This document shows positions 1 through 49,537 of a DNA stretch of 49,537 nucleotides, piece by piece. The notes beneath the pieces are model-generated. The model did no database searches, was not told where the DNA came from, and saw only the letters and a program-made list of their open reading frames with translations. Position 1 is the stretch's first letter. Every line of letters starts with the position of its first letter. Made by a program: the position numbers and the translations under genes. Origin of the DNA: Methyloversatilis sp. XJ19-49 (GTDB lineage Bacteria > Pseudomonadota > Gammaproteobacteria > Burkholderiales > Rhodocyclaceae); the NCBI RefSeq assembly GCF_024580145.1, contig NZ_JANINI010000006.1, positions 1 to 49,537 of the forward strand, given 5' to 3'.

Positions 1-959
<959 letters not shown>

Positions 960-976
960 TCATCGGACGCACGCCA

Positions 977-996
977 AGGTGTCTCGCGAGACACCT
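977..996. promoter_or_regulatory. 20-bp perfect palindrome, likely activator site
   Basis: AGGTGTCTCGCGAGACACCT is a perfect 20-bp palindrome in the thiC-porin gap. Its core TGTCTC...GAGACA recurs upstream of acoX (6985-7012). It lies about 130 bp upstream of a -24/-12 promoter, a normal distance for an enhancer-binding protein. AcoR as the binder is inference from that recurrence. Confidence 0.6.
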
Positions 997-1019
997 GCGA
1001 CGCCCTTCGTGCGGTCGAT

Positions 1020-1069
1020 ACAGATGTCGCAGTTTCTCGAGCTTCGCCAAGACATCTGTCGCATGTCTC
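1020..1069. promoter_or_regulatory. Second enhancer-like element with TGTCGCA repeats
   Basis: ACAGATGTC (1020-1028) and GACATCTGT (1051-1059) form a perfect 9-bp inverted repeat with a 22-base spacer. Overlapping it are two direct copies of TGTCGCA (1025-1031 and 1057-1063), then TGTCTC (1064-1069). The same two half-site types occur before acoX. The rest of the gap 756-976 shows nothing I can name. Confidence 0.5.
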
Positions 1070-1126
1070 TCCGGGTGAATCTCAAGGGCCGGGAAAAATA
1101 CCCTGTCAATTCAATGCTGTGAAGGT

Positions 1127-1142
1127 TGGCATGGATTCTGCC
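1127..1142 (+). promoter_or_regulatory. Sigma-54 (-24/-12) promoter for the porin/PQQ-dehydrogenase unit
   Basis: TGGCATGGATTCTGCC has the invariant GG (1128-1129) and GC (1140-1141) separated by exactly ten bases, with TGGCA matching the -24 consensus. The -12 box is CTGC instead of TTGC. Transcription would start near 1153, giving a 5' leader of about 70 bases to the porin ATG. The upstream palindromes and the nearby sigma-54 activator gene support the call. Confidence 0.6.
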
Positions 1143-1224
1143 CTTGTGTTCTCCGACGAAGGTGTCGCCGAAAGCGGCGCCGCGTCGAAGCTCGAAGTTT
1201 CGACATCAACAATCGGAGGGGAGT

Positions 1225-2406
1225 ATGAAAAAGAAGATCTCTGGCGCGTCGGCGCAGGGCGCACGCAACGCATGCACGCTGGCAGCGGCAGTCGCTGCGG
1301 CAATGATGATGGTTCCCGGTGCGGCGCAAGCCGACATCGTGATCGGTGAAGTGGCCGGTACCAAGCTGTCGATGTTCGGCATCATCGACGTTGGTCTGCT
1401 GTACAACAGCAAGGCCAACGCCAGCGGCGACAGCAAGACTTCGATGGAAACCAGCGGTCTGCGTCAGACCGTGATCGGCTTCAAGGGCGAACGCGAACTG
1501 CAGCCGAATCTCACTGCGTTCTTCAATCTCGAATCGCACTTCGACACCAACGACGGTTTCCTGCACGGCACCGGTGATGCGCCGCGCGGCGGTACGAACA
1601 ACACGCCGCTGTTCCGGCGTCAGGCGAATCTGGGTGTGCGCGGCGACTGGGGTAGCGTGACGGTCGGCCGTCAATACGGCCCGGCACTGCTGGCCCACAT
1701 CGGTACCGAACCGCGTGCCTTCAAGGAGCAGTTCTCCAACCTGTATGCGTGGGCCTATGGTCAGTTGTTCACGACCGCCAATGCCGCGGGCGGCGATCGC
1801 AACACCAACAACGATGTGGGTATTTTCTTCAGCAATGCCGTGCAGTACAGACATACTGTCGGCCCGGTGAATTTCGGCGTGCTGTACGCGTTCGGCGGTC
1901 AGCCCGGTTCGGCCAAGGACAACAGCTCGTATGCCGTGGGCGCGACCTACAACGGGCCGATCACGCTGTCCGCGTCCTACCAGGCGATGAATGACGAACA
2001 GACCGGCAAGAGCAACATCGAGCACACGTCGCTCGGCTTCGCGATTCCGTTCGGCGACTTCATCTGGAAGAACAACTGGATGAATGCCAAGAACGACGCG
2101 CGCACCGGCGCCGAACTGGCCGACATCAACGGCTTCGGCACGGGCCTGGACTGGAAGTGGCACGCCAAGAATTCGGCCACGGTGGCGTACTACATCAACA
2201 AGGACGACAGGAACAAGACCGACGAAACGAAGTTCCTCGTCATCAGCAATGACTACCAGTGGCGGCCGGACACGACGCTGTACGTGCAGTTCGCGTACGC
2301 CGATGCCGATGCGGGCGCCACGCTGCGCACCAGCATCGTCGCTGCAGGCGTGACCGCGGGCGAGAAGAGCACGCTGCTCAATGTCGGCCTGAATTTCATG
2401 TTCTGA
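1225..2406 (+). CDS. Outer-membrane general porin (Gram-negative/Neisseria type)
   Basis: This is a 393-residue porin for diffusion of small solutes across the outer membrane. ATG 1225 is preceded by a strong GGAGGGG. Longer in-frame starts (1126) would lie inside the promoter. A signal peptide with a hydrophobic core ends at AQA-36 before DIVIG. The mature protein starts with the TKLSMFGIIDVGL strand typical of betaproteobacterial porins. It carries GFKGERELQPNLTAFFNLE and VTVGRQYGP and ends in NVGLNFMF, with the terminal Phe used by the BAM machinery. It is the first gene of the unit with the PQQ dehydrogenase, so an entry channel for the alcohol substrate is a fair inference. Substrate preference cannot be read from the sequence. 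Confidence 0.9.
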   Translation: MKKKISGASAQGARNACTLAAAVAAAMMMVPGAAQADIVIGEVAGTKLSMFGIIDVGLLYNSKANASGDSKTSMETSGLRQTVIGFKGERELQPNLTAFFNLESHFDTNDGFLHGTGDAPRGGTNNTPLFRRQANLGVRGDWGSVTVGRQYGPALLAHIGTEPRAFKEQFSNLYAWAYGQLFTTANAAGGDRNTNNDVGIFFSNAVQYRHTVGPVNFGVLYAFGGQPGSAKDNSSYAVGATYNGPITLSASYQAMNDEQTGKSNIEHTSLGFAIPFGDFIWKNNWMNAKNDARTGAELADINGFGTGLDWKWHAKNSATVAYYINKDDRNKTDETKFLVISNDYQWRPDTTLYVQFAYADADAGATLRTSIVAAGVTAGEKSTLLNVGLNFMF

Positions 2407-2425
2407 AGCAAAGCGACTGCTTGAC

Positions 2426-2447
2426 CACCCGGGGCTGCACCCGGGTG
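2426..2447 (+). other. Small intercistronic hairpin
   Basis: CACCCGG and CCGGGTG form a 7-bp stem with an 8-base loop between the porin and the PQQ dehydrogenase. No T-run follows. It may stabilise or attenuate the transcript so that porin and enzyme are made in different amounts. Confidence 0.4.
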
Positions 2448-2476
2448 TATGAACCCAAGTGAATGGAGATTGATAG

Positions 2477-4159
2477 ATGACTGCCTCACGCAACATGTTC
2501 CGCCTGTCTGCCGCTCTGCTGGCCGGATCGGCGCTGTCCTTCATGACCGCAGTACCTGCCATGGCGCAGGGCAAGGCCGGCTTTGAAGACCCGAACAACT
2601 GGCCCGAGTATCACCGCACCAGCAATGCCTGGCGCTTCAGCCCGCTGAACCAGATCACGCGCGAAAACGTGAAGAAACTGAAGGTCGCCTGGGTGCATCA
2701 GCCGGGCAACATCACGCACGGCCTGCAGGCGACGCCGATCGTGATCGATGGCGTGATGTACTCGATCTCGGCCAACAACAATGTGTGGGCGATCGATGCC
2801 GCCACCGGCAAGACGCTGTGGAACTACGCGCCGAAGCTCGACAAGATCGTCGACCAGGTGTTCTACGGTGCAGCCAGCCGCGGCGTGACCGTGGGCCGCG
2901 GCAAGGTGTTTCTGGGGACGCTGGACGGCCGCTTCATCGCGCTCGATCAGAAGACCGGCAAGGAGCTGTGGTCGACCCAGCTGACCAACCCGAAGACGCA
3001 GTACGGCGCATTATTCTCGGCGCCTCCGCAACTGGCCGGCAACGTGCTGTTCGGTGGTACCACCGGCGGCGACCAGCCGATCTCGGGCAAGATCTACGCG
3101 GTTAATGCCGACACCGGCAAGCCGGCATGGACTTTCGACGTCATCAAGAACGATCCGAAGAGCTGGCCGGGCGACAGTGGCAAGGTCGGTGGCGGCAGCG
3201 CCTGGATGCCGGGTACCTACGACGCGAAGACCGACACCATCTACATCGGTACGTCGAACGCTGCGCCGGACTACTACAACTACGACCGCAAGGGCGACAA
3301 CCTCTATACGGCTTCGCTGCTCGCGATCGAAGGCAAGACCGGCAAGCTGAAGTGGCACCGTCAGGAAGTCCCGAACGACTCGTGGGATTACGACTCGGCG
3401 TATGAAGCCCTGGTCGTGCAGAAGGACGGCAAGGATGTCATCGTCCATCTGAACAAGGGCGGCTTCGTGTTCGTCATGGACAAGAAGGACGGCGCGCTCG
3501 AAAACGTGTGGCAGTTCTCCGAGAACGTGAACTGGGTCAAGGGCATCGACCCGAAGACCGGTGCGCTGATCGATCCGGTCTACCCGGAAATCGACAAGAC
3601 CAAGACCTTCTGTCCGAACCTGCTCGGCGCGCGCAGCTGGAATCACGGCGCCTACAACCCGGGCACCGGCCTGTGGTACTCGCACGCGATGGAAGTCTGC
3701 AACGAAGTGGTCGCCGGCAAGGATGATCCGGACAACCTGAAGGCGGTGTCTGCGCTGTCGCTGGGCATCGAGTCGATCAAGCTGGTGGCGCCGCCGAACA
3801 GCAAGCCGCATGGCCGTCTGGACGCGCGTGATCCGCTGACCGGCAAGGTCAAGTGGTCGATCAAGTACGACATGCCCCCGCTGTCGTCGGTGCTGACCAC
3901 GGCCGGCGGCCTGGTGTTCACCGGCGATCTGGAAGGAAAGATCTTCGGTTACGACGCTGACACCGGCAAGGAACTGTGGTCCTTCAATTCGGGCTCCGGC
4001 CTGCGTGGCGGACCGGTCAGCTACTCCGTGAAGGGCAAGCAGTACATCGTGTTCCCGACCGGTCTGGGCTCGCATGCTCCGGGCTTCCTCGCAGGTGCAT
4101 TCCCGCAGATCAAGGATCTGCCGGGCGGCGCTGCACTCATCGCTTTCACGTTGGAGTAG
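2477..4159 (+). CDS. Periplasmic PQQ-dependent alcohol dehydrogenase (quinoprotein), DYD type
   Basis: This 560-residue quinoprotein oxidises an alcohol in the periplasm and passes electrons to a cytochrome c. A signal peptide ends near PAMAQG (residue 32). The rest is the beta-propeller of the methanol/ethanol dehydrogenase family, with repeated W-type blades such as DAATGKTLWNY, DQKTGKELWS and DADTGKELWSF. There is no heme domain, so it is type I. The catalytic aspartate is D304 in SWDYDSAYE. The second aspartate, D306, gives the DYD signature that in this family marks lanthanide-using enzymes; calcium enzymes have Ala, Ser or Thr there. N261 (GTSN) matches the metal-binding Asn. The metal-binding Glu appears replaced by D199 (GGD). 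The adjacent-cysteine pair that normally faces PQQ is absent: the segment reads FYGAASRG. Substrate is unknown. Acetoin genes nearby suggest 2,3-butanediol or a similar alcohol, while ethanol or another primary alcohol remains possible. Confidence 0.9.
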   Translation: MTASRNMFRLSAALLAGSALSFMTAVPAMAQGKAGFEDPNNWPEYHRTSNAWRFSPLNQITRENVKKLKVAWVHQPGNITHGLQATPIVIDGVMYSISANNNVWAIDAATGKTLWNYAPKLDKIVDQVFYGAASRGVTVGRGKVFLGTLDGRFIALDQKTGKELWSTQLTNPKTQYGALFSAPPQLAGNVLFGGTTGGDQPISGKIYAVNADTGKPAWTFDVIKNDPKSWPGDSGKVGGGSAWMPGTYDAKTDTIYIGTSNAAPDYYNYDRKGDNLYTASLLAIEGKTGKLKWHRQEVPNDSWDYDSAYEALVVQKDGKDVIVHLNKGGFVFVMDKKDGALENVWQFSENVNWVKGIDPKTGALIDPVYPEIDKTKTFCPNLLGARSWNHGAYNPGTGLWYSHAMEVCNEVVAGKDDPDNLKAVSALSLGIESIKLVAPPNSKPHGRLDARDPLTGKVKWSIKYDMPPLSSVLTTAGGLVFTGDLEGKIFGYDADTGKELWSFNSGSGLRGGPVSYSVKGKQYIVFPTGLGSHAPGFLAGAFPQIKDLPGGAALIAFTLE

Positions 4160-4171
4160 CAACGTTGGAAC

Positions 4172-4197
4172 CCCCGGCGCGTGGCTCCGCGCCGGGG
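4172..4197 (+). terminator. Strong hairpin after the PQQ dehydrogenase
   Basis: CCCCGGCGCG and CGCGCCGGGG form a perfect 10-bp stem with a 6-base loop, 12 bases after the stop codon. A T-run appears only about 45 bases later (4243-4250). It may be a partial terminator or a 3' stabiliser that lowers expression of the cytochrome gene. Confidence 0.6.
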
Positions 4198-4345
4198 TGG
4201 CATGTCTCCTCATTCACAGGCGGTTACTCATGTTGCTGCCTGTTTTTTTTCGTTCACACTGTTGCTGGGGTCTGCTGACATTCAATCGGGACGTGATGGA
4301 ATGTCACGAGACTCTGATTCGGAAACTCGACCAGGACTTGAAGCA

Positions 4346-4741
4346 ATGACTCATGAAACTCCTCGCAGCAATGCCAAAGGCCGGCTGACCGTATCCGCAC
4401 TGGTGATTGCCCTCGGCATGATCTGGGCCGCGCCGTCACCCGCCATGGCGACCGAAGACCCGATTGTTGCACCGTCCTTCGATCTGACCGATCCGGAGCG
4501 GATCGCCCTCGGCAAGAAGCGCTTCAACAAGACCTGCGCGGGCTACTGCCATGGTTCGGATGGCGTCGGCGGGCGCGCCCCCGATTTCAAGGGACGCACC
4601 GATCTGGCAGATGAAGAGGCTTTCCGCACGATCTTCCACGGACGTCGCACGTCGGACATCATGCCGCCCTGGGGCGCGGCGTTCTCGACCGATCAGATCT
4701 GGGAACTGGTGGCCTACATCAAGTTTCTCGGCACGCAGTAA
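4346..4741 (+). CDS. Small periplasmic c-type cytochrome with an unusual CX3CH heme motif
   Basis: This protein has 131 residues and is the probable electron acceptor of the PQQ dehydrogenase. ATG 4346 gives a clean signal peptide ending at SPAMA-35. An earlier in-frame ATG (4181) would add an unlikely leader overlapping the hairpin. The mature part of about 96 residues has one heme site reading TCAGYCHG. That places three residues, not two, between C64 and C68, with H69 as proximal ligand; the codons TGC GCG GGC TAC TGC CAT are unambiguous. M106 in DIMPPWG is the likely distal ligand, and the C-terminal helix WELVAYIKFLGTQ is typical of class I cytochromes. The Shine-Dalgarno site is weak. 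Confidence 0.85.
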   Translation: MTHETPRSNAKGRLTVSALVIALGMIWAAPSPAMATEDPIVAPSFDLTDPERIALGKKRFNKTCAGYCHGSDGVGGRAPDFKGRTDLADEEAFRTIFHGRRTSDIMPPWGAAFSTDQIWELVAYIKFLGTQ

Positions 4742-4765
4742 GGCGTGACCGGAAGGGCTGCAGTG

Positions 4766-4802
4766 TCCGTCCCGCAGCAGCGTGAGGCTGCTGCGGGACG
4801 GA
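4766..4802. terminator. Bidirectional terminator between cytochrome c and acoR
   Basis: TCCGTCCCGCAGCAGC and its complement form a perfect 16-bp stem with loop GTGAG. It is flanked by an outer pair AGGGCTG/CAGCCCT (about 4754-4821). It sits between two convergent genes. There is no long T-run, but stem length and position support termination on both strands. Confidence 0.75.
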
Positions 4803-4812
4803 TGCCACCGGT

Positions 4813-6864
4813 TCAGCCCTGCTGTGCGGTCCGCTCTGCGCTGTCGAGGTAGTTGGGCGCCACGATGCGCAGACGCGCCATCTTGCGGTAGAAGGTGGCG
4901 CGCGACATGCCGAGCTGGCGTGCCGTCTCGGTCACCTTCCAGTGATTGCGCCGCAATGCCTCCAGCATTTTCTGGCGCAGCTGCAGACACACTTCACTCA
5001 ACGGCTCGCCGCTGTCGTCTTCGCAGGCGTCGAACGAAATGGTGGCGGCGACCGGCTGCTGCTGGGGCGGTGGCGGCAGGGCGGCGCGCGTCGGCTTGTT
5101 GCCGGCGCGCAGCTCGTGCGGGAAGTGTTCGAGCCGCACCAGCGGACCTTCCGCAATGGCGCAGGCGTAGCGCACCGCGTGCCGCAACTGGCGGATGTTG
5201 CCCGGCCAGCTGTAGGCAAGCAGCACATCCATCGTCTCTGCCTCGATCGAAAGCCCGGTGCGTTCCATCGCGGTGCTTTCTTCCAGCATCACCTGTTCGA
5301 CCAGCGCGCGCTTGTCCTCGCGCTCGCGCAGCGGTGGCAACGTGAACGAGGCGCCGTTGAGGCGGTAGAACAGGTCTTCGCGGAAGCGCCCTTCGCGCAC
5401 CAGCTCCGGCAGGTCCTGGTGGGTGGCGCAGATCACGTGCAGGCGCACCGGCGTGGGCTGTTCGGCACCGAGCGGCACCACTTCGCCTTCGGCCAGCACG
5501 CGCAGCAGGCGGCTCTGCAGCGACAGCGGCATGTCGCCGATTTCGTCGAGGAAGAGGGTGCCGCCGTCGGACTGCAGGATCTTGCCCTTCGAGCCCTTGT
5601 TGCGCGCGCCGGTGAAGGCGCCGTCGCGGTAGCCGAACAGTTCGCTCTCGATCAGGCTTTCCGGAATCGCGGCGCAGTTGAGCGCGACGAAAGGTTGTTT
5701 GGCCCGGTCGCTGAAATCGTGGATGCCGCGCGCGAACGCCTCCTTGCCAGTGCCGGTCTCGCCCAGCAGCATGACCGGAATGTCGCGGTTGGCCACGCGC
5801 ACTGCGCAGCCCACATTGGACTTCACGCGCGGGTCGCCCAGCGCCAGGTGGCGGAAACCGCGTGGCGCCGTCAGGTCTTCCGCCTCGGCGACCGGCTTGG
5901 CGGCAATCTGCGGCAGCGTGCGTGCGTGCGGGGCGCGCAGCACGGCAAACAGCCGCTGTCCGGTGGCGAACATGCGCAGCGGGAACGGTGCGCCCGGGCT
6001 GGCGTGCGCGGCGGCCATGATGCCGTTGGCGGTGCATTCGAACAGGTCGTGCAGGTACTCGGCGCGACGCCCGTTGTGGTTGATCAGTTCGTGGCGCGCA
6101 CGCCGGTTGCCGCCGACGATGCGTCCGCTGTCGTCGAACGCGATCAGGTAGTCGGTCTCCACCGGCAGGAATTCGGCGATCGGGCCGAGTTGCAGTATCC
6201 AGTGGTTGCGCAGGCTGTAGTGGGCGTAGGCGTCCTCGATCAGGCGCGCCTTGTCGATCACCATGCGGTAGATCAGCAACTGGCTTTCGCGCTGCTCGGG
6301 CGAGTACAGGGCCGACGCATCGAGCACGGCGATCGGTTCGTCTTCCAGTCCCACGATGGGCACCGAACTGCAGGTGAAGCTGATGTTGTGGGCGCGGAAG
6401 TGTTCGCCGCGATGGACCAGCGTGGGCTGGCAGTCGATCAGGCTGGTGCCGACGCCACAGGTGCCCTCGTGTTCTTCCGCCCAGCAGGTGCCGTTGCGGA
6501 AGCCTTCGTCCTTCAGTTCGCGTTCGAGGTGCGGCACGGTGCGGAAATCGACCGTCACGCCCTGGGCGTCGGTCAGCAGCACGCAGTAGTCGGCCAGCAG
6601 CACCTGCTGATGCAGGCGCTCGACGCCTTCGCGCGCGATGCGCATGAAGGTTTCAAGACGGTCGCGATGTTCGCGCAGCTCGTAGGCGGTGACGACCTTC
6701 GGTGTCGTCGCCCGTCCGGGGTCGATCGAGTGCTTGTTCAACGACCGGTGCCACGAGCGCTTCAGCCGGTCGTGTTCCGCATGAAGCGGAGCGGATCGAC
6801 TGGGTGCTTCGATGGCCTTGAGTACCCGGCCGACGTGTTCCGAGATCGAGTGTCCGCGGTCCAT
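4813..6864 (-). CDS. acoR: AcoR-type sigma-54-dependent activator of acetoin catabolism
   Basis: This is a 683-residue enhancer-binding protein that activates sigma-54 RNA polymerase in response to acetoin or acetaldehyde. It has an N-terminal sensory region with a GAF-like fold (about 60-210: CVLLTDAQG, WAEEHEGTCGVGTSL), a PAS-like linker and a AAA+ domain. The AAA+ domain has Walker A GETGTGKE (368-375), the sigma-54 contact loop GAFTGA (415-420) and Walker B LFLDEIGD (438-445). A Fis-type helix-turn-helix follows (643-662, VTETARQLGMSRATFYRKM). The start is backed by GAGGAG. It lies between two operons that both carry -24/-12 promoters and shared palindromes, so control of both is likely. 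AcoR is the best family match because of the adjacent acoXABC. Confidence 0.9.
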   Translation of the reverse strand: MDRGHSISEHVGRVLKAIEAPSRSAPLHAEHDRLKRSWHRSLNKHSIDPGRATTPKVVTAYELREHRDRLETFMRIAREGVERLHQQVLLADYCVLLTDAQGVTVDFRTVPHLERELKDEGFRNGTCWAEEHEGTCGVGTSLIDCQPTLVHRGEHFRAHNISFTCSSVPIVGLEDEPIAVLDASALYSPEQRESQLLIYRMVIDKARLIEDAYAHYSLRNHWILQLGPIAEFLPVETDYLIAFDDSGRIVGGNRRARHELINHNGRRAEYLHDLFECTANGIMAAAHASPGAPFPLRMFATGQRLFAVLRAPHARTLPQIAAKPVAEAEDLTAPRGFRHLALGDPRVKSNVGCAVRVANRDIPVMLLGETGTGKEAFARGIHDFSDRAKQPFVALNCAAIPESLIESELFGYRDGAFTGARNKGSKGKILQSDGGTLFLDEIGDMPLSLQSRLLRVLAEGEVVPLGAEQPTPVRLHVICATHQDLPELVREGRFREDLFYRLNGASFTLPPLREREDKRALVEQVMLEESTAMERTGLSIEAETMDVLLAYSWPGNIRQLRHAVRYACAIAEGPLVRLEHFPHELRAGNKPTRAALPPPPQQQPVAATISFDACEDDSGEPLSEVCLQLRQKMLEALRRNHWKVTETARQLGMSRATFYRKMARLRIVAPNYLDSAERTAQQG

Positions 6865-6984
6865 GTCTTTCTCCTCACGAATATATACATCTGTCGAAAC
6901 ACCGCGTGCGACGAAGTCTGCCGTGGCGTTTCACTTTTGTGACTTGAGGGTAAGCCCTGTACCGCCTGAAATCAACGCGACGAA

Positions 6985-7013
6985 TGTCTCCGAAAAGTGA
7001 GACAGGTGTCTCA
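6985..7013. promoter_or_regulatory. Upstream activator site before acoX: triple TGTCTC/GAGACA array
   Basis: TGTCTC (6985-6990), GAGACA (6999-7004) and TGTCTCA (7007-7013) make two overlapping inverted repeats, with spacers of 8 and 2 bases. The array is about 150 bp upstream of the acoX -24/-12 promoter, a usual enhancer distance. The acoR-acoX gap is shared, so acoR autoregulation is also possible. Confidence 0.65.
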
Positions 7014-7022
7014 ATGGCTCGT

Positions 7023-7047
7023 TGTCGCAGCGAGCGCCGATGCGACA
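7023..7047. promoter_or_regulatory. Inverted repeat TGTCGCA-N11-TGCGACA before acoX
   Basis: This is a perfect 7-bp inverted repeat placed 10 bp after the TGTCTC array. The same half-site TGTCGCA occurs twice upstream of the porin gene. It is likely a second dimer site for the same activator; that assignment is inference. Confidence 0.55.
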
Positions 7048-7144
7048 GGTGGGCGGCCGCGTGTTGCGCCGATGCGCACAACATCCCGAAGAGCGCTTAA
7101 GAATCATCCGCTTGACGGTTCGGGTGACACTGTCGGGATGGCGC

Positions 7145-7160
7145 TGGCACGGCCGATGCA
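7145..7160 (+). promoter_or_regulatory. Sigma-54 (-24/-12) promoter of the aco operon
   Basis: TGGCACGGCCGATGCA matches the -24/-12 consensus at all but one strongly conserved position: TGGCAC, ten bases between GG (7146-7147) and GC (7158-7159), and ATGCA for TTGCA. The start point would be near 7171. acoXABC operons in other proteobacteria are known to be sigma-54 dependent and AcoR controlled. Confidence 0.8.
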
Positions 7161-7196
7161 ATGACACAGGTAACCAACGCCTGGAGTCGCATCGTC

Positions 7197-8240
7197 GTGC
7201 TGTCCGCCCCACCTCGTCCTGCCCTCGTCGGCATCATCGCGAATCCCGCATCGGGTCGGGACATCCGCCGCCTGACTTCGCGTGCGTCGGTGTTTCCGAA
7301 CGCCGAGAAGGCCAGCATGATGGTGCGGGCGATCGCCGGGCTGGAAGCGGCCGGTGTCCGCGATGTCATGATCATGCCGGACTCGGGCGGCATCTGCGGC
7401 CCGCTGTTCCGGGCGCTGTCGGTGACCACCGGTTCCCCGGTCACGGTGCAGCCGCGCTTCATCGACATGCCGGTCACCAGCTCGGCCGACGACACGCTGC
7501 GGGCGACCGAGCTGATGTGTCAGGCCGGTGCGGGCGCGATCATCGTGCTCGGCGGCGACGGCACGCATCGCGCCGTGGCGGCGCGCTGTGGCCAGGTGCC
7601 GCTGCTTGCGCTGTCCACCGGTACCAACAACGCCTTTCCCGAAATGCGTGAAGCCACGGTCGCCGGACTGGCGGCCGGCCTGCTCGCCACCGGCGCCGTA
7701 CCGGCCGATGTCGGCTTGCGGCGCAACAAGCTGCTGCGCGTGCGCTGCGATGACCGCACGGACATCGCCCTGGTCGATCTGTGCGTCACGCGCCACAACT
7801 ACGTCGGTTCGCGCGCCGTGTGGGACAGCGCGCTGCTGGAGGAACTGTTCGTCGCCTTCGCCGGGGCCGATGCGATCGGTCTGTCGGCGATCGCCGGTCA
7901 GCTCGAACCGGTCACCCGCAGCGCGCCGCATGGCCTGCATGTGCGCTGCGCCGACACGACGCTTACGCCGCAGCAGGTGATCGTGCCGATTGCCCCGGGA
8001 CTGATCAGCGCGGTCGGCATCCGCGAGTACGGTCGTCTGCTGCCCGGGCAGCCGGTCGTGCTCGCACCGCAGAGCGGCACCATCGCGCTCGATGGCGAGC
8101 GCGAGATCGAATTCGATCCGTCGAACCGCATCAGCGTCGAACTCGACCTGCACGGCCCGCTGACCATTGATGTCGCCGCCGTACTCGAAAACGCGGCGCG
8201 CCGACGCGTGCTGCGCCACTACGCAGGGAGCCCGGCATGA
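7197..8240 (+). CDS. acoX: Acetoin catabolism protein AcoX (NAD-kinase-like fold)
   Basis: This is an AcoX-family protein of about 347 residues from GTG 7197. It belongs to the ATP-NAD kinase superfamily, occurs in aco operons, and its exact reaction is unknown. It has the opening ALVGIIANPASGRDIRR and the glycine-rich nucleotide motif IIVLGGDGTHR. The segment LSTGTNNAFP is also typical. The in-frame ATG at 7161 would precede the transcription start predicted from the -24/-12 promoter. I therefore prefer GTG 7197, which has GGAG ten bases upstream. The stop overlaps the next ATG (ATGA at 8237-8240), indicating translational coupling. Confidence 0.85.
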   Translation: MLSAPPRPALVGIIANPASGRDIRRLTSRASVFPNAEKASMMVRAIAGLEAAGVRDVMIMPDSGGICGPLFRALSVTTGSPVTVQPRFIDMPVTSSADDTLRATELMCQAGAGAIIVLGGDGTHRAVAARCGQVPLLALSTGTNNAFPEMREATVAGLAAGLLATGAVPADVGLRRNKLLRVRCDDRTDIALVDLCVTRHNYVGSRAVWDSALLEELFVAFAGADAIGLSAIAGQLEPVTRSAPHGLHVRCADTTLTPQQVIVPIAPGLISAVGIREYGRLLPGQPVVLAPQSGTIALDGEREIEFDPSNRISVELDLHGPLTIDVAAVLENAARRRVLRHYAGSPA

Positions 8241-8386
8241 GCCGCGTGCGCGCCCTGTCCCGTCTCTCCCCGGAGGTGCCGGCGCCTGCCGCCAGCGCCT
8301 TCGTGCCCGGTTCGTCCGGCCAACCGCCCGCAACTGCCGGAGATCAGCGGGCTTGTCATTCCATCCACAACGAGGAGCACCCATGA
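8237..8386 (+). CDS. Possible 49-residue ORF coupled to acoX and acoA
   Basis: This open frame starts in an ATGA overlap with the acoX stop and ends in an ATGA overlap with the acoA start (TGA 8384-8386). It exactly fills the 142-bp gap. The predicted peptide is Pro/Ala/Ser rich (MSRVRALSRLSPEVPAP...) with no recognisable domain, and its last codons contain the acoA Shine-Dalgarno. It could be a real small protein, or only a reading frame that keeps ribosomes moving between the two genes. I cannot assign a function. Confidence 0.35.
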   Translation: MSRVRALSRLSPEVPAPAASAFVPGSSGQPPATAGDQRACHSIHNEEHP

Positions 8387-9357
8387 GCAGTTCATTGACC
8401 AGGGAAGGCCTGCTGCAGGCCTACCGGACCATGCGCACGATCCGGGAATTCGAGGAACGTCTGCACGTCGATTTCGCCACTGGCGAAATCCCCGGCTTCG
8501 TCCACCTGTATGCCGGTGAGGAAGCGTCGGCAACCGGCATCTGCATGCACCTGAACCGCGACGACTACATCGCCAGTACCCACCGTGGCCACGGCCACTG
8601 CATCGCCAAGGGCGTCGATCCGGTCGGCATGATGGCCGAGATCTGGGGCAAGCGCACCGGCACCTGCAAGGGCAAGGGCGGCTCGATGCACATCGCTGAT
8701 CTTGACGTCGGCATGCTGGGTGCCAATGGCATCGTCGGCGGTGGCGGCCCGCTGATCTGCGGTACCGCGCTGGCGTCCAAGCTGCGCGGCAGCAACAACG
8801 TCGGCGTGTGCTTCTTCGGTGATGGCGCGTCCAACCAGGGCACGATTTTCGAGGCCATGAATCTGGCAGCCGTGTGGAAGTTGCCGGTCATCTTCGTCGG
8901 CGAGAACAACGGCTATGCCGAAGCGACCGCCAGCAAATTCTCGGTCGCCTGCGAAAACATCGCAGACCGCGCCTCAGCCTTCGGAATGCCGGGCGTGATC
9001 ACCGACGGCTTTGATTTCTTCGCCGTGCATGAAGCGGCCGGCGAAGCGGTCAAGCGTGCCCGCGAAGGTGGCGGACCTACGCTGCTCGAAGTGAAGCTGT
9101 CGCGCTACTACGGCCACTTCGAAGGCGACCAGCAGACCTACCGTGCACCGGGCGAAGTGCAGAAGCTGCGCGAAACCAAGGACTGCCTGATGCAGTTCGC
9201 ACGTCGCGTGACGTCTCGCGGCGAACTGTCGATGGCCGAGCTCGAAGCCATCGATGTCGAGGTGAAGACCCTGATCGACGCATCGGTGGTGAAGGCCAAG
9301 GCAGATCCGCTGCCCTTGCCCGAAGACCTGATGGCAGACGTCTACGTCTCTTACTGA
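8383..9357 (+). CDS. acoA: Acetoin dehydrogenase E1 component, alpha subunit
   Basis: AcoA is half of the thiamine-diphosphate E1 that cleaves acetoin into acetaldehyde and a hydroxyethyl unit bound for acetyl-CoA. The protein has 324 residues. It carries the ThDP motif from GDG (146-148) to NN (175-176), plus the family segments HLYAGEEASATGICMHL and STHRGHGHCIAKG. The alpha subunits of pyruvate E1 are close relatives, but the neighbouring acoX, acoR and hydrolase-type acoC identify this as acetoin dehydrogenase. ATG 8383 is preceded by CGAGGAG. Confidence 0.93.
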   Translation: MSSSLTREGLLQAYRTMRTIREFEERLHVDFATGEIPGFVHLYAGEEASATGICMHLNRDDYIASTHRGHGHCIAKGVDPVGMMAEIWGKRTGTCKGKGGSMHIADLDVGMLGANGIVGGGGPLICGTALASKLRGSNNVGVCFFGDGASNQGTIFEAMNLAAVWKLPVIFVGENNGYAEATASKFSVACENIADRASAFGMPGVITDGFDFFAVHEAAGEAVKRAREGGGPTLLEVKLSRYYGHFEGDQQTYRAPGEVQKLRETKDCLMQFARRVTSRGELSMAELEAIDVEVKTLIDASVVKAKADPLPLPEDLMADVYVSY

Positions 9358-9390
9358 ACCCACGCCACACGCTGACAGGAGAAATATCAG

Positions 9391-10401
9391 ATGGCACGAA
9401 AGATCACTTACCAGCAAGCCATCAACGAGGCGCTGGATCAGGAAATGGCACGCGACCCGAGCGTCATCGTCATGGGCGAAGACGTGGCCGGCGGCGCCGG
9501 CGCACCGGGCGAGGAAGACTCGTGGGGCGGCGTGCTCGGCGTCACCAAGGGCTTGTATGCGAAGCACCCTGGGCGCGTGCTCGACACGCCGATTTCTGAA
9601 TCCGGTTACATCGGTGCCGCGGTCGGCGCAGCCTGCAACGGCATGCGTCCGGTGGCCGAGCTGATGTTCATCGATTTCATGGGCGTGTGCTTCGACCAGA
9701 TCTTCAACCAGGCCGCCAAGTTCCGCTACATGTTCGGTGGCAAGGCGAAGACGCCGGTGGTCATCCGCGCCATGTACGGCGCCGGTTTCCGCGCCGCTGC
9801 GCAGCACTCGCAGTGCCTTTACAACATCTTCACCCACATCCCCGGGCTGAAGGTGGTGCTGCCGTCGAATCCGTATGACGCGAAGGGCCTGCTGATCCAG
9901 TCCATCCGCGACAACGACCCAGTGATCTTCCTCGAACACAAGGCCCTCTACACGATGGAAGGCGATGTGCCGGAAGAGAGCTACATCGTGCCGTTCGGCG
10001 AAGCCGCCGTGGTGCAGGAAGGTGACGACGTGACCATCGTGGCCTTCGGCCGCATGGTCAATTACGCCAAGGATGCGGGTGCCAGCCTGCGCAAGAAGGG
10101 CGTCCAGTGCGAAATCATCGATCCGCGCACGACCTCGCCGATGGACTTCGACACCATTCTCGAAAGCGTCGAGCGCACCGGTCGTCTGGTCATCGTCGAT
10201 GAATCGCACCCGCGCTGCAGCATGGCGTCCGACGTGTCGGGCTTCATCGCGCAGGAAGCGTTCGGCGCCCTCAAGGCACCGATCCAGATGGTGACCGCAC
10301 CGCACGTCCCCGTGCCCTTCGCAGCGTCGCTCGAAGACCTCTACATTCCCAGCCCGGCGCGCATCGAAGAAGCCGTGATGCGCGTCAAGGAGTATCGCTG
10401 A
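9391..10401 (+). CDS. acoB: Acetoin dehydrogenase E1 component, beta subunit
   Basis: AcoB is the beta subunit of 336 residues that completes the E1 heterotetramer with AcoA. It shows the transketolase-type pyrimidine-binding domain (VIVMGEDVAGGAGAPGEEDS, DTPISESGYIGAAVG, ELMFIDFMGVCFDQ) and the C-terminal transketolase domain (DVTIVAFGRMV, EIIDPRTTSPMDFDTI, VDESHPRCSMASD). AGGAG lies upstream of ATG 9391. The stop overlaps the acoC start by one base (TGATG). Confidence 0.94.
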   Translation: MARKITYQQAINEALDQEMARDPSVIVMGEDVAGGAGAPGEEDSWGGVLGVTKGLYAKHPGRVLDTPISESGYIGAAVGAACNGMRPVAELMFIDFMGVCFDQIFNQAAKFRYMFGGKAKTPVVIRAMYGAGFRAAAQHSQCLYNIFTHIPGLKVVLPSNPYDAKGLLIQSIRDNDPVIFLEHKALYTMEGDVPEESYIVPFGEAAVVQEGDDVTIVAFGRMVNYAKDAGASLRKKGVQCEIIDPRTTSPMDFDTILESVERTGRLVIVDESHPRCSMASDVSGFIAQEAFGALKAPIQMVTAPHVPVPFAASLEDLYIPSPARIEEAVMRVKEYR

Positions 10402-11510
10402 TGTCCTCGATTCTGACCGTCACCATGCCCAAGTGGGGCTTGTCCATGCAGGAGGGCAAGGTCAACCTGTGGCTGAAGGAAGTCGGTGACACGATCGCTC
10501 CGGGCGAGGAAATCATCGAAGTCGAGAGCGAGAAGATTTCCGGCGCCGTCGAGGCGGCCGTCACCGGCGTGCTGCGCCGGCAGGTCGCCCAGCCGGACGA
10601 GGTGCTGCCGGTTGGCGCCCTGCTCGGCGTGATTGCCGACGCCGACGTGTCGGATGATCTGATCGATGATCTGATCGCCCGCTTCCAGGCGGAATTCGTG
10701 CCGCCGACCGACGACGAGGCCGATGCCGGACCGCAGACGCAGACGGTGCAGGTCAATGGCCGGCAGTTGCGCTATCTGAAGCGCGGTGACGGCGGCACGC
10801 CGCTGCTGCTGATCCACGGCTTCGGTGGCGATCTGAACAACTGGCTGTTCAACCATGAAGCGCTGGCCGCTTCGCGCGCCGTCTATGCGATCGATCTGCC
10901 GGGTCATGGCGCATCGACCAAGGTCACCGGTGCGGCGTCGCTCGACGATCTGGCCGATGCGGTGAGCGGGTTCATGGAGGCGGTCGGCATTACATCCGCC
11001 GACGTCGTCGGTCACTCGATGGGCGGCGGCGTGTGCCTTGCGCTGACGCGCCGCGCGCCGCAGAAGGTCAAGTCACTGACGCTGATCGCGAGTGCCGCTC
11101 TGGGCAGCGACATCAACGGTGCCTACATCGACGGCTTCGTCGCCGGCAACACGCGCAATGCACTCAAGCCGCTGCTGGCGCAGCTCTTTTCGGACGCCGG
11201 TCTGGTCACGCGTCAGCTGATCGACGACATGCTCAAGTACAAGCGGCTCGAAGGAGTGGACGAGGCACTGGCGACGCTGGCCGGCGGACTGTTCCCCGCT
11301 GGCCGTCAGTCGGCTGTGCTGGCTGATGTCGCGGCAGCAAGCGGCAAGCCGGTGCTGGTGATCTGGGGCGAGAACGACCGGATCATTCCGGTCGCGCACG
11401 CTTCGGCCATTCCGTCGGCCAGGGTGGTGGTGCTGCCGGCACAGGGCCACATGGTGCAGATGGAATCGGCCAGTGAAGTGAACAAGCTGATCGGCGAGTT
11501 CACAAGCTGA
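10401..11510 (+). CDS. acoC: Acetoin dehydrogenase E2: lipoyl domain fused to alpha/beta hydrolase
   Basis: AcoC has 369 residues in the aco-specific form. Residues 1-80 are a lipoyl domain with the lipoylated lysine K45 in VESEKISG. Residues 125-369 are an alpha/beta hydrolase with LLIHGFGGD, nucleophile S206 in GHSMGGG, and a C-terminal catalytic His in GHMVQM. This hydrolase-fold E2, in place of the usual catalytic domain, is known from proteobacterial acetoin systems. No E3 gene (dihydrolipoamide dehydrogenase) follows, so E3 must be shared with another complex. Start and stop fit the coupled operon. Confidence 0.92.
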   Translation: MSSILTVTMPKWGLSMQEGKVNLWLKEVGDTIAPGEEIIEVESEKISGAVEAAVTGVLRRQVAQPDEVLPVGALLGVIADADVSDDLIDDLIARFQAEFVPPTDDEADAGPQTQTVQVNGRQLRYLKRGDGGTPLLLIHGFGGDLNNWLFNHEALAASRAVYAIDLPGHGASTKVTGAASLDDLADAVSGFMEAVGITSADVVGHSMGGGVCLALTRRAPQKVKSLTLIASAALGSDINGAYIDGFVAGNTRNALKPLLAQLFSDAGLVTRQLIDDMLKYKRLEGVDEALATLAGGLFPAGRQSAVLADVAAASGKPVLVIWGENDRIIPVAHASAIPSARVVVLPAQGHMVQMESASEVNKLIGEFTS

Positions 11511-11544
11511 ATACGAACGGAGCACCAACGGAGCCCGACCCGGG

Positions 11545-11642
11545 CCCCTGTTGAGCAGTCAGACCGTCCGCCCCGAACAGGGGATGGACAGGGCGGAGCA
11601 TCCGTTGCGGGTGTTCCGCCTCGCTGCGGCATGCGCCGCAGC
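11545..11642 (+). other. Structured leader between acoC and lipA
   Basis: CCCCTGTT (11545-11552) pairs with AACAGGGG (11576-11583). GGCGGA (11592-11597) pairs with TCCGCC (11615-11620). GCTGCGGC and GCCGCAGC (11623-11642) make an 8-bp hairpin with loop ATGC. The lipA Shine-Dalgarno follows at once. It may be an attenuator or processing region separating aco from cofactor genes; I recognise no riboswitch class. Confidence 0.4.
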
Positions 11643-11662
11643 AACCCGACGAAGGACAAGAA

Positions 11663-12613
11663 ATGAATTCAGCAGTCGTGGGAGAAGGCCTGCGCGGACG
11701 CGACAAGCTGGCCCGCATTCCGGTCAAGGTCCGCGAAGACGTGGCGTCGCCGGCGAAACCTGCCTGGCTGCGCGGCCGTGATCAGGACACGCCGGCCGTG
11801 CGCGCGCTGCAGGGCGTGCTGCGTGACCACGCACTGCATACGGTGTGCGAGGAAGCGGCCTGCCCGAACATCGGCGAATGCTTCGGTCGCGGCACCGCGA
11901 CCTTCATGATCCTCGGTGCCATCTGCACGCGCCGCTGCCCGTTCTGCGATGTGTCGCACGGACGGCCGCTGGCGCCGGATGCCGACGAGCCGCAGCGCCT
12001 GGCCCACACGGTGGCGGCGATGAAGCTGCGCTATGTCGTGATCACCTCGGTCGACCGCGACGACTTGCGCGACGGCGGCGCTGCGCACTTTGCGCAGTGC
12101 ATGGCCGACATCCGCGCGGCGTCGCCCAACATCACGATCGAGGTGCTGACACCGGATTTCCGTGGCCGCGAGGCGGCCGCACTCGACGCGCTGGCGGTGT
12201 CGCCGCCGGACGTGTTCAACCACAACATGGAAACCGTGCCGCGCCTGTACCGCGAGGTCAGGCCCGGCGCGAGCTACGAAGGCTCGTTGAAGCTGATCCG
12301 CGATTTCGGCGCGCGCTTCCCGGGCGTGCCTACCAAGACCGGCCTGATGCTCGGTCTCGGCGAAACCGAAGACGAAGTGGTCGAGGTGATGCGTGACCTG
12401 CGCGCGCACGGCTGCGACCTGCTGACGCTGGGTCAGTACCTGCGTCCGTCGCCAGCGCACCTGCCGGTGATCGAGTACATCTCGCCGGCACGCTTCGATG
12501 CGCTGCGCGAAAAGGCGCTCGAGCTGGGTTTCAGCGAGGTGGCCGCGGGGCCGCTGGTGCGCTCGTCCTACCGCGCCGACGTGCTGCATCAGGCGCATGC
12601 CGATCATGACTGA
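11663..12613 (+). CDS. lipA: Lipoyl synthase
   Basis: LipA is the radical SAM enzyme that inserts two sulfurs into octanoyl groups to make lipoyl cofactors. The protein has 316 residues. It has the auxiliary cluster cysteines C62, C67 and C73 ([12 protein letters not shown]) and the radical SAM cysteines C88, C92 and C95 (CTRRCPFC). Family segments [17 protein letters not shown] and [10 protein letters not shown] are present, and the conserved C-terminal RSSYRA follows. ATG 11663 has AAGGA upstream. Its place right after acoC, whose lipoyl domain needs this cofactor, suggests a local supply role, although it may also be the cell's main lipoyl synthase. The stop overlaps thiS by 8 bp. Confidence 0.95.
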
Positions 12614-12824
12614 TCCGCGCCCTTCACTGGTCACCGTCAATGGGCAGATCGAGCGGCTGGACGCCGTGATGTCCGTGGGCAGTCTGCTCGACGGCAAGGC
12701 TTTGCGCACACGCCGCATCGCGGTCGAGCGCAACGGCGAAATCGTGCCGCGCAGCGCGTTTGACTGCACCTGGCTCAATCACGGCGATCGCGTGGAAATC
12801 GTCGTCGCAGTCGGAGGAGGTTGA
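12606..12824 (+). CDS. thiS: Sulfur carrier protein ThiS
   Basis: ThiS is a 72-residue ubiquitin-like carrier. Its C-terminal Gly-Gly (VVAVGGG end) is thiocarboxylated and donates sulfur for the thiamine thiazole. It begins [10 protein letters not shown], contains [14 protein letters not shown] and the [11 protein letters not shown] strand, and ends in GG exactly as the family requires. ATG 12606 lies inside the end of lipA. The bases coding the terminal glycines also contain the thiG ribosome site (GGAGGAGG), so the two are tightly coupled. Confidence 0.92.
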
Positions 12825-12825
12825 A

Positions 12826-13647
12826 GTGAATCCACCCTTGAGCCCCTGTCTGAGTGACTCGCTGGTCATCGGCGGCCAGACGTTCGAATCGCGTCTGCTG
12901 GTGGGCACCGGCAAGTATCGCGACCTCGCCGAAACCGCACGCGCGCTGGACGCCAGCGCGGCCGAAATCGTCACCGTGGCGATCCGTCGTGTGCCGCTGA
13001 CGGCGCGCGACGGCGCGCCCGGGCTACTCGATGCGCTGCCGGTCGGTCGCTATACGCTGCTGCCCAATTCCGCCGGCTGCTACACCGCCGATGACGCGGT
13101 GCGCACGCTGCGGCTCGCGCGCGAACTGCTCGACGGCCACGATCTGGTGAAGCTCGAAGTGCTGGGCGACTCGAAGACGCTGTTTCCCGATATGCCGGAA
13201 ACGCTGCGCGCGGCCGAAGTGCTGATCCGCGACGGTTTTCGCGTGATGGTCTATTGCTCGGATGACCCGATACAGGCGCGCGTGCTCGAAAGCATGGGCT
13301 GCGTGGCGGTGATGCCGCTGGCCAGCCTGATCGGCTCGGGCATGGGAATCCTGAATCCGTGGAACCTGAAAATCATCATTGCCGAGGCCGGCGTGCCGGT
13401 CATCGTCGATGCCGGCATCGGCACCGCGTCGGACGCGGCCGTGGCGATGGAGCTCGGTTGTGACGGCGTGCTGATGAATACCGCGATCGCGCATGCGCGT
13501 GATCCGGTGCTGATGGCCAGCGCCATGCGCCACGCCGTCGCGGCCGGTCGCCAGGCGTTTCTGGCCGGGCGGATGGACGCAGTGCCGTACCGCGCCGTGG
13601 CGTCGTCGCCGCAGGTCGGACTGATCACCCAGATGCAAGAGATGTAA
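12826..13647 (+). CDS. thiG: Thiazole synthase ThiG
   Basis: ThiG forms the thiazole phosphate of thiamine from deoxyxylulose phosphate, dehydroglycine and ThiS-thiocarboxylate. The protein has 273 residues from GTG 12826, two bases after the thiS stop and just behind GGAGGAGG. It is a TIM barrel with [19 protein letters not shown], and the Schiff-base lysine in [11 protein letters not shown]. Phosphate-binding segments [13 protein letters not shown] and [18 protein letters not shown] follow. thiO, thiE and thiF are not adjacent. Confidence 0.95.
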
Positions 13648-13690
13648 GTACAGCAGGAAGCACCCACTACAAGAACAGGGAGGAATTCAG

Positions 13691-14431
13691 ATGTCTTCAG
13701 CAGGAACACGCAAGGTTGCACTGGTCACCGGCGCATCCCGCGGTATCGGGGCGGCAGTCGCCGGCCGGCTCGCACGCGACGGCTTTCACGTGGTCGTCCA
13801 CTACGGCCGCGGTGCGGACGAGGCGCGGGCGGTGTGCGAAGGCATACGGCAGGCGGGCGGCAGTGCATCAGTCGTGCAGGCGGATCTGGCGGCGCGCGAC
13901 GGCGCCGACCAACTGCTCGCCGGCCTGGCTGAACAGCAGGTCGATGTGCTGGTGAATAACGCCGGCATCGCGCCCTTCGCATCGATCAGCGACATGGATG
14001 TCGACAGCTTCGACGAACTGTCGGCGGTCAACATGCGGTCCGTGTTCTTCGTCACGCAGAAGATATTGACGCGCATGGGCAGCGGCGGCCGCATCATCAA
14101 CCTGTCGTCCGTGGTGGCGCGCACGGCATTTCCCGGCATGCCCGCCTATTCGGCCACCAAGGGCTTTGTTGATGTGCTGACGCTGCACCTCGCGGCCGAA
14201 CTGGGTCCGCGCGGCATCACCGTGAATGCCGTGGCACCGGGCGTCATCGAAACTCGCCTCACCACCGGGCTGCTCGAAGGCGGTGGCGCCGATGCCGTGC
14301 AGTCCATCCAGGCGCTGTCGGGCATCGCAGGTCCGGATCGCGTGGCCGGCATCGTCGGCTTCCTCGCCGGTCCTGATGGCATCTGGACAACCGGTCAGGT
14401 GATCGACGTCAGCGGCGGCACCAAGCTCTGA
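13691..14431 (+). CDS. Short-chain dehydrogenase/reductase (SDR), substrate unknown
   Basis: This is a classical SDR of 246 residues. It has the dinucleotide motif TGASRGIG (13-20), NNAG (89-92), and the catalytic set S139/S140, Y153 and K157 (YSATK). An AGGGAGGAA ribosome site precedes the ATG. FabG-like SDRs are too similar to each other to assign a substrate. Its position behind the aco and cofactor genes allows acetoin/butanediol or acetaldehyde-related chemistry, but that is only a contextual guess. Confidence 0.8.
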   Translation: MSSAGTRKVALVTGASRGIGAAVAGRLARDGFHVVVHYGRGADEARAVCEGIRQAGGSASVVQADLAARDGADQLLAGLAEQQVDVLVNNAGIAPFASISDMDVDSFDELSAVNMRSVFFVTQKILTRMGSGGRIINLSSVVARTAFPGMPAYSATKGFVDVLTLHLAAELGPRGITVNAVAPGVIETRLTTGLLEGGGADAVQSIQALSGIAGPDRVAGIVGFLAGPDGIWTTGQVIDVSGGTKL

Positions 14432-14453
14432 GCGCGGCGGCTGCGCCGGCTCA
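14429..14453. terminator. Compact bidirectional terminator made from two stop codons
   Basis: TGAGC-G-CGGCG and CGCCG-GCTCA pair over 10 bp, with one bulged G and a GCTG loop. The TGA of the SDR gene (14429-14431) pairs with the TCA that is the stop of the opposite YdcF gene (14451-14453). The two genes converge with only 19 bases between them. Confidence 0.55.
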
Positions 14454-15203
14454 CGCCACGCGCAGGTTCATCGCGATCCAGCCCAGCCATTCGTGCAGCG
14501 CGACCCCTGATTGCGACAGCGCGCGCATGCTCGGCACCAGATCGCCCGGCGACACGCCGCCTGTGCGGCGGATCAGGGTGGGGGCGGCGAGTGGCGTCAG
14601 TCCGGCGCGGCGGAAGTGTTCCATCGCGCGCCGCATGTGGAAGGCGTGCGTCACCAGCGCCACGCGGGTGACGCCTTCGTTGCCGAGTGTGGCAGCGGAC
14701 AGTACGGCGTTGTCGCCGGTATCGCGCGATGCCGACTCAATCCAGCGCACCGGAACATCCTGTTCCTGCAGGACAGCCGCCATCAGGTCTGCCTCCGGTT
14801 GGCCCTGCCACACCACACCACCGCTGACCAGCACCGGCAGACCGGTCTTCCGGGCCAGCCGGGCGCCAGCGCGAAGACGTTCAAGGGCGAAGCCATTAAC
14901 CGTCTGTCCGTCGTAATCCACCAGGTTGTCGGTGCTGCCGGCGCCGAGAATGACGATGGCCTGGGCGTCCGACAGGTCGGCCACAGCGTCGGTGGCATAG
15001 GTCGAACGCTCGAGCCAGCCCGATACCACCGGCGTGGCGAGCAGCCACAACGCAATCAGACCACTCCACGCCAGCACCATGCCAGTGCGCGGATGGTGCC
15101 GGCGCAGCAGCAGCCCGAGGATGCTGGCGAGCAGCGGACTGACCGGCGGCAGCAGCAAGGTAGACAGCAGCTTCTTCAGGGCGAACATCAGCGAAGCCAG
15201 CAT
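14451..15203 (-). CDS. YdcF/ElyC-like inner-membrane protein (DUF218)
   Basis: This 250-residue protein has two N-terminal hydrophobic segments (about 8-32 and 40-58) followed by a cytoplasmic or periplasmic DUF218 domain. The domain carries AIVILGAGS, TGLPVLVSGG, SRDTGDNA and VTHAFHMRRAM, as in YdcF and ElyC. Relatives are linked to envelope or polyprenyl-carrier homeostasis, but the reaction is not established. It is a single gene, divergent from the DUF2802 gene. ATG 15203 lies 110 bp from that gene's start. Confidence 0.85.
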   Translation of the reverse strand: MLASLMFALKKLLSTLLLPPVSPLLASILGLLLRRHHPRTGMVLAWSGLIALWLLATPVVSGWLERSTYATDAVADLSDAQAIVILGAGSTDNLVDYDGQTVNGFALERLRAGARLARKTGLPVLVSGGVVWQGQPEADLMAAVLQEQDVPVRWIESASRDTGDNAVLSAATLGNEGVTRVALVTHAFHMRRAMEHFRRAGLTPLAAPTLIRRTGGVSPGDLVPSMRALSQSGVALHEWLGWIAMNLRVA

Positions 15204-15312
15204 GGGCGCCTATCCGGGCAAAAAGACTTATTATCCGGGCCAATGCGCCTCATGGCGACAGGAAGACCACGGCGCCCCACTGCACGGAACGGCGCCTCAA
15301 CGGAGCGTGCTC

Positions 15313-15798
15313 TTGATCGATGTATCGGCTATCGGCTGGAAGGAAGCGGCGCTCGTTGCGCTGGTCATTCTCGCGACATACATGGGTTACGCACTGATGC
15401 GCCTGTCCACGCTGAACGCCCGTCGCATTCAACCCGAGCCGGAACCGGTTGCCGACCCCGATCCGCCGACCATCGTGCCGGTTGCGCCTGCCCTCGGTTC
15501 TGACGAGATCGAAGCTCTGCTCGACACCCTGCTGGACCGCCGGCTGGCGCCGCTGATGCAGCAGATGGAAATCCGGCTCGATCAGGCCGAGTTGCGCATC
15601 GACGAACTGGGTCGCCGGGTGGAAACGGTCAATCAACTGCCGCCTGTCGCGCCGCAATACAGCGAGGCGTTGTCGCTCGCGGCACGCGGGTTGAGTGCGG
15701 AAGACATCGCCGACCAATGCGAAATGTCGGTCGGAGAAGCTGAACTGGTGCGCACGCTGGCCAAGAGCCGCGGCATGGGCGGGGGAGAGGAAACATGA
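15313..15798 (+). CDS. DUF2802 membrane-anchored protein
   Basis: This protein has 161 residues from TTG 15313, chosen because CGGAG lies 7 bases upstream; GTG 15307 would be too close to it. It has one N-terminal membrane segment (EAALVALVILATYMGYAL), an acidic proline-rich linker and a coiled-coil-like helix. The C-terminal DUF2802 helix-turn-helix-like motif reads GLSAEDIADQCEMSVGEAELV. DUF2802 proteins often sit near flagellar or motility genes. Here it is coupled by an ATGA overlap to a SPOR protein, and a chemoreceptor follows. Function unknown. Confidence 0.75.
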   Translation: MIDVSAIGWKEAALVALVILATYMGYALMRLSTLNARRIQPEPEPVADPDPPTIVPVAPALGSDEIEALLDTLLDRRLAPLMQQMEIRLDQAELRIDELGRRVETVNQLPPVAPQYSEALSLAARGLSAEDIADQCEMSVGEAELVRTLAKSRGMGGGEET

Positions 15799-16583
15799 GT
15801 GCGGCAGTGGCGCGGGCGCGTCTGGGCGTGAGAAGCGACGCCGAGGAGCAGGCGGCGGAACAGCGCAGTGCGCTGCTGCGCCGGGTGGTGGTGGCAGGCG
15901 GTCTGATCGCGCTGCTGATCGGTGGTCTGGCGCTGTTCGATGTGAGTCGCAAGCCGGCCGAGCCCTTGCCGCCATCGATGTCAGACGTGCAATCCGAGCC
16001 GGCCGTAGCCGAAGCCGAACCGCCGGCCGAAGAAACCGCGTTGCCGCCGTTGCCCCCGGCCGACGAAGGCACGGGCGATCCGGGTGCGTCCGACGTGACT
16101 GCGGCGGAGGCAAGGACCGTCAATCTGCCCGATACCCCGCCACCGCTGCCCGAAGGCACGGCGCGTCCTGAAGCGCCCGCCGGGACCGCCGAAGCGGAAC
16201 CCGCTCCCGCCGCCGCACCGGCCACGCCCGGTCGCCTGGTGATCGGGGATGGCGAACCCCGCGCGCCGGCGGCGACGCAGCGGCTGCCAGCGCGAGCGCC
16301 GGCCGCCCAGCCGATCACCCGCACGCCACCACCCGCGGCAGCCGGCCAGGGCGAAATCACCGGTTACCGGGTGCAGGTCGGTGTGTTCAGCAGCGTGGCC
16401 AACGCGGAAGACGTGCGTGCGAAACTGGCGCTCAAGGGCATTCCATCGCAGATCGAGGCGCGCGTGCATGTCGGCCCGTTCAAGACGCGCGCAGAAGCCG
16501 ACCAGGCGCGCGCAAGGCTGCGCGCACTGGGCATGGACAGTGGCGCTCCGGCGCCGGTGCGTGCCGCGACCGGCCGCCCTTGA
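15795..16583 (+). CDS. SPOR-domain membrane protein
   Basis: This 262-residue protein has a short cytoplasmic N-terminus and one membrane segment (about 37-54, VVVAGGLIALLIGGLALF). A long periplasmic Pro/Ala/Glu linker follows. It ends in a SPOR domain (about 190-255) with YRVQVGVFSSVANAEDVRAKL and a second half VGPFKTRAEADQARARLRALG. SPOR domains bind denuded peptidoglycan at the septum. FtsN and DedD have the same layout, so a cell-division role is possible. ATG overlaps the DUF2802 stop. Confidence 0.85.
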   Translation: MSAAVARARLGVRSDAEEQAAEQRSALLRRVVVAGGLIALLIGGLALFDVSRKPAEPLPPSMSDVQSEPAVAEAEPPAEETALPPLPPADEGTGDPGASDVTAAEARTVNLPDTPPPLPEGTARPEAPAGTAEAEPAPAAAPATPGRLVIGDGEPRAPAATQRLPARAPAAQPITRTPPPAAAGQGEITGYRVQVGVFSSVANAEDVRAKLALKGIPSQIEARVHVGPFKTRAEADQARARLRALGMDSGAPAPVRAATGRP

Positions 16584-16677
16584 ACACTGCCTCGCCCTGA
16601 ATCCCGACAGACTCTAAAGCTCGTGTTCGATCCGGACGTAAAACCGATCCCGATCAATAAAAACATGCGAGGCTGCG

Positions 16678-17793
16678 ATGGCGCTTCTGGGCTGGGTGAA
16701 AAGGACGGAGCTGGACGCTCTGGCGGATGAGGGAAAGCGTTTGCGCCAGGAGGTCGGCGCATTGCGGGCGGAAATCGAGCGCCTCGAAGGCGAACGGGCC
16801 GAATTGCAGCGAACCAACGAAGACATCCGCGCCCAGTGCGGCTTCAACGCCGGACTGTTGTCGAATCTGACGGCTTACGCCGGCTCGTTCCAGCGTTTCC
16901 GGACCACCCTGGCCTCGCTGGCCGGAATCGTCACAGGCGAAGCCGAGCGCGCGGCCGACACGGCAACCCGCATATCGCAGACGGCCGAAGGCAGCCGTGT
17001 CATCGCAGCTGGCCTGGAGGGCTATTCGGCGCGGCTGAAGGACACCGCTCTCAGCGTCGATACGCTGCGCGAGCGCGCCGAGCGGATCGGCGGCATCATC
17101 GGGCTGATCCGCGAAATCGCCGACCAGACCAATCTGCTGGCGCTGAACGCCGCCATCGAAGCTGCGCGCGCCGGCGAACAGGGCCGCGGCTTCGCCGTCG
17201 TGGCCGACGAAGTGCGCAAGCTGGCCGAACGCACCGGTGCCGCGACCTCCGAAATCGTCGGTCTGGTCGATGGCATACAGCACGACACCGCGCAGGCAAC
17301 CGAACGCATGCAGGCGAATTCAGCCGATGCCGACGCCTATTCGGCCCAGGGGCTGGCCGCGTGTTCGCAGCTGGATGCGCTCAGCAGCCAGGCCGGCGCC
17401 AACGGTGCGCAGATGGCGGCGACCTCGCTGCGGACCTTTGCCGAACTGGCAAAGGTCGATCATCTGGCCTACAAGATGGATGTCTATCAGGCGGCGTCCG
17501 GCGAGTCGGGTCTCACGCCCGACAGTTTCGCCAGTCATGTGCAGTGCCGGCTGGGCAAGTGGTACTACGAGGGCGAAGGTCGTCGTTGCCACAGCCACCT
17601 GGACGGGTTCCGCGAACTCGAAGGGCCGCACGAGGCCTTCCACCGCGTCGGCATCGAGGCGCTCGAACATGCCCGGGCCGGGCGTTTCGATGCCGCGCTG
17701 AGCAGCATCGCCCGCATGGAAAGCCTGAGCATCGACGTCATCAGCCAGCTCGACCGCATGAGCGAGTCGGTCGATCACCGGCATCCGCACTGA
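16678..17793 (+). CDS. Soluble methyl-accepting chemotaxis protein with zinc-binding CZB domain
   Basis: This 371-residue chemoreceptor has no membrane segment. It has an N-terminal coiled coil (about 10-50) and a signalling hairpin whose tip reads [32 protein letters not shown] (in two parts). The C-terminal CZB domain holds [26 protein letters not shown] and HEAFH, the His/Cys set that binds zinc. CZB proteins sense zinc or hypochlorous-type oxidants, and soluble forms can also control diguanylate cyclases. The gap 16584-16677 holds no clear promoter. Confidence 0.9.
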
Positions 17794-17807
17794 GCGTTTT
17801 GCATGAC

Positions 17808-17834
17808 GGGCATGCGGCGTTGCGCCGTGTGCCC
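17808..17834. terminator. Hairpin after the CZB chemoreceptor
   Basis: GGGCATGCGGCG and CGCCGTGTGCCC pair over 12 bp (two adjacent G-T wobbles) with a TTG loop, 15 bases after the stop. No T-run follows. Confidence 0.55.
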
Positions 17835-17920
17835 GCGAATCCGCGATAATCCGGCATCGCCCGGCGCACGACCATCAGGTCGCCGTGCCGCATTCCCCTT
17901 GCAGACTTCCGGAGATACGC

Positions 17921-18301
17921 ATGTCGCGCACCATCGTTTCCACCCCTGACGCACCCGCCGCCATCGGCACCTATTCGCAGGCCGTGAAGGTCGGCAACAC
18001 GGTCTATCTGTCGGGCCAGATCGGTCTCGATCCGGTCAAGATGGACATGGTCGACGGCATCGACGCCCAGATCGCCCGCGTGTTCGACAATCTGAAGGCG
18101 GTCGCCGAAGCTGCCGGCGGATCGCTCGACGACGCGGTCAAGCTCAATGTCTACCTCACCGACCTCGGCAATTTCGTCAAGGTGAACGAAGCCATGGCGC
18201 GCTACCTGAAGCAGCCCTATCCGGCGCGCGCCGCGGTCGGCGTGTCGGCGCTGCCGCGCGGTGCCATGGTCGAGATCGACGGCGTGCTGGTGATCGACTG
18301 A
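17921..18301 (+). CDS. ridA: RidA-family reactive imine/enamine deaminase
   Basis: RidA hydrolyses reactive 2-aminoacrylate and related imines made by PLP enzymes. The protein has 126 residues, the normal length, starting at ATG 17921 behind GGAG. It has [44 protein letters not shown], the active-site arginine in [15 protein letters not shown], and the terminal [10 protein letters not shown]. It lies 28 bp before recG, an arrangement seen in other betaproteobacteria. Confidence 0.93.
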
Positions 18302-18329
18302 ATTCGCCCGGGTTGTTGCCGGTCGTGCG

Positions 18330-20354
18330 GTGAGCACCCGGAGCGAAGCGCTCGCCGGAGCGCTGGACAAGCTCGGTCTCGGCGCGGACGCGGCGCTGGT
18401 ACTGCACTTTCCGCTGCGCTACGAGGACGAAACCCGCCTGACGCCGCTGGCGCAGGCGCGTGCCGGCGCGCCGGTGCAGGTCGAAGTCGAGGTGAGCGCC
18501 AGCGAGGTGAAGTTCAAGCCGCGCCGCCAGCTCATCGTCAGCGCTTTCGATGACAGCGGAACGGTCACGCTGCGCTTCTTCAATTTCTATCCGTCGCAGC
18601 AGAAGCAGCTCGCCGTCGGGCGCAGGGTGCGCCTGTTCGGCGACATCACGCCCGGTTTCTTCGGTGCCGAAATGCTGCACCCCCGCGTGCGCAGCGTGGG
18701 TGAGGACACCCCGCTGCCCGACCGCCTGACGCCGGTCTATCCGACCACGGCCGGCCTGTCGCAGGCCAGCCTGCGCCGCGCCATCGACGAGGCGCTGGCG
18801 CGCGTCAGCCTCGACGACAGCCTGCCCGACGCCCTGCGCCGGCACTACGGATTGATGCCGTTCGCCGAGGCGGTGGACGCGCTGCACCGGCCGCGACCGG
18901 GCGAATCGCTGCGCGACATGGACGAACGGCTCGCCCCCGCCTGGCGGCGCATCAAGTTCGACGAACTGCTGGCACAGCAGATCAGCCTGAAGCGCGCGCA
19001 CGATGCACGGCGCAGCCGCGACGCGCCTTCACTGGCCGGCAGGGGGGCGCTCATCAAGCGCTTCCTCGCCGCGCTGCCGTTCCGCCTGACCGGCGCGCAG
19101 GCCCGGGCCTGGAAGGAAATTTCCAGCGATCTGGCGCAGCCCTTTCCGATGCAGCGGCTGCTGCAGGGCGACGTCGGCTCGGGCAAGACGGTGGTCGCCG
19201 CGCTGGCCTGCCTGCGCGCGGTCGAAGCCGGCTATCAGGCGGCCTTCATGGCGCCGACCGAAATCCTTGCCGAACAGCACTACCGCAAGCTGGCCGGCTG
19301 GCTGGAACCGCTGGGCATCCGGGTCGCGTGGCTGTCGGGCAGCCTGAAGGTGCGCGACAAGCGCGCGATGAAGGCGCTGATCGCCAGCGGCGAGGCGCCG
19401 GTGGCGGTCGGTACGCATGCGCTGATCGAGGACGCCGTCGATTTCGCCCGCCTCGGTGCGGCGGTGGTCGACGAACAGCACCGCTTCGGCGTGCGCCAGC
19501 GGCTTGCGCTGCGCGCCAAGGCCGGTGGCATCAGCCCGCACCAGTTGATGATGAGCGCCACGCCCATCCCGCGCACACTCGCCATGAGCTACTACGCCGA
19601 TCTCGACGTGTCGGTCATCGACGAGTTGCCGCCGGGCCGCACACCGGTGCTGACCAAACTCATATCGGCCGCGCGGCGCGAACAGGTGATCGCCCGCGTG
19701 CGCGACGCCTGCGCGGTCGGCGCCCAGGCCTACTGGGTGTGCCCGCTGATCGAAGAGTCGGAAACGCTGCAACTGCAGACGGCGATCGACACCCATGAAC
19801 AACTGGTTGCCGCCTGCGCCGATCTGAAGGTGGGCCTGGTGCATGGCCGCATGAAGCCGGACGAGAAGGCGGCGGTGATGGCCGCCTTCGTCGCCGGCGA
19901 CATCGACCTGCTGGTGGCGACGACGGTGATCGAAGTCGGCGTCGACGTGCCCAACGCCAGCCTGATGGTGATCGAGCACGCCGAACGCTTCGGCCTGTCG
20001 CAGTTGCACCAGCTGCGCGGCCGGGTCGGGCGCGGCAGTCGCGAGTCGGCCTGCGTGCTGCTGTACGAAGGCCCGCTGTCGCAGACCGCGCGCGAGCGGC
20101 TGCGCGTCATCCATGCCTACACCGACGGCTTCATGATCGCTGCCGAAGACCTCAAGCTGCGCGGCCCGGGCGAATTCATCGGCAGCCGCCAGTCCGGCCA
20201 GCCGCTGCTGCGCTTCGCCGACCTGCTGCTTGACGAGGCGCTGGTCGAACTGGCGCGCGAAGCGGCGGCCACGCTGCTGCGCGACGACGTGCCGGCGGCC
20301 GAGCGCCATCAGGCGCGCTGGCTGGCAGGGCGCGAGGATCTGCTCAAGGCCTGA
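18330..20354 (+). CDS. recG: ATP-dependent DNA helicase RecG
   Basis: RecG remodels stalled forks and Holliday junctions. The protein has 674 residues from GTG 18330. The N-terminal wedge/OB region (about 50-140) includes TVTLRFFNFYPSQ. The helicase core has Walker A GDVGSGKT, the DEQH box in VVDEQHRFG, SATPIPRTLAM, and motif VI LRGRVGRG. The TRG-like C-terminal segment contains GPGEFIGSRQSG. Length is close to the family norm and nothing appears broken. Confidence 0.96.
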   Translation: MSTRSEALAGALDKLGLGADAALVLHFPLRYEDETRLTPLAQARAGAPVQVEVEVSASEVKFKPRRQLIVSAFDDSGTVTLRFFNFYPSQQKQLAVGRRVRLFGDITPGFFGAEMLHPRVRSVGEDTPLPDRLTPVYPTTAGLSQASLRRAIDEALARVSLDDSLPDALRRHYGLMPFAEAVDALHRPRPGESLRDMDERLAPAWRRIKFDELLAQQISLKRAHDARRSRDAPSLAGRGALIKRFLAALPFRLTGAQARAWKEISSDLAQPFPMQRLLQGDVGSGKTVVAALACLRAVEAGYQAAFMAPTEILAEQHYRKLAGWLEPLGIRVAWLSGSLKVRDKRAMKALIASGEAPVAVGTHALIEDAVDFARLGAAVVDEQHRFGVRQRLALRAKAGGISPHQLMMSATPIPRTLAMSYYADLDVSVIDELPPGRTPVLTKLISAARREQVIARVRDACAVGAQAYWVCPLIEESETLQLQTAIDTHEQLVAACADLKVGLVHGRMKPDEKAAVMAAFVAGDIDLLVATTVIEVGVDVPNASLMVIEHAERFGLSQLHQLRGRVGRGSRESACVLLYEGPLSQTARERLRVIHAYTDGFMIAAEDLKLRGPGEFIGSRQSGQPLLRFADLLLDEALVELAREAAATLLRDDVPAAERHQARWLAGREDLLKA

Positions 20355-20379
20355 AGGGCCTATCCGTTAAGGAGAGGTG

Positions 20380-20404
20380 GGGGCGCTTCCTGTGCGAGCG
20401 CCCC
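20380..20404 (+). terminator. Hairpin between recG and the FIST gene
   Basis: GGGGCGCT and AGCGCCCC form an 8-bp stem with a 9-base loop, 25 bases after the recG stop and followed by ATTCT. It is likely a recG terminator or a leader hairpin for the next operon. Confidence 0.5.
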
Positions 20405-20420
20405 ATTCTGTGGAGCAGAC

Positions 20421-21533
20421 ATGGATATTGCACTTGATCGCAGTGGCAGCGTTGCTGCGCTGGCTACACTGCTGGACGATATGGCGGCCCGCCCGGGCGT
20501 GGGAGGCCTGCTGGTGCTGGCCTGCGACGGCAACGGCTTTACGTCGGAACAGCTCGATCCGTTGCTGCACGCGGCCGCGCGCCCCGTGTTCGGTGGCCTC
20601 TTTCCGCAGATCATCCACGGTCGCGAGCACCTGGAACGCGGCACACTGGTGGTGGGTCTTCCAGTCGCGCCGCGCCTTTGCATCATCGAGAACCTGAGTG
20701 ACGCGGCCACCGACATCGATGCCTCGCTCGCCGGACTGGACTCGCCCGGGAGCACACTGTTCGTGTTCGTCGACGGTTTCAGCAGGCGGATCGGCGCCAC
20801 CATCACCGCCTTGTTCGAAAACTTCGGCCTGCTGCCCAACTACATCGGTGGCGGTGCCGGCTCGCTGAGCCTTGTACAGAAACCTTGCCTGATCACGCCG
20901 CGCGGGCTGCTGCAGGACGCGGTCGTGCTGGCCGGCACCGATCTGCGCAGCGGCATCGGTGTGGCGCACGGCTGGCAGGTGGTGTCCGACGCACTCAAGG
21001 TGACCGCCTCCGACCGCAACACCATCCTCACGCTGAATGGTCGTCCGGCCTTCGACGTCTATCGGGAACATGTCGAGCCGCTGGCGGGCGCAACGCTCGA
21101 TGCCGGCGGGTTCTTCGACATTGCGAAGGGCTTCCCCTTCGGCATACGCCGGCTGGACAGCGAGGTGGTCGTCCGCGACCCGCTGATGGTGGGCGAGAAG
21201 GGTGCGCTGGTGTGTGTCGGCGAGGTGCCCGAAGGCGCCTTCGTACATGTGCTGCGTGGTGCGCCGGAAAACCTGCTCGCCGCCGCCGCCCAGACCGTGC
21301 GCAAGGCGGCCGCTGCCTTTGACGGTGAGCCGCCGGCGTGCGCGACGCGCATGTTCATCGACTGCATTTCGCGCGTGCTCTACCTCGGCGAAGACTTCGG
21401 GCGCGAACTGGACGCGGTGGATCGCGGCGAGCCGCTGTTCGGCGCTCTGACGCTGGGCGAGATCGCGAACAGCGGACGCGAGTTTCTCGAGTTCTACAAC
21501 AAGACGTCCGTCATGGCCCTGATCGAGGGCTGA
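20421..21533 (+). CDS. FIST-domain sensory protein
   Basis: This 370-residue protein has a FIST N domain (about 20-210, including the glycine-rich PNYIGGGAGSL) and a FIST C domain (about 220-350, with the typical GALTLGEIAN near the end). FIST proteins are predicted to sense small ligands, possibly amino acids. It starts behind GGAG and ends 13 bp before a hybrid histidine kinase. That suggests a ligand-sensing partner for the kinase. No membrane segment or signal peptide, so it is cytoplasmic. Confidence 0.85.
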   Translation: MDIALDRSGSVAALATLLDDMAARPGVGGLLVLACDGNGFTSEQLDPLLHAAARPVFGGLFPQIIHGREHLERGTLVVGLPVAPRLCIIENLSDAATDIDASLAGLDSPGSTLFVFVDGFSRRIGATITALFENFGLLPNYIGGGAGSLSLVQKPCLITPRGLLQDAVVLAGTDLRSGIGVAHGWQVVSDALKVTASDRNTILTLNGRPAFDVYREHVEPLAGATLDAGGFFDIAKGFPFGIRRLDSEVVVRDPLMVGEKGALVCVGEVPEGAFVHVLRGAPENLLAAAAQTVRKAAAAFDGEPPACATRMFIDCISRVLYLGEDFGRELDAVDRGEPLFGALTLGEIANSGREFLEFYNKTSVMALIEG

Positions 21534-21546
21534 TGCGCGCAACGAC

Positions 21547-23508
<1,962 letters not shown>

Positions 23509-23551
23509 TGATGCGCGCGGCCGCGCGCGCACGGTGTGCAGATGACGGACG

Positions 23552-23577
23552 AAAAAAGAGGGGGCCGAAGCCCCCTC
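23552..23577. terminator. Intrinsic terminator of the PEP-CTERM gene (leftward)
   Basis: GAGGGGGC and GCCCCCTC make an 8-bp stem with a CGAA tetraloop. On the minus strand the stem is followed directly by a run of Ts (AAAAAA at 23552-23557 on this strand), a classic intrinsic terminator. It may also stop rightward transcription from the kinase gene. Confidence 0.85.
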
Positions 23578-23602
23578 CCGTTGCTGCGGTGCTGGCGAAG
23601 GA

Positions 23603-25036
23603 TCAGCCGGCGCGGCGACGCGCCATCAGACCCATCAGGCCGAGGCCTGCCAGGAACATGACGTAGGTTTCCGGTTCCGGCACGGCGGCGATGCGGAACA
23701 GTGCATCGTTGCCGCTCGACGGGTGCTGAACGTTCACGTAGGCGACGTTCGGGTCGAACAGGTCGAAGTAAAGACCGGTCGGCTCGGCGCCCGTGGTGCC
23801 CAGCGTGGCCCACACGGCGAGGTTCTCGGCGATGCCGTCACGGTCGGCGTCGGTACCCATCCAGATGTTGGCGCGACCGGAGCCCTGATCTTCGATGATG
23901 TAGATGTTGCCGTTCGCATCGATGGCCAGATTGTCCGGGCTGGTGAAGGCGCTACCCACGGCGGCGCCGGTGGCGGCGTCGAAGGTGTCGCGGCTGGCGA
24001 ACAGGCTGATGGAATCGTTCGCGAGGTCGAGCGAGAACACCTTGCTGTTGGTCGTGGTGGCGACATACAGGCGCTGGCTGCCATCGGCCAGGGTCTGGAT
24101 TTCCAGATCTTCCGGGCGATCGAAGTTGGTGCCGACGAAATCGACCACGTTCGGTGTGGCGCGACCGTCGAGAATCGGCAGGCCGCTGCCGTCCGTCTTC
24201 ACGATGGTGTTTGCCAGCGCAGCGCCGGTGGCGTTGGTCAGCGCGACCCACGTGTAGGCGCCGGTGGCTTCCTGCGTCATGCCGTCGCCGACGCGCAGCA
24301 CCGAGGTCTGACCGGCACCGAAGAAATCGACACCGTTCGTGGCGTTCGGGTTGGCCGACGTGAACTTGAAGATGTGGCTGTCGTTGCGCTCGTCGATGAA
24401 GTAGAAATTGTTGTTGCTGTCGAACGCCAGGCCTTCGTGCGACACGCGGATGTCGGCCGGGCCGATCTTGCGGTGTTCGAAGATCGCGCCGTTGGTGCCG
24501 GCGGTAGTGGCGTTGGTGATTTCGAACAGGCGACCCTTGGAGCTGGCAACCTGGTTGGGCTCGCTCCACGATTCTTCGGCCGTCAGGTAGGTGCCCCACG
24601 GCGTCCAACGCGATGCGTCACCTGCCACGAAGCCCTGGGTGCCCGATTCGACGATGGTGACAGTGCGCGTGTCGAAGTTGGTGTCCCACAGATCGACGCG
24701 CTGTACGCCGCCCGTGCCGGTTTCGAACGGCATGAACAGGTAGCGGCCGGCGTCCGGGCCGGTGCGGTTGGTGTCGATCATGTCCCAGTTGCCGCTGTTG
24801 CTCTGGCCCAGCGCGAGCTGGTTGGCACGGTTGGCAATCAGGGTCTGGCTGAAGTTCGGCGACGACAGGACGAAAGGTCCGGTCAGTTCGGCGGGCGAGC
24901 CCACCGGCAGGACGGTCGTGGTGGCAGCGCCCGGCGTGAAATTGTCGAAATAGGTGTTGTCAGCGGCAAACGCCTGCTGGGCGGTTGTGCCCATCAGGCC
25001 AATTGCGGCGGCTATGGCGAGTTTGCGGAACTTCAT
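23603..25036 (-). CDS. Secreted DUF839/PhoX-like beta-propeller protein with PEP-CTERM anchor
   Basis: This 477-residue exported protein starts at ATG 25036 behind AGGGAG. The signal peptide is MKFRKLAIAAAIGLMG to about AFA-25. The middle resembles the DUF839/PhoX family: GRYLFMPFETGTGGVQRVDLW, WTPWGTYLTAEESW, HEGLAFDSNNNFYFIDE, and ARTPDNLAIDANGNIYIIEDQG-like segments (here TSPDNLAID). The C-terminus has VPEPETY, a hydrophobic helix and RRR, the PEP-CTERM sorting signal cut by exosortase. Such proteins occur in exopolysaccharide-making Gram-negative bacteria. Phosphatase activity is not assured because the metal site cannot be checked by eye. No exosortase gene is in the window. Confidence 0.85.
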   Translation of the reverse strand: MKFRKLAIAAAIGLMGTTAQQAFAADNTYFDNFTPGAATTTVLPVGSPAELTGPFVLSSPNFSQTLIANRANQLALGQSNSGNWDMIDTNRTGPDAGRYLFMPFETGTGGVQRVDLWDTNFDTRTVTIVESGTQGFVAGDASRWTPWGTYLTAEESWSEPNQVASSKGRLFEITNATTAGTNGAIFEHRKIGPADIRVSHEGLAFDSNNNFYFIDERNDSHIFKFTSANPNATNGVDFFGAGQTSVLRVGDGMTQEATGAYTWVALTNATGAALANTIVKTDGSGLPILDGRATPNVVDFVGTNFDRPEDLEIQTLADGSQRLYVATTTNSKVFSLDLANDSISLFASRDTFDAATGAAVGSAFTSPDNLAIDANGNIYIIEDQGSGRANIWMGTDADRDGIAENLAVWATLGTTGAEPTGLYFDLFDPNVAYVNVQHPSSGNDALFRIAAVPEPETYVMFLAGLGLMGLMARRRAG

Positions 25037-25382
25037 TGTTGGACTCCCTGATTGAATGCCTTGCGAACGACAAGGTGACCGCAGGGTAGTCAGCACGCGT
25101 GATGTTGCCGTGATGTGGATCGATGGGGCCACTGGTCCGATCGGCGCATCGTTTGTTAACCCGGCTTAATGTTCAGCGGCGCGAGGTGTGTGTTGATTAC
25201 TTGCGGGTGGAAATCCGGAACGCAGGCGAACAGGGCCGCGTTCATGCAGGGTTCTGCAATCAGCGCAGCAGGTTCCTCTGCGGGCTGCGCCGGATCGATC
25301 GAATCAATGTGCCCGCCCGCATCGGCCCACGATCCTCGTCGGAATGTCCTCAAGCGGGGGACGGCTGCCGTTCGTCGGCGGG
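25037..25382. other. Gene-free stretch upstream of the PEP-CTERM gene
   Basis: This stretch of 346 bp has no convincing coding region on either strand. It should contain the promoter of the PEP-CTERM gene. CCTTG (25059-25063) and CAAGG (25071-25075) form a small inverted repeat in its leader. I see no other structure. Confidence 0.5.
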
Positions 25383-25823
25383 CTAGCGGTTGGCGTGGGT
25401 GGCGGTGAACACCGCCACGAATACTTCGCGCAGGAACAGGCTCAGCGACAGGATCAGCGACAGCATCGCCAGCACGAAGAAGCCGGCCAGCAGGTCGGAC
25501 AGCACGACGGTGAACAGCACGCCGAAGAAGGCGCACGACACCACCAGACAGACCATCAGCGCCGACAGCACGGCGAACAGCACCGCCAGATAGACCAGGC
25601 GTGCGCGTTGCGAAAGCAGCGCAAGTTCGGTCGCGTTGCTCATTGTTTCGTCTTCGCACTGCTTGCCGCCACGCGCCAGCACCACGCGGCGACGGTCGAT
25701 GATGCGACCGAGCCGGTTGTTCAGCGTACCGATCAGCGTGGCGATCGCGGTCAACAGGAAAACCGGCGCCACGGCCAGGCCGATGGCGTGCGTGATGGTG
25801 TCGATGGTGGTCTGCAGAACCAT
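25383..25823 (-). CDS. DUF2721 membrane protein
   Basis: This 146-residue protein has three predicted membrane segments (about 13-33, 76-98, 103-130). It carries the family hallmark APVFLLTAIATLIGTLNNRLGRIIDR, with the conserved arginine-rich loop, and SLFLREV near the end. Function unknown. It is the second gene after rlmJ, 9 bp downstream, so probably cotranscribed with it. Confidence 0.82.
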   Translation of the reverse strand: MVLQTTIDTITHAIGLAVAPVFLLTAIATLIGTLNNRLGRIIDRRRVVLARGGKQCEDETMSNATELALLSQRARLVYLAVLFAVLSALMVCLVVSCAFFGVLFTVVLSDLLAGFFVLAMLSLILSLSLFLREVFVAVFTATHANR

Positions 25824-25832
25824 GGCCGTGCC

Positions 25833-26678
25833 TTACGGAATCTTGAAATCGAGTTCGAATTTTGCGCCGTCGTCGAGCGCCAGCGTGCGGGTGAGCCAGG
25901 GCATGACGGTCTTCAGCGTGGCCGGCAGCGTCCAGGGCGGATTGACGATGAACAGGCCGCTGCCGTGCATGCCGAAGCCGTCCGGCGACGGCTTGCGCGT
26001 GGTCATCGACACATGCAGCCAGGCCGGCACCGGCAGGCGCTTGAGCTTGGCCGGCAGATCGCGCGATTCCATGCGGTGCAGCTGCGGATACCACAGGCAG
26101 TAGGTGCCGCCCGGAAAGCGCGTGTTGGCGTCGCGCAGCGTTTCGAAGGCCAGCCGGTAATCTTCGCGGATTTCGTACGGTGGGTCGATCAGCACCAGCG
26201 CGCGGCGCGGCGGCGGTGGCAGCAAGGTGCGCAGGCCGGAGAAACCGTCTGCTTTCTCGACCTTCACGCTGCGGCCGGCTTCGGCGAAGGCGGCGTTCAG
26301 CAACTTGTTGTCGGCGGTGTGCAGCTCGAACAGGCGCATCCGGTCGTCGTCGCGCAGCAGCGCGCGCGCAATCATCGGCGAGCCCGGATAGGCGCGCAGC
26401 TTCGCGCCGCTGTTGAACGCGCGCACCAGATCGACATAGGTCGCGAGCTGCGGCGGCAGGTCGGGCGCCGACCACAGCTTTGCGATACCGCCGGCGTACT
26501 CGGCGTTCTTGGCCGCGAAGCCGCTGTCGAGCGCGTAGCCACCGGCTCCGGCGTGCGTGTCGATGTACCAGTAGGGTTTGTCCTTCTGGTTCAGGTGCTG
26601 AAGCAGTTCAACGAGTACGAAGTGCTTGAGCACGTCGGCCGGGTTGCCTGCATGGAAGGCGTGGCGGTAGCTGAGCAT
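25833..26678 (-). CDS. rlmJ: 23S rRNA m6A2030 methyltransferase RlmJ
   Basis: RlmJ methylates N6 of A2030 in 23S rRNA. The protein has 281 residues starting MLSYRHAFHAGNPADVLKH, the invariant family opening. SAM-binding YIDTHAGAGGY and the catalytic DPPY in LVLIDPPYE follow. FIVNPPW-like motifs (LFIVNPPWTL) lie near the C-terminus. Full length, nothing unusual. Confidence 0.94.
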   Translation of the reverse strand: MLSYRHAFHAGNPADVLKHFVLVELLQHLNQKDKPYWYIDTHAGAGGYALDSGFAAKNAEYAGGIAKLWSAPDLPPQLATYVDLVRAFNSGAKLRAYPGSPMIARALLRDDDRMRLFELHTADNKLLNAAFAEAGRSVKVEKADGFSGLRTLLPPPPRRALVLIDPPYEIREDYRLAFETLRDANTRFPGGTYCLWYPQLHRMESRDLPAKLKRLPVPAWLHVSMTTRKPSPDGFGMHGSGLFIVNPPWTLPATLKTVMPWLTRTLALDDGAKFELDFKIP

Positions 26679-26803
26679 GGCGGGGCGGGCGTGGTGGAGC
26701 GCAAGTATACGTCGCCGCCCGATGCACCGGCCGGCGTTGTGGGGCGATGCGATACGATCAGGACTTGGGCTGGTTGCCTTCCGCTCGGGAAAGAAGTGCT
26801 TCG

Positions 26804-27562
26804 ATGCCTATTCAGTACGTCCGCCAGCTGACGGGACGTGTCCGGACGCCGGACGCCAACCGTCACCTCGGCTTTGCGCTCGCGTTTGTAGCAGGCGCCA
26901 TCAACGCGGGCGGGTTTCTCGCTGTCGCGCAATACACTTCGCACATGACCGGCATCGTTTCTGCGATCGCCGACGATCTGGTGTTGCGCGAGTACGGACT
27001 CGTGCTCGCCGGGCTCGGTGGTCTGCTGTCCTTCCTGACCGGTGCGGCCTGCAGCGCCATCATGATCAACTATTCGCGTGGCCGGAAGCTGCACGGCGAA
27101 TATGCGCTGCCCCTGCTGCTGGAAGCCTGCCTGCTGCTGTGCTTTGGCTTGCTCGGGGCGCGGTTGTCGGAAATCCAGGGACTGTTCGTGCCGCTGACCG
27201 TCATGCTCCTGTGTTTCATCATGGGCTTGCAGAACGCCATCATCACCAAGCTTTCGCACGGCGAAGTGCGCACGACGCACCTGACCGGCGTGATCACCGA
27301 CATCGGCATCGAACTGGGCAAGCTCATCTACTGGAACCGCGGGCGCGCCGCCGACCAGCAGGTGAGCGCCGATCGCGATCGTCTGCGCGTCCTGCTGTCG
27401 CTGACTGGCTGCTTCTTTGGTGGGGGTGTTGCCGGGGCACTGGGCTTCAAGCACGTGGGCTATGTGTCCACGCTGCCTCTGGCGGCGCTGCTCGTCGCGC
27501 TGGCGCTGATTCCAGCGCTTGATGACCTGACGCCGCTCTTCCGGAGGGCACCGAGGCGCTGA
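26804..27562 (+). CDS. DUF1275 (YoaK-like) membrane protein
   Basis: This 252-residue inner-membrane protein has about six hydrophobic segments. It shows the family motifs FALAFVAGAINAGGFLAV, YTSHMTGIVS, and FIMGLQNAIITKLS...VRTTHLTGVITDIGIELG. ATG 26804 gives the standard start. An upstream in-frame ATG at 26747 would add 19 residues unlike the family. Transport substrate unknown. Divergent from rlmJ. Confidence 0.82.
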   Translation: MPIQYVRQLTGRVRTPDANRHLGFALAFVAGAINAGGFLAVAQYTSHMTGIVSAIADDLVLREYGLVLAGLGGLLSFLTGAACSAIMINYSRGRKLHGEYALPLLLEACLLLCFGLLGARLSEIQGLFVPLTVMLLCFIMGLQNAIITKLSHGEVRTTHLTGVITDIGIELGKLIYWNRGRAADQQVSADRDRLRVLLSLTGCFFGGGVAGALGFKHVGYVSTLPLAALLVALALIPALDDLTPLFRRAPRR

Positions 27563-27580
27563 TCCGGCGCGGCCGGCCGC

Positions 27581-27602
27581 GGGGCGCGTCCGGAAACGCC
27601 CC
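27581..27602. terminator. Hairpin between convergent DUF1275 and chemoreceptor genes
   Basis: GGGGCG (27581-27586) pairs with CGCCCC (27597-27602); an alternative register pairs GCGT with ACGC. It lies in the 57-bp convergent gap and is likely a bidirectional terminator without a clear T-run. Confidence 0.5.
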
Positions 27603-27619
27603 CGACCGGTACGCGAAAC

Positions 27620-29656
27620 TCAGACCACGAAGCGGCCGACGTTGTCCTGCAGCTGGCCCGCCAGCTTTTCCAGACCGAGTGTTTCGCCGTCTGCGCGCCG
27701 GGTGACGTCGGCATTCTGTTCCGCCATGCCGGCGATGCGTTCCACGCCTTGCGCCACGCTCTGGCTGGCGCTGCTCTGTTCGCGCGTGGCGGCGGCGATT
27801 TCCTTCATCGCCGCAGCGGTGCGCTCACTTTGCTCGCTGATCACGCGCAGCACGGCACCGGCTTCGGTTGCCCGGCTCACGCCGGTGGCGACCTGACCGC
27901 TGACTTCGGAAATGCGCTGCACGACCTTGTCAGCGTCGGCCTGCACGCTGCTGACCATGCTGGCAATCTCCTTCGTCGAGGCCGCCGTGCGTTCGGCCAG
28001 CTTGCGCACTTCGTCGGCCACCACGGCGAAGCCGCGGCCGGACTCGCCGGCGCGCGCCGCTTCGATGGCCGCGTTGAGCGCCAGCAGATTGGTCTGTTCG
28101 GCGATCTCCTGGATGATGCGGCCGACGTTCGAGATTTCGCGTGTGCGACCGGCCAGATCGGTCACGGCGGTCGAGGCGTCATTGATGTCGCGGGCGATGT
28201 GCTGCATGCCATCAACCACGGCGTGCAACTGCCGCTCGCCGTCCATCGCTGCGCTGCGCGCCTCGCGGCTGACCGCATCGGCCATGCCGGCGCTGTCGGC
28301 CACGTGTGTGATGCTGACCGACAGTTCTTCGATTGCCGCGGCAAGGCCGGCAGCGGCGCTGCTCTGTTCGGTCGAGCCTTCGACCACTTCGCTCGAGCCG
28401 GCACGCAGCGAACGCGCCGCTGCGCCCACCGCGCGGGCGGCGTCTGCCGTGGCGGTGATCAGTGCGGCCGTCTTGCGTGTCGCTTCGTTGATCTGCACGG
28501 TGATCAGGTCAAGTTCATTGCGGCTTTCGCCGGCCTGCACTGCAAGACGCTGGCTGAAATCGCCATTGCCCAGTCGGGTCATCGCCGCCGATACATCCTT
28601 CAGCCGCACGAGACGGCTGTGTGCCAGCCACCAGGTAAGCGCTGCCAGCAGCAGCGCCGCGCCGACGCAGATCATGATCAGCTGGTTGCGCAGCTGGACG
28701 CCGGCGGCCGTGAACTCAGCGACATGCGCGCCTGAGGAAACGATCCAGCCCCAGGTATCCGATGTACGGAACGTGGCGAGCTTGGGTGCCAGGCTGCCAT
28801 CGGCGAGCGGCCAGTCGTACACCAGCTGACCATTCTTCATTTCGAGTTGCTGTGCGATGACGCCGGTCAGCGCCGGGTTGCCGATGTCGGCGATCGACTT
28901 TCCAGCGTGTTCGGGGTGCATGATCATTTCGCTCGCGTCTGCCGACTCGCCCGGCTTCAGGATGTGCAGATAGCCGGTGTCGCCGATGCGCAGGGTTTTC
29001 AGCGACGCGAACAGCTGGTCGATGCCCTGTTGAACGTCAACCCGTGCCGACAGCGCGCCGACCACGTTGCCCGAGGCGTCCTTGATCGGTTCCAGCGAGG
29101 AAATGTAGAAGCGGCCGTTGCGGACCACGACGCCCGAATACGGCTTGCCGGCGAGCAGGGTGTCGGTTTCCTTGCTCTTGTTGATGGCCTTGCCGGCCAT
29201 CGACTTGCCGTCCTTGTCCTTCAGCAGCGTTGCCACACGGACGAACTCGTCACCGACGCGCACCATGATGGCCGGATCGGCACCGATCAGGTCGCGCAGC
29301 CCGCTGACGCGGTCGGCGTCTCCATTGAGTACCGCGCCATTGACCCGCGCGATGCGTACCGCGCCGTAGCTGCCCATTGGCACCGTGTCCTCGCCGACCA
29401 CGACGTCACCGCCGAGCCCGCGTTTCAGTGCGCTCATGCCCTTTTCGGCACTGGCCATTGCATTGTGATAGCTCAGGTCGAGCAGTTTCACGGTGGCATC
29501 GGCCTGCTCACCAAGATGGGCTTCTGTCTGCTGCAGCGTGGAACGCTGGGTGGACATCGATACGATGAGGATCAGCGACGCAAAGATGACTGCGCATAGC
29601 AGACCGATCGAAATCGAAAGCTGATGTACCACCGAAAGGCGGTTGAATGCGTTCAT
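27620..29656 (-). CDS. Methyl-accepting chemotaxis protein with periplasmic Cache domain
   Basis: This 678-residue transmembrane chemoreceptor has TM1 at about 13-34, a long periplasmic Cache3/Cache2-type sensor (35-320) and TM2 at about 325-345. The sensor includes [23 protein letters not shown] split over the fold and a GDTGYLHIL segment. HAMP (346-400) is followed by the signalling domain, whose tip reads [19 protein letters not shown]. There is no C-terminal CheR pentapeptide. The ligand cannot be read from sequence; Cache receptors of this kind often bind small carboxylates. Confidence 0.93.
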
Positions 29657-29747
29657 GAGAGGTCTCCTGTAGGGCCCCGCAGTGCCTTGAGTGGCCGTGC
29701 GAGGCGATTCGCCAAGAGATTCACGGCACTGGCGCGGAAAACTGGAG

Positions 29748-30641
29748 TCAGGCGATTCGGTCGGTGGAGCAGCCGGCCTGCAGCAGGCGTGCGAGCACGC
29801 CGTCCGGTCCGGTCAGGTGGGAGGCGCCAAAAGCGGCAAATACGCCGCCCTCGCGGATCTGCGGCAGCAGGCGTTCGACGAAGCGTGCATTGCGTTGGGC
29901 GAGCAGCGACTGCATGAACAGGTCGGCATGACGCCGCAGCGCCGGGTCATCGCCGATCAACCGGCTGTTGATGCGTGCCAGTTCGCCGGTGTCGCCGGCC
30001 AGCCAGGCGTCGGTCATCGGTGCCACACCGGCCTGGATTTCGTCATGCCGGCGCGCGCTGTCGATCAGCAGCGCCATGACTGTCGCGTCGGGCAGGCGCG
30101 CGATCGCATCGATCTGTTCCTGCACGTTCTCGATCGGCAGGATCTTCCGGCCGGCGGCACGTGCGCGGCGCACCAGCACTTCGTCGAGCGTGGGCTGTGC
30201 ACCGCCGACCGGCTGCAGTAGCGTCACCAGCGCCGCCCACGGCCGCAACCGCGTCTGCACGCGTTCGTCGACGCCGTGCAGCGCCAACCTCTGCGACACC
30301 TGCGGCCAGTGCTTCCTGCCAACCCTTTTCGGCAGATCGTCGGTGTCCGAGGTGCTGGCGGCCATGAAGGCATTCACGGCATCGGCGTCGGCCACCAGTT
30401 CCGGCATGAATACGCGTGCCGCGTCTATATATGTATACAGCGGCGCCGCACGGTCGATCACGCGTGGCTCACCGCTGTGCAGCGTGCCGAACAGATGGCT
30501 CACCAGCGCGTCACCGAGCGTGATCTTCCACAGCAGGCCGTGATCGTAGGGGCCGCTCGGTGCGGCGCGCAGTGCAGTCGGCAGCGCGCTTGCCAGAGCC
30601 ATGGCACCGCACTGACGCAGGAACAGGCGGCGCGCTGTCAT
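29748..30641 (-). CDS. TraB/GumN family protein, exported
   Basis: This protein has 297 residues. ATG 30641 overlaps the stop of the upstream Nudix gene (ATGA) and gives a signal peptide with a twin-arginine look ([10 protein letters not shown]...). Longer in-frame starts run through the other gene. It has [26 protein letters not shown] and [12 protein letters not shown], with [23 protein letters not shown] at the end (split here). The conserved GTxH and GxxH pairs are those of the TraB/TIKI-like metalloprotease family. The substrate in bacteria is unknown. Confidence 0.82.
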
Positions 30642-31588
30642 GTCGTCCAGGCGCCGCGGATCGCGGCGATGCCGTGCGCACCGCAGGCGTGCGCAGCCTG
30701 CCTGTGCGATGCGTCGAGTCCGCCGATGGCAAATACCGGAATGCCGCATTCGGCAACCAGCGCCGTCAGTGCAGCCCAGCCCAGACCGGCTGCGTCGGGG
30801 TGGGTGGCGGTCGGCAGCACGGGGCCGACCACTGCATAGTCGAGGCCGAGCCGCGCAGCCTGCGCGAGCTCGTCGGCCGTGTGGCAGGACGCGCCCACCC
30901 ATTCGAAGTCGGGGCGGGCCTTCAGCGCCGCAAGCTGCGACGACTTCAGATGCACGCCATCGGCCCCGAGCGTGCACGCGAGCGCCGGCTCGCCGTTGAG
31001 AATGGCCGGCGAGCCGCCGGCGTGCGCCAGCCGGATCGCTTCGGCGGCGAAGGCCTGCGTCGCGTCATCCATGACCGGTTCGCGGATCTGCAGCATCAGC
31101 CTCTGCCGTGCGCAGGCGCGGCCGATGGCGTCGAGCTGCGCCGCATGACCGATCTGCCAGGCGTGGCTGACGGCCATGAAACCGGGCAGGCGCAGCGATT
31201 TGAGCACCGGACCGTTGGCCGGCAGCATCGGTCCGACCGTCAGCACATCTGCCTGTTGCCAGCTCAGCGCGCTGTGCACATGGTCGCGCAACTCGCCGCT
31301 CCACGATTCGACGCGGAAGAAATGCAGCCGCACATGCGCGTGTTCATACGCGTGCGACAGCGTCAGCCAGGGCGAACATTCGAGCACGCGGATGCCCAGT
31401 TCCTCGTCCAGTTCGCGCTTGAGTGCATCGACCGGCGATTCGCCCGGTTCGACCTTGCCGCCGGGAAACTCCCAGTAACCAGGGTAGAAGGTGCCTGGTG
31501 CGCGCTGGCCGAGCAGGAATTCGCGCCCGCGTGCGCTGTCCCGGAAAATGACGGCCGCCGCGACGGCGACCTGTTTGCGTTCGGTCAT
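30638..31588 (-). CDS. Nudix hydrolase (MutT-like) fused to a ThiE/TenI-like domain
   Basis: This 316-residue two-domain protein has residues 1-130 as a Nudix hydrolase with the box GGKVEPGESPVDALKRELDEELGI (given in full form GX5EX7REXXEEXG). It probably sanitises 8-oxo-dGTP. Residues 150-316 resemble thiamine phosphate synthase, with GADGVHLKSSQL, VGASCHTADEL, YAVVGPVLPTATHPD and PVFAIGGL. This fusion is widespread in beta- and gammaproteobacteria. The ThiE half often lacks residues needed for true synthase activity, so I would not count it as the cell's thiE. Coupled to the TraB gene. Confidence 0.88.
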   Translation of the reverse strand: MTERKQVAVAAAVIFRDSARGREFLLGQRAPGTFYPGYWEFPGGKVEPGESPVDALKRELDEELGIRVLECSPWLTLSHAYEHAHVRLHFFRVESWSGELRDHVHSALSWQQADVLTVGPMLPANGPVLKSLRLPGFMAVSHAWQIGHAAQLDAIGRACARQRLMLQIREPVMDDATQAFAAEAIRLAHAGGSPAILNGEPALACTLGADGVHLKSSQLAALKARPDFEWVGASCHTADELAQAARLGLDYAVVGPVLPTATHPDAAGLGWAALTALVAECGIPVFAIGGLDASHRQAAHACGAHGIAAIRGAWTT

Positions 31589-31691
31589 GAAGGTTGTGGT
31601 GTCCGAAAAAACCTGTTGCCGCGGATGAACATTGGACCAACGGATGGCGACGGCGCCGTCAGGCGCCGACTTTCAATCCGCAGCCGGACAT

Positions 31692-32564
31692 TCACTGCTG
31701 AGCATGCTGCCCCGCCCAGTCGCGCGCGAATTGCCACGCGACGCGGCCACTGCGCGAGCCGCGTTCCAGCGTCCAGCGCAGCGCATCGGCGCGGCAGGCT
31801 TCTATCTGGTCCGGCGGAACGCCGAGCTTTTTCAGCCAGTGCCGCACGATGTCCAGATACGCCTCCTGATCGAAGGGGTAGAAGGACAGCCACAGGCCGA
31901 AGCGCTCGGACAGCGAAATCTTTTCCTCGGTCGCTTCGCCCGGATGCACTTCGCCGTCGACATGTTTCGCTTCGCTGTTCTCGGAGAAGTATTCCGGCAT
32001 CAGGTGACGCCGGTTCGACGTCGCGTAGATGAGCACGTTGTCGAGCACCGCCGACACCGAGCCGTCGAGAATGCTCTTCAGCGCCTTGTAGCCGGGCTCG
32101 CCGGATTCGAACGACAGGTCGTCGCAATAGATGATGAAGCGCTCGGGCCGGTTGGCGATCAGGTCGGTGATGTCCGGCAGGTCGACCAGATCGTCGCGGT
32201 CGACCTCGATCAGGCGCAGGCCTTTCTTCGAAAAATCATTCAGCAACGCCTTCACCAGCGAGCTCTTGCCGGTACCGCGCGCACCGGTGAGCAGCACATT
32301 GTTGGCCGGCTTGCCTTCGACGAACTGCCTGGTGTTGGTGGTGATGCGCGCCTTCTGCACGTCGATGTCCTTGAGGTCGGACAGGCGCAGCTTGTGCGGG
32401 TGGGCGACCGGTTCCAGCCGGCCGCGACCGTTGCTGCGTCGCCAGCGGTAGGCGGTCGCCTTCCAGTCGGGTGGCGCCGGCGGCGCCGGGATCATGTGCT
32501 CGAGGCGATCGAACAGCGCATGCGCGCGGGCGATCAGGCTTTCGAAACCGTCACGGTCTGTCAT
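31692..32564 (-). CDS. DUF815 AAA+ ATPase
   Basis: This protein has 290 residues. The start at ATG 32564 has AAGG six bases upstream; ATG 32570 touches that site and is less likely. It carries Walker A LLTGARGTGKSS, FIIYCDDLSFE as the Walker B region, IYATSNRRHLMP as sensor 1, and SLSERFGLWLSFYPFDQEAYL, all typical of DUF815. The cellular role of this ATPase family is not established. The small membrane ORF upstream overlaps its start. Confidence 0.85.
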   Translation of the reverse strand: MTDRDGFESLIARAHALFDRLEHMIPAPPAPPDWKATAYRWRRSNGRGRLEPVAHPHKLRLSDLKDIDVQKARITTNTRQFVEGKPANNVLLTGARGTGKSSLVKALLNDFSKKGLRLIEVDRDDLVDLPDITDLIANRPERFIIYCDDLSFESGEPGYKALKSILDGSVSAVLDNVLIYATSNRRHLMPEYFSENSEAKHVDGEVHPGEATEEKISLSERFGLWLSFYPFDQEAYLDIVRHWLKKLGVPPDQIEACRADALRWTLERGSRSGRVAWQFARDWAGQHAQQ

Positions 32565-32700
32565 GGTCATCCTTGTTGTCGGTGAGCGCCTTCGGCGGCT
32601 CGGTGTCGGAGGCGTCCTTTTCCTTGCGCGGCAGCGTCCACCACAGGATGAACAGCAGCAGGGCCAGCGCGACGCCGGCTTCGAGGAGGAATATCCACAT
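32551..32700 (-). CDS. Possible 49-residue single-span membrane protein
   Basis: The open frame reads MWIFLLEAGVALALLLFILWW, then a charged tail with KEKDASDTEPPKALTDNKDDHD. It has one strong membrane helix, a positive RK stop-transfer flank and a highly acidic hydrophilic C-terminus, which is not what a random frame gives. It overlaps the start of the DUF815 gene by 14 bp and carries that gene's ribosome site. Its own ribosome site is weak. It could be a membrane tether or regulator for the ATPase. Confidence 0.55.
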   Translation of the reverse strand: MWIFLLEAGVALALLLFILWWTLPRKEKDASDTEPPKALTDNKDDHDRP

Positions 32701-32812
32701 GGGTGAAGTGTCTGCGAAACGTCCGTCTTCAATGCAGCGGTCCGGCAGGACCGCTGCTCGTTATCATTGCACCCTCAGCGTCTGCGGGCGCGCCAATCTA
32801 AAGCACATTACG

Positions 32813-34108
32813 ATGTTCCAGCAAATCCGCCGCGGCGTCCGGCTCGCCGCGCTCGCTTCGGCCAGCGCGTTGTTCGCCGCCTGCAGCACGGCTCCGCGGC
32901 CAGGGCCGGCGAGTCCTCCCGTCGTGCCGTCGTGCCCCGATGTGCAACCTGCCGTCGTGACGCCGCAGGTCTGCCCGATCTGCCCGGCATGCGCTGCCTG
33001 CCCGGTCTGCCCGCCGGCTGTACCGGTGCCCGAGGCAAAGCTGCCACCGCGCCTGGTCGCCGCCGAGTGGTCCGCGCTCGAAGGCTGGCCCGACGACGAT
33101 CTGCGCGAGGCCTTGCCGGCACTGCGCGCCAGCTGCAGCGCACTGGCCAGTCGCGCCGATTGGCGCGCGCCGTGCGCCGCGCTCGCGTCGCTCGCCCAGG
33201 AAGACAGCATTGCGGTGAGGGCGTTCTTCGAATCCGCCTTTCGCCCGTGGCAGTTGCTCAATGGCGACGGCACCGACCAGGGGCTGGTGACCGGCTATTA
33301 CGAACCGCTGCTGCGGGCGAGCCGCTCGCGCGGCGGTATGTATATGCACCCGATACATGGCGTACCGGACGATCTGCTGGTGATCGACGTCGCCGGCCTG
33401 CATCCGGATCTGAAGCATCTGCGACTGCGCGGCCGCGTCGAGGGGCGCAAGGTGGTGCCTTACTGGTCGCGCAGCGAACTGGATGCACGTGCCGCCGAAC
33501 TCGACCGCAAGGCGCTGTTCTGGGCGGCCGACGCGCTGGATGTGTTCTTCCTGCAGGTTCAGGGTTCCGGCCAGGTGGAGCTGCCGGATGGCAGCCGGGT
33601 ACGCGTGGGCTACGCCGACCAGAACGGCCACACTTATCAGTCGATCGGCCGCTGGCTGGTCGATCAGGGCGAGTTGAAGCTCGAACAGGCGTCCATGCAG
33701 GGCATCCGGCAATGGGCGCGCACCAACCCCTCGCGTGTGCCGACAATGATGGCGGCCAACCCGAGCTATGTGTTCTTTCGCGAACTGCCGATCGGCAAGC
33801 AGGGCCCGGGGCTGCCGGAAGGGCCGCTCGGTGCGCTCGGCGTGCCGATCGCTGGCGAGCGGGTGATCGCGGTCGATCCGCGCAGCGTGCCGCTGGGTGC
33901 GCCGGTGTGGCTGGACACGACACGTCCGAACAGCGCCGACCCGCTGCGTCGCCTGATGATGGCGCAGGACACCGGTGGCGCGATCAAGGGAGGCGTGCGC
34001 GCCGATTTCTTCTGGGGCTTCGGTCCCGACGCCGGTGCGCTGGCAGGCCGCATGCGCCAGCAGGGCCGCATGTGGGTGCTGCTGCCGGTCGGCGTCACGC
34101 CGCCGTAA
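32813..34108 (+). CDS. mltA: Membrane-bound lytic murein transglycosylase A (lipoprotein)
   Basis: MltA cleaves peptidoglycan to 1,6-anhydromuropeptides from the inner face of the outer membrane. The protein has 431 residues from ATG 32813. The lipobox LFAAC places the lipidated cysteine at C24. The catalytic part has GLVTGYYEPLL, DVFFLQVQGSGQV, GYADQNGHTYQSIGR, and the 3D domain with the catalytic Asp in MAQDTGGAIKG. Between lipobox and enzyme is an unusual Pro/Cys segment with C41 and five cysteines spaced every three residues (C54, C57, C60, C63, C66). Confidence 0.92.
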   Translation: MFQQIRRGVRLAALASASALFAACSTAPRPGPASPPVVPSCPDVQPAVVTPQVCPICPACAACPVCPPAVPVPEAKLPPRLVAAEWSALEGWPDDDLREALPALRASCSALASRADWRAPCAALASLAQEDSIAVRAFFESAFRPWQLLNGDGTDQGLVTGYYEPLLRASRSRGGMYMHPIHGVPDDLLVIDVAGLHPDLKHLRLRGRVEGRKVVPYWSRSELDARAAELDRKALFWAADALDVFFLQVQGSGQVELPDGSRVRVGYADQNGHTYQSIGRWLVDQGELKLEQASMQGIRQWARTNPSRVPTMMAANPSYVFFRELPIGKQGPGLPEGPLGALGVPIAGERVIAVDPRSVPLGAPVWLDTTRPNSADPLRRLMMAQDTGGAIKGGVRADFFWGFGPDAGALAGRMRQQGRMWVLLPVGVTPP

Positions 34109-34133
34109 GCGGCGGGATGACAGGGAGGGTTGG

Positions 34134-34943
34134 ATGAACGATCAGGCGGACGGCCACATTCTCAGCGCGTGCGAACACGGTGTAGCGACGATCACCATTG
34201 CGAACCCGGTGCGACGCAATGCGTTTTCGGTGGCCATGCTGCAGGCCATGCGCAAGGCAGTCGAGGCGAGTCTGGCCGATCCGGACTGCCGAGTGCTGGT
34301 GCTGCGTGGCGCCGGTGGCAGCTTCAGCGCCGGCGGCGACATCAACGATTTTCGCGCCACCCTTTACCTGGAGGCGCCGGCGCGGCTTGATGCCTTCCGG
34401 GCGCTGATCGAAAACTGGGTCAATCCGGTCATTCTCGCGCTGCGCCGTGCGCACCAGCCGGTGCTGTCGGTGGTGCAGGGCGCCTGCGCCGGCTACGGTC
34501 TGTCGCTCGCGCTGGCGTCCGACTGCGTGATCGCCGCCGATGATGCGGTGTTCAGCACCGCCTACACCGGGCTTGCACTGCCCTGCGACGGTGGCCAGTC
34601 CTTGTTCCTGATGCGGGCGCTGGGCGAGCGGCGCGCGCGCGAACTGATGTGGTCTGCGCGTCGCGTCGCGGCGCCGGAAGCGCTGGCGCTCGGCCTGGTC
34701 GAACAGGTGGTGCCCGTTGCCGGGCTGAATGGCGCAGCGCAGGCACGCATCGCGCACTTCGCCAACGGACCGCGTCACGCACTGGCGGAAATCAAGCGGC
34801 TGCTGGTGGCTGCAGGTCCATCACTTGAAGCGCAGCTCGCAGCCGAGGCGCTGGCTTTCGCGCGTTGCGCGGCGACGATGGATTTTGTCGAAGGGGTGAC
34901 GGCATTTGCCGACAAGCGCGCGCCGGTGTTCCGCGGGCGCTGA
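34134..34943 (+). CDS. Enoyl-CoA hydratase/isomerase family protein
   Basis: This 269-residue crotonase-fold protein has ATITIANPVRRNAFSVAML, the oxyanion segments LVLRGAGGSFSAGGDINDF and VQGACAGYGLSLALASDCVIAA. FSTAYTGLALPCDGGQS and ALALGLVEQVVP follow. One catalytic glutamate position holds Ala/Leu-type residues by eye (LPCDGG instead of the usual PGGGG region). The exact reaction could therefore be isomerisation or hydrolysis. ATG 34134 has GGGAGG upstream, 26 bp after mltA, so probably cotranscribed. Confidence 0.82.
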   Translation: MNDQADGHILSACEHGVATITIANPVRRNAFSVAMLQAMRKAVEASLADPDCRVLVLRGAGGSFSAGGDINDFRATLYLEAPARLDAFRALIENWVNPVILALRRAHQPVLSVVQGACAGYGLSLALASDCVIAADDAVFSTAYTGLALPCDGGQSLFLMRALGERRARELMWSARRVAAPEALALGLVEQVVPVAGLNGAAQARIAHFANGPRHALAEIKRLLVAAGPSLEAQLAAEALAFARCAATMDFVEGVTAFADKRAPVFRGR

Positions 34944-34976
34944 ACATCAGGGTCTTCCAATCGACGACGAAGGCCC

Positions 34977-35408
34977 CTAGTAGCTTGCGACGATGTCACG
35001 CTTCATCGACGCAAGGCGACGCAGCAATTCGTTTTTCTCGGCCGTGGACACATGGTTGTCCAGCGCGCCGCGCATCAACTCCACCACCGAATCGAACTGC
35101 GCCTCGGTCACCGGCGCGTCTTCGTGCGTCTTCTTCATGTCGAGGCCTTCGTAGCCATTCGGCCCGTCCGCCACCAGGCAGATGAACTGCGTGATGCTGT
35201 GCTTCAGGTGCTTGGTGCTGATGCCATCGAACGCTTCGCGGGTGCGCGGGTCGGTCGTCGCCCTGTCCACAAAATCGCCGACGATGCGCTCGATGCCCGG
35301 CTCGCCGCCTAGCCGCTGGTAGAGCGTGAGTTCGGGCCCGGTATGGACGCAGCCGGAAAGCAATAGAGCCAGGCAGAACCCGGTCGGCAGGAGGCGAAGG
35401 CTTTTCAT
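34977..35408 (-). CDS. Group I truncated hemoglobin predicted as a lipoprotein
   Basis: This 143-residue protein has a group I 2-on-2 globin that starts after a signal peptide with lipobox LLLSGC (C20). The globin shows the opening LYQRLGGEPGIERIVGDFVDRA, the proximal histidine H70 in KHLKHSITQFICLVADGPNGYEG (split), and MKKTHEDAPVTEAQFDSVV. Most trHbs are cytoplasmic. This one should be anchored in the periplasm, so heme loading and electron supply would differ. It is divergent from a DUF3034 gene with a shared palindrome between them. A role in NO or oxygen chemistry is family-based inference. Confidence 0.88.
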   Translation of the reverse strand: MKSLRLLPTGFCLALLLSGCVHTGPELTLYQRLGGEPGIERIVGDFVDRATTDPRTREAFDGISTKHLKHSITQFICLVADGPNGYEGLDMKKTHEDAPVTEAQFDSVVELMRGALDNHVSTAEKNELLRRLASMKRDIVASY

Positions 35409-35442
35409 GGCGACATCCGTTGTCCAGTCCTGTCCTGTATCG

Positions 35443-35467
35443 GATTCAAGCTCGCCCAGCTTGAGTC
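35443..35467. promoter_or_regulatory. Palindrome in the globin-DUF3034 divergent promoter
   Basis: TCAAGCT and AGCTTGA are perfect 7-bp arms around CGCCC. They extend to 10 bp with one wobble (GAT/GTC flanks). The element sits centrally in the 99-bp divergent gap, where it could serve as an operator for both genes. It matches no operator family I can name. Confidence 0.5.
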
Positions 35468-35507
35468 GATATCGATTGCATGCCTTGATGGATGTCGCTG
35501 CTTGATC

Positions 35508-36533
35508 ATGACGCTTTCACGTTTTCTGTTGTCCGCGCTGGCGATGCTCCCGCTCCTGTCCGGCGAGTCGCACGCGCTGGCGGCGGATGAGGCCGCGCCG
35601 TGGCTCAAGCTGTCGCCGCGCCTTGCCAGCCTCGACCCCCTGCCCGTGTCCGTCGGCATCGATCTTCCGACGACCGCGTCGGGTGAAGCGGCGACCGATG
35701 CCCGCGTGAAGCCGACGGCGCCGGGCGGGCTGCGCCTTGGCGACCGCCTGATCGCCACGGGTGGCGTGACGCAGATCGAGGGAGCAGCCGGTGGCGGCCT
35801 GAATCCGTGGGCGGTGATCGCCGGCTATGGCACGCGCGAACAGATCGGTGCGACCGCCTTTCGCACTCGTGTGCGCACGCGAGGCGACTTCGAACTCGAA
35901 TCGACCGGCGTTGCGGTCGGCTTCTACAACCGGGTCGAACTGTCGGCGGCGGCGCAGCGATTCGACCTCTCGGATACCGTACCCGGCGAATCGATCAACG
36001 TCGATGTGATCGGTGCCAAGGTGCGCCTGTTCGGTGACGCCGTGTATGACCAGGACCGGTGGTGGCCACAGGTGTCGGTCGGCCTGAGCTGGAAGCACAA
36101 CAGCGACTTCGGTCTGGTGCCCAGTCTGCTGGGTGCGAAGCGCCGATCGGACATCGAAGGCTATGTGGCCGCAACCAAGGTGTATCTGGGGCTTGCAGCC
36201 GGCTTCAACGTACTGACCAACGTCACGCTGCAGGCGACCCGGGCCAACCAGTTCGGCATTCTGGGCTTCGGTGGCGACCGCTCGGATTCCTACAAGCTGA
36301 TGCCTGGCGCTTCCGTGGCAGTGCTGCTGCGCGACAACCTCGCGCTCGGCGCCGAGTATCGCGACAAGCCGAACAACCTGTCCGCCTTCCGTGAAGATGC
36401 TGCGACAGACGTGTTTCTGGCCTGGTTTCCGTTCAAGAGCTTTTCCTTGACCGCGGCACGGGTCGATCTGGGGAACGTTGCAAACAAGCCGAACCAGCGT
36501 GGCTGGTATTTTTCGGGTCAGCTTGCATTCTGA
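35508..36533 (+). CDS. DUF3034 outer-membrane-type protein
   Basis: This 341-residue exported protein has a signal peptide ending near SHALA. Beta-strand rich repeats follow (GGLNPWAVIAGYGTREQIG, FELESTGVAVGFYNRVELS, VTLQATRANQFGILGFGG), and the C-terminus SGQLAF with terminal Phe suits a BAM-inserted barrel. I recognise it as DUF3034, function unknown. ATG 35508 is preferred over TTG 35502. It is divergent from the globin lipoprotein. Confidence 0.8.
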   Translation: MTLSRFLLSALAMLPLLSGESHALAADEAAPWLKLSPRLASLDPLPVSVGIDLPTTASGEAATDARVKPTAPGGLRLGDRLIATGGVTQIEGAAGGGLNPWAVIAGYGTREQIGATAFRTRVRTRGDFELESTGVAVGFYNRVELSAAAQRFDLSDTVPGESINVDVIGAKVRLFGDAVYDQDRWWPQVSVGLSWKHNSDFGLVPSLLGAKRRSDIEGYVAATKVYLGLAAGFNVLTNVTLQATRANQFGILGFGGDRSDSYKLMPGASVAVLLRDNLALGAEYRDKPNNLSAFREDAATDVFLAWFPFKSFSLTAARVDLGNVANKPNQRGWYFSGQLAF

Positions 36534-36677
36534 GGAGCAGTTCCCAAAGGAATCCACAATCCGGACCGTTATGGATGAAGAATTTGTTGTGCTGACCTGA
36601 GCGGGTGCGGTGTGAGCCGCGCTTTGGTTCCGAACCTCCGATGCCGCGCAGCATCGACCACTGATTCCGGCAAAACG

Positions 36678-37397
36678 ATGAACAACAGCGAAGCGGGCAT
36701 GATCGAGGCGGTGGCGCAGGGCGTCAGTGCGCCCGGTGTCGTCAAGGACGTGCTGTTCAAGGACATCGGTCTCAAGATCGGCGACCGCCTCATTCTTGAA
36801 CCGCCACCGAAACTCGGCGAACAGCTTGGAATGGTCAAGCTGATCGGTTACGTCAATGACGTGAGTGTGCTGGTCACGATGCCCGACACCCGTGCCTGGG
36901 CCGGGCCGCCGATCGAAGGCGACGAGTTTGCGGTACGCGCGTTTTCCGGCCGCCATGCTTATGGTTTTTCGACCACCGTGGGCAAGCGCTCCGTCAACCC
37001 TTTTGAATACCTGCACCTGCAGTTTCCGCGCCGCATCACGATGCGCCAGATCCGCAATGCGGAGCGGATTGCCACAACCATCAGCGCGCGTGTTCTGGAT
37101 GGCGCCGATCCGGTATCGACCACGGTGACCAACCTCAGTGCCACCGGTGCCGAAGTGCGCGCGTGGGAACCACCACGCGCCATCGGGGAAACGATTTCCC
37201 TGGAACTGATTCTCGACATCCACAAGGTGCGGACCCGCGTGGTGGTCAATGCGATCATCCGCAATACGCACGACATCGTCGACACCGGCGAGCCGGCGTA
37301 CGGTGTCGAGTTTTCCGACGTCAATGCGCAAACCAATATCTTCCTGAAGAGCTTCGTCTACCAGAATCTGGTGGAGCAGCCGCACAAGCGCCTGTGA
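36678..37397 (+). CDS. PilZ-domain c-di-GMP receptor (YcgR-like)
   Basis: This protein has 239 residues from ATG 36678; GTG 36612 would add 22 unlike-family residues. It has an N-terminal YcgR-type domain (LKIGDRLILEPP, VKLIGYVNDVSVLVTMP) and a C-terminal PilZ domain. The c-di-GMP motifs RNAER (RxxxR) and NLSATGA (NxSxxG) are both intact. YcgR proteins slow the flagellar motor when c-di-GMP is high, and two chemoreceptors occur elsewhere in the window. No flagellar genes are adjacent, so the target is unclear. Confidence 0.88.
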   Translation: MNNSEAGMIEAVAQGVSAPGVVKDVLFKDIGLKIGDRLILEPPPKLGEQLGMVKLIGYVNDVSVLVTMPDTRAWAGPPIEGDEFAVRAFSGRHAYGFSTTVGKRSVNPFEYLHLQFPRRITMRQIRNAERIATTISARVLDGADPVSTTVTNLSATGAEVRAWEPPRAIGETISLELILDIHKVRTRVVVNAIIRNTHDIVDTGEPAYGVEFSDVNAQTNIFLKSFVYQNLVEQPHKRL

Positions 37398-37509
37398 CCC
37401 GCGTGGCCGGTGCCGGGCGCATGACGGCCGGCGTCAGCGGGCGCCGATAGGCGAGAACCGCGCTTGCGATGTACTGTCCTGTCTGTTGAAGACAACAGGA
37501 ATCGCAGTC

Positions 37510-37869
37510 ATGGAACGTAACAGGCACAATCCCCGCGCGCATGACGCGTCCGCCGGCATTCAGCAGGCGGGGCCGTTGGGCAAGATATTCGCCGCGCTGA
37601 TCGGCGCTGCCCTGCTGGTGCTCGGACTGATGTTTTCCGTGGTGATCATTGCCGTCGCGATCGCCTTCGGCCTCGTCATCTGGGGCTGGATGTGGTGGAA
37701 GACGCGTGCGCTGCGCCAGCAGATGCGTGAACAGATGGAAGCCCGCATGGCGGCCGGTGAGGGCGCTTCGGCGCAGTATTCCGACAGTGAAGGACCGCAA
37801 CCCCGCGGACGCGTGATCGAGGGTGAGGTCATCCGCGCTGACGATACCCCACCGCCGCCGGAGCGCTGA
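37510..37869 (+). CDS. Hypothetical small membrane protein
   Basis: This 119-residue protein from ATG 37510 has a charged N-terminus and a long hydrophobic stretch (about 24-63), enough for two close helices. An amphipathic basic helix (RALRQQMREQMEARM) and an acidic, proline-ending tail containing the repeat-like VIEGEVI follow. No family is evident. It lies 72 bp before mscS on the same strand. Confidence 0.65.
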   Translation: MERNRHNPRAHDASAGIQQAGPLGKIFAALIGAALLVLGLMFSVVIIAVAIAFGLVIWGWMWWKTRALRQQMREQMEARMAAGEGASAQYSDSEGPQPRGRVIEGEVIRADDTPPPPER

Positions 37870-37940
37870 CTGCACACCCTGCCAACCTGGAGTGCCTGCC
37901 CCGGCGCTCTTTTTTCTTAAACGTCCGTCCGGAACAGTTC

Positions 37941-39041
37941 ATGACAGAGTTCGTCCATCGCGTCGGCCTGGGTTTTCTCGCCGAGCCCTGGATCACCCGC
38001 ATCGTCATCATTCTTGCGGTTACGGCAGTGGCCAATCTGCTGGCCGAATTCCTGCTGCGTCACGTCCGTCGTGTCACGGTACGTACGGTCAACGTCTGGG
38101 ATGACGCGCTGGTGGGCTGCGCCAGCCGGCCAACGCTGGTCGTGATCTGGCTCATCGGGTTGTCACTGGCCGTTGACATCCTGCGACGCCACGTCGACGA
38201 ACCCTTTCTCGAATACGTGGTGCCGTTGCGCAACATCGGCATCGTCATCTGCCTTGCCTGGTTCCTGCTGCGCTTCATCGGACGCGTCAGCGAAAACATC
38301 GTCGCCGTGCGACTGGTGCGCGGCGACGAGATCGATCGCACCACGGTCGACGCGCTGAGCAAGCTCGGCCGGCTGGTGGTGGTGGTGTCGGCGCTGCTGC
38401 TGTGCCTGCAGACGCTCGGGGTGAGTATCGCGGGGGTGCTGACGCTGGGCGGCATCGGCGGCATTGCGGTGGGTTTTGCCGCAAAGGATCTGCTCGCCAA
38501 TTTCTTCGGCGGGCTCACCATCTATCTCGATCGGCCGTTCAGCGTCGGCGAATGGATACGCTCGCCCGACAAGGCGATCGAAGGCACCGTGGAGTACATC
38601 AGCTGGCGCCACACGCGCGTACGCGCCTTCAACAAGAACCCGATCTATGTGCCGAACGCGCTATTTACCACCATCGTGGTGGAAAATCCCTCGCGCATGA
38701 CCAACCGGCGCATCCGCGAGGTCGTCGGCCTGCGCTACGACGACCTGCCGAAAGTGGCCGCCATCGTGAACGACATCCGGGCCATGCTGCAAGCGCATCC
38801 CGACATCGACACCGAGCAGACGCTGATCGTCAATTTCAACTCATTCGCCGCGTCGTCGCTCGACATCCTGATCTACACCTTCACCCGCACCACCGTTTGG
38901 GTCGAGTACCACATGGTCAAGCAGGATGTGCTGCTGAAGATTGCCGACATCGTTGCGCGGCACGGCGCGCAGATCGCTTTCCCGACGCAGACGCTGCATG
39001 TCGATCTGGAGCCGCCGACGCCGGACGCTGCACGGGCTTGA
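37941..39041 (+). CDS. mscS: MscS-type mechanosensitive channel
   Basis: This 366-residue protein has about four or five membrane segments, with the pore helix in ITLGGIGGIAVGFAAKDLLANFFGG (here VLTLGGIGGIAVGFAAKDLL). The MscS beta domain follows, with IYLDRPFSVGEWIRSPD and VPNALFTTIVVENPSRMTNRR. The C-terminal alpha/beta domain follows and ends in FPTQTLHVD. It releases solutes on hypo-osmotic shock. The stop codon overlaps the FNR box of the next gene. Confidence 0.92.
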   Translation: MTEFVHRVGLGFLAEPWITRIVIILAVTAVANLLAEFLLRHVRRVTVRTVNVWDDALVGCASRPTLVVIWLIGLSLAVDILRRHVDEPFLEYVVPLRNIGIVICLAWFLLRFIGRVSENIVAVRLVRGDEIDRTTVDALSKLGRLVVVVSALLLCLQTLGVSIAGVLTLGGIGGIAVGFAAKDLLANFFGGLTIYLDRPFSVGEWIRSPDKAIEGTVEYISWRHTRVRAFNKNPIYVPNALFTTIVVENPSRMTNRRIREVVGLRYDDLPKVAAIVNDIRAMLQAHPDIDTEQTLIVNFNSFAASSLDILIYTFTRTTVWVEYHMVKQDVLLKIADIVARHGAQIAFPTQTLHVDLEPPTPDAARA

Positions 39042-39051
39042 TCCGGATCAA
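39038..39051 (+). promoter_or_regulatory. FNR/Anr box
   Basis: TTGATCCGGATCAA matches the FNR/Anr consensus TTGAT-N4-ATCAA exactly. Its centre (39044.5) lies 41.5 bp upstream of a start point near 39086 predicted from the -10-like TAAGAT (39073-39078). That is the standard spacing of an FNR-activated class II promoter. It overlaps the mscS stop. Confidence 0.85.
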
Positions 39052-39073
39052 GCGATATTTGAAGACGGGGTTT

Positions 39074-39097
39074 AAGATACATATAAAATATATGTTC
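39074..39097 (+). promoter_or_regulatory. NsrR-type operator
   Basis: AAGATACATATAAAATATATGTTC contains a perfect inverted repeat ACATATA-AAA-TATATGT and resembles the NsrR consensus AAGATGYATTT with its mirror. It overlaps the predicted -10 and start point, where a repressor would block transcription. An nsrR gene is the second gene of the unit. Confidence 0.75.
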
Positions 39098-39134
39098 AAT
39101 CTGGTCTTCAGCATCCAACCTCCGGAGCCCGATC

Positions 39135-40382
39135 ATGGCCACCCTGCTGTCCATACAGGAAGCGGAACCGCCGCTGCCGCATGCGCCTTCGTGGTCCGCC
39201 TTTCTTGAACTCGGTTTTCGCCCGGTCTATCTGGCCGGCGCGCTGTGGGCGCTGATCGCGGTCGGGCTGTGGATCTTCGCGCCGCACTGGCTTGACGGCC
39301 CGCTCGCCGGCGTGGCCTGGCACGCACATGAAATGCTTTGGGGCTTCGTGGCCACCATCGCGGTCGGCTTCCTGATGACGGCCGGCGCCGCCTGGACCGG
39401 CATCAATCCGGTGCAGGGTCGCGCGCTGGCGATCCTGTGCGCACTGTGGCTGGTGGCGCGGCTCGGCTTTCTCGCCGGTGACGGGACACCATTCCTGATC
39501 GCCACCCTCGCCGAGCTGCTGTTCTTCGCACTGGCCGCCGCAGCACTGCTGCGCGCCGTCGTCGTGTCGCGCAATGCCCGCAACTATGGCGTCCCGGTGC
39601 TGCTGCTGGCACTGGGCGTGTCCGACGCCCTGTTCCTGCTGGCCGCGCATGACGGCGACTACGCACTGCTGATGCGCCAGTTCAACGCCGGTCTGCTCAT
39701 CATGACGCTGATCGCGCTGCTGGTGGCGCGCCGGGTCATTCCGTTCTTCGCCACGCGTGCCGTGCCGGGCCTGCAGATTCCGATGCAGCTGCGCAGCGGC
39801 CACATCCAGCTCGGCGCCAGCGGCATCGCCGTGGTGTGCCTGCTGGCCGATCTGCCGATCGCGCAGGCGCTGGCCCTCGCGGTGGCTGGCGTCCTGTCGC
39901 TGCAGCACTGGGTCAGCTGGAAGCCGCAGGCCGTGCTGCGCAAGCCGCTGCTGTGGATCCTGTATCTGGGCTACCTGTCGCTCGGCGTCGGCCTGCTGCT
40001 TGCTGCGGCATCCGTTGCAGGCTTCGGTGCGCGCCCGGCGCTGCACATTCACGTGATTGCCATGGGCGGTTTTTCGCTGCTCATCATCGGCATGATCACA
40101 CGCACCGCACTGGGTCATCTGGGGCGTCCGCTGGACGCCGATCGCAGCATGGTCGCCAGCTACGGGCTGGTGATCGCGGCCACCGTGCTCAGGCTGCTCG
40201 CGCTGCAGCCATCCGCCGCCGCCCTCCACCTGCTGCATGTTGCCGCGCTGCTCTGGGTGGCGGCGTTCGCGCTCTATCTGTGGCGCTTCGTGCCGATGAT
40301 GATCCGGCCGCGTGCAGATCGTCCGGCGCCGGCCGCCGCACCGGTGGCCACGCCTGTGACCATCGTCCGCCCGTGGCACTGA
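39135..40382 (+). CDS. nnrS: NnrS family membrane protein
   Basis: NnrS is a heme- and copper-containing membrane protein that protects against nitrosative stress. The protein has 415 residues with about twelve hydrophobic segments. It shows family motifs FLELGFRPVYLAGALWA, WHAHEMLWGFVATIAVGFLMTAGAAWTG (as two parts), LLIMTLIALLVARRVIPFF, and HIHVIAMGGFSLLIIGMITRTALGHLGRPL with its conserved histidines. CGGAG precedes the ATG. Expression is probably anaerobic and NO-induced through the FNR and NsrR sites upstream. Confidence 0.93.
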   Translation: MATLLSIQEAEPPLPHAPSWSAFLELGFRPVYLAGALWALIAVGLWIFAPHWLDGPLAGVAWHAHEMLWGFVATIAVGFLMTAGAAWTGINPVQGRALAILCALWLVARLGFLAGDGTPFLIATLAELLFFALAAAALLRAVVVSRNARNYGVPVLLLALGVSDALFLLAAHDGDYALLMRQFNAGLLIMTLIALLVARRVIPFFATRAVPGLQIPMQLRSGHIQLGASGIAVVCLLADLPIAQALALAVAGVLSLQHWVSWKPQAVLRKPLLWILYLGYLSLGVGLLLAAASVAGFGARPALHIHVIAMGGFSLLIIGMITRTALGHLGRPLDADRSMVASYGLVIAATVLRLLALQPSAAALHLLHVAALLWVAAFALYLWRFVPMMIRPRADRPAPAAAPVATPVTIVRPWH

Positions 40383-40385
40383 ATC

Positions 40386-40826
40386 ATGCGTCTGACGACC
40401 ATGACCGATTACGCGCTGCGCCTGTTGATGTACGTGGGCCAGCATCCGGACCGCCTGTGCACGATTGCCGAAGTCGCGCACGCGCATCAGGTGTCGGTGG
40501 CGCACCTGATGAAGGTGACCCACCAGCTCGGCCTGGCCGGCTGGATCGAAACCGTCCGCGGCAAGGGCGGCGGCATGCGGCTCGCGCACGCGCCGGAAGC
40601 GATCGGTCTCGGTGCGGTGGTGCGCAGCGTCGAACCCGATTTCAGACTGGTTGAATGCCTCGATGGGGGTGGTCACTGCCGCCTGCAGGGCGGTTGCCGT
40701 CTGGCCGGGATATTCAGTGACGCCCTGCAGGACTTCCTGGCCCGCCTGGACCGCCATACGCTGGCCGACATCCTGCCGTCGGGCGTACCCGGGTTTGCCC
40801 TGCCGACCCTGCAGAAGGTGTCGTGA
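40386..40826 (+). CDS. nsrR: NO-sensing transcriptional repressor NsrR (Rrf2 family)
   Basis: NsrR is a 146-residue Rrf2 regulator whose Fe-S cluster is destroyed by NO, which relieves repression. It begins MRLTTMTDYALRLLMYV, has the winged-helix LMKVTHQLGLAGWIETVRGKGGG (in parts) and the cluster cysteines C91, C98 and C104. It starts 3 bp after nnrS with no clear ribosome site, so translation is coupled. With the operator before nnrS it forms an autoregulated unit. Confidence 0.93.
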   Translation: MRLTTMTDYALRLLMYVGQHPDRLCTIAEVAHAHQVSVAHLMKVTHQLGLAGWIETVRGKGGGMRLAHAPEAIGLGAVVRSVEPDFRLVECLDGGGHCRLQGGCRLAGIFSDALQDFLARLDRHTLADILPSGVPGFALPTLQKVS

Positions 40827-41536
40827 TGCCCACCGAAGGCACGCTGCGCGCCGCGCTGCACACGGTGGCAGACCCGGAACTTGTCGAAAGCATCGTCGAA
40901 CTGGGACTCGTCAAGTCTATTGCCATCGGTGAGGCCCGCGTCGACGTGGTGCTGATTCCAACCAGCGCGACCTGCCCGAAGGCCGAGCTGTTCATCGAAG
41001 ACGCGACGTCGGCGCTGCGCGCCGTCTGCCCGCGTGCCGTTCGTGCTGGCGGTGGTCATGTTGCTGCTGTCGGTCGTCCTGTCACCGGTGCGGGCGGGCC
41101 TCGCATCGCTGCTGCGCTGGGACATGGCGCCGCGCAAGGGGTCGGTGCCCGGCTGGCCCGGCCATGTCGCGCAGTGCCTGACGGTCGGCCGTGTGTGGCT
41201 GCGGGTGGGTGCGCTGCTCGGGCTGCACGGCGTGCTGTCGCCGGGCCCGCTGCCATCGGCCGGGTTGCACGCCGTACTGCTCGGCTTCGTGCTCGCAACG
41301 GTGTTCGGCCACGCACCCATCATGCTGCCGGCACTGCTGCGCCTCGGCGCCAGCCCGTCCGGCGATCTGTCTGCGCTGGCACTGACCGGCGTCGGACATG
41401 CGCTGGCCATCGTACTGTTCGGCGCCGTGATGGTCGCAGCGGTCCGGCGCAAACTGTCATGATGCAGTCCGGGCGTGTCCCCTTCGTTCCTCTTGCTGTT
41501 CCCGTGCTCACTCCACCTTGCGGAGACCTCTCTTGA
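40826..41536 (+). pseudogene. Truncated DUF59 (MIP18-type) gene running out of frame
   Basis: The frame starts in a TGATG overlap with nsrR and its first 70 or so residues look like a DUF59/MIP18 iron-sulfur assembly protein (ALHTVADPELVESIVELGLV, VVLIPTSATCPKAELFIEDA). After about position 41035 the family-like sequence stops and the frame continues as Ala/Arg-rich shadow of a different gene until 41536. The usual C-terminal third of the domain (the PPW region) is missing. I read this as a deletion or frameshift product. A sequencing error alone would not restore the missing part. Confidence 0.6.
41034..41462 (+). pseudogene. C-terminal remnant of a multi-span membrane protein
   Basis: In the +1 frame relative to DUF59, 142 codons encode hydrophobic helices (VPFVLAVVMLLLSVVL..., LHAVLLGFVLATVFGHAPIMLPALLRL). 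The LLGFV...FGHAPI segment resembles membrane proteins often found beside nnrS in betaproteobacteria, which are normally much longer. Only GTG 41034 is available as a start, and it lies inside the DUF59 frame without a ribosome site. It may be translated as a short membrane protein, but loss of its N-terminal half seems more likely. Confidence 0.5.
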
Positions 41537-41934
41537 CAGCGACTTTCGACGGCCTGATCGCGGCCATGCGCGAAGAATCCGAACCGCAGCGACTGCTGAT
41601 GGTGTTCACCGTGGCCGAACTGCCCGACGACGCCTCGGCCGAGGAGCGCGCGCGCTTCGAAGCCGGGCAGGGCGGTGCGCTGGTGCCCTATGTCTGTGTG
41701 GACAAGACGATCGACGAGTTGCCGAGCTTCGCGGCCCTGCTCGAAGAGACGGCCGCCTTCGATACGCAGTGGGCCATCGTGTTCGTGGCCGCGCTGGCCG
41801 GGCGCGACGGCCGGGCGCCCGCCAGTGCGGATGCGGACGCTCCGCTGGAAAGCATGATCACCGCTATCCGTAACGGCCGCCTCGACAAGCTGATCGCCTT
41901 CGACCGCACGGGTGAAGCCGTCGATGTCGGCTGA
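41533..41934 (+). CDS. Conserved hypothetical protein of 133 residues
   Basis: The start is TTG 41533, chosen because CGGAG lies 7 bases upstream. The protein is soluble and acidic: TATFDGLIAAMREESEPQRLL, VAELPDDASAEERARFEAGQGG, VCVDKTIDELPSFAALLEE, WAIVFVAALAGRDGRAP. I recall close relatives in Burkholderiales-type genomes often labelled ribonucleotide reductase subunit alpha, a label the sequence does not support. Function unknown. It sits between the nnrS region and sirB2. Confidence 0.7.
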   Translation: MTATFDGLIAAMREESEPQRLLMVFTVAELPDDASAEERARFEAGQGGALVPYVCVDKTIDELPSFAALLEETAAFDTQWAIVFVAALAGRDGRAPASADADAPLESMITAIRNGRLDKLIAFDRTGEAVDVG

Positions 41935-41958
41935 GCGACATGCCGACACGCCGGACGC

Positions 41959-42363
41959 ATGAAGCTGATCGACCTGTATCCGCTGGCGCGACAGGTCCAC
42001 ATCGGACTGGTCATCGCCAGCGGAGCGCTGTTCGCGCTGCGCGGCATCGGCGTGCTGTCGGGCGCGCGCTGGAGCATGCAGCGCAGCGTGCGCATCGCGA
42101 GCCAGATCATCGATGCCGGCCTGCTGATCGCCGCGATGTCGCTGCTCGCCCTGCTGCAGCTGAATCCGTTCGCCGTACCCTGGCTGGCGACCAAGCTCGT
42201 AATGCTTTTGGTCTATATCATGCTGGGCAGTCTTGCGCTGAAACGCGCGCGCAGCGCGCGGGCGCGCCTCGTGTGCTTCATCGCCGCACTGCTGACCTTC
42301 GCCTTCATGCTGGGTGTGGCCCGCGCGCACCATCCGCTTGGGCTGTTGCACGGGCTGGCGTGA
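41959..42363 (+). CDS. SirB2-family membrane protein
   Basis: This 134-residue protein has four membrane segments. The start LYPLARQVHIGLVIASGALFALRG, the segment NPFAVPWLATKLVMLLVYI and HPLG near the end are characteristic of SirB2. The name comes from an invasion-gene regulator but the molecular role is unknown. It is probably cotranscribed with the cyclo-ligase gene 25 bp downstream. Confidence 0.85.
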   Translation: MKLIDLYPLARQVHIGLVIASGALFALRGIGVLSGARWSMQRSVRIASQIIDAGLLIAAMSLLALLQLNPFAVPWLATKLVMLLVYIMLGSLALKRARSARARLVCFIAALLTFAFMLGVARAHHPLGLLHGLA

Positions 42364-42388
42364 GACCGGATCTGCCCGGGCGTTGAAC

Positions 42389-43048
42389 ATGGAGGCGCAT
42401 ACCGATCTGCCGGACTGGCGGCGCACCGAACGGCAGCGACTGATCGCCGCGCGCGAGGGCGTGCCGGCCGGGCAGCGTACCGCGCGCAACGGGGTGATCA
42501 CCGCTTTGCTGGACCAGGGCTTTCCGGCGCTGCGCCGGCTGATCGTCGGTTTCTGCTGGCCCTACCGCGGCGAATTCGATGCGCGCTTCGTGATCCGTAC
42601 CTTGCGCATCGCTGGCGCACGCGCCGCGCTGCCCGATGTGGCGGCGCGCGCCACGCCGCTGGTGTTCCGCGAGTGGTGGCCCGGCGTGGCCATGACGAAG
42701 CGGGTGTTCGACCTTCCGGTGCCGGACGGCACGGCGGTCGTGCAGCCGCAGGCGCTGCTGATTCCGCTGGTCGGGTTCGATGAACGCGGCTTCAGGCTTG
42801 GCTATGGCGGCGGCTATTTCGATCGTACGCTGGCGGCGCAGACCGTCCAGCCACTCCGGATCGGCATCGGCTTCGAACTGTCGCGCATACAGACCATCCA
42901 TCCGCAACCGCACGATGTTGCGATGGATTTCATCGTCACCGAAGCCGGTATCCACAGCGTCGGCACCGGTGGACTCGAACGCATCGATACCGCTGAATGT
43001 GCGCACCGTGCGCAGGCCCTCTTCGACGAACGTTTTTCTGCTGAATAG
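42389..43048 (+). CDS. 5-formyltetrahydrofolate cyclo-ligase
   Basis: This enzyme converts 5-formyl-THF to 5,10-methenyl-THF with ATP. The protein has 219 residues from ATG 42389. It shows LIVGFCWPYRGEFDARF, the substrate/ATP loop VQPQALLIPLVGFDERGFRLGYGGGYFDRTL (in parts) and IGIGFELSRIQ. An earlier in-frame ATG (42314) lies within sirB2 and is rejected. A thiC-like need for folate one-carbon units is not indicated by context. Confidence 0.9.
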   Translation: MEAHTDLPDWRRTERQRLIAAREGVPAGQRTARNGVITALLDQGFPALRRLIVGFCWPYRGEFDARFVIRTLRIAGARAALPDVAARATPLVFREWWPGVAMTKRVFDLPVPDGTAVVQPQALLIPLVGFDERGFRLGYGGGYFDRTLAAQTVQPLRIGIGFELSRIQTIHPQPHDVAMDFIVTEAGIHSVGTGGLERIDTAECAHRAQALFDERFSAE

Positions 43049-43060
43049 CGATTGGTTGTC

Positions 43061-44518
43061 ATGAACACTATCGAATCTGTGGCGTTGCCCGACCGTCTGC
43101 GCGGGCTGGCCGTGCAACTGGAACACGGGCTGGTCGAGCGTCGTGTGGTCGTTCGCCGCTGCCTGCTCACCGCGCTGGCCGGCGAGCACACCTTGCTGAT
43201 CGGCCCGCCCGGCACGGCCAAGAGCGAACTGGCGCGCCGGCTGCGCGCGGCGTTTCGCGATGCACGCTATTTCGAACGCCTGCTGACCCGCTTCACCGTG
43301 CCGGAAGAGCTGTTCGGCCCGCTGTCGATCCGCGCGCTGGAAGAAGACCGCTATGAGCGGCACACCGCGGGCTTCCTGCCCGATGCGTCGATCGCCTTCA
43401 TCGACGAGGTGTTCAAGGCGAACAGCGCCATCCTGAATGCCTTGCTGACGCTGCTCAACGAACGCGAATTCGACAATGGCGCCGGCCGCCAGCGCTGCCC
43501 GCTGGTCAGCGTCATCGGCGCGACCAACGACGTGCCGGAAGACGAGGTGGGCGAAGCCTTCTTCGACCGCTTCCTGACCCGCCTGCCGGTTGCACCGGTC
43601 AGTGCCGACGGGTTTGCCGCGCTGCTCGACACCGGTTGCACCGACCCGTGGTCGCTGGCGGATGAAGCGCTGGCGCTGGCCGACGCAGACCTTGCCGCGC
43701 TGGCGGCCGCGGCGCGCCAGGTGGTGCTGCCGGCCGGCGTCGTGGCGGTGCTGTCCGCGCTGCGCACGCATCTTGCTGCGGAAGGCGGCTACGTGTCCGA
43801 CCGGCGCTGGGTGAAAACGCTGTGGTTGCTGCGCGTGGCCGCGGCAAGTGAAGGTCGCAGCGCGCTGCGCGCGTGGGACCTGCTGCTGCTGCCCGCCTGC
43901 GTCGCGCCGGACGCGACGCGCCAGGCCGCTGTGGGCGATTGGCTGACCCGGCACCTCGGGGTAGGCGAATCGTGCGCACCGGCGCGCCTCGCGCGCGTGG
44001 TGCAGGCGTTCGAAGCACAGCTGGAAGCCGAACGGAAAGCGAACGATCTCGACTACGACGACGCCGGCCGGCTGCGCTTTTCGGCGTCGGACCTGTCGGC
44101 CGGCTCGGGCACCGAGCTGGCCATCGACCTCGCGGAGCAGATCGGCGACGCCAAGGGGGGCGCCGGCGCGCTGCGCATGAGTTACAGCCGGCAGCGCCGC
44201 TACGGACCGGCCCACATCGGTGCGCGGACAGCGCAGATCGATGACCTGCTCGCGCGCATCGCCGGCTATCGGACAGAGCTGGAGGCGGAACGTGCCAGCC
44301 TGGCGGACTGCCGGCGTACCACGCTATGGCTGGACGACGCGGAACTGGCACAGGTCGAGCGCCATCTCGCGGCGACCGCGTCCGCGCTCGCCGATCTCGT
44401 CGCCCGCGCCCGCGATGCGCGGCGCGGCTTCGAAAACCTGCCACGCCTGCCGGCCGATGTCGCGACCGCGGTCGGCGATGCGGTACCCGAGCCGGTGCTG
44501 CACGAGCCGCTGACATGA
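43061..44518 (+). CDS. RavA-like MoxR AAA+ ATPase
   Basis: This 485-residue MoxR-group ATPase has Walker A GPPGTAKS (48-55), Walker B IAFIDE (111-116) followed by VFKANSAILNALLTLLNERE, and sensor 1 VIGATNDVPED. A C-terminal region has a long helical arm. Layout and partner gene match RavA, which with ViaA acts on iron-sulfur or respiratory complexes. MoxR ATPases in general help mature metalloenzymes. ATG 43061; the stop overlaps the next start (ATGA). Confidence 0.88.
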   Translation: MNTIESVALPDRLRGLAVQLEHGLVERRVVVRRCLLTALAGEHTLLIGPPGTAKSELARRLRAAFRDARYFERLLTRFTVPEELFGPLSIRALEEDRYERHTAGFLPDASIAFIDEVFKANSAILNALLTLLNEREFDNGAGRQRCPLVSVIGATNDVPEDEVGEAFFDRFLTRLPVAPVSADGFAALLDTGCTDPWSLADEALALADADLAALAAAARQVVLPAGVVAVLSALRTHLAAEGGYVSDRRWVKTLWLLRVAAASEGRSALRAWDLLLLPACVAPDATRQAAVGDWLTRHLGVGESCAPARLARVVQAFEAQLEAERKANDLDYDDAGRLRFSASDLSAGSGTELAIDLAEQIGDAKGGAGALRMSYSRQRRYGPAHIGARTAQIDDLLARIAGYRTELEAERASLADCRRTTLWLDDAELAQVERHLAATASALADLVARARDARRGFENLPRLPADVATAVGDAVPEPVLHEPLT

Positions 44519-46131
44519 ATGAACAGCCACAGCGCCTGTTCGCAGCGCGCGAGGCGCGTCTGGCGGCGCTCGACGCGCTGCCGCGCACGCTGTGGCTGTC
44601 CGGGCTGACGCATGCGCAGGGCACGCTCGAGCCGCGACTGGCCGCGCTGGTCGCGCTGCGCGACGCACTGTTCGATGGCCGCGTACCGCCGGCCGATGCC
44701 TGGGGCTGGCCGTCACCCGACATCGTCGCCGCGCTGTGCGACACGTTCTGCACGCTGGATCTTGCGGCGTATTGCAGCGCGCGCCGGGAGCTCACCGACA
44801 CCGTCGTGCTGAGCCTGCTGTTCCATCTCGATTTCATCGACGACTATCGCGACCGCGGCGCCACGGCGGCGCGCGCCATCCGGATGGCCGTCGAGGCCTT
44901 CGAGTCCGACTGGCAGGACCGGCGCGGCCAGATGGACGAGCTGATCGATGTCTTCGGCAAGTTGCCGGACGACGGCAAGAACGCGCGCTGGGACCTGATT
45001 CCTGGTCTGCTGCGCAGCGAGGGCTGGCGCGAGGTGGTGCGCATCCGTCGTCTGCTGCAACGGTTGCCTGAACTGGCGCGTTGCATCCGCCGGCTCGGGC
45101 GTGCCCGTCCGGCGGACGAGACCGACGCCGCGCAGCGTGACCCGGTGACGGTGCTCGAGGACGCCGTCGCGCGTCGCACCGAATCACGCAGCGTGCGCGT
45201 GCCCGACATGCCGGGCGAAACACGCGGCATTCATCGCGCCGATCGCATCGCCCGCATGCTGCCGGCCGAAGCCGTGCTGCTTGGCCACCCGGTGCTGCGC
45301 CTCGTGTGGCACGCGCGTCTCGCCGAGCGCACGCTGCTCTGTTACGAAGACGACGACCGGCTGCACGAGGTGCGCCCGCTCGATGCGCCGGCACTGCAGC
45401 CGCGCCCCGACCTGCAATCCGATCGCCGGCTGGAAATGGGCCCGCTGCTGGTGTGCGTCGACACCTCCGGTTCGATGCAGGGCGGCGCCGGTCAGGTCGC
45501 CAAGGCGGTGGTGCTCGAAGCCGTGCGCACCGCGCACGATCAGGGTCGCGCCTGCCACGTGTTCGCCTTCGGCGGTCCGGACGAGGTGGTTGAGCTGGAC
45601 GTCGCCGTCGATGCGTCGGGCATCGAGCGGCTGATCCATTTTCTCGGACAGGGCTTTCGCGGTGGCACCGACATCTGCGGGCCACTTGAGCGCGCCATCG
45701 CCCGGCTGGAACAGCAGGCCTGGCAGCGCGCCGACCTGCTGATCGCGTCCGACGGCGAATTCGGCGCCACACCCGGACTGGTCGCCCGGCTCGATGCGAT
45801 GAAGGCGGCGCTCGGCCTGCGCGCGCAGGGCGTGCTGATCGCCGATCGCGAAACCATCGGCTTTCTCGAAGTGGCCGACGACATCCATCCGGTGCGCGAC
45901 TGGCGCCGCTATGGCGACGACGCCCACGCCCACGCCCACGGCGGTGGCGGCTCGCCGCTGCACACCCACCGCCTCACCGCACTGTATTTCCCGGGCGCCC
46001 TGCGCACGCCGGAAAACCGCGATGCCACGGTCAGCGGCGAAGCGGCATCGTCCGCGGTGCGCGCCGGGCTGCGCCGCGATCAGGTGCAGCCCGGACACTT
46101 CCCGAAACCCGACCCGGCCGACACACCATGA
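44515..46131 (+). CDS. VWA-domain protein (ViaA/CoxE-like)
   Basis: This 538-residue partner of the MoxR ATPase has an N-terminal helical region of about 300 residues. A von Willebrand A domain follows with a complete MIDAS: D316, S318, S320 (DTSGS), T385 (GGTD) and D413 (SDGE). Near the C-terminus is a histidine-rich stretch with H471, H473, H475, H483 and H485, which may bind metal. It is coupled by ATGA overlaps both to the ATPase before it and to DUF364 after it. Confidence 0.88.
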   Translation: MNEQPQRLFAAREARLAALDALPRTLWLSGLTHAQGTLEPRLAALVALRDALFDGRVPPADAWGWPSPDIVAALCDTFCTLDLAAYCSARRELTDTVVLSLLFHLDFIDDYRDRGATAARAIRMAVEAFESDWQDRRGQMDELIDVFGKLPDDGKNARWDLIPGLLRSEGWREVVRIRRLLQRLPELARCIRRLGRARPADETDAAQRDPVTVLEDAVARRTESRSVRVPDMPGETRGIHRADRIARMLPAEAVLLGHPVLRLVWHARLAERTLLCYEDDDRLHEVRPLDAPALQPRPDLQSDRRLEMGPLLVCVDTSGSMQGGAGQVAKAVVLEAVRTAHDQGRACHVFAFGGPDEVVELDVAVDASGIERLIHFLGQGFRGGTDICGPLERAIARLEQQAWQRADLLIASDGEFGATPGLVARLDAMKAALGLRAQGVLIADRETIGFLEVADDIHPVRDWRRYGDDAHAHAHGGGGSPLHTHRLTALYFPGALRTPENRDATVSGEAASSAVRAGLRRDQVQPGHFPKPDPADTP

Positions 46132-47003
46132 GCTTCGCCACCGACTACCTCGCACAGATCGAAACCATCGCCGCACGCATGCGACTGCCGCGCGTGCGCG
46201 CGCTGCACCTGCCGCCGGCGCGTGCCGACGAACCGTGCCGCGACGGCGCGAGCGGCCACGCCCGCGGCGAGTTCTGCGCGCTCGAACTGGACGACGGCAG
46301 CATCGGCCTGTCGTATGTGCTGCTCGACGATACGCTGGAGCGCCTGCGCAACGGCCCCGGCCTCACCGACCTGAAAGGCGCCGACGCACTCGCGCTGGCG
46401 CGTCGCTACGTGAGCGGGCAGGGCGTGGACCGCACCCTGGGTTTCGTCTGCGCCAACGCCATCACGCGCTGCCTGTACGACCGTGCCGGCTACCGGCCCG
46501 ACGGCAGCAGCGATTCCATCGGCCGGATGGATCCGCAGCCGGAAGAAGCCATCGGCATGATCGGCCTGTTCGGTCCGCTGGTGGAGCGCATCGTCGCCGC
46601 CGGCGCCCGGCTCACCGTGATCGAACTGGACGAGAGCGCCGTCGGCGATCGCGAAGGCTGGCGGGTCACCACCGACGCCACAGCACTGGAGTCCTGCGGC
46701 AAGGTGCTGTCCACCAGCACGCTGCTGCTCAACGACACGTTCGACCGCATGCTCGCCCACTGCCGCGCCGCCCGCTGGTTCGCCATGGTCGGCCCCAGCG
46801 CCGGCTGCCTGCCCGACGCCCTGTTCGCGCGCGGCGTCACCCTGCTCGGCGGCAGCTGGGTCGAGGATAGTGCGGCCTTCATCGAAGGGCTCACGTCGGG
46901 TGAAAAGGACAACCGGAAGGGGCGCAGGGCGACAAGCAAGTTTGCGCTCACGGCAGAGGGATATCCCGGCTTCGACATGCTGCTGGACCGCGCAGTCGGC
47001 TGA
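46128..47003 (+). CDS. DUF364 protein (putative heavy-metal chelation domain)
   Basis: This 291-residue protein has an N-terminal DUF4213-like part (to about 120, VCANAITRCLYDRAGY) and a C-terminal Rossmann-like DUF364 part. The C-terminal part includes IGMIGLFGPLVERIVAAGARLTVIEL, LLNDTFDRML and FAMVGPSAGCLPDALFARGVTLLGG. The family is annotated as possibly chelating metals; biochemistry is lacking. Strict coupling to the RavA/ViaA-like pair suggests one metal-linked process. Confidence 0.82.
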   Translation: MSFATDYLAQIETIAARMRLPRVRALHLPPARADEPCRDGASGHARGEFCALELDDGSIGLSYVLLDDTLERLRNGPGLTDLKGADALALARRYVSGQGVDRTLGFVCANAITRCLYDRAGYRPDGSSDSIGRMDPQPEEAIGMIGLFGPLVERIVAAGARLTVIELDESAVGDREGWRVTTDATALESCGKVLSTSTLLLNDTFDRMLAHCRAARWFAMVGPSAGCLPDALFARGVTLLGGSWVEDSAAFIEGLTSGEKDNRKGRRATSKFALTAEGYPGFDMLLDRAVG

Positions 47004-47020
47004 ATGATCAGCCGTCGGTT

Positions 47021-47533
47021 TCAGCGCGCGCTGCCGTTACCCTGAGTCATCCCCGGCAGACTGAGCCGGCCTTCCTCGCTGAAACGCACGGTGCCGAAGG
47101 CGCCGCCGGCGAGTTTGCCGCGCAGCGCGAAGGGCAGGTTTTCAAGTGTGCTGCCCTCGGTCATGCCGAGTGCCTGGCGCAGGGCCGACAGGGCCGATAC
47201 CGTGACCGGCACGCTGATGACCGTTTCACCGAAGCGCGGCACGCTGCCCTTGGCGTCGCTGACGCCAGTTGCGAATGAGCGGTTGTTTACGTCGAGTTCG
47301 AGTGCGAGGCCGTCGTAGTCGATCACGCTGTCGTTCGGGTTCTGCACCCGCAGCTTGACGGCAAAGCGCAATTCGAAGCCTTCGCCCTGCAGCGGCTCGA
47401 CGCCGACCAGATTGACCCGGACCGGATCGCGCGCGGCCAGACCGGCGCAGCCGGTCAGCGCGCACAGCAGCGCGACGCCGAACATGACGATGATCAGGTG
47501 CGGCGCAAGGCCGGGAGCAAGGCGGGGCAGCAT
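47021..47533 (-). CDS. LEA type 2 family lipoprotein
   Basis: This is a lipoprotein with lipobox CALTGC. The start is uncertain: ATG 47533 gives a 29-residue signal region and ATG 47485 a shorter one, and neither has a good ribosome site. The mature part has VNLVGVEPLQGEGFELRFAVKLRVQNPNDSVIDYDGLALEL (in parts), the NPN-type signature of LEA14-like domains, and ENLPFALRGKL. Such proteins are linked to desiccation or stress but their envelope role is unclear. Confidence 0.75.
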   Translation of the reverse strand: MLPRLAPGLAPHLIIVMFGVALLCALTGCAGLAARDPVRVNLVGVEPLQGEGFELRFAVKLRVQNPNDSVIDYDGLALELDVNNRSFATGVSDAKGSVPRFGETVISVPVTVSALSALRQALGMTEGSTLENLPFALRGKLAGGAFGTVRFSEEGRLSLPGMTQGNGSAR

Positions 47534-47604
47534 GAACGGGGAAAGGAAGGCGGGCACGCGGGTCACCTCTGCGTTGGTCGATGGGCGCGGGGCGGGAACG
47601 GATA

Positions 47605-47654
47605 GGGCCTGTCGAAATTCAATCAGGTCCGCACGATTGAGCATCAACAGGCCC
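47605..47654. other. Inverted repeat upstream of the LEA gene
   Basis: GGGCCTGT (47605-47612) pairs with ACAGGCCC (47647-47654), with an inner TCAATC/GATTGA match, giving a long imperfect stem. A second hairpin GCGGGT/ACCCGC lies at 47696-47712 just after the OmpA-type gene. Together they may terminate the OmpA-type transcript before the LEA gene. Confidence 0.4.
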
Positions 47655-47721
47655 TGGGCGACGATGCGGTCGCTCCGTTCAAGCCACCGTTGCAAGCGGG
47701 TAGGCAACCCGCCTGCGACGT

Positions 47722-48372
47722 TCAGGTGCGCGGTTCGGCGACAAAGATTTCGACCCGACGGTTCTGCGCGCGGCCCTGTTCGCTGCCGTTGTCGGCTACC
47801 GGTTCGTGCGAGCCGCGACCATCGATGACGATGCGGTTCGGCGCGACACCGCGGTCGGTCAGGTACTGGCGGGTGCTGGCCGCGCGGTTCACCGACAGCG
47901 GATTGTTCACCGCGTCGCTGCCGGTGCTGTCGGTGTGGCCGATGATGCGGATTTCGGTATTCGGATTGGCGTTCAGCGTCTGCGCGAATCGTTCGAGCAC
48001 CGGGCGGAAGTTCGGCTTGATGTCGGCACGGCCGACGTCGAACGAGATGTCGCTCGGGATTTCCAGCTTCAGCTGGTTGTCGGCGGTTTGCACGACGGCG
48101 ACGCCGGTGCCGGCCGTAGCCTGCTCCATTGTCCGCTTCTGTTCTTCCATCCGGTTCGACCAGATGTAGGTGCCGATGCCGCCGACCGCGGCGCCGAGCA
48201 AGGCGCCGGTGCGTGTTGCACCACCGCTTCCGCCGACCGAGCTGCCGAGCGCGGCGCCCGCGGCGGCGCCGACACCGGTGCCGATGGCCGTGCGCTGCTG
48301 AGTTTCCGACAGGTTGGCGCAACCGGTGGCCACGAGGGCACCGATCGAAATGAGTGCGAGGGTTTTCTTCAT
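47722..48372 (-). CDS. OmpA-family outer-membrane lipoprotein (YiaD-like)
   Basis: This 216-residue protein has signal peptide and lipobox VATGC (C18). A glycine-zipper region with paired GXXXG repeats (about 32-70, GTGVGAAAGAALGSSVGG) comes next. A C-terminal OmpA domain (about 105-216) carries the peptidoglycan-binding TEIRIIGHTDSTGSDAVN and LSVNRA, with RRVEI near the end. It anchors the outer membrane to the wall. ATG 48372; longer frames are not credible. Confidence 0.9.
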   Translation of the reverse strand: MKKTLALISIGALVATGCANLSETQQRTAIGTGVGAAAGAALGSSVGGSGGATRTGALLGAAVGGIGTYIWSNRMEEQKRTMEQATAGTGVAVVQTADNQLKLEIPSDISFDVGRADIKPNFRPVLERFAQTLNANPNTEIRIIGHTDSTGSDAVNNPLSVNRAASTRQYLTDRGVAPNRIVIDGRGSHEPVADNGSEQGRAQNRRVEIFVAEPRT

Positions 48373-48805
48373 GATGTTGTTTCCGGGTGAATCGCCGTGT
48401 TCTCGAGATCGTCGGGGTGACGACCATTCAGACACCTGCCTGATGCGTTCAGGACCGGCCGCGGCTGCATGTCTCAAGCCGCGTGCGACAAGCCAGTCTG
48501 GCAGACGCGACGCCCGGCGACGGTGCGCCAGCACACGCAGTAACAAATGAGACACCGTGCCTGTTCGCGGGCGCACGGCTCACCGGCGCGGCCGATGCCG
48601 CTCCGGGCGCTGGCTCCGCAGCCAGGCTGTTTCTTCCTTGTCACCGGGCTGCCTGTGATTCGCCTGCGGCCATCGGGCAGTGCATCGCCTCATTGATCCG
48701 CGTCATGTATCCGGGCGTACCGACGGACCATCATTGGTCTGCGACCCTCTGTCGCAACGTACTTGAATCGTGGGCCGGCGCAGTCGTCAAAAGGGGAGCG
48801 CGTAC
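48373..48805. promoter_or_regulatory. Gene-free divergent region between the OmpA-type gene and cbpA, with palindromes
   Basis: This region of 433 bp has no credible gene. It contains TGTCTCA (48470-48476), TGCGACA (48484-48490), TGAGACA (48548-48554) and the palindrome TGCGAC-CCTCT-GTCGCA (48740-48756). These elements resemble those before the porin and acoX. A GG-N10-GC match at 48499-48514 is too weak to call a sigma-54 promoter. CTTGAA at 48762 lacks a heat-shock -10 partner. Confidence 0.45.
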
Positions 48806-49537
48806 GTGGACTTCAAGGACTACTACCAGACACTGGGCGTCGCGCGTGACGCCAGCGCGGATGACATCAAGAAGGCCTTCCGCAAGCTGGCGCGCAAGTA
48901 CCACCCAGATGTCAGCAAGGAACCCGGTGCGGAAGCGCGCATGAAGGAGATCAACGAGGCCAACGCGGTGCTGTCGGACCCGGAAAAGCGAGCGCTCTAC
49001 GACCAGATGGGCAGCGGGCATCAACCGGGACAGCCGTTCCAGCCGCAGCCGGGCTGGGACAGCAATTTCGAGTTCTCCGGTGCCGACGCGGCAGACAGCA
49101 GCGATTTCTTCGCCAGCCTGTTCGGGCGCGCCGGGGGGGCTCGCCGTTCCGGCGCGTACCGGATGCGCGGCGAGGATCACCACGCGAAGGTCGACATCGA
49201 CTTGCAGGACGCCTATCGGGGTGCTATCAGAACCATAAGCCTTCGCCGCCCGCGTGTGAACGAACACGGTCAGGTCGTGCTCGATGACCACACGCTTGAA
49301 GTGCGCATCCCGAAGGGCGTGAAGCAAGGCCAGCACATCCGCCTGAGCGGGCAGGGAGCGCCCGGCGAAGGCGGCGAACCGGCGGGCGATCTTTACCTCG
49401 AAATACACTTCACACCGGACGCCCGCTATCGCATCGATGGCCGGGACGTGCATGAAACCGTACCTGTCACGCCGTGGGAAGCAGCGCTGGGCGGCCCGAT
49501 CGACGTGGCGCCCCCCGACGGGCCGGGGGACCACGAG
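48806..49537 (+). CDS. cbpA: DnaJ-class co-chaperone CbpA (cut by window edge)
   Basis: CbpA is a curved-DNA-binding Hsp40 that stimulates DnaK. The first 244 codons are present. They comprise the J domain (DYYQTLGVARDASADDIKKAFRKLARKYHPDVS in parts, HPD intact), a G/F-like linker (about 70-115) and C-terminal domain I with VRIPKGVKQGQHIRLSGQG. There is no zinc-finger, which separates it from DnaJ. GTG 48806 is preceded by AAGGGGAG. Confidence 0.93.
   Translation, partial: MDFKDYYQTLGVARDASADDIKKAFRKLARKYHPDVSKEPGAEARMKEINEANAVLSDPEKRALYDQMGSGHQPGQPFQPQPGWDSNFEFSGADAADSSDFFASLFGRAGGARRSGAYRMRGEDHHAKVDIDLQDAYRGAIRTISLRRPRVNEHGQVVLDDHTLEVRIPKGVKQGQHIRLSGQGAPGEGGEPAGDLYLEIHFTPDARYRIDGRDVHETVPVTPWEAALGGPIDVAPPDGPGDHE

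Follow-up and report, generated by a model that had tools for sequence, protein, structure and literature searches.

We found a gene unit for a PQQ dehydrogenase linked to an acetoin dehydrogenase (aco) operon in the window, that is, the whole 49,537-nucleotide stretch of the Methyloversatilis sp. XJ19-49 contig analyzed here. A joint pathway of the two units is well supported by their conserved order, shared control sites, the lack of a recognized butanediol dehydrogenase, and PedH as the nearest fold of the quinoprotein. Probably, the whole locus is explained by one AcoR/sigma-54 regulon for vicinal-diol use, with a quinoprotein step followed by AcoABC.

Gene content and order

The porin gene (1225..2406, + strand; PF13609, 139 bits) was followed by PQQ1, encoding a PQQ dehydrogenase of 560 aa (2477..4159, +; PF01011, 278 bits), and a cytochrome c gene (4346..4741, +; PF13442, 55 bits). 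Then came two divergent units. The first was acoR (4813..6864, −), for a sigma-54-dependent activator (PF00158, PF02954; GAFTGA at residue 415). The second comprised acoX (7197..8240, +; PF01513), acoA for the TPP-dependent E1 alpha (8383..9357, +; PF00676), acoB for E1 beta (9391..10401, +; PF02779, PF02780), acoC for a fusion of lipoyl domain and alpha/beta hydrolase (10401..11510, +; NF011457), lipA for lipoyl synthase (11663..12613, +; TIGR00510, over cut-off) and thiG for thiazole synthase (12820..13647, +; PF05690, 348 bits). The acoX open reading frame covers 7161-8240, and its start is probably the GTG at 7197; the ATG at 7161 precedes the predicted start of transcription. On the other side, the 5' part of thiC (1..755, −; positioned by tblastn) is divergent from the porin gene and runs off the contig. 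Domain profiles thus recovered every gene named in an earlier note on this DNA (porin, PQQ dehydrogenase, cytochrome c, acoR and acoXABC). The span given there, 1127-11510, had the right genes but was too short for the whole unit, which extends downstream to include lipA and thiG and upstream to include thiC.

E1 alpha and beta, AcoX, an AcoR-like activator and a sigma-54 promoter were all present, as in aco operons. AcoC scored 490.5 bits against the curated cut-off of 307 for the acetoin dehydrogenase E2 (NF011457). By gene family, AcoABC is a putative acetoin-cleaving enzyme. The genome also carries pqqE.

No acetolactate decarboxylase was found in the genome, so acetoin is likely food and not a product; a butanediol-producing pathway was rejected for the same reason. 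A cytoplasmic butanediol dehydrogenase was not recognized in the genome either, with six of the eight ADH_N proteins classified. The best TIGR02415 score there was 160.8 bits, below the cut-off of 304.35, and the best SDR reached 37%. Used as query at E 1e-50, a Paracoccus butanediol dehydrogenase had no match in 149 of 150 genomes of the family, our genome included.

Conservation in related genomes

The idea of a joint pathway demanded that the gene order be kept in relatives. It was complete in all eight close ones (six named Methyloversatilis and two MAGs) and partial in Zoogloea, Aromatoleum and Azoarcus. In Denitromonas, Thauera and Cognatazoarcus, the PQQ unit stood beside a different TPP-dependent E1 pair (type II), 44-48% identical to AcoA/B.

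From named records we took 35 PQQ1 loci and scored their neighbors within the fetched stretches. Eighteen had acoX/acoA, three had acoR alone near the stretch end, six had the different E1 pair, and eight had none of these. Five of these eight lay on contigs below 10 kb, two on longer ones (L051, L053), and the last was L066. L066 seems to be on the same contig as L097, where acoR and acoX are farther away.

PQQ1 was present in 21 of the 150 family genomes (our own included). All 21 had an E1-alpha match, in 19 of them on the PQQ1 contig within 16 kb. Any E1-alpha match was found in 38 of the 129 genomes lacking PQQ1 (Fisher 2e-10, uncorrected for kinship). Second PQQ1-like copies (52-55%) in G060, G104 and G140 were left out of the counts. 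One genome (G065) had the type I aco genes and no PQQ1. In the wider class PQQ1 was almost absent, with one hit in 368 other genomes at E <1e-110 (44% identity). No aco genes were annotated beside the PQQ1-like genes on plasmids of Skermanella (63%) and Rhodococcus (44%).

Promoters and shared control sites

The porin-PQQ unit has a sigma-54 box, TGGCATGGATTCTGCC (1127..1142, +; score 19.7 of 23.2), with TGGCA and TGC invariant in all nine sequences compared (window and L039-L046). Upstream lie a putative AcoR site, GATACAGATGTCGC (1017..1030, +), with a similar site in 8/9 sequences within the aligned 280 nt, and a second site, AAGACATCTGTCGC (1049..1062, +), whose core ACA-NN-TGTCGCA was found in 9/9. 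The acoX promoter has the top-scoring sigma-54 box of the window, TGGCACGGCCGATGCA (7145..7160, +). It is preceded by GAGACATTCGTCGC (6977..6990, −; form GNGACG-N-ATGTCTC in 9/9) and the palindromic GAGACAGGTGTCTC (6999..7012, +; TGAGACAG-N-TGTCTCA in 9/9).

Across the 4.1-Mb genome, the exact motif of the upstream sites was confined to two places, these two promoters; it was derived from them, so this uniqueness is not independent. In the window there were six matches, against 0.70 expected. Five of these rows, representing four sites, fell in the two promoters, and the remaining one was at 17914. With one mismatch allowed, the genome gave 39 matches and the reversed control 27, a count too near the control to be used alone. 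By an ad hoc score, 34 sigma-54 boxes were found in the window, barely above the 28.4 of simple shuffles; conserved footprints and promoter pairs were therefore used instead.

Most loci compared had sigma-54 boxes and GAGACA-NN-TGTCTC-type palindromes at both promoters. In a paired scan, a box score of 20 was reached by one of the nine porin promoters of the window's group; the acoX/acoA side failed in L060, L063, L067 and L070, and the PQQ side in L065. In type II loci, the half-site was shifted toward GCGACA in both promoters. The shared promoter architecture proposed earlier was therefore recovered in the related upstream palindromes and in both boxes, whose key bases are kept in the window and the eight close relatives. 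Control sites common to both promoters in several genera speak against independent regulation, and the PQQ and aco units look co-regulated, as far as sequence can tell.

The PQQ dehydrogenase and its cytochrome c

The N-terminus of PQQ1 resembles a signal peptide. Foldseek matched its PQQ propeller fold to PedH, MDH and QEDH. PedH came first (E 1e-47, TM 0.83), at an identity of only 32-33%; in a sequence search of the PDB, quinohaemoprotein alcohol dehydrogenases ranked first and PedH fourth. PQQ1 carries W243, N261, D304 and D306, the two aspartates forming the D-x-D lanthanide motif found in 46 of 47 subfamily rows. The exception was L026, whose second Asp is Gly. Without it, all four residues were invariant in a set of 29 sequences and Lys327 nearly so. 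PQQ1 is probably lanthanide-dependent.

Positions 129-130 are FY, where other PQQ alcohol dehydrogenases have a vicinal Cys pair. This pair was missing from all 46 subfamily rows covering the site (FY in 45, LF in L029; L070 is truncated) and present in 5/5 aligned PDB rows, two of them PedH. At the metal site, D199 replaces the Glu of other PQQ alcohol dehydrogenases. PQQ1 passed PF01011 and stayed below the cut-off for PQQ methanol/ethanol dehydrogenases (TIGR03075, 439 vs 480.05 bits).

PQQ1 probably does not correspond to the Mdh2 or XoxF of the genus. PQQ genes on contigs C3 and C14 fit these better by motif, and our reading of the FAM5 table, in the part of PMC5023235 consulted, disfavors it by analogy. 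A second quinoprotein in the genome, PQQ2, retains the Cys pair and is partnered by a CXXCH cytochrome and an SBP-3 protein. The promoter of its unit resembles that of the PQQ1 unit.

The haem motif of the linked cytochrome c is CX3CH (CAGYCH, aa 64-69), not CXXCH. A cytochrome c motif was found downstream of PQQ1 in 34/34 loci examined, and it read CA[GA]YCH in 32/32 Rhodocyclales loci (L053, L055 and L070 left out). In L071 and L076 it was the canonical CXXCH.

Linked thiamine genes

The full thiC orthologue in L093 was identified as ThiC (NF006763, 1066.5 bits). The genome has two nearly identical copies of thiC: the linked one lacks a TPP riboswitch, and its riboswitch-bearing twin sits elsewhere. 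Scans placed a sigma-54-like box, TGGACTGGAAATTGCT (823..838, −), toward the linked copy, and a TGG-N10-GC box was read by eye in 10/10 linked thiC promoters. No THI element (RF00059) was matched by Rfam in the window at the gathering score, nor in L041, L042, L044, L046, L066, L049, L057, L061 and L069; it was present at thiC of L060, L063 and L149. A search of the open-licence literature for thiC, sigma54 and TPP riboswitch gave only an Epsilonproteobacteria genome paper.

Proposed pathway

We infer the substrate, the metal, AcoR binding, the electron path and thiC activation as follows. The porin would admit a diol, most likely 2,3-butanediol, our guess for the fuel. PQQ1, together with PQQ2 in this genome, would oxidize it to acetoin in the periplasm, probably with a lanthanide in the active site. 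A dedicated partner, the CX3CH cytochrome c, would accept the electrons and relay them to the respiratory chain. Once in the cytoplasm, acetoin would be split by AcoABC into acetyl-CoA and acetaldehyde. AcoR may sense acetoin or a relative, bind the GAGACA-type palindromes and turn on both units. For the cofactors of AcoABC, the cell would draw on the linked lipA and thiG genes and on a copy of thiC that escapes TPP feedback.

A broader evolutionary reading is more tentative, and we give all its parts jointly somewhat less than an even chance. In Rhodocyclales, an acetoin regulon complete in itself would have swapped its cytoplasmic butanediol dehydrogenase for periplasmic quinoproteins of the lanthanide type. 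These would form a new subclass that lacks the vicinal disulfide and is paired with CX3CH cytochromes. Up to three quinoprotein families would have been recruited, perhaps each for a different diol stereoisomer. The riboswitch-free thiC would be under the same activator, so that thiamine synthesis is released from TPP feedback just as the cell makes its TPP-dependent acetoin dehydrogenase. The two thiC copies, despite their different control regions, would be kept similar by gene conversion.

If true, the first step in the breakdown of a common fermentation product leaves the cytoplasm and becomes lanthanide-dependent, and its electrons bypass NADH, in a bacterial group common in activated sludge and freshwater. 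The thiC genes would offer a testable duplicate pair, one under end-product feedback and the other perhaps under the demand of a catabolic regulon. The cytochromes would be a natural set with CX3CH as the sole haem motif seen.

Alternative explanations

The strongest competitor, still improbable, is that the substrate of the periplasmic unit is a different alcohol, for example ethanol, and that AcoR co-regulates this unit since both routes share acetaldehyde, which is a product of AcoABC too. Ethanol dehydrogenases are among the closest folds and sequences to PQQ1, and PQQ dehydrogenases of the same fold are described as promiscuous in the excerpts of PMC8427195 and PMC11996626. However, according to the part of PMC5023235 consulted, a PQQ ethanol-dehydrogenase homologue of M. 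universalis, by our reading the Mdh2 of its table, is already essential for C1 and C2 alcohols, and the acetoin genes are silent on methanol and methylamine. The pairing with an E1 lyase also recurs with two E1 types.

Slightly less probable is a general module for vicinal diols or alpha-hydroxyketones whose true substrate is another diol, above all in type II loci: 1,2-propanediol, 2-methyl-2,3-butanediol or a larger diol. The joining of PQQ1 to the different E1 pair in those loci would fit. So would the lipoate ligase, Gluconate_2-dh3 protein and GMC oxidoreductase that follow in L072, the separate E2 core in L056, and the further PQQ family, with a promoter of the same kind, added in three Zoogloea loci. 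In the window, the E2 score above the curated acetoin dehydrogenase cut-off argues for acetoin.

PQQ1 is unlikely to have lost its PQQ dehydrogenase function and to serve instead in binding or sensing something different. Its score under the TIGR03075 cut-off, the replaced Cys pair and the Glu to Asp change in the subfamily would agree with this, but the conserved active-site residues and the invariable cytochrome c partner do not. Conservation makes a chance neighborhood of independently regulated units very unlikely, despite separate transcripts and weak single-promoter signals: the order is kept, both promoters bear the same kind of sites in several genera, and in type II loci the half-site shift is seen in both.

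Comparison with known systems

PQQ1 shares the D-x-D motif, fold, export signal and partner cytochrome with lanthanide enzymes of the XoxF/PedH type; it differs in the change of CC to FY, the metal-site Asp and the CX3CH cytochrome.

Six plasmid clusters (L078 Mycetohabitans, L079 Paraburkholderia, L080 Azospirillum, L111 Paracoccus, L112 Chelatococcus and L113 Caballeronia) have the acoXABC order of the window (6/6), mostly with a sigma-54 regulator (5/6) and lipA or a lipoate ligase (4/6). In contrast, no PQQ dehydrogenase or cytochrome was annotated in the six stretches, for which the gene table is incomplete. The earlier note held that acetoin operons usually come with a butanediol dehydrogenase. 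This applies to P. putida (PMC8427195, in part) and to Paracoccus, but only this one of the six plasmid clusters had the enzyme annotated; two others had an SDR annotated as glucose 1-dehydrogenase after acoC.

Among the matches listed from the open-licence literature, we found no report of a PQQ unit linked to aco genes and no paper on Zoogloea, butanediol and a quinoprotein. Among the matches listed for acetoin dehydrogenase with PQQ and lanthanide, only PMC8427195 names the enzyme.

An acetoin-making quinoprotein is already known from that work, the following being taken from excerpts of PMC8427195. P. putida KT2440 oxidizes (2S,3S)-butanediol to acetoin with the Ca quinoprotein PedE and the promiscuous La quinoprotein PedH, which are needed for growth on it; in these excerpts, neither quinoprotein supported the use of meso- or (2R,3R)-butanediol. 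As in the window, AcoR adjoins acoX in P. putida. Its aco operon (PP0552-PP0556) includes an NAD-linked R,R-butanediol dehydrogenase, whereas none was recognized here. PedH has the vicinal disulfide that PQQ1, its distant relative, lacks. The quinoprotein genes of P. putida (PP2674, PP2679) lie outside the aco operon, whereas here the PQQ1 unit is linked to it and shares its control sites.

Gene order at the acetoin locus and its relatives

Positions 1-13647 of the window carry, in order, thiC (minus strand), a porin gene, the periplasmic PQQ dehydrogenase gene PQQ1 (2477-4159), a cytochrome c gene, acoR (minus strand), acoX, acoA, acoB, acoC, lipA and thiG. AcoC exceeded the curated cut-off for acetoin dehydrogenase E2, and AcoR contains GAFTGA, the sigma-54 contact motif. 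By eye, porin, PQQ1 and cytochrome have signal-peptide-like starts, with which their predicted export would fit. A G+C-rich inverted repeat without a T run, also seen by eye, separates the PQQ1 and cytochrome genes (4172-4197) and perhaps sets their expression ratio. Farther along the window, an Rrf2-family regulator comes after an NnrS gene (39135-40826), suggestive of a nitric oxide response, and a MoxR ATPase (43052-44518) is of the MoxR-vWA-beta-propeller ternary type (PF20030).

PQQ1 matched its nearest named relative at 98%. Named genomes were scanned and yielded 37 loci, of which two from Acidobacteria (30-31% identity) were set aside, leaving 35 at 56-98%. A gene order not kept in related genomes would, by the earlier note, have refuted its pathway; porin-PQQ1-cytochrome-acoR-acoXABC-lipA-thiG was complete in 8/8 loci (L039-L046) from six named Methyloversatilis and two MAGs without a genus name. 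Among the 35 PQQ1 loci, 18 had acoX/acoA (type I), three had acoR alone, close to the stretch end (L057, L059, L061), and six had a different TPP-dependent E1 pair of 44-48% identity (type II: L050, L056, L058, L064, L072, L073). Both E1 kinds were present in L065. None of these genes was detected in eight stretches, five of them contigs <10 kb, with L051 and L053 longer. L066, with no aco match in its stretch, is apparently the contig of L097, where acoR and acoX lie ~12-16 kb from PQQ1. The Aromatoleum loci L060 and L063 gave no porin or acoX match.

The family was surveyed in 150 genomes, including our own and overlapping with the named loci. PQQ1, counted at 64% or more, was present in 21, all with an E1-alpha match; 38 of the 129 genomes without PQQ1 also had one. 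Both genes shared a contig in 19/21 genomes, within 8 kb in 18 and at ~16 kb in G140. In G094 and G017 they were on separate contigs, each <7 kb from the contig's first base. Type I AcoA (64% or more) occurred in 14 genomes, 13 with PQQ1. Fisher tests gave 2e-10 (PQQ1 vs E1-alpha) and 1e-12 (PQQ1 vs type I AcoA); because the genomes tested are related, the stronger argument is that the pairing recurs with E1 of two unlike types.

Promoter architecture

Nine upstream regions (window and L039-L046) were aligned. The key bases of the sigma-54 boxes at porin and acoX were invariant, and each promoter had two tandem palindromic sites, putatively bound by AcoR. The porin sites read xxxACA-NN-TGTCGCA in two copies, the first within the aligned stretch in 8/9; the acoX sites read GNGACG-N-ATGTCTC and TGAGACAG-N-TGTCTCA. 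In our genome (4.1 Mb, 45 contigs), the exact pattern GAKACANNTGTCKC occurred in two places, the porin and acoX promoters from which it was drawn, so independent evidence is needed from elsewhere.

Such promoters recurred at other units. A second quinoprotein unit of our genome (contig C7; L092 6207-10004) comprises PQQ2, an SBP-3 protein, a CXXCH cytochrome and an HbpS-like protein; its promoter shows a sigma-54 box (TGGCATGGATGATGCA), a site that departs from the pattern at one position and a second palindrome that departs at two. In the one-contig genome G005, this unit is part of the same cluster, on the far side of thiC. Three Zoogloea loci carry a further porin-PQQ-cytochrome unit (L048 4560-8127, L049 5757-9314, L062 3012-6611), whose PQQ family is distant (28-32% to PQQ1) and whose promoter is of the same kind. 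Box and site were found at the porin-PQQ1 unit, this further unit and acoX of Zoogloea loci (L048, L049, L054, L062, L069). In the type II locus L072 (2099-8126), the E1 pair, a lipoate ligase, a Gluconate_2-dh3 protein and a GMC oxidoreductase are divergent from porin-PQQ1, and a separate E2 core is also present in L056. Type II loci had sigma-54 boxes in both divergent promoters, with sites mostly GCGACA-NN-TGTCGC on either side, in both directions in 8/8 stretches (L050, L056, L058, L064, L072, L073, L094, L096; L056 and L096 are apparently one contig). The window's porin sites are hybrids of GAGACA- and GCGACA-type half-sites, and the half-site split between types is not clean. As judged from sequence, the shared promoter architecture proposed earlier appears to hold for porin and acoX, and likewise for Zoogloea and type II loci.

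A paired scan of 41 stretches totalling 678 kb with some overlap (box score at least 20, site 60-260 bp upstream, no shuffled control), gave 70 box-site pairs, by our reading the majority at porin/PQQ, acoX or E1 promoters. Others were L062:8656 minus, L067:108 minus, L065:940 minus, L046:5449 and L055:2874. Minus-strand pairs pointed away from porin in L051, L052, L053, L057 and L061; those of L057 and L061 point to thiC, which was not identified in the other three. Several results count against this reading. Only one of the nine porin promoters of the window's group reached the threshold of 20 (L045; window, 19.7). On the acoX/acoA side, L060, L063 and L067 had sites only with two mismatches and L070 had none; the PQQ side of L065 had sites with two mismatches.

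thiC duplication

No THI element (TPP riboswitch, RF00059) was found at the porin-adjoining thiC of the window, L041, L042, L044, L046, L066, L049, L057, L061 and L069; one was present at thiC of Aromatoleum L060 and L063 and of L149. G005, G118, G060 and our genome each carry another thiC elsewhere, and this one has a THI element. The two copies are 99.1% identical over 649 aa in G005, 99.5% over 639 in G118 (L155 vs L044, apparently one genome), 100% over 267 in G060 and 95.2% over 251 in ours, where contig ends cut both. The stretches concerned are window 1-838 (minus), L147 3684-5770 and L148 1-895. The thiC repeat probably broke the assembly, since contigs C42 and C45 begin inside the two copies of our genome. 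In the thiC tree, G118 and G060 copies pair within each genome, and those of G005 and our genome fall in one Methyloversatilis group, a pattern that would suit repeated duplication or gene conversion. Sigma-54-like boxes scoring at least 18 lay upstream of 9/9 scanned aco-linked riboswitch-free copies (18.2-20.7) and 1/8 riboswitch copies (L149, 18.5).

PQQ1 and its cytochrome

PQQ1 scored under the TIGR03075 cut-off. Its first PDB matches by sequence were quinohaemoprotein alcohol dehydrogenases, followed by PedH; PedH was the first structural match of the predicted model (mean pLDDT 77, pTM 0.82). After removal of identical sequences, the subfamily alignment had 47 rows at 60% or more. None of the rows that cover the position of the vicinal Cys pair of PQQ alcohol dehydrogenases had this pair (FY in 45, LF in L029; L070 is truncated), the metal-site Glu was replaced by Asp in 47/47, and D-x-D, the lanthanide marker given in PMC11996626, was retained in 46/47. 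The relatives L071 (56%) and L077 (44%) likewise lack the Cys pair and retain Glu.

A CX3CH haem motif (CAGYCH or CAAYCH) was found in 32/32 Rhodocyclales loci examined. In the window (4535-4552, cytochrome codons 64-69), L039-L046, L060, L063, L064 and L065 it was the sole haem motif seen; other Rhodocyclales loci had a canonical motif as well. In the further Zoogloea unit, whose PQQ enzyme lacks the Cys pair, 3/3 cytochromes had CAAFCH; for PQQ2, with the pair, the motif was CQQCH in 3/3. Within the group, quinoproteins lacking the pair go with CX3CH cytochromes and PQQ2 with CXXCH. The exceptions, L071 and L076, lie outside the group and have canonical cytochrome motifs although their PQQ enzymes lack the pair. 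Haem binding by CXXXCH is described for MmcA of Methanosarcina in passages of PMC11024163.

Proposed pathway

A Paracoccus aco cluster contains an annotated 2,3-butanediol dehydrogenase (BDH). As a query at E 1e-50, it had no match in our genome and one (36%) in the 150 family genomes. Our genome scored far under the cut-off of the SDR family model for BDH, and the SDR adjoining Paracoccus acoC gave 37% at best. Six of the eight ADH_N proteins of our genome were run against NCBIfam, none being named BDH. Acetolactate decarboxylase was not found.

A joint pathway of periplasmic oxidation and AcoABC is likely. A vicinal diol would be oxidized to acetoin in the periplasm and the acetoin then cleaved by AcoABC, with one activator over both units and cofactor genes attached. 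We infer 2,3-butanediol to be the most likely substrate, and likewise infer the metal, probably a lanthanide, and the binding of AcoR. In passages of PMC5023235, which do not say whether PQQ1 was silent, the FAM5 acetoin genes were silent on methanol and methylamine, as expected for an inducible unit. The periplasmic diol oxidation proposed here has a published precedent in PedE/PedH of P. putida, limited there to the (2S,3S) isomer (PMC8427195).
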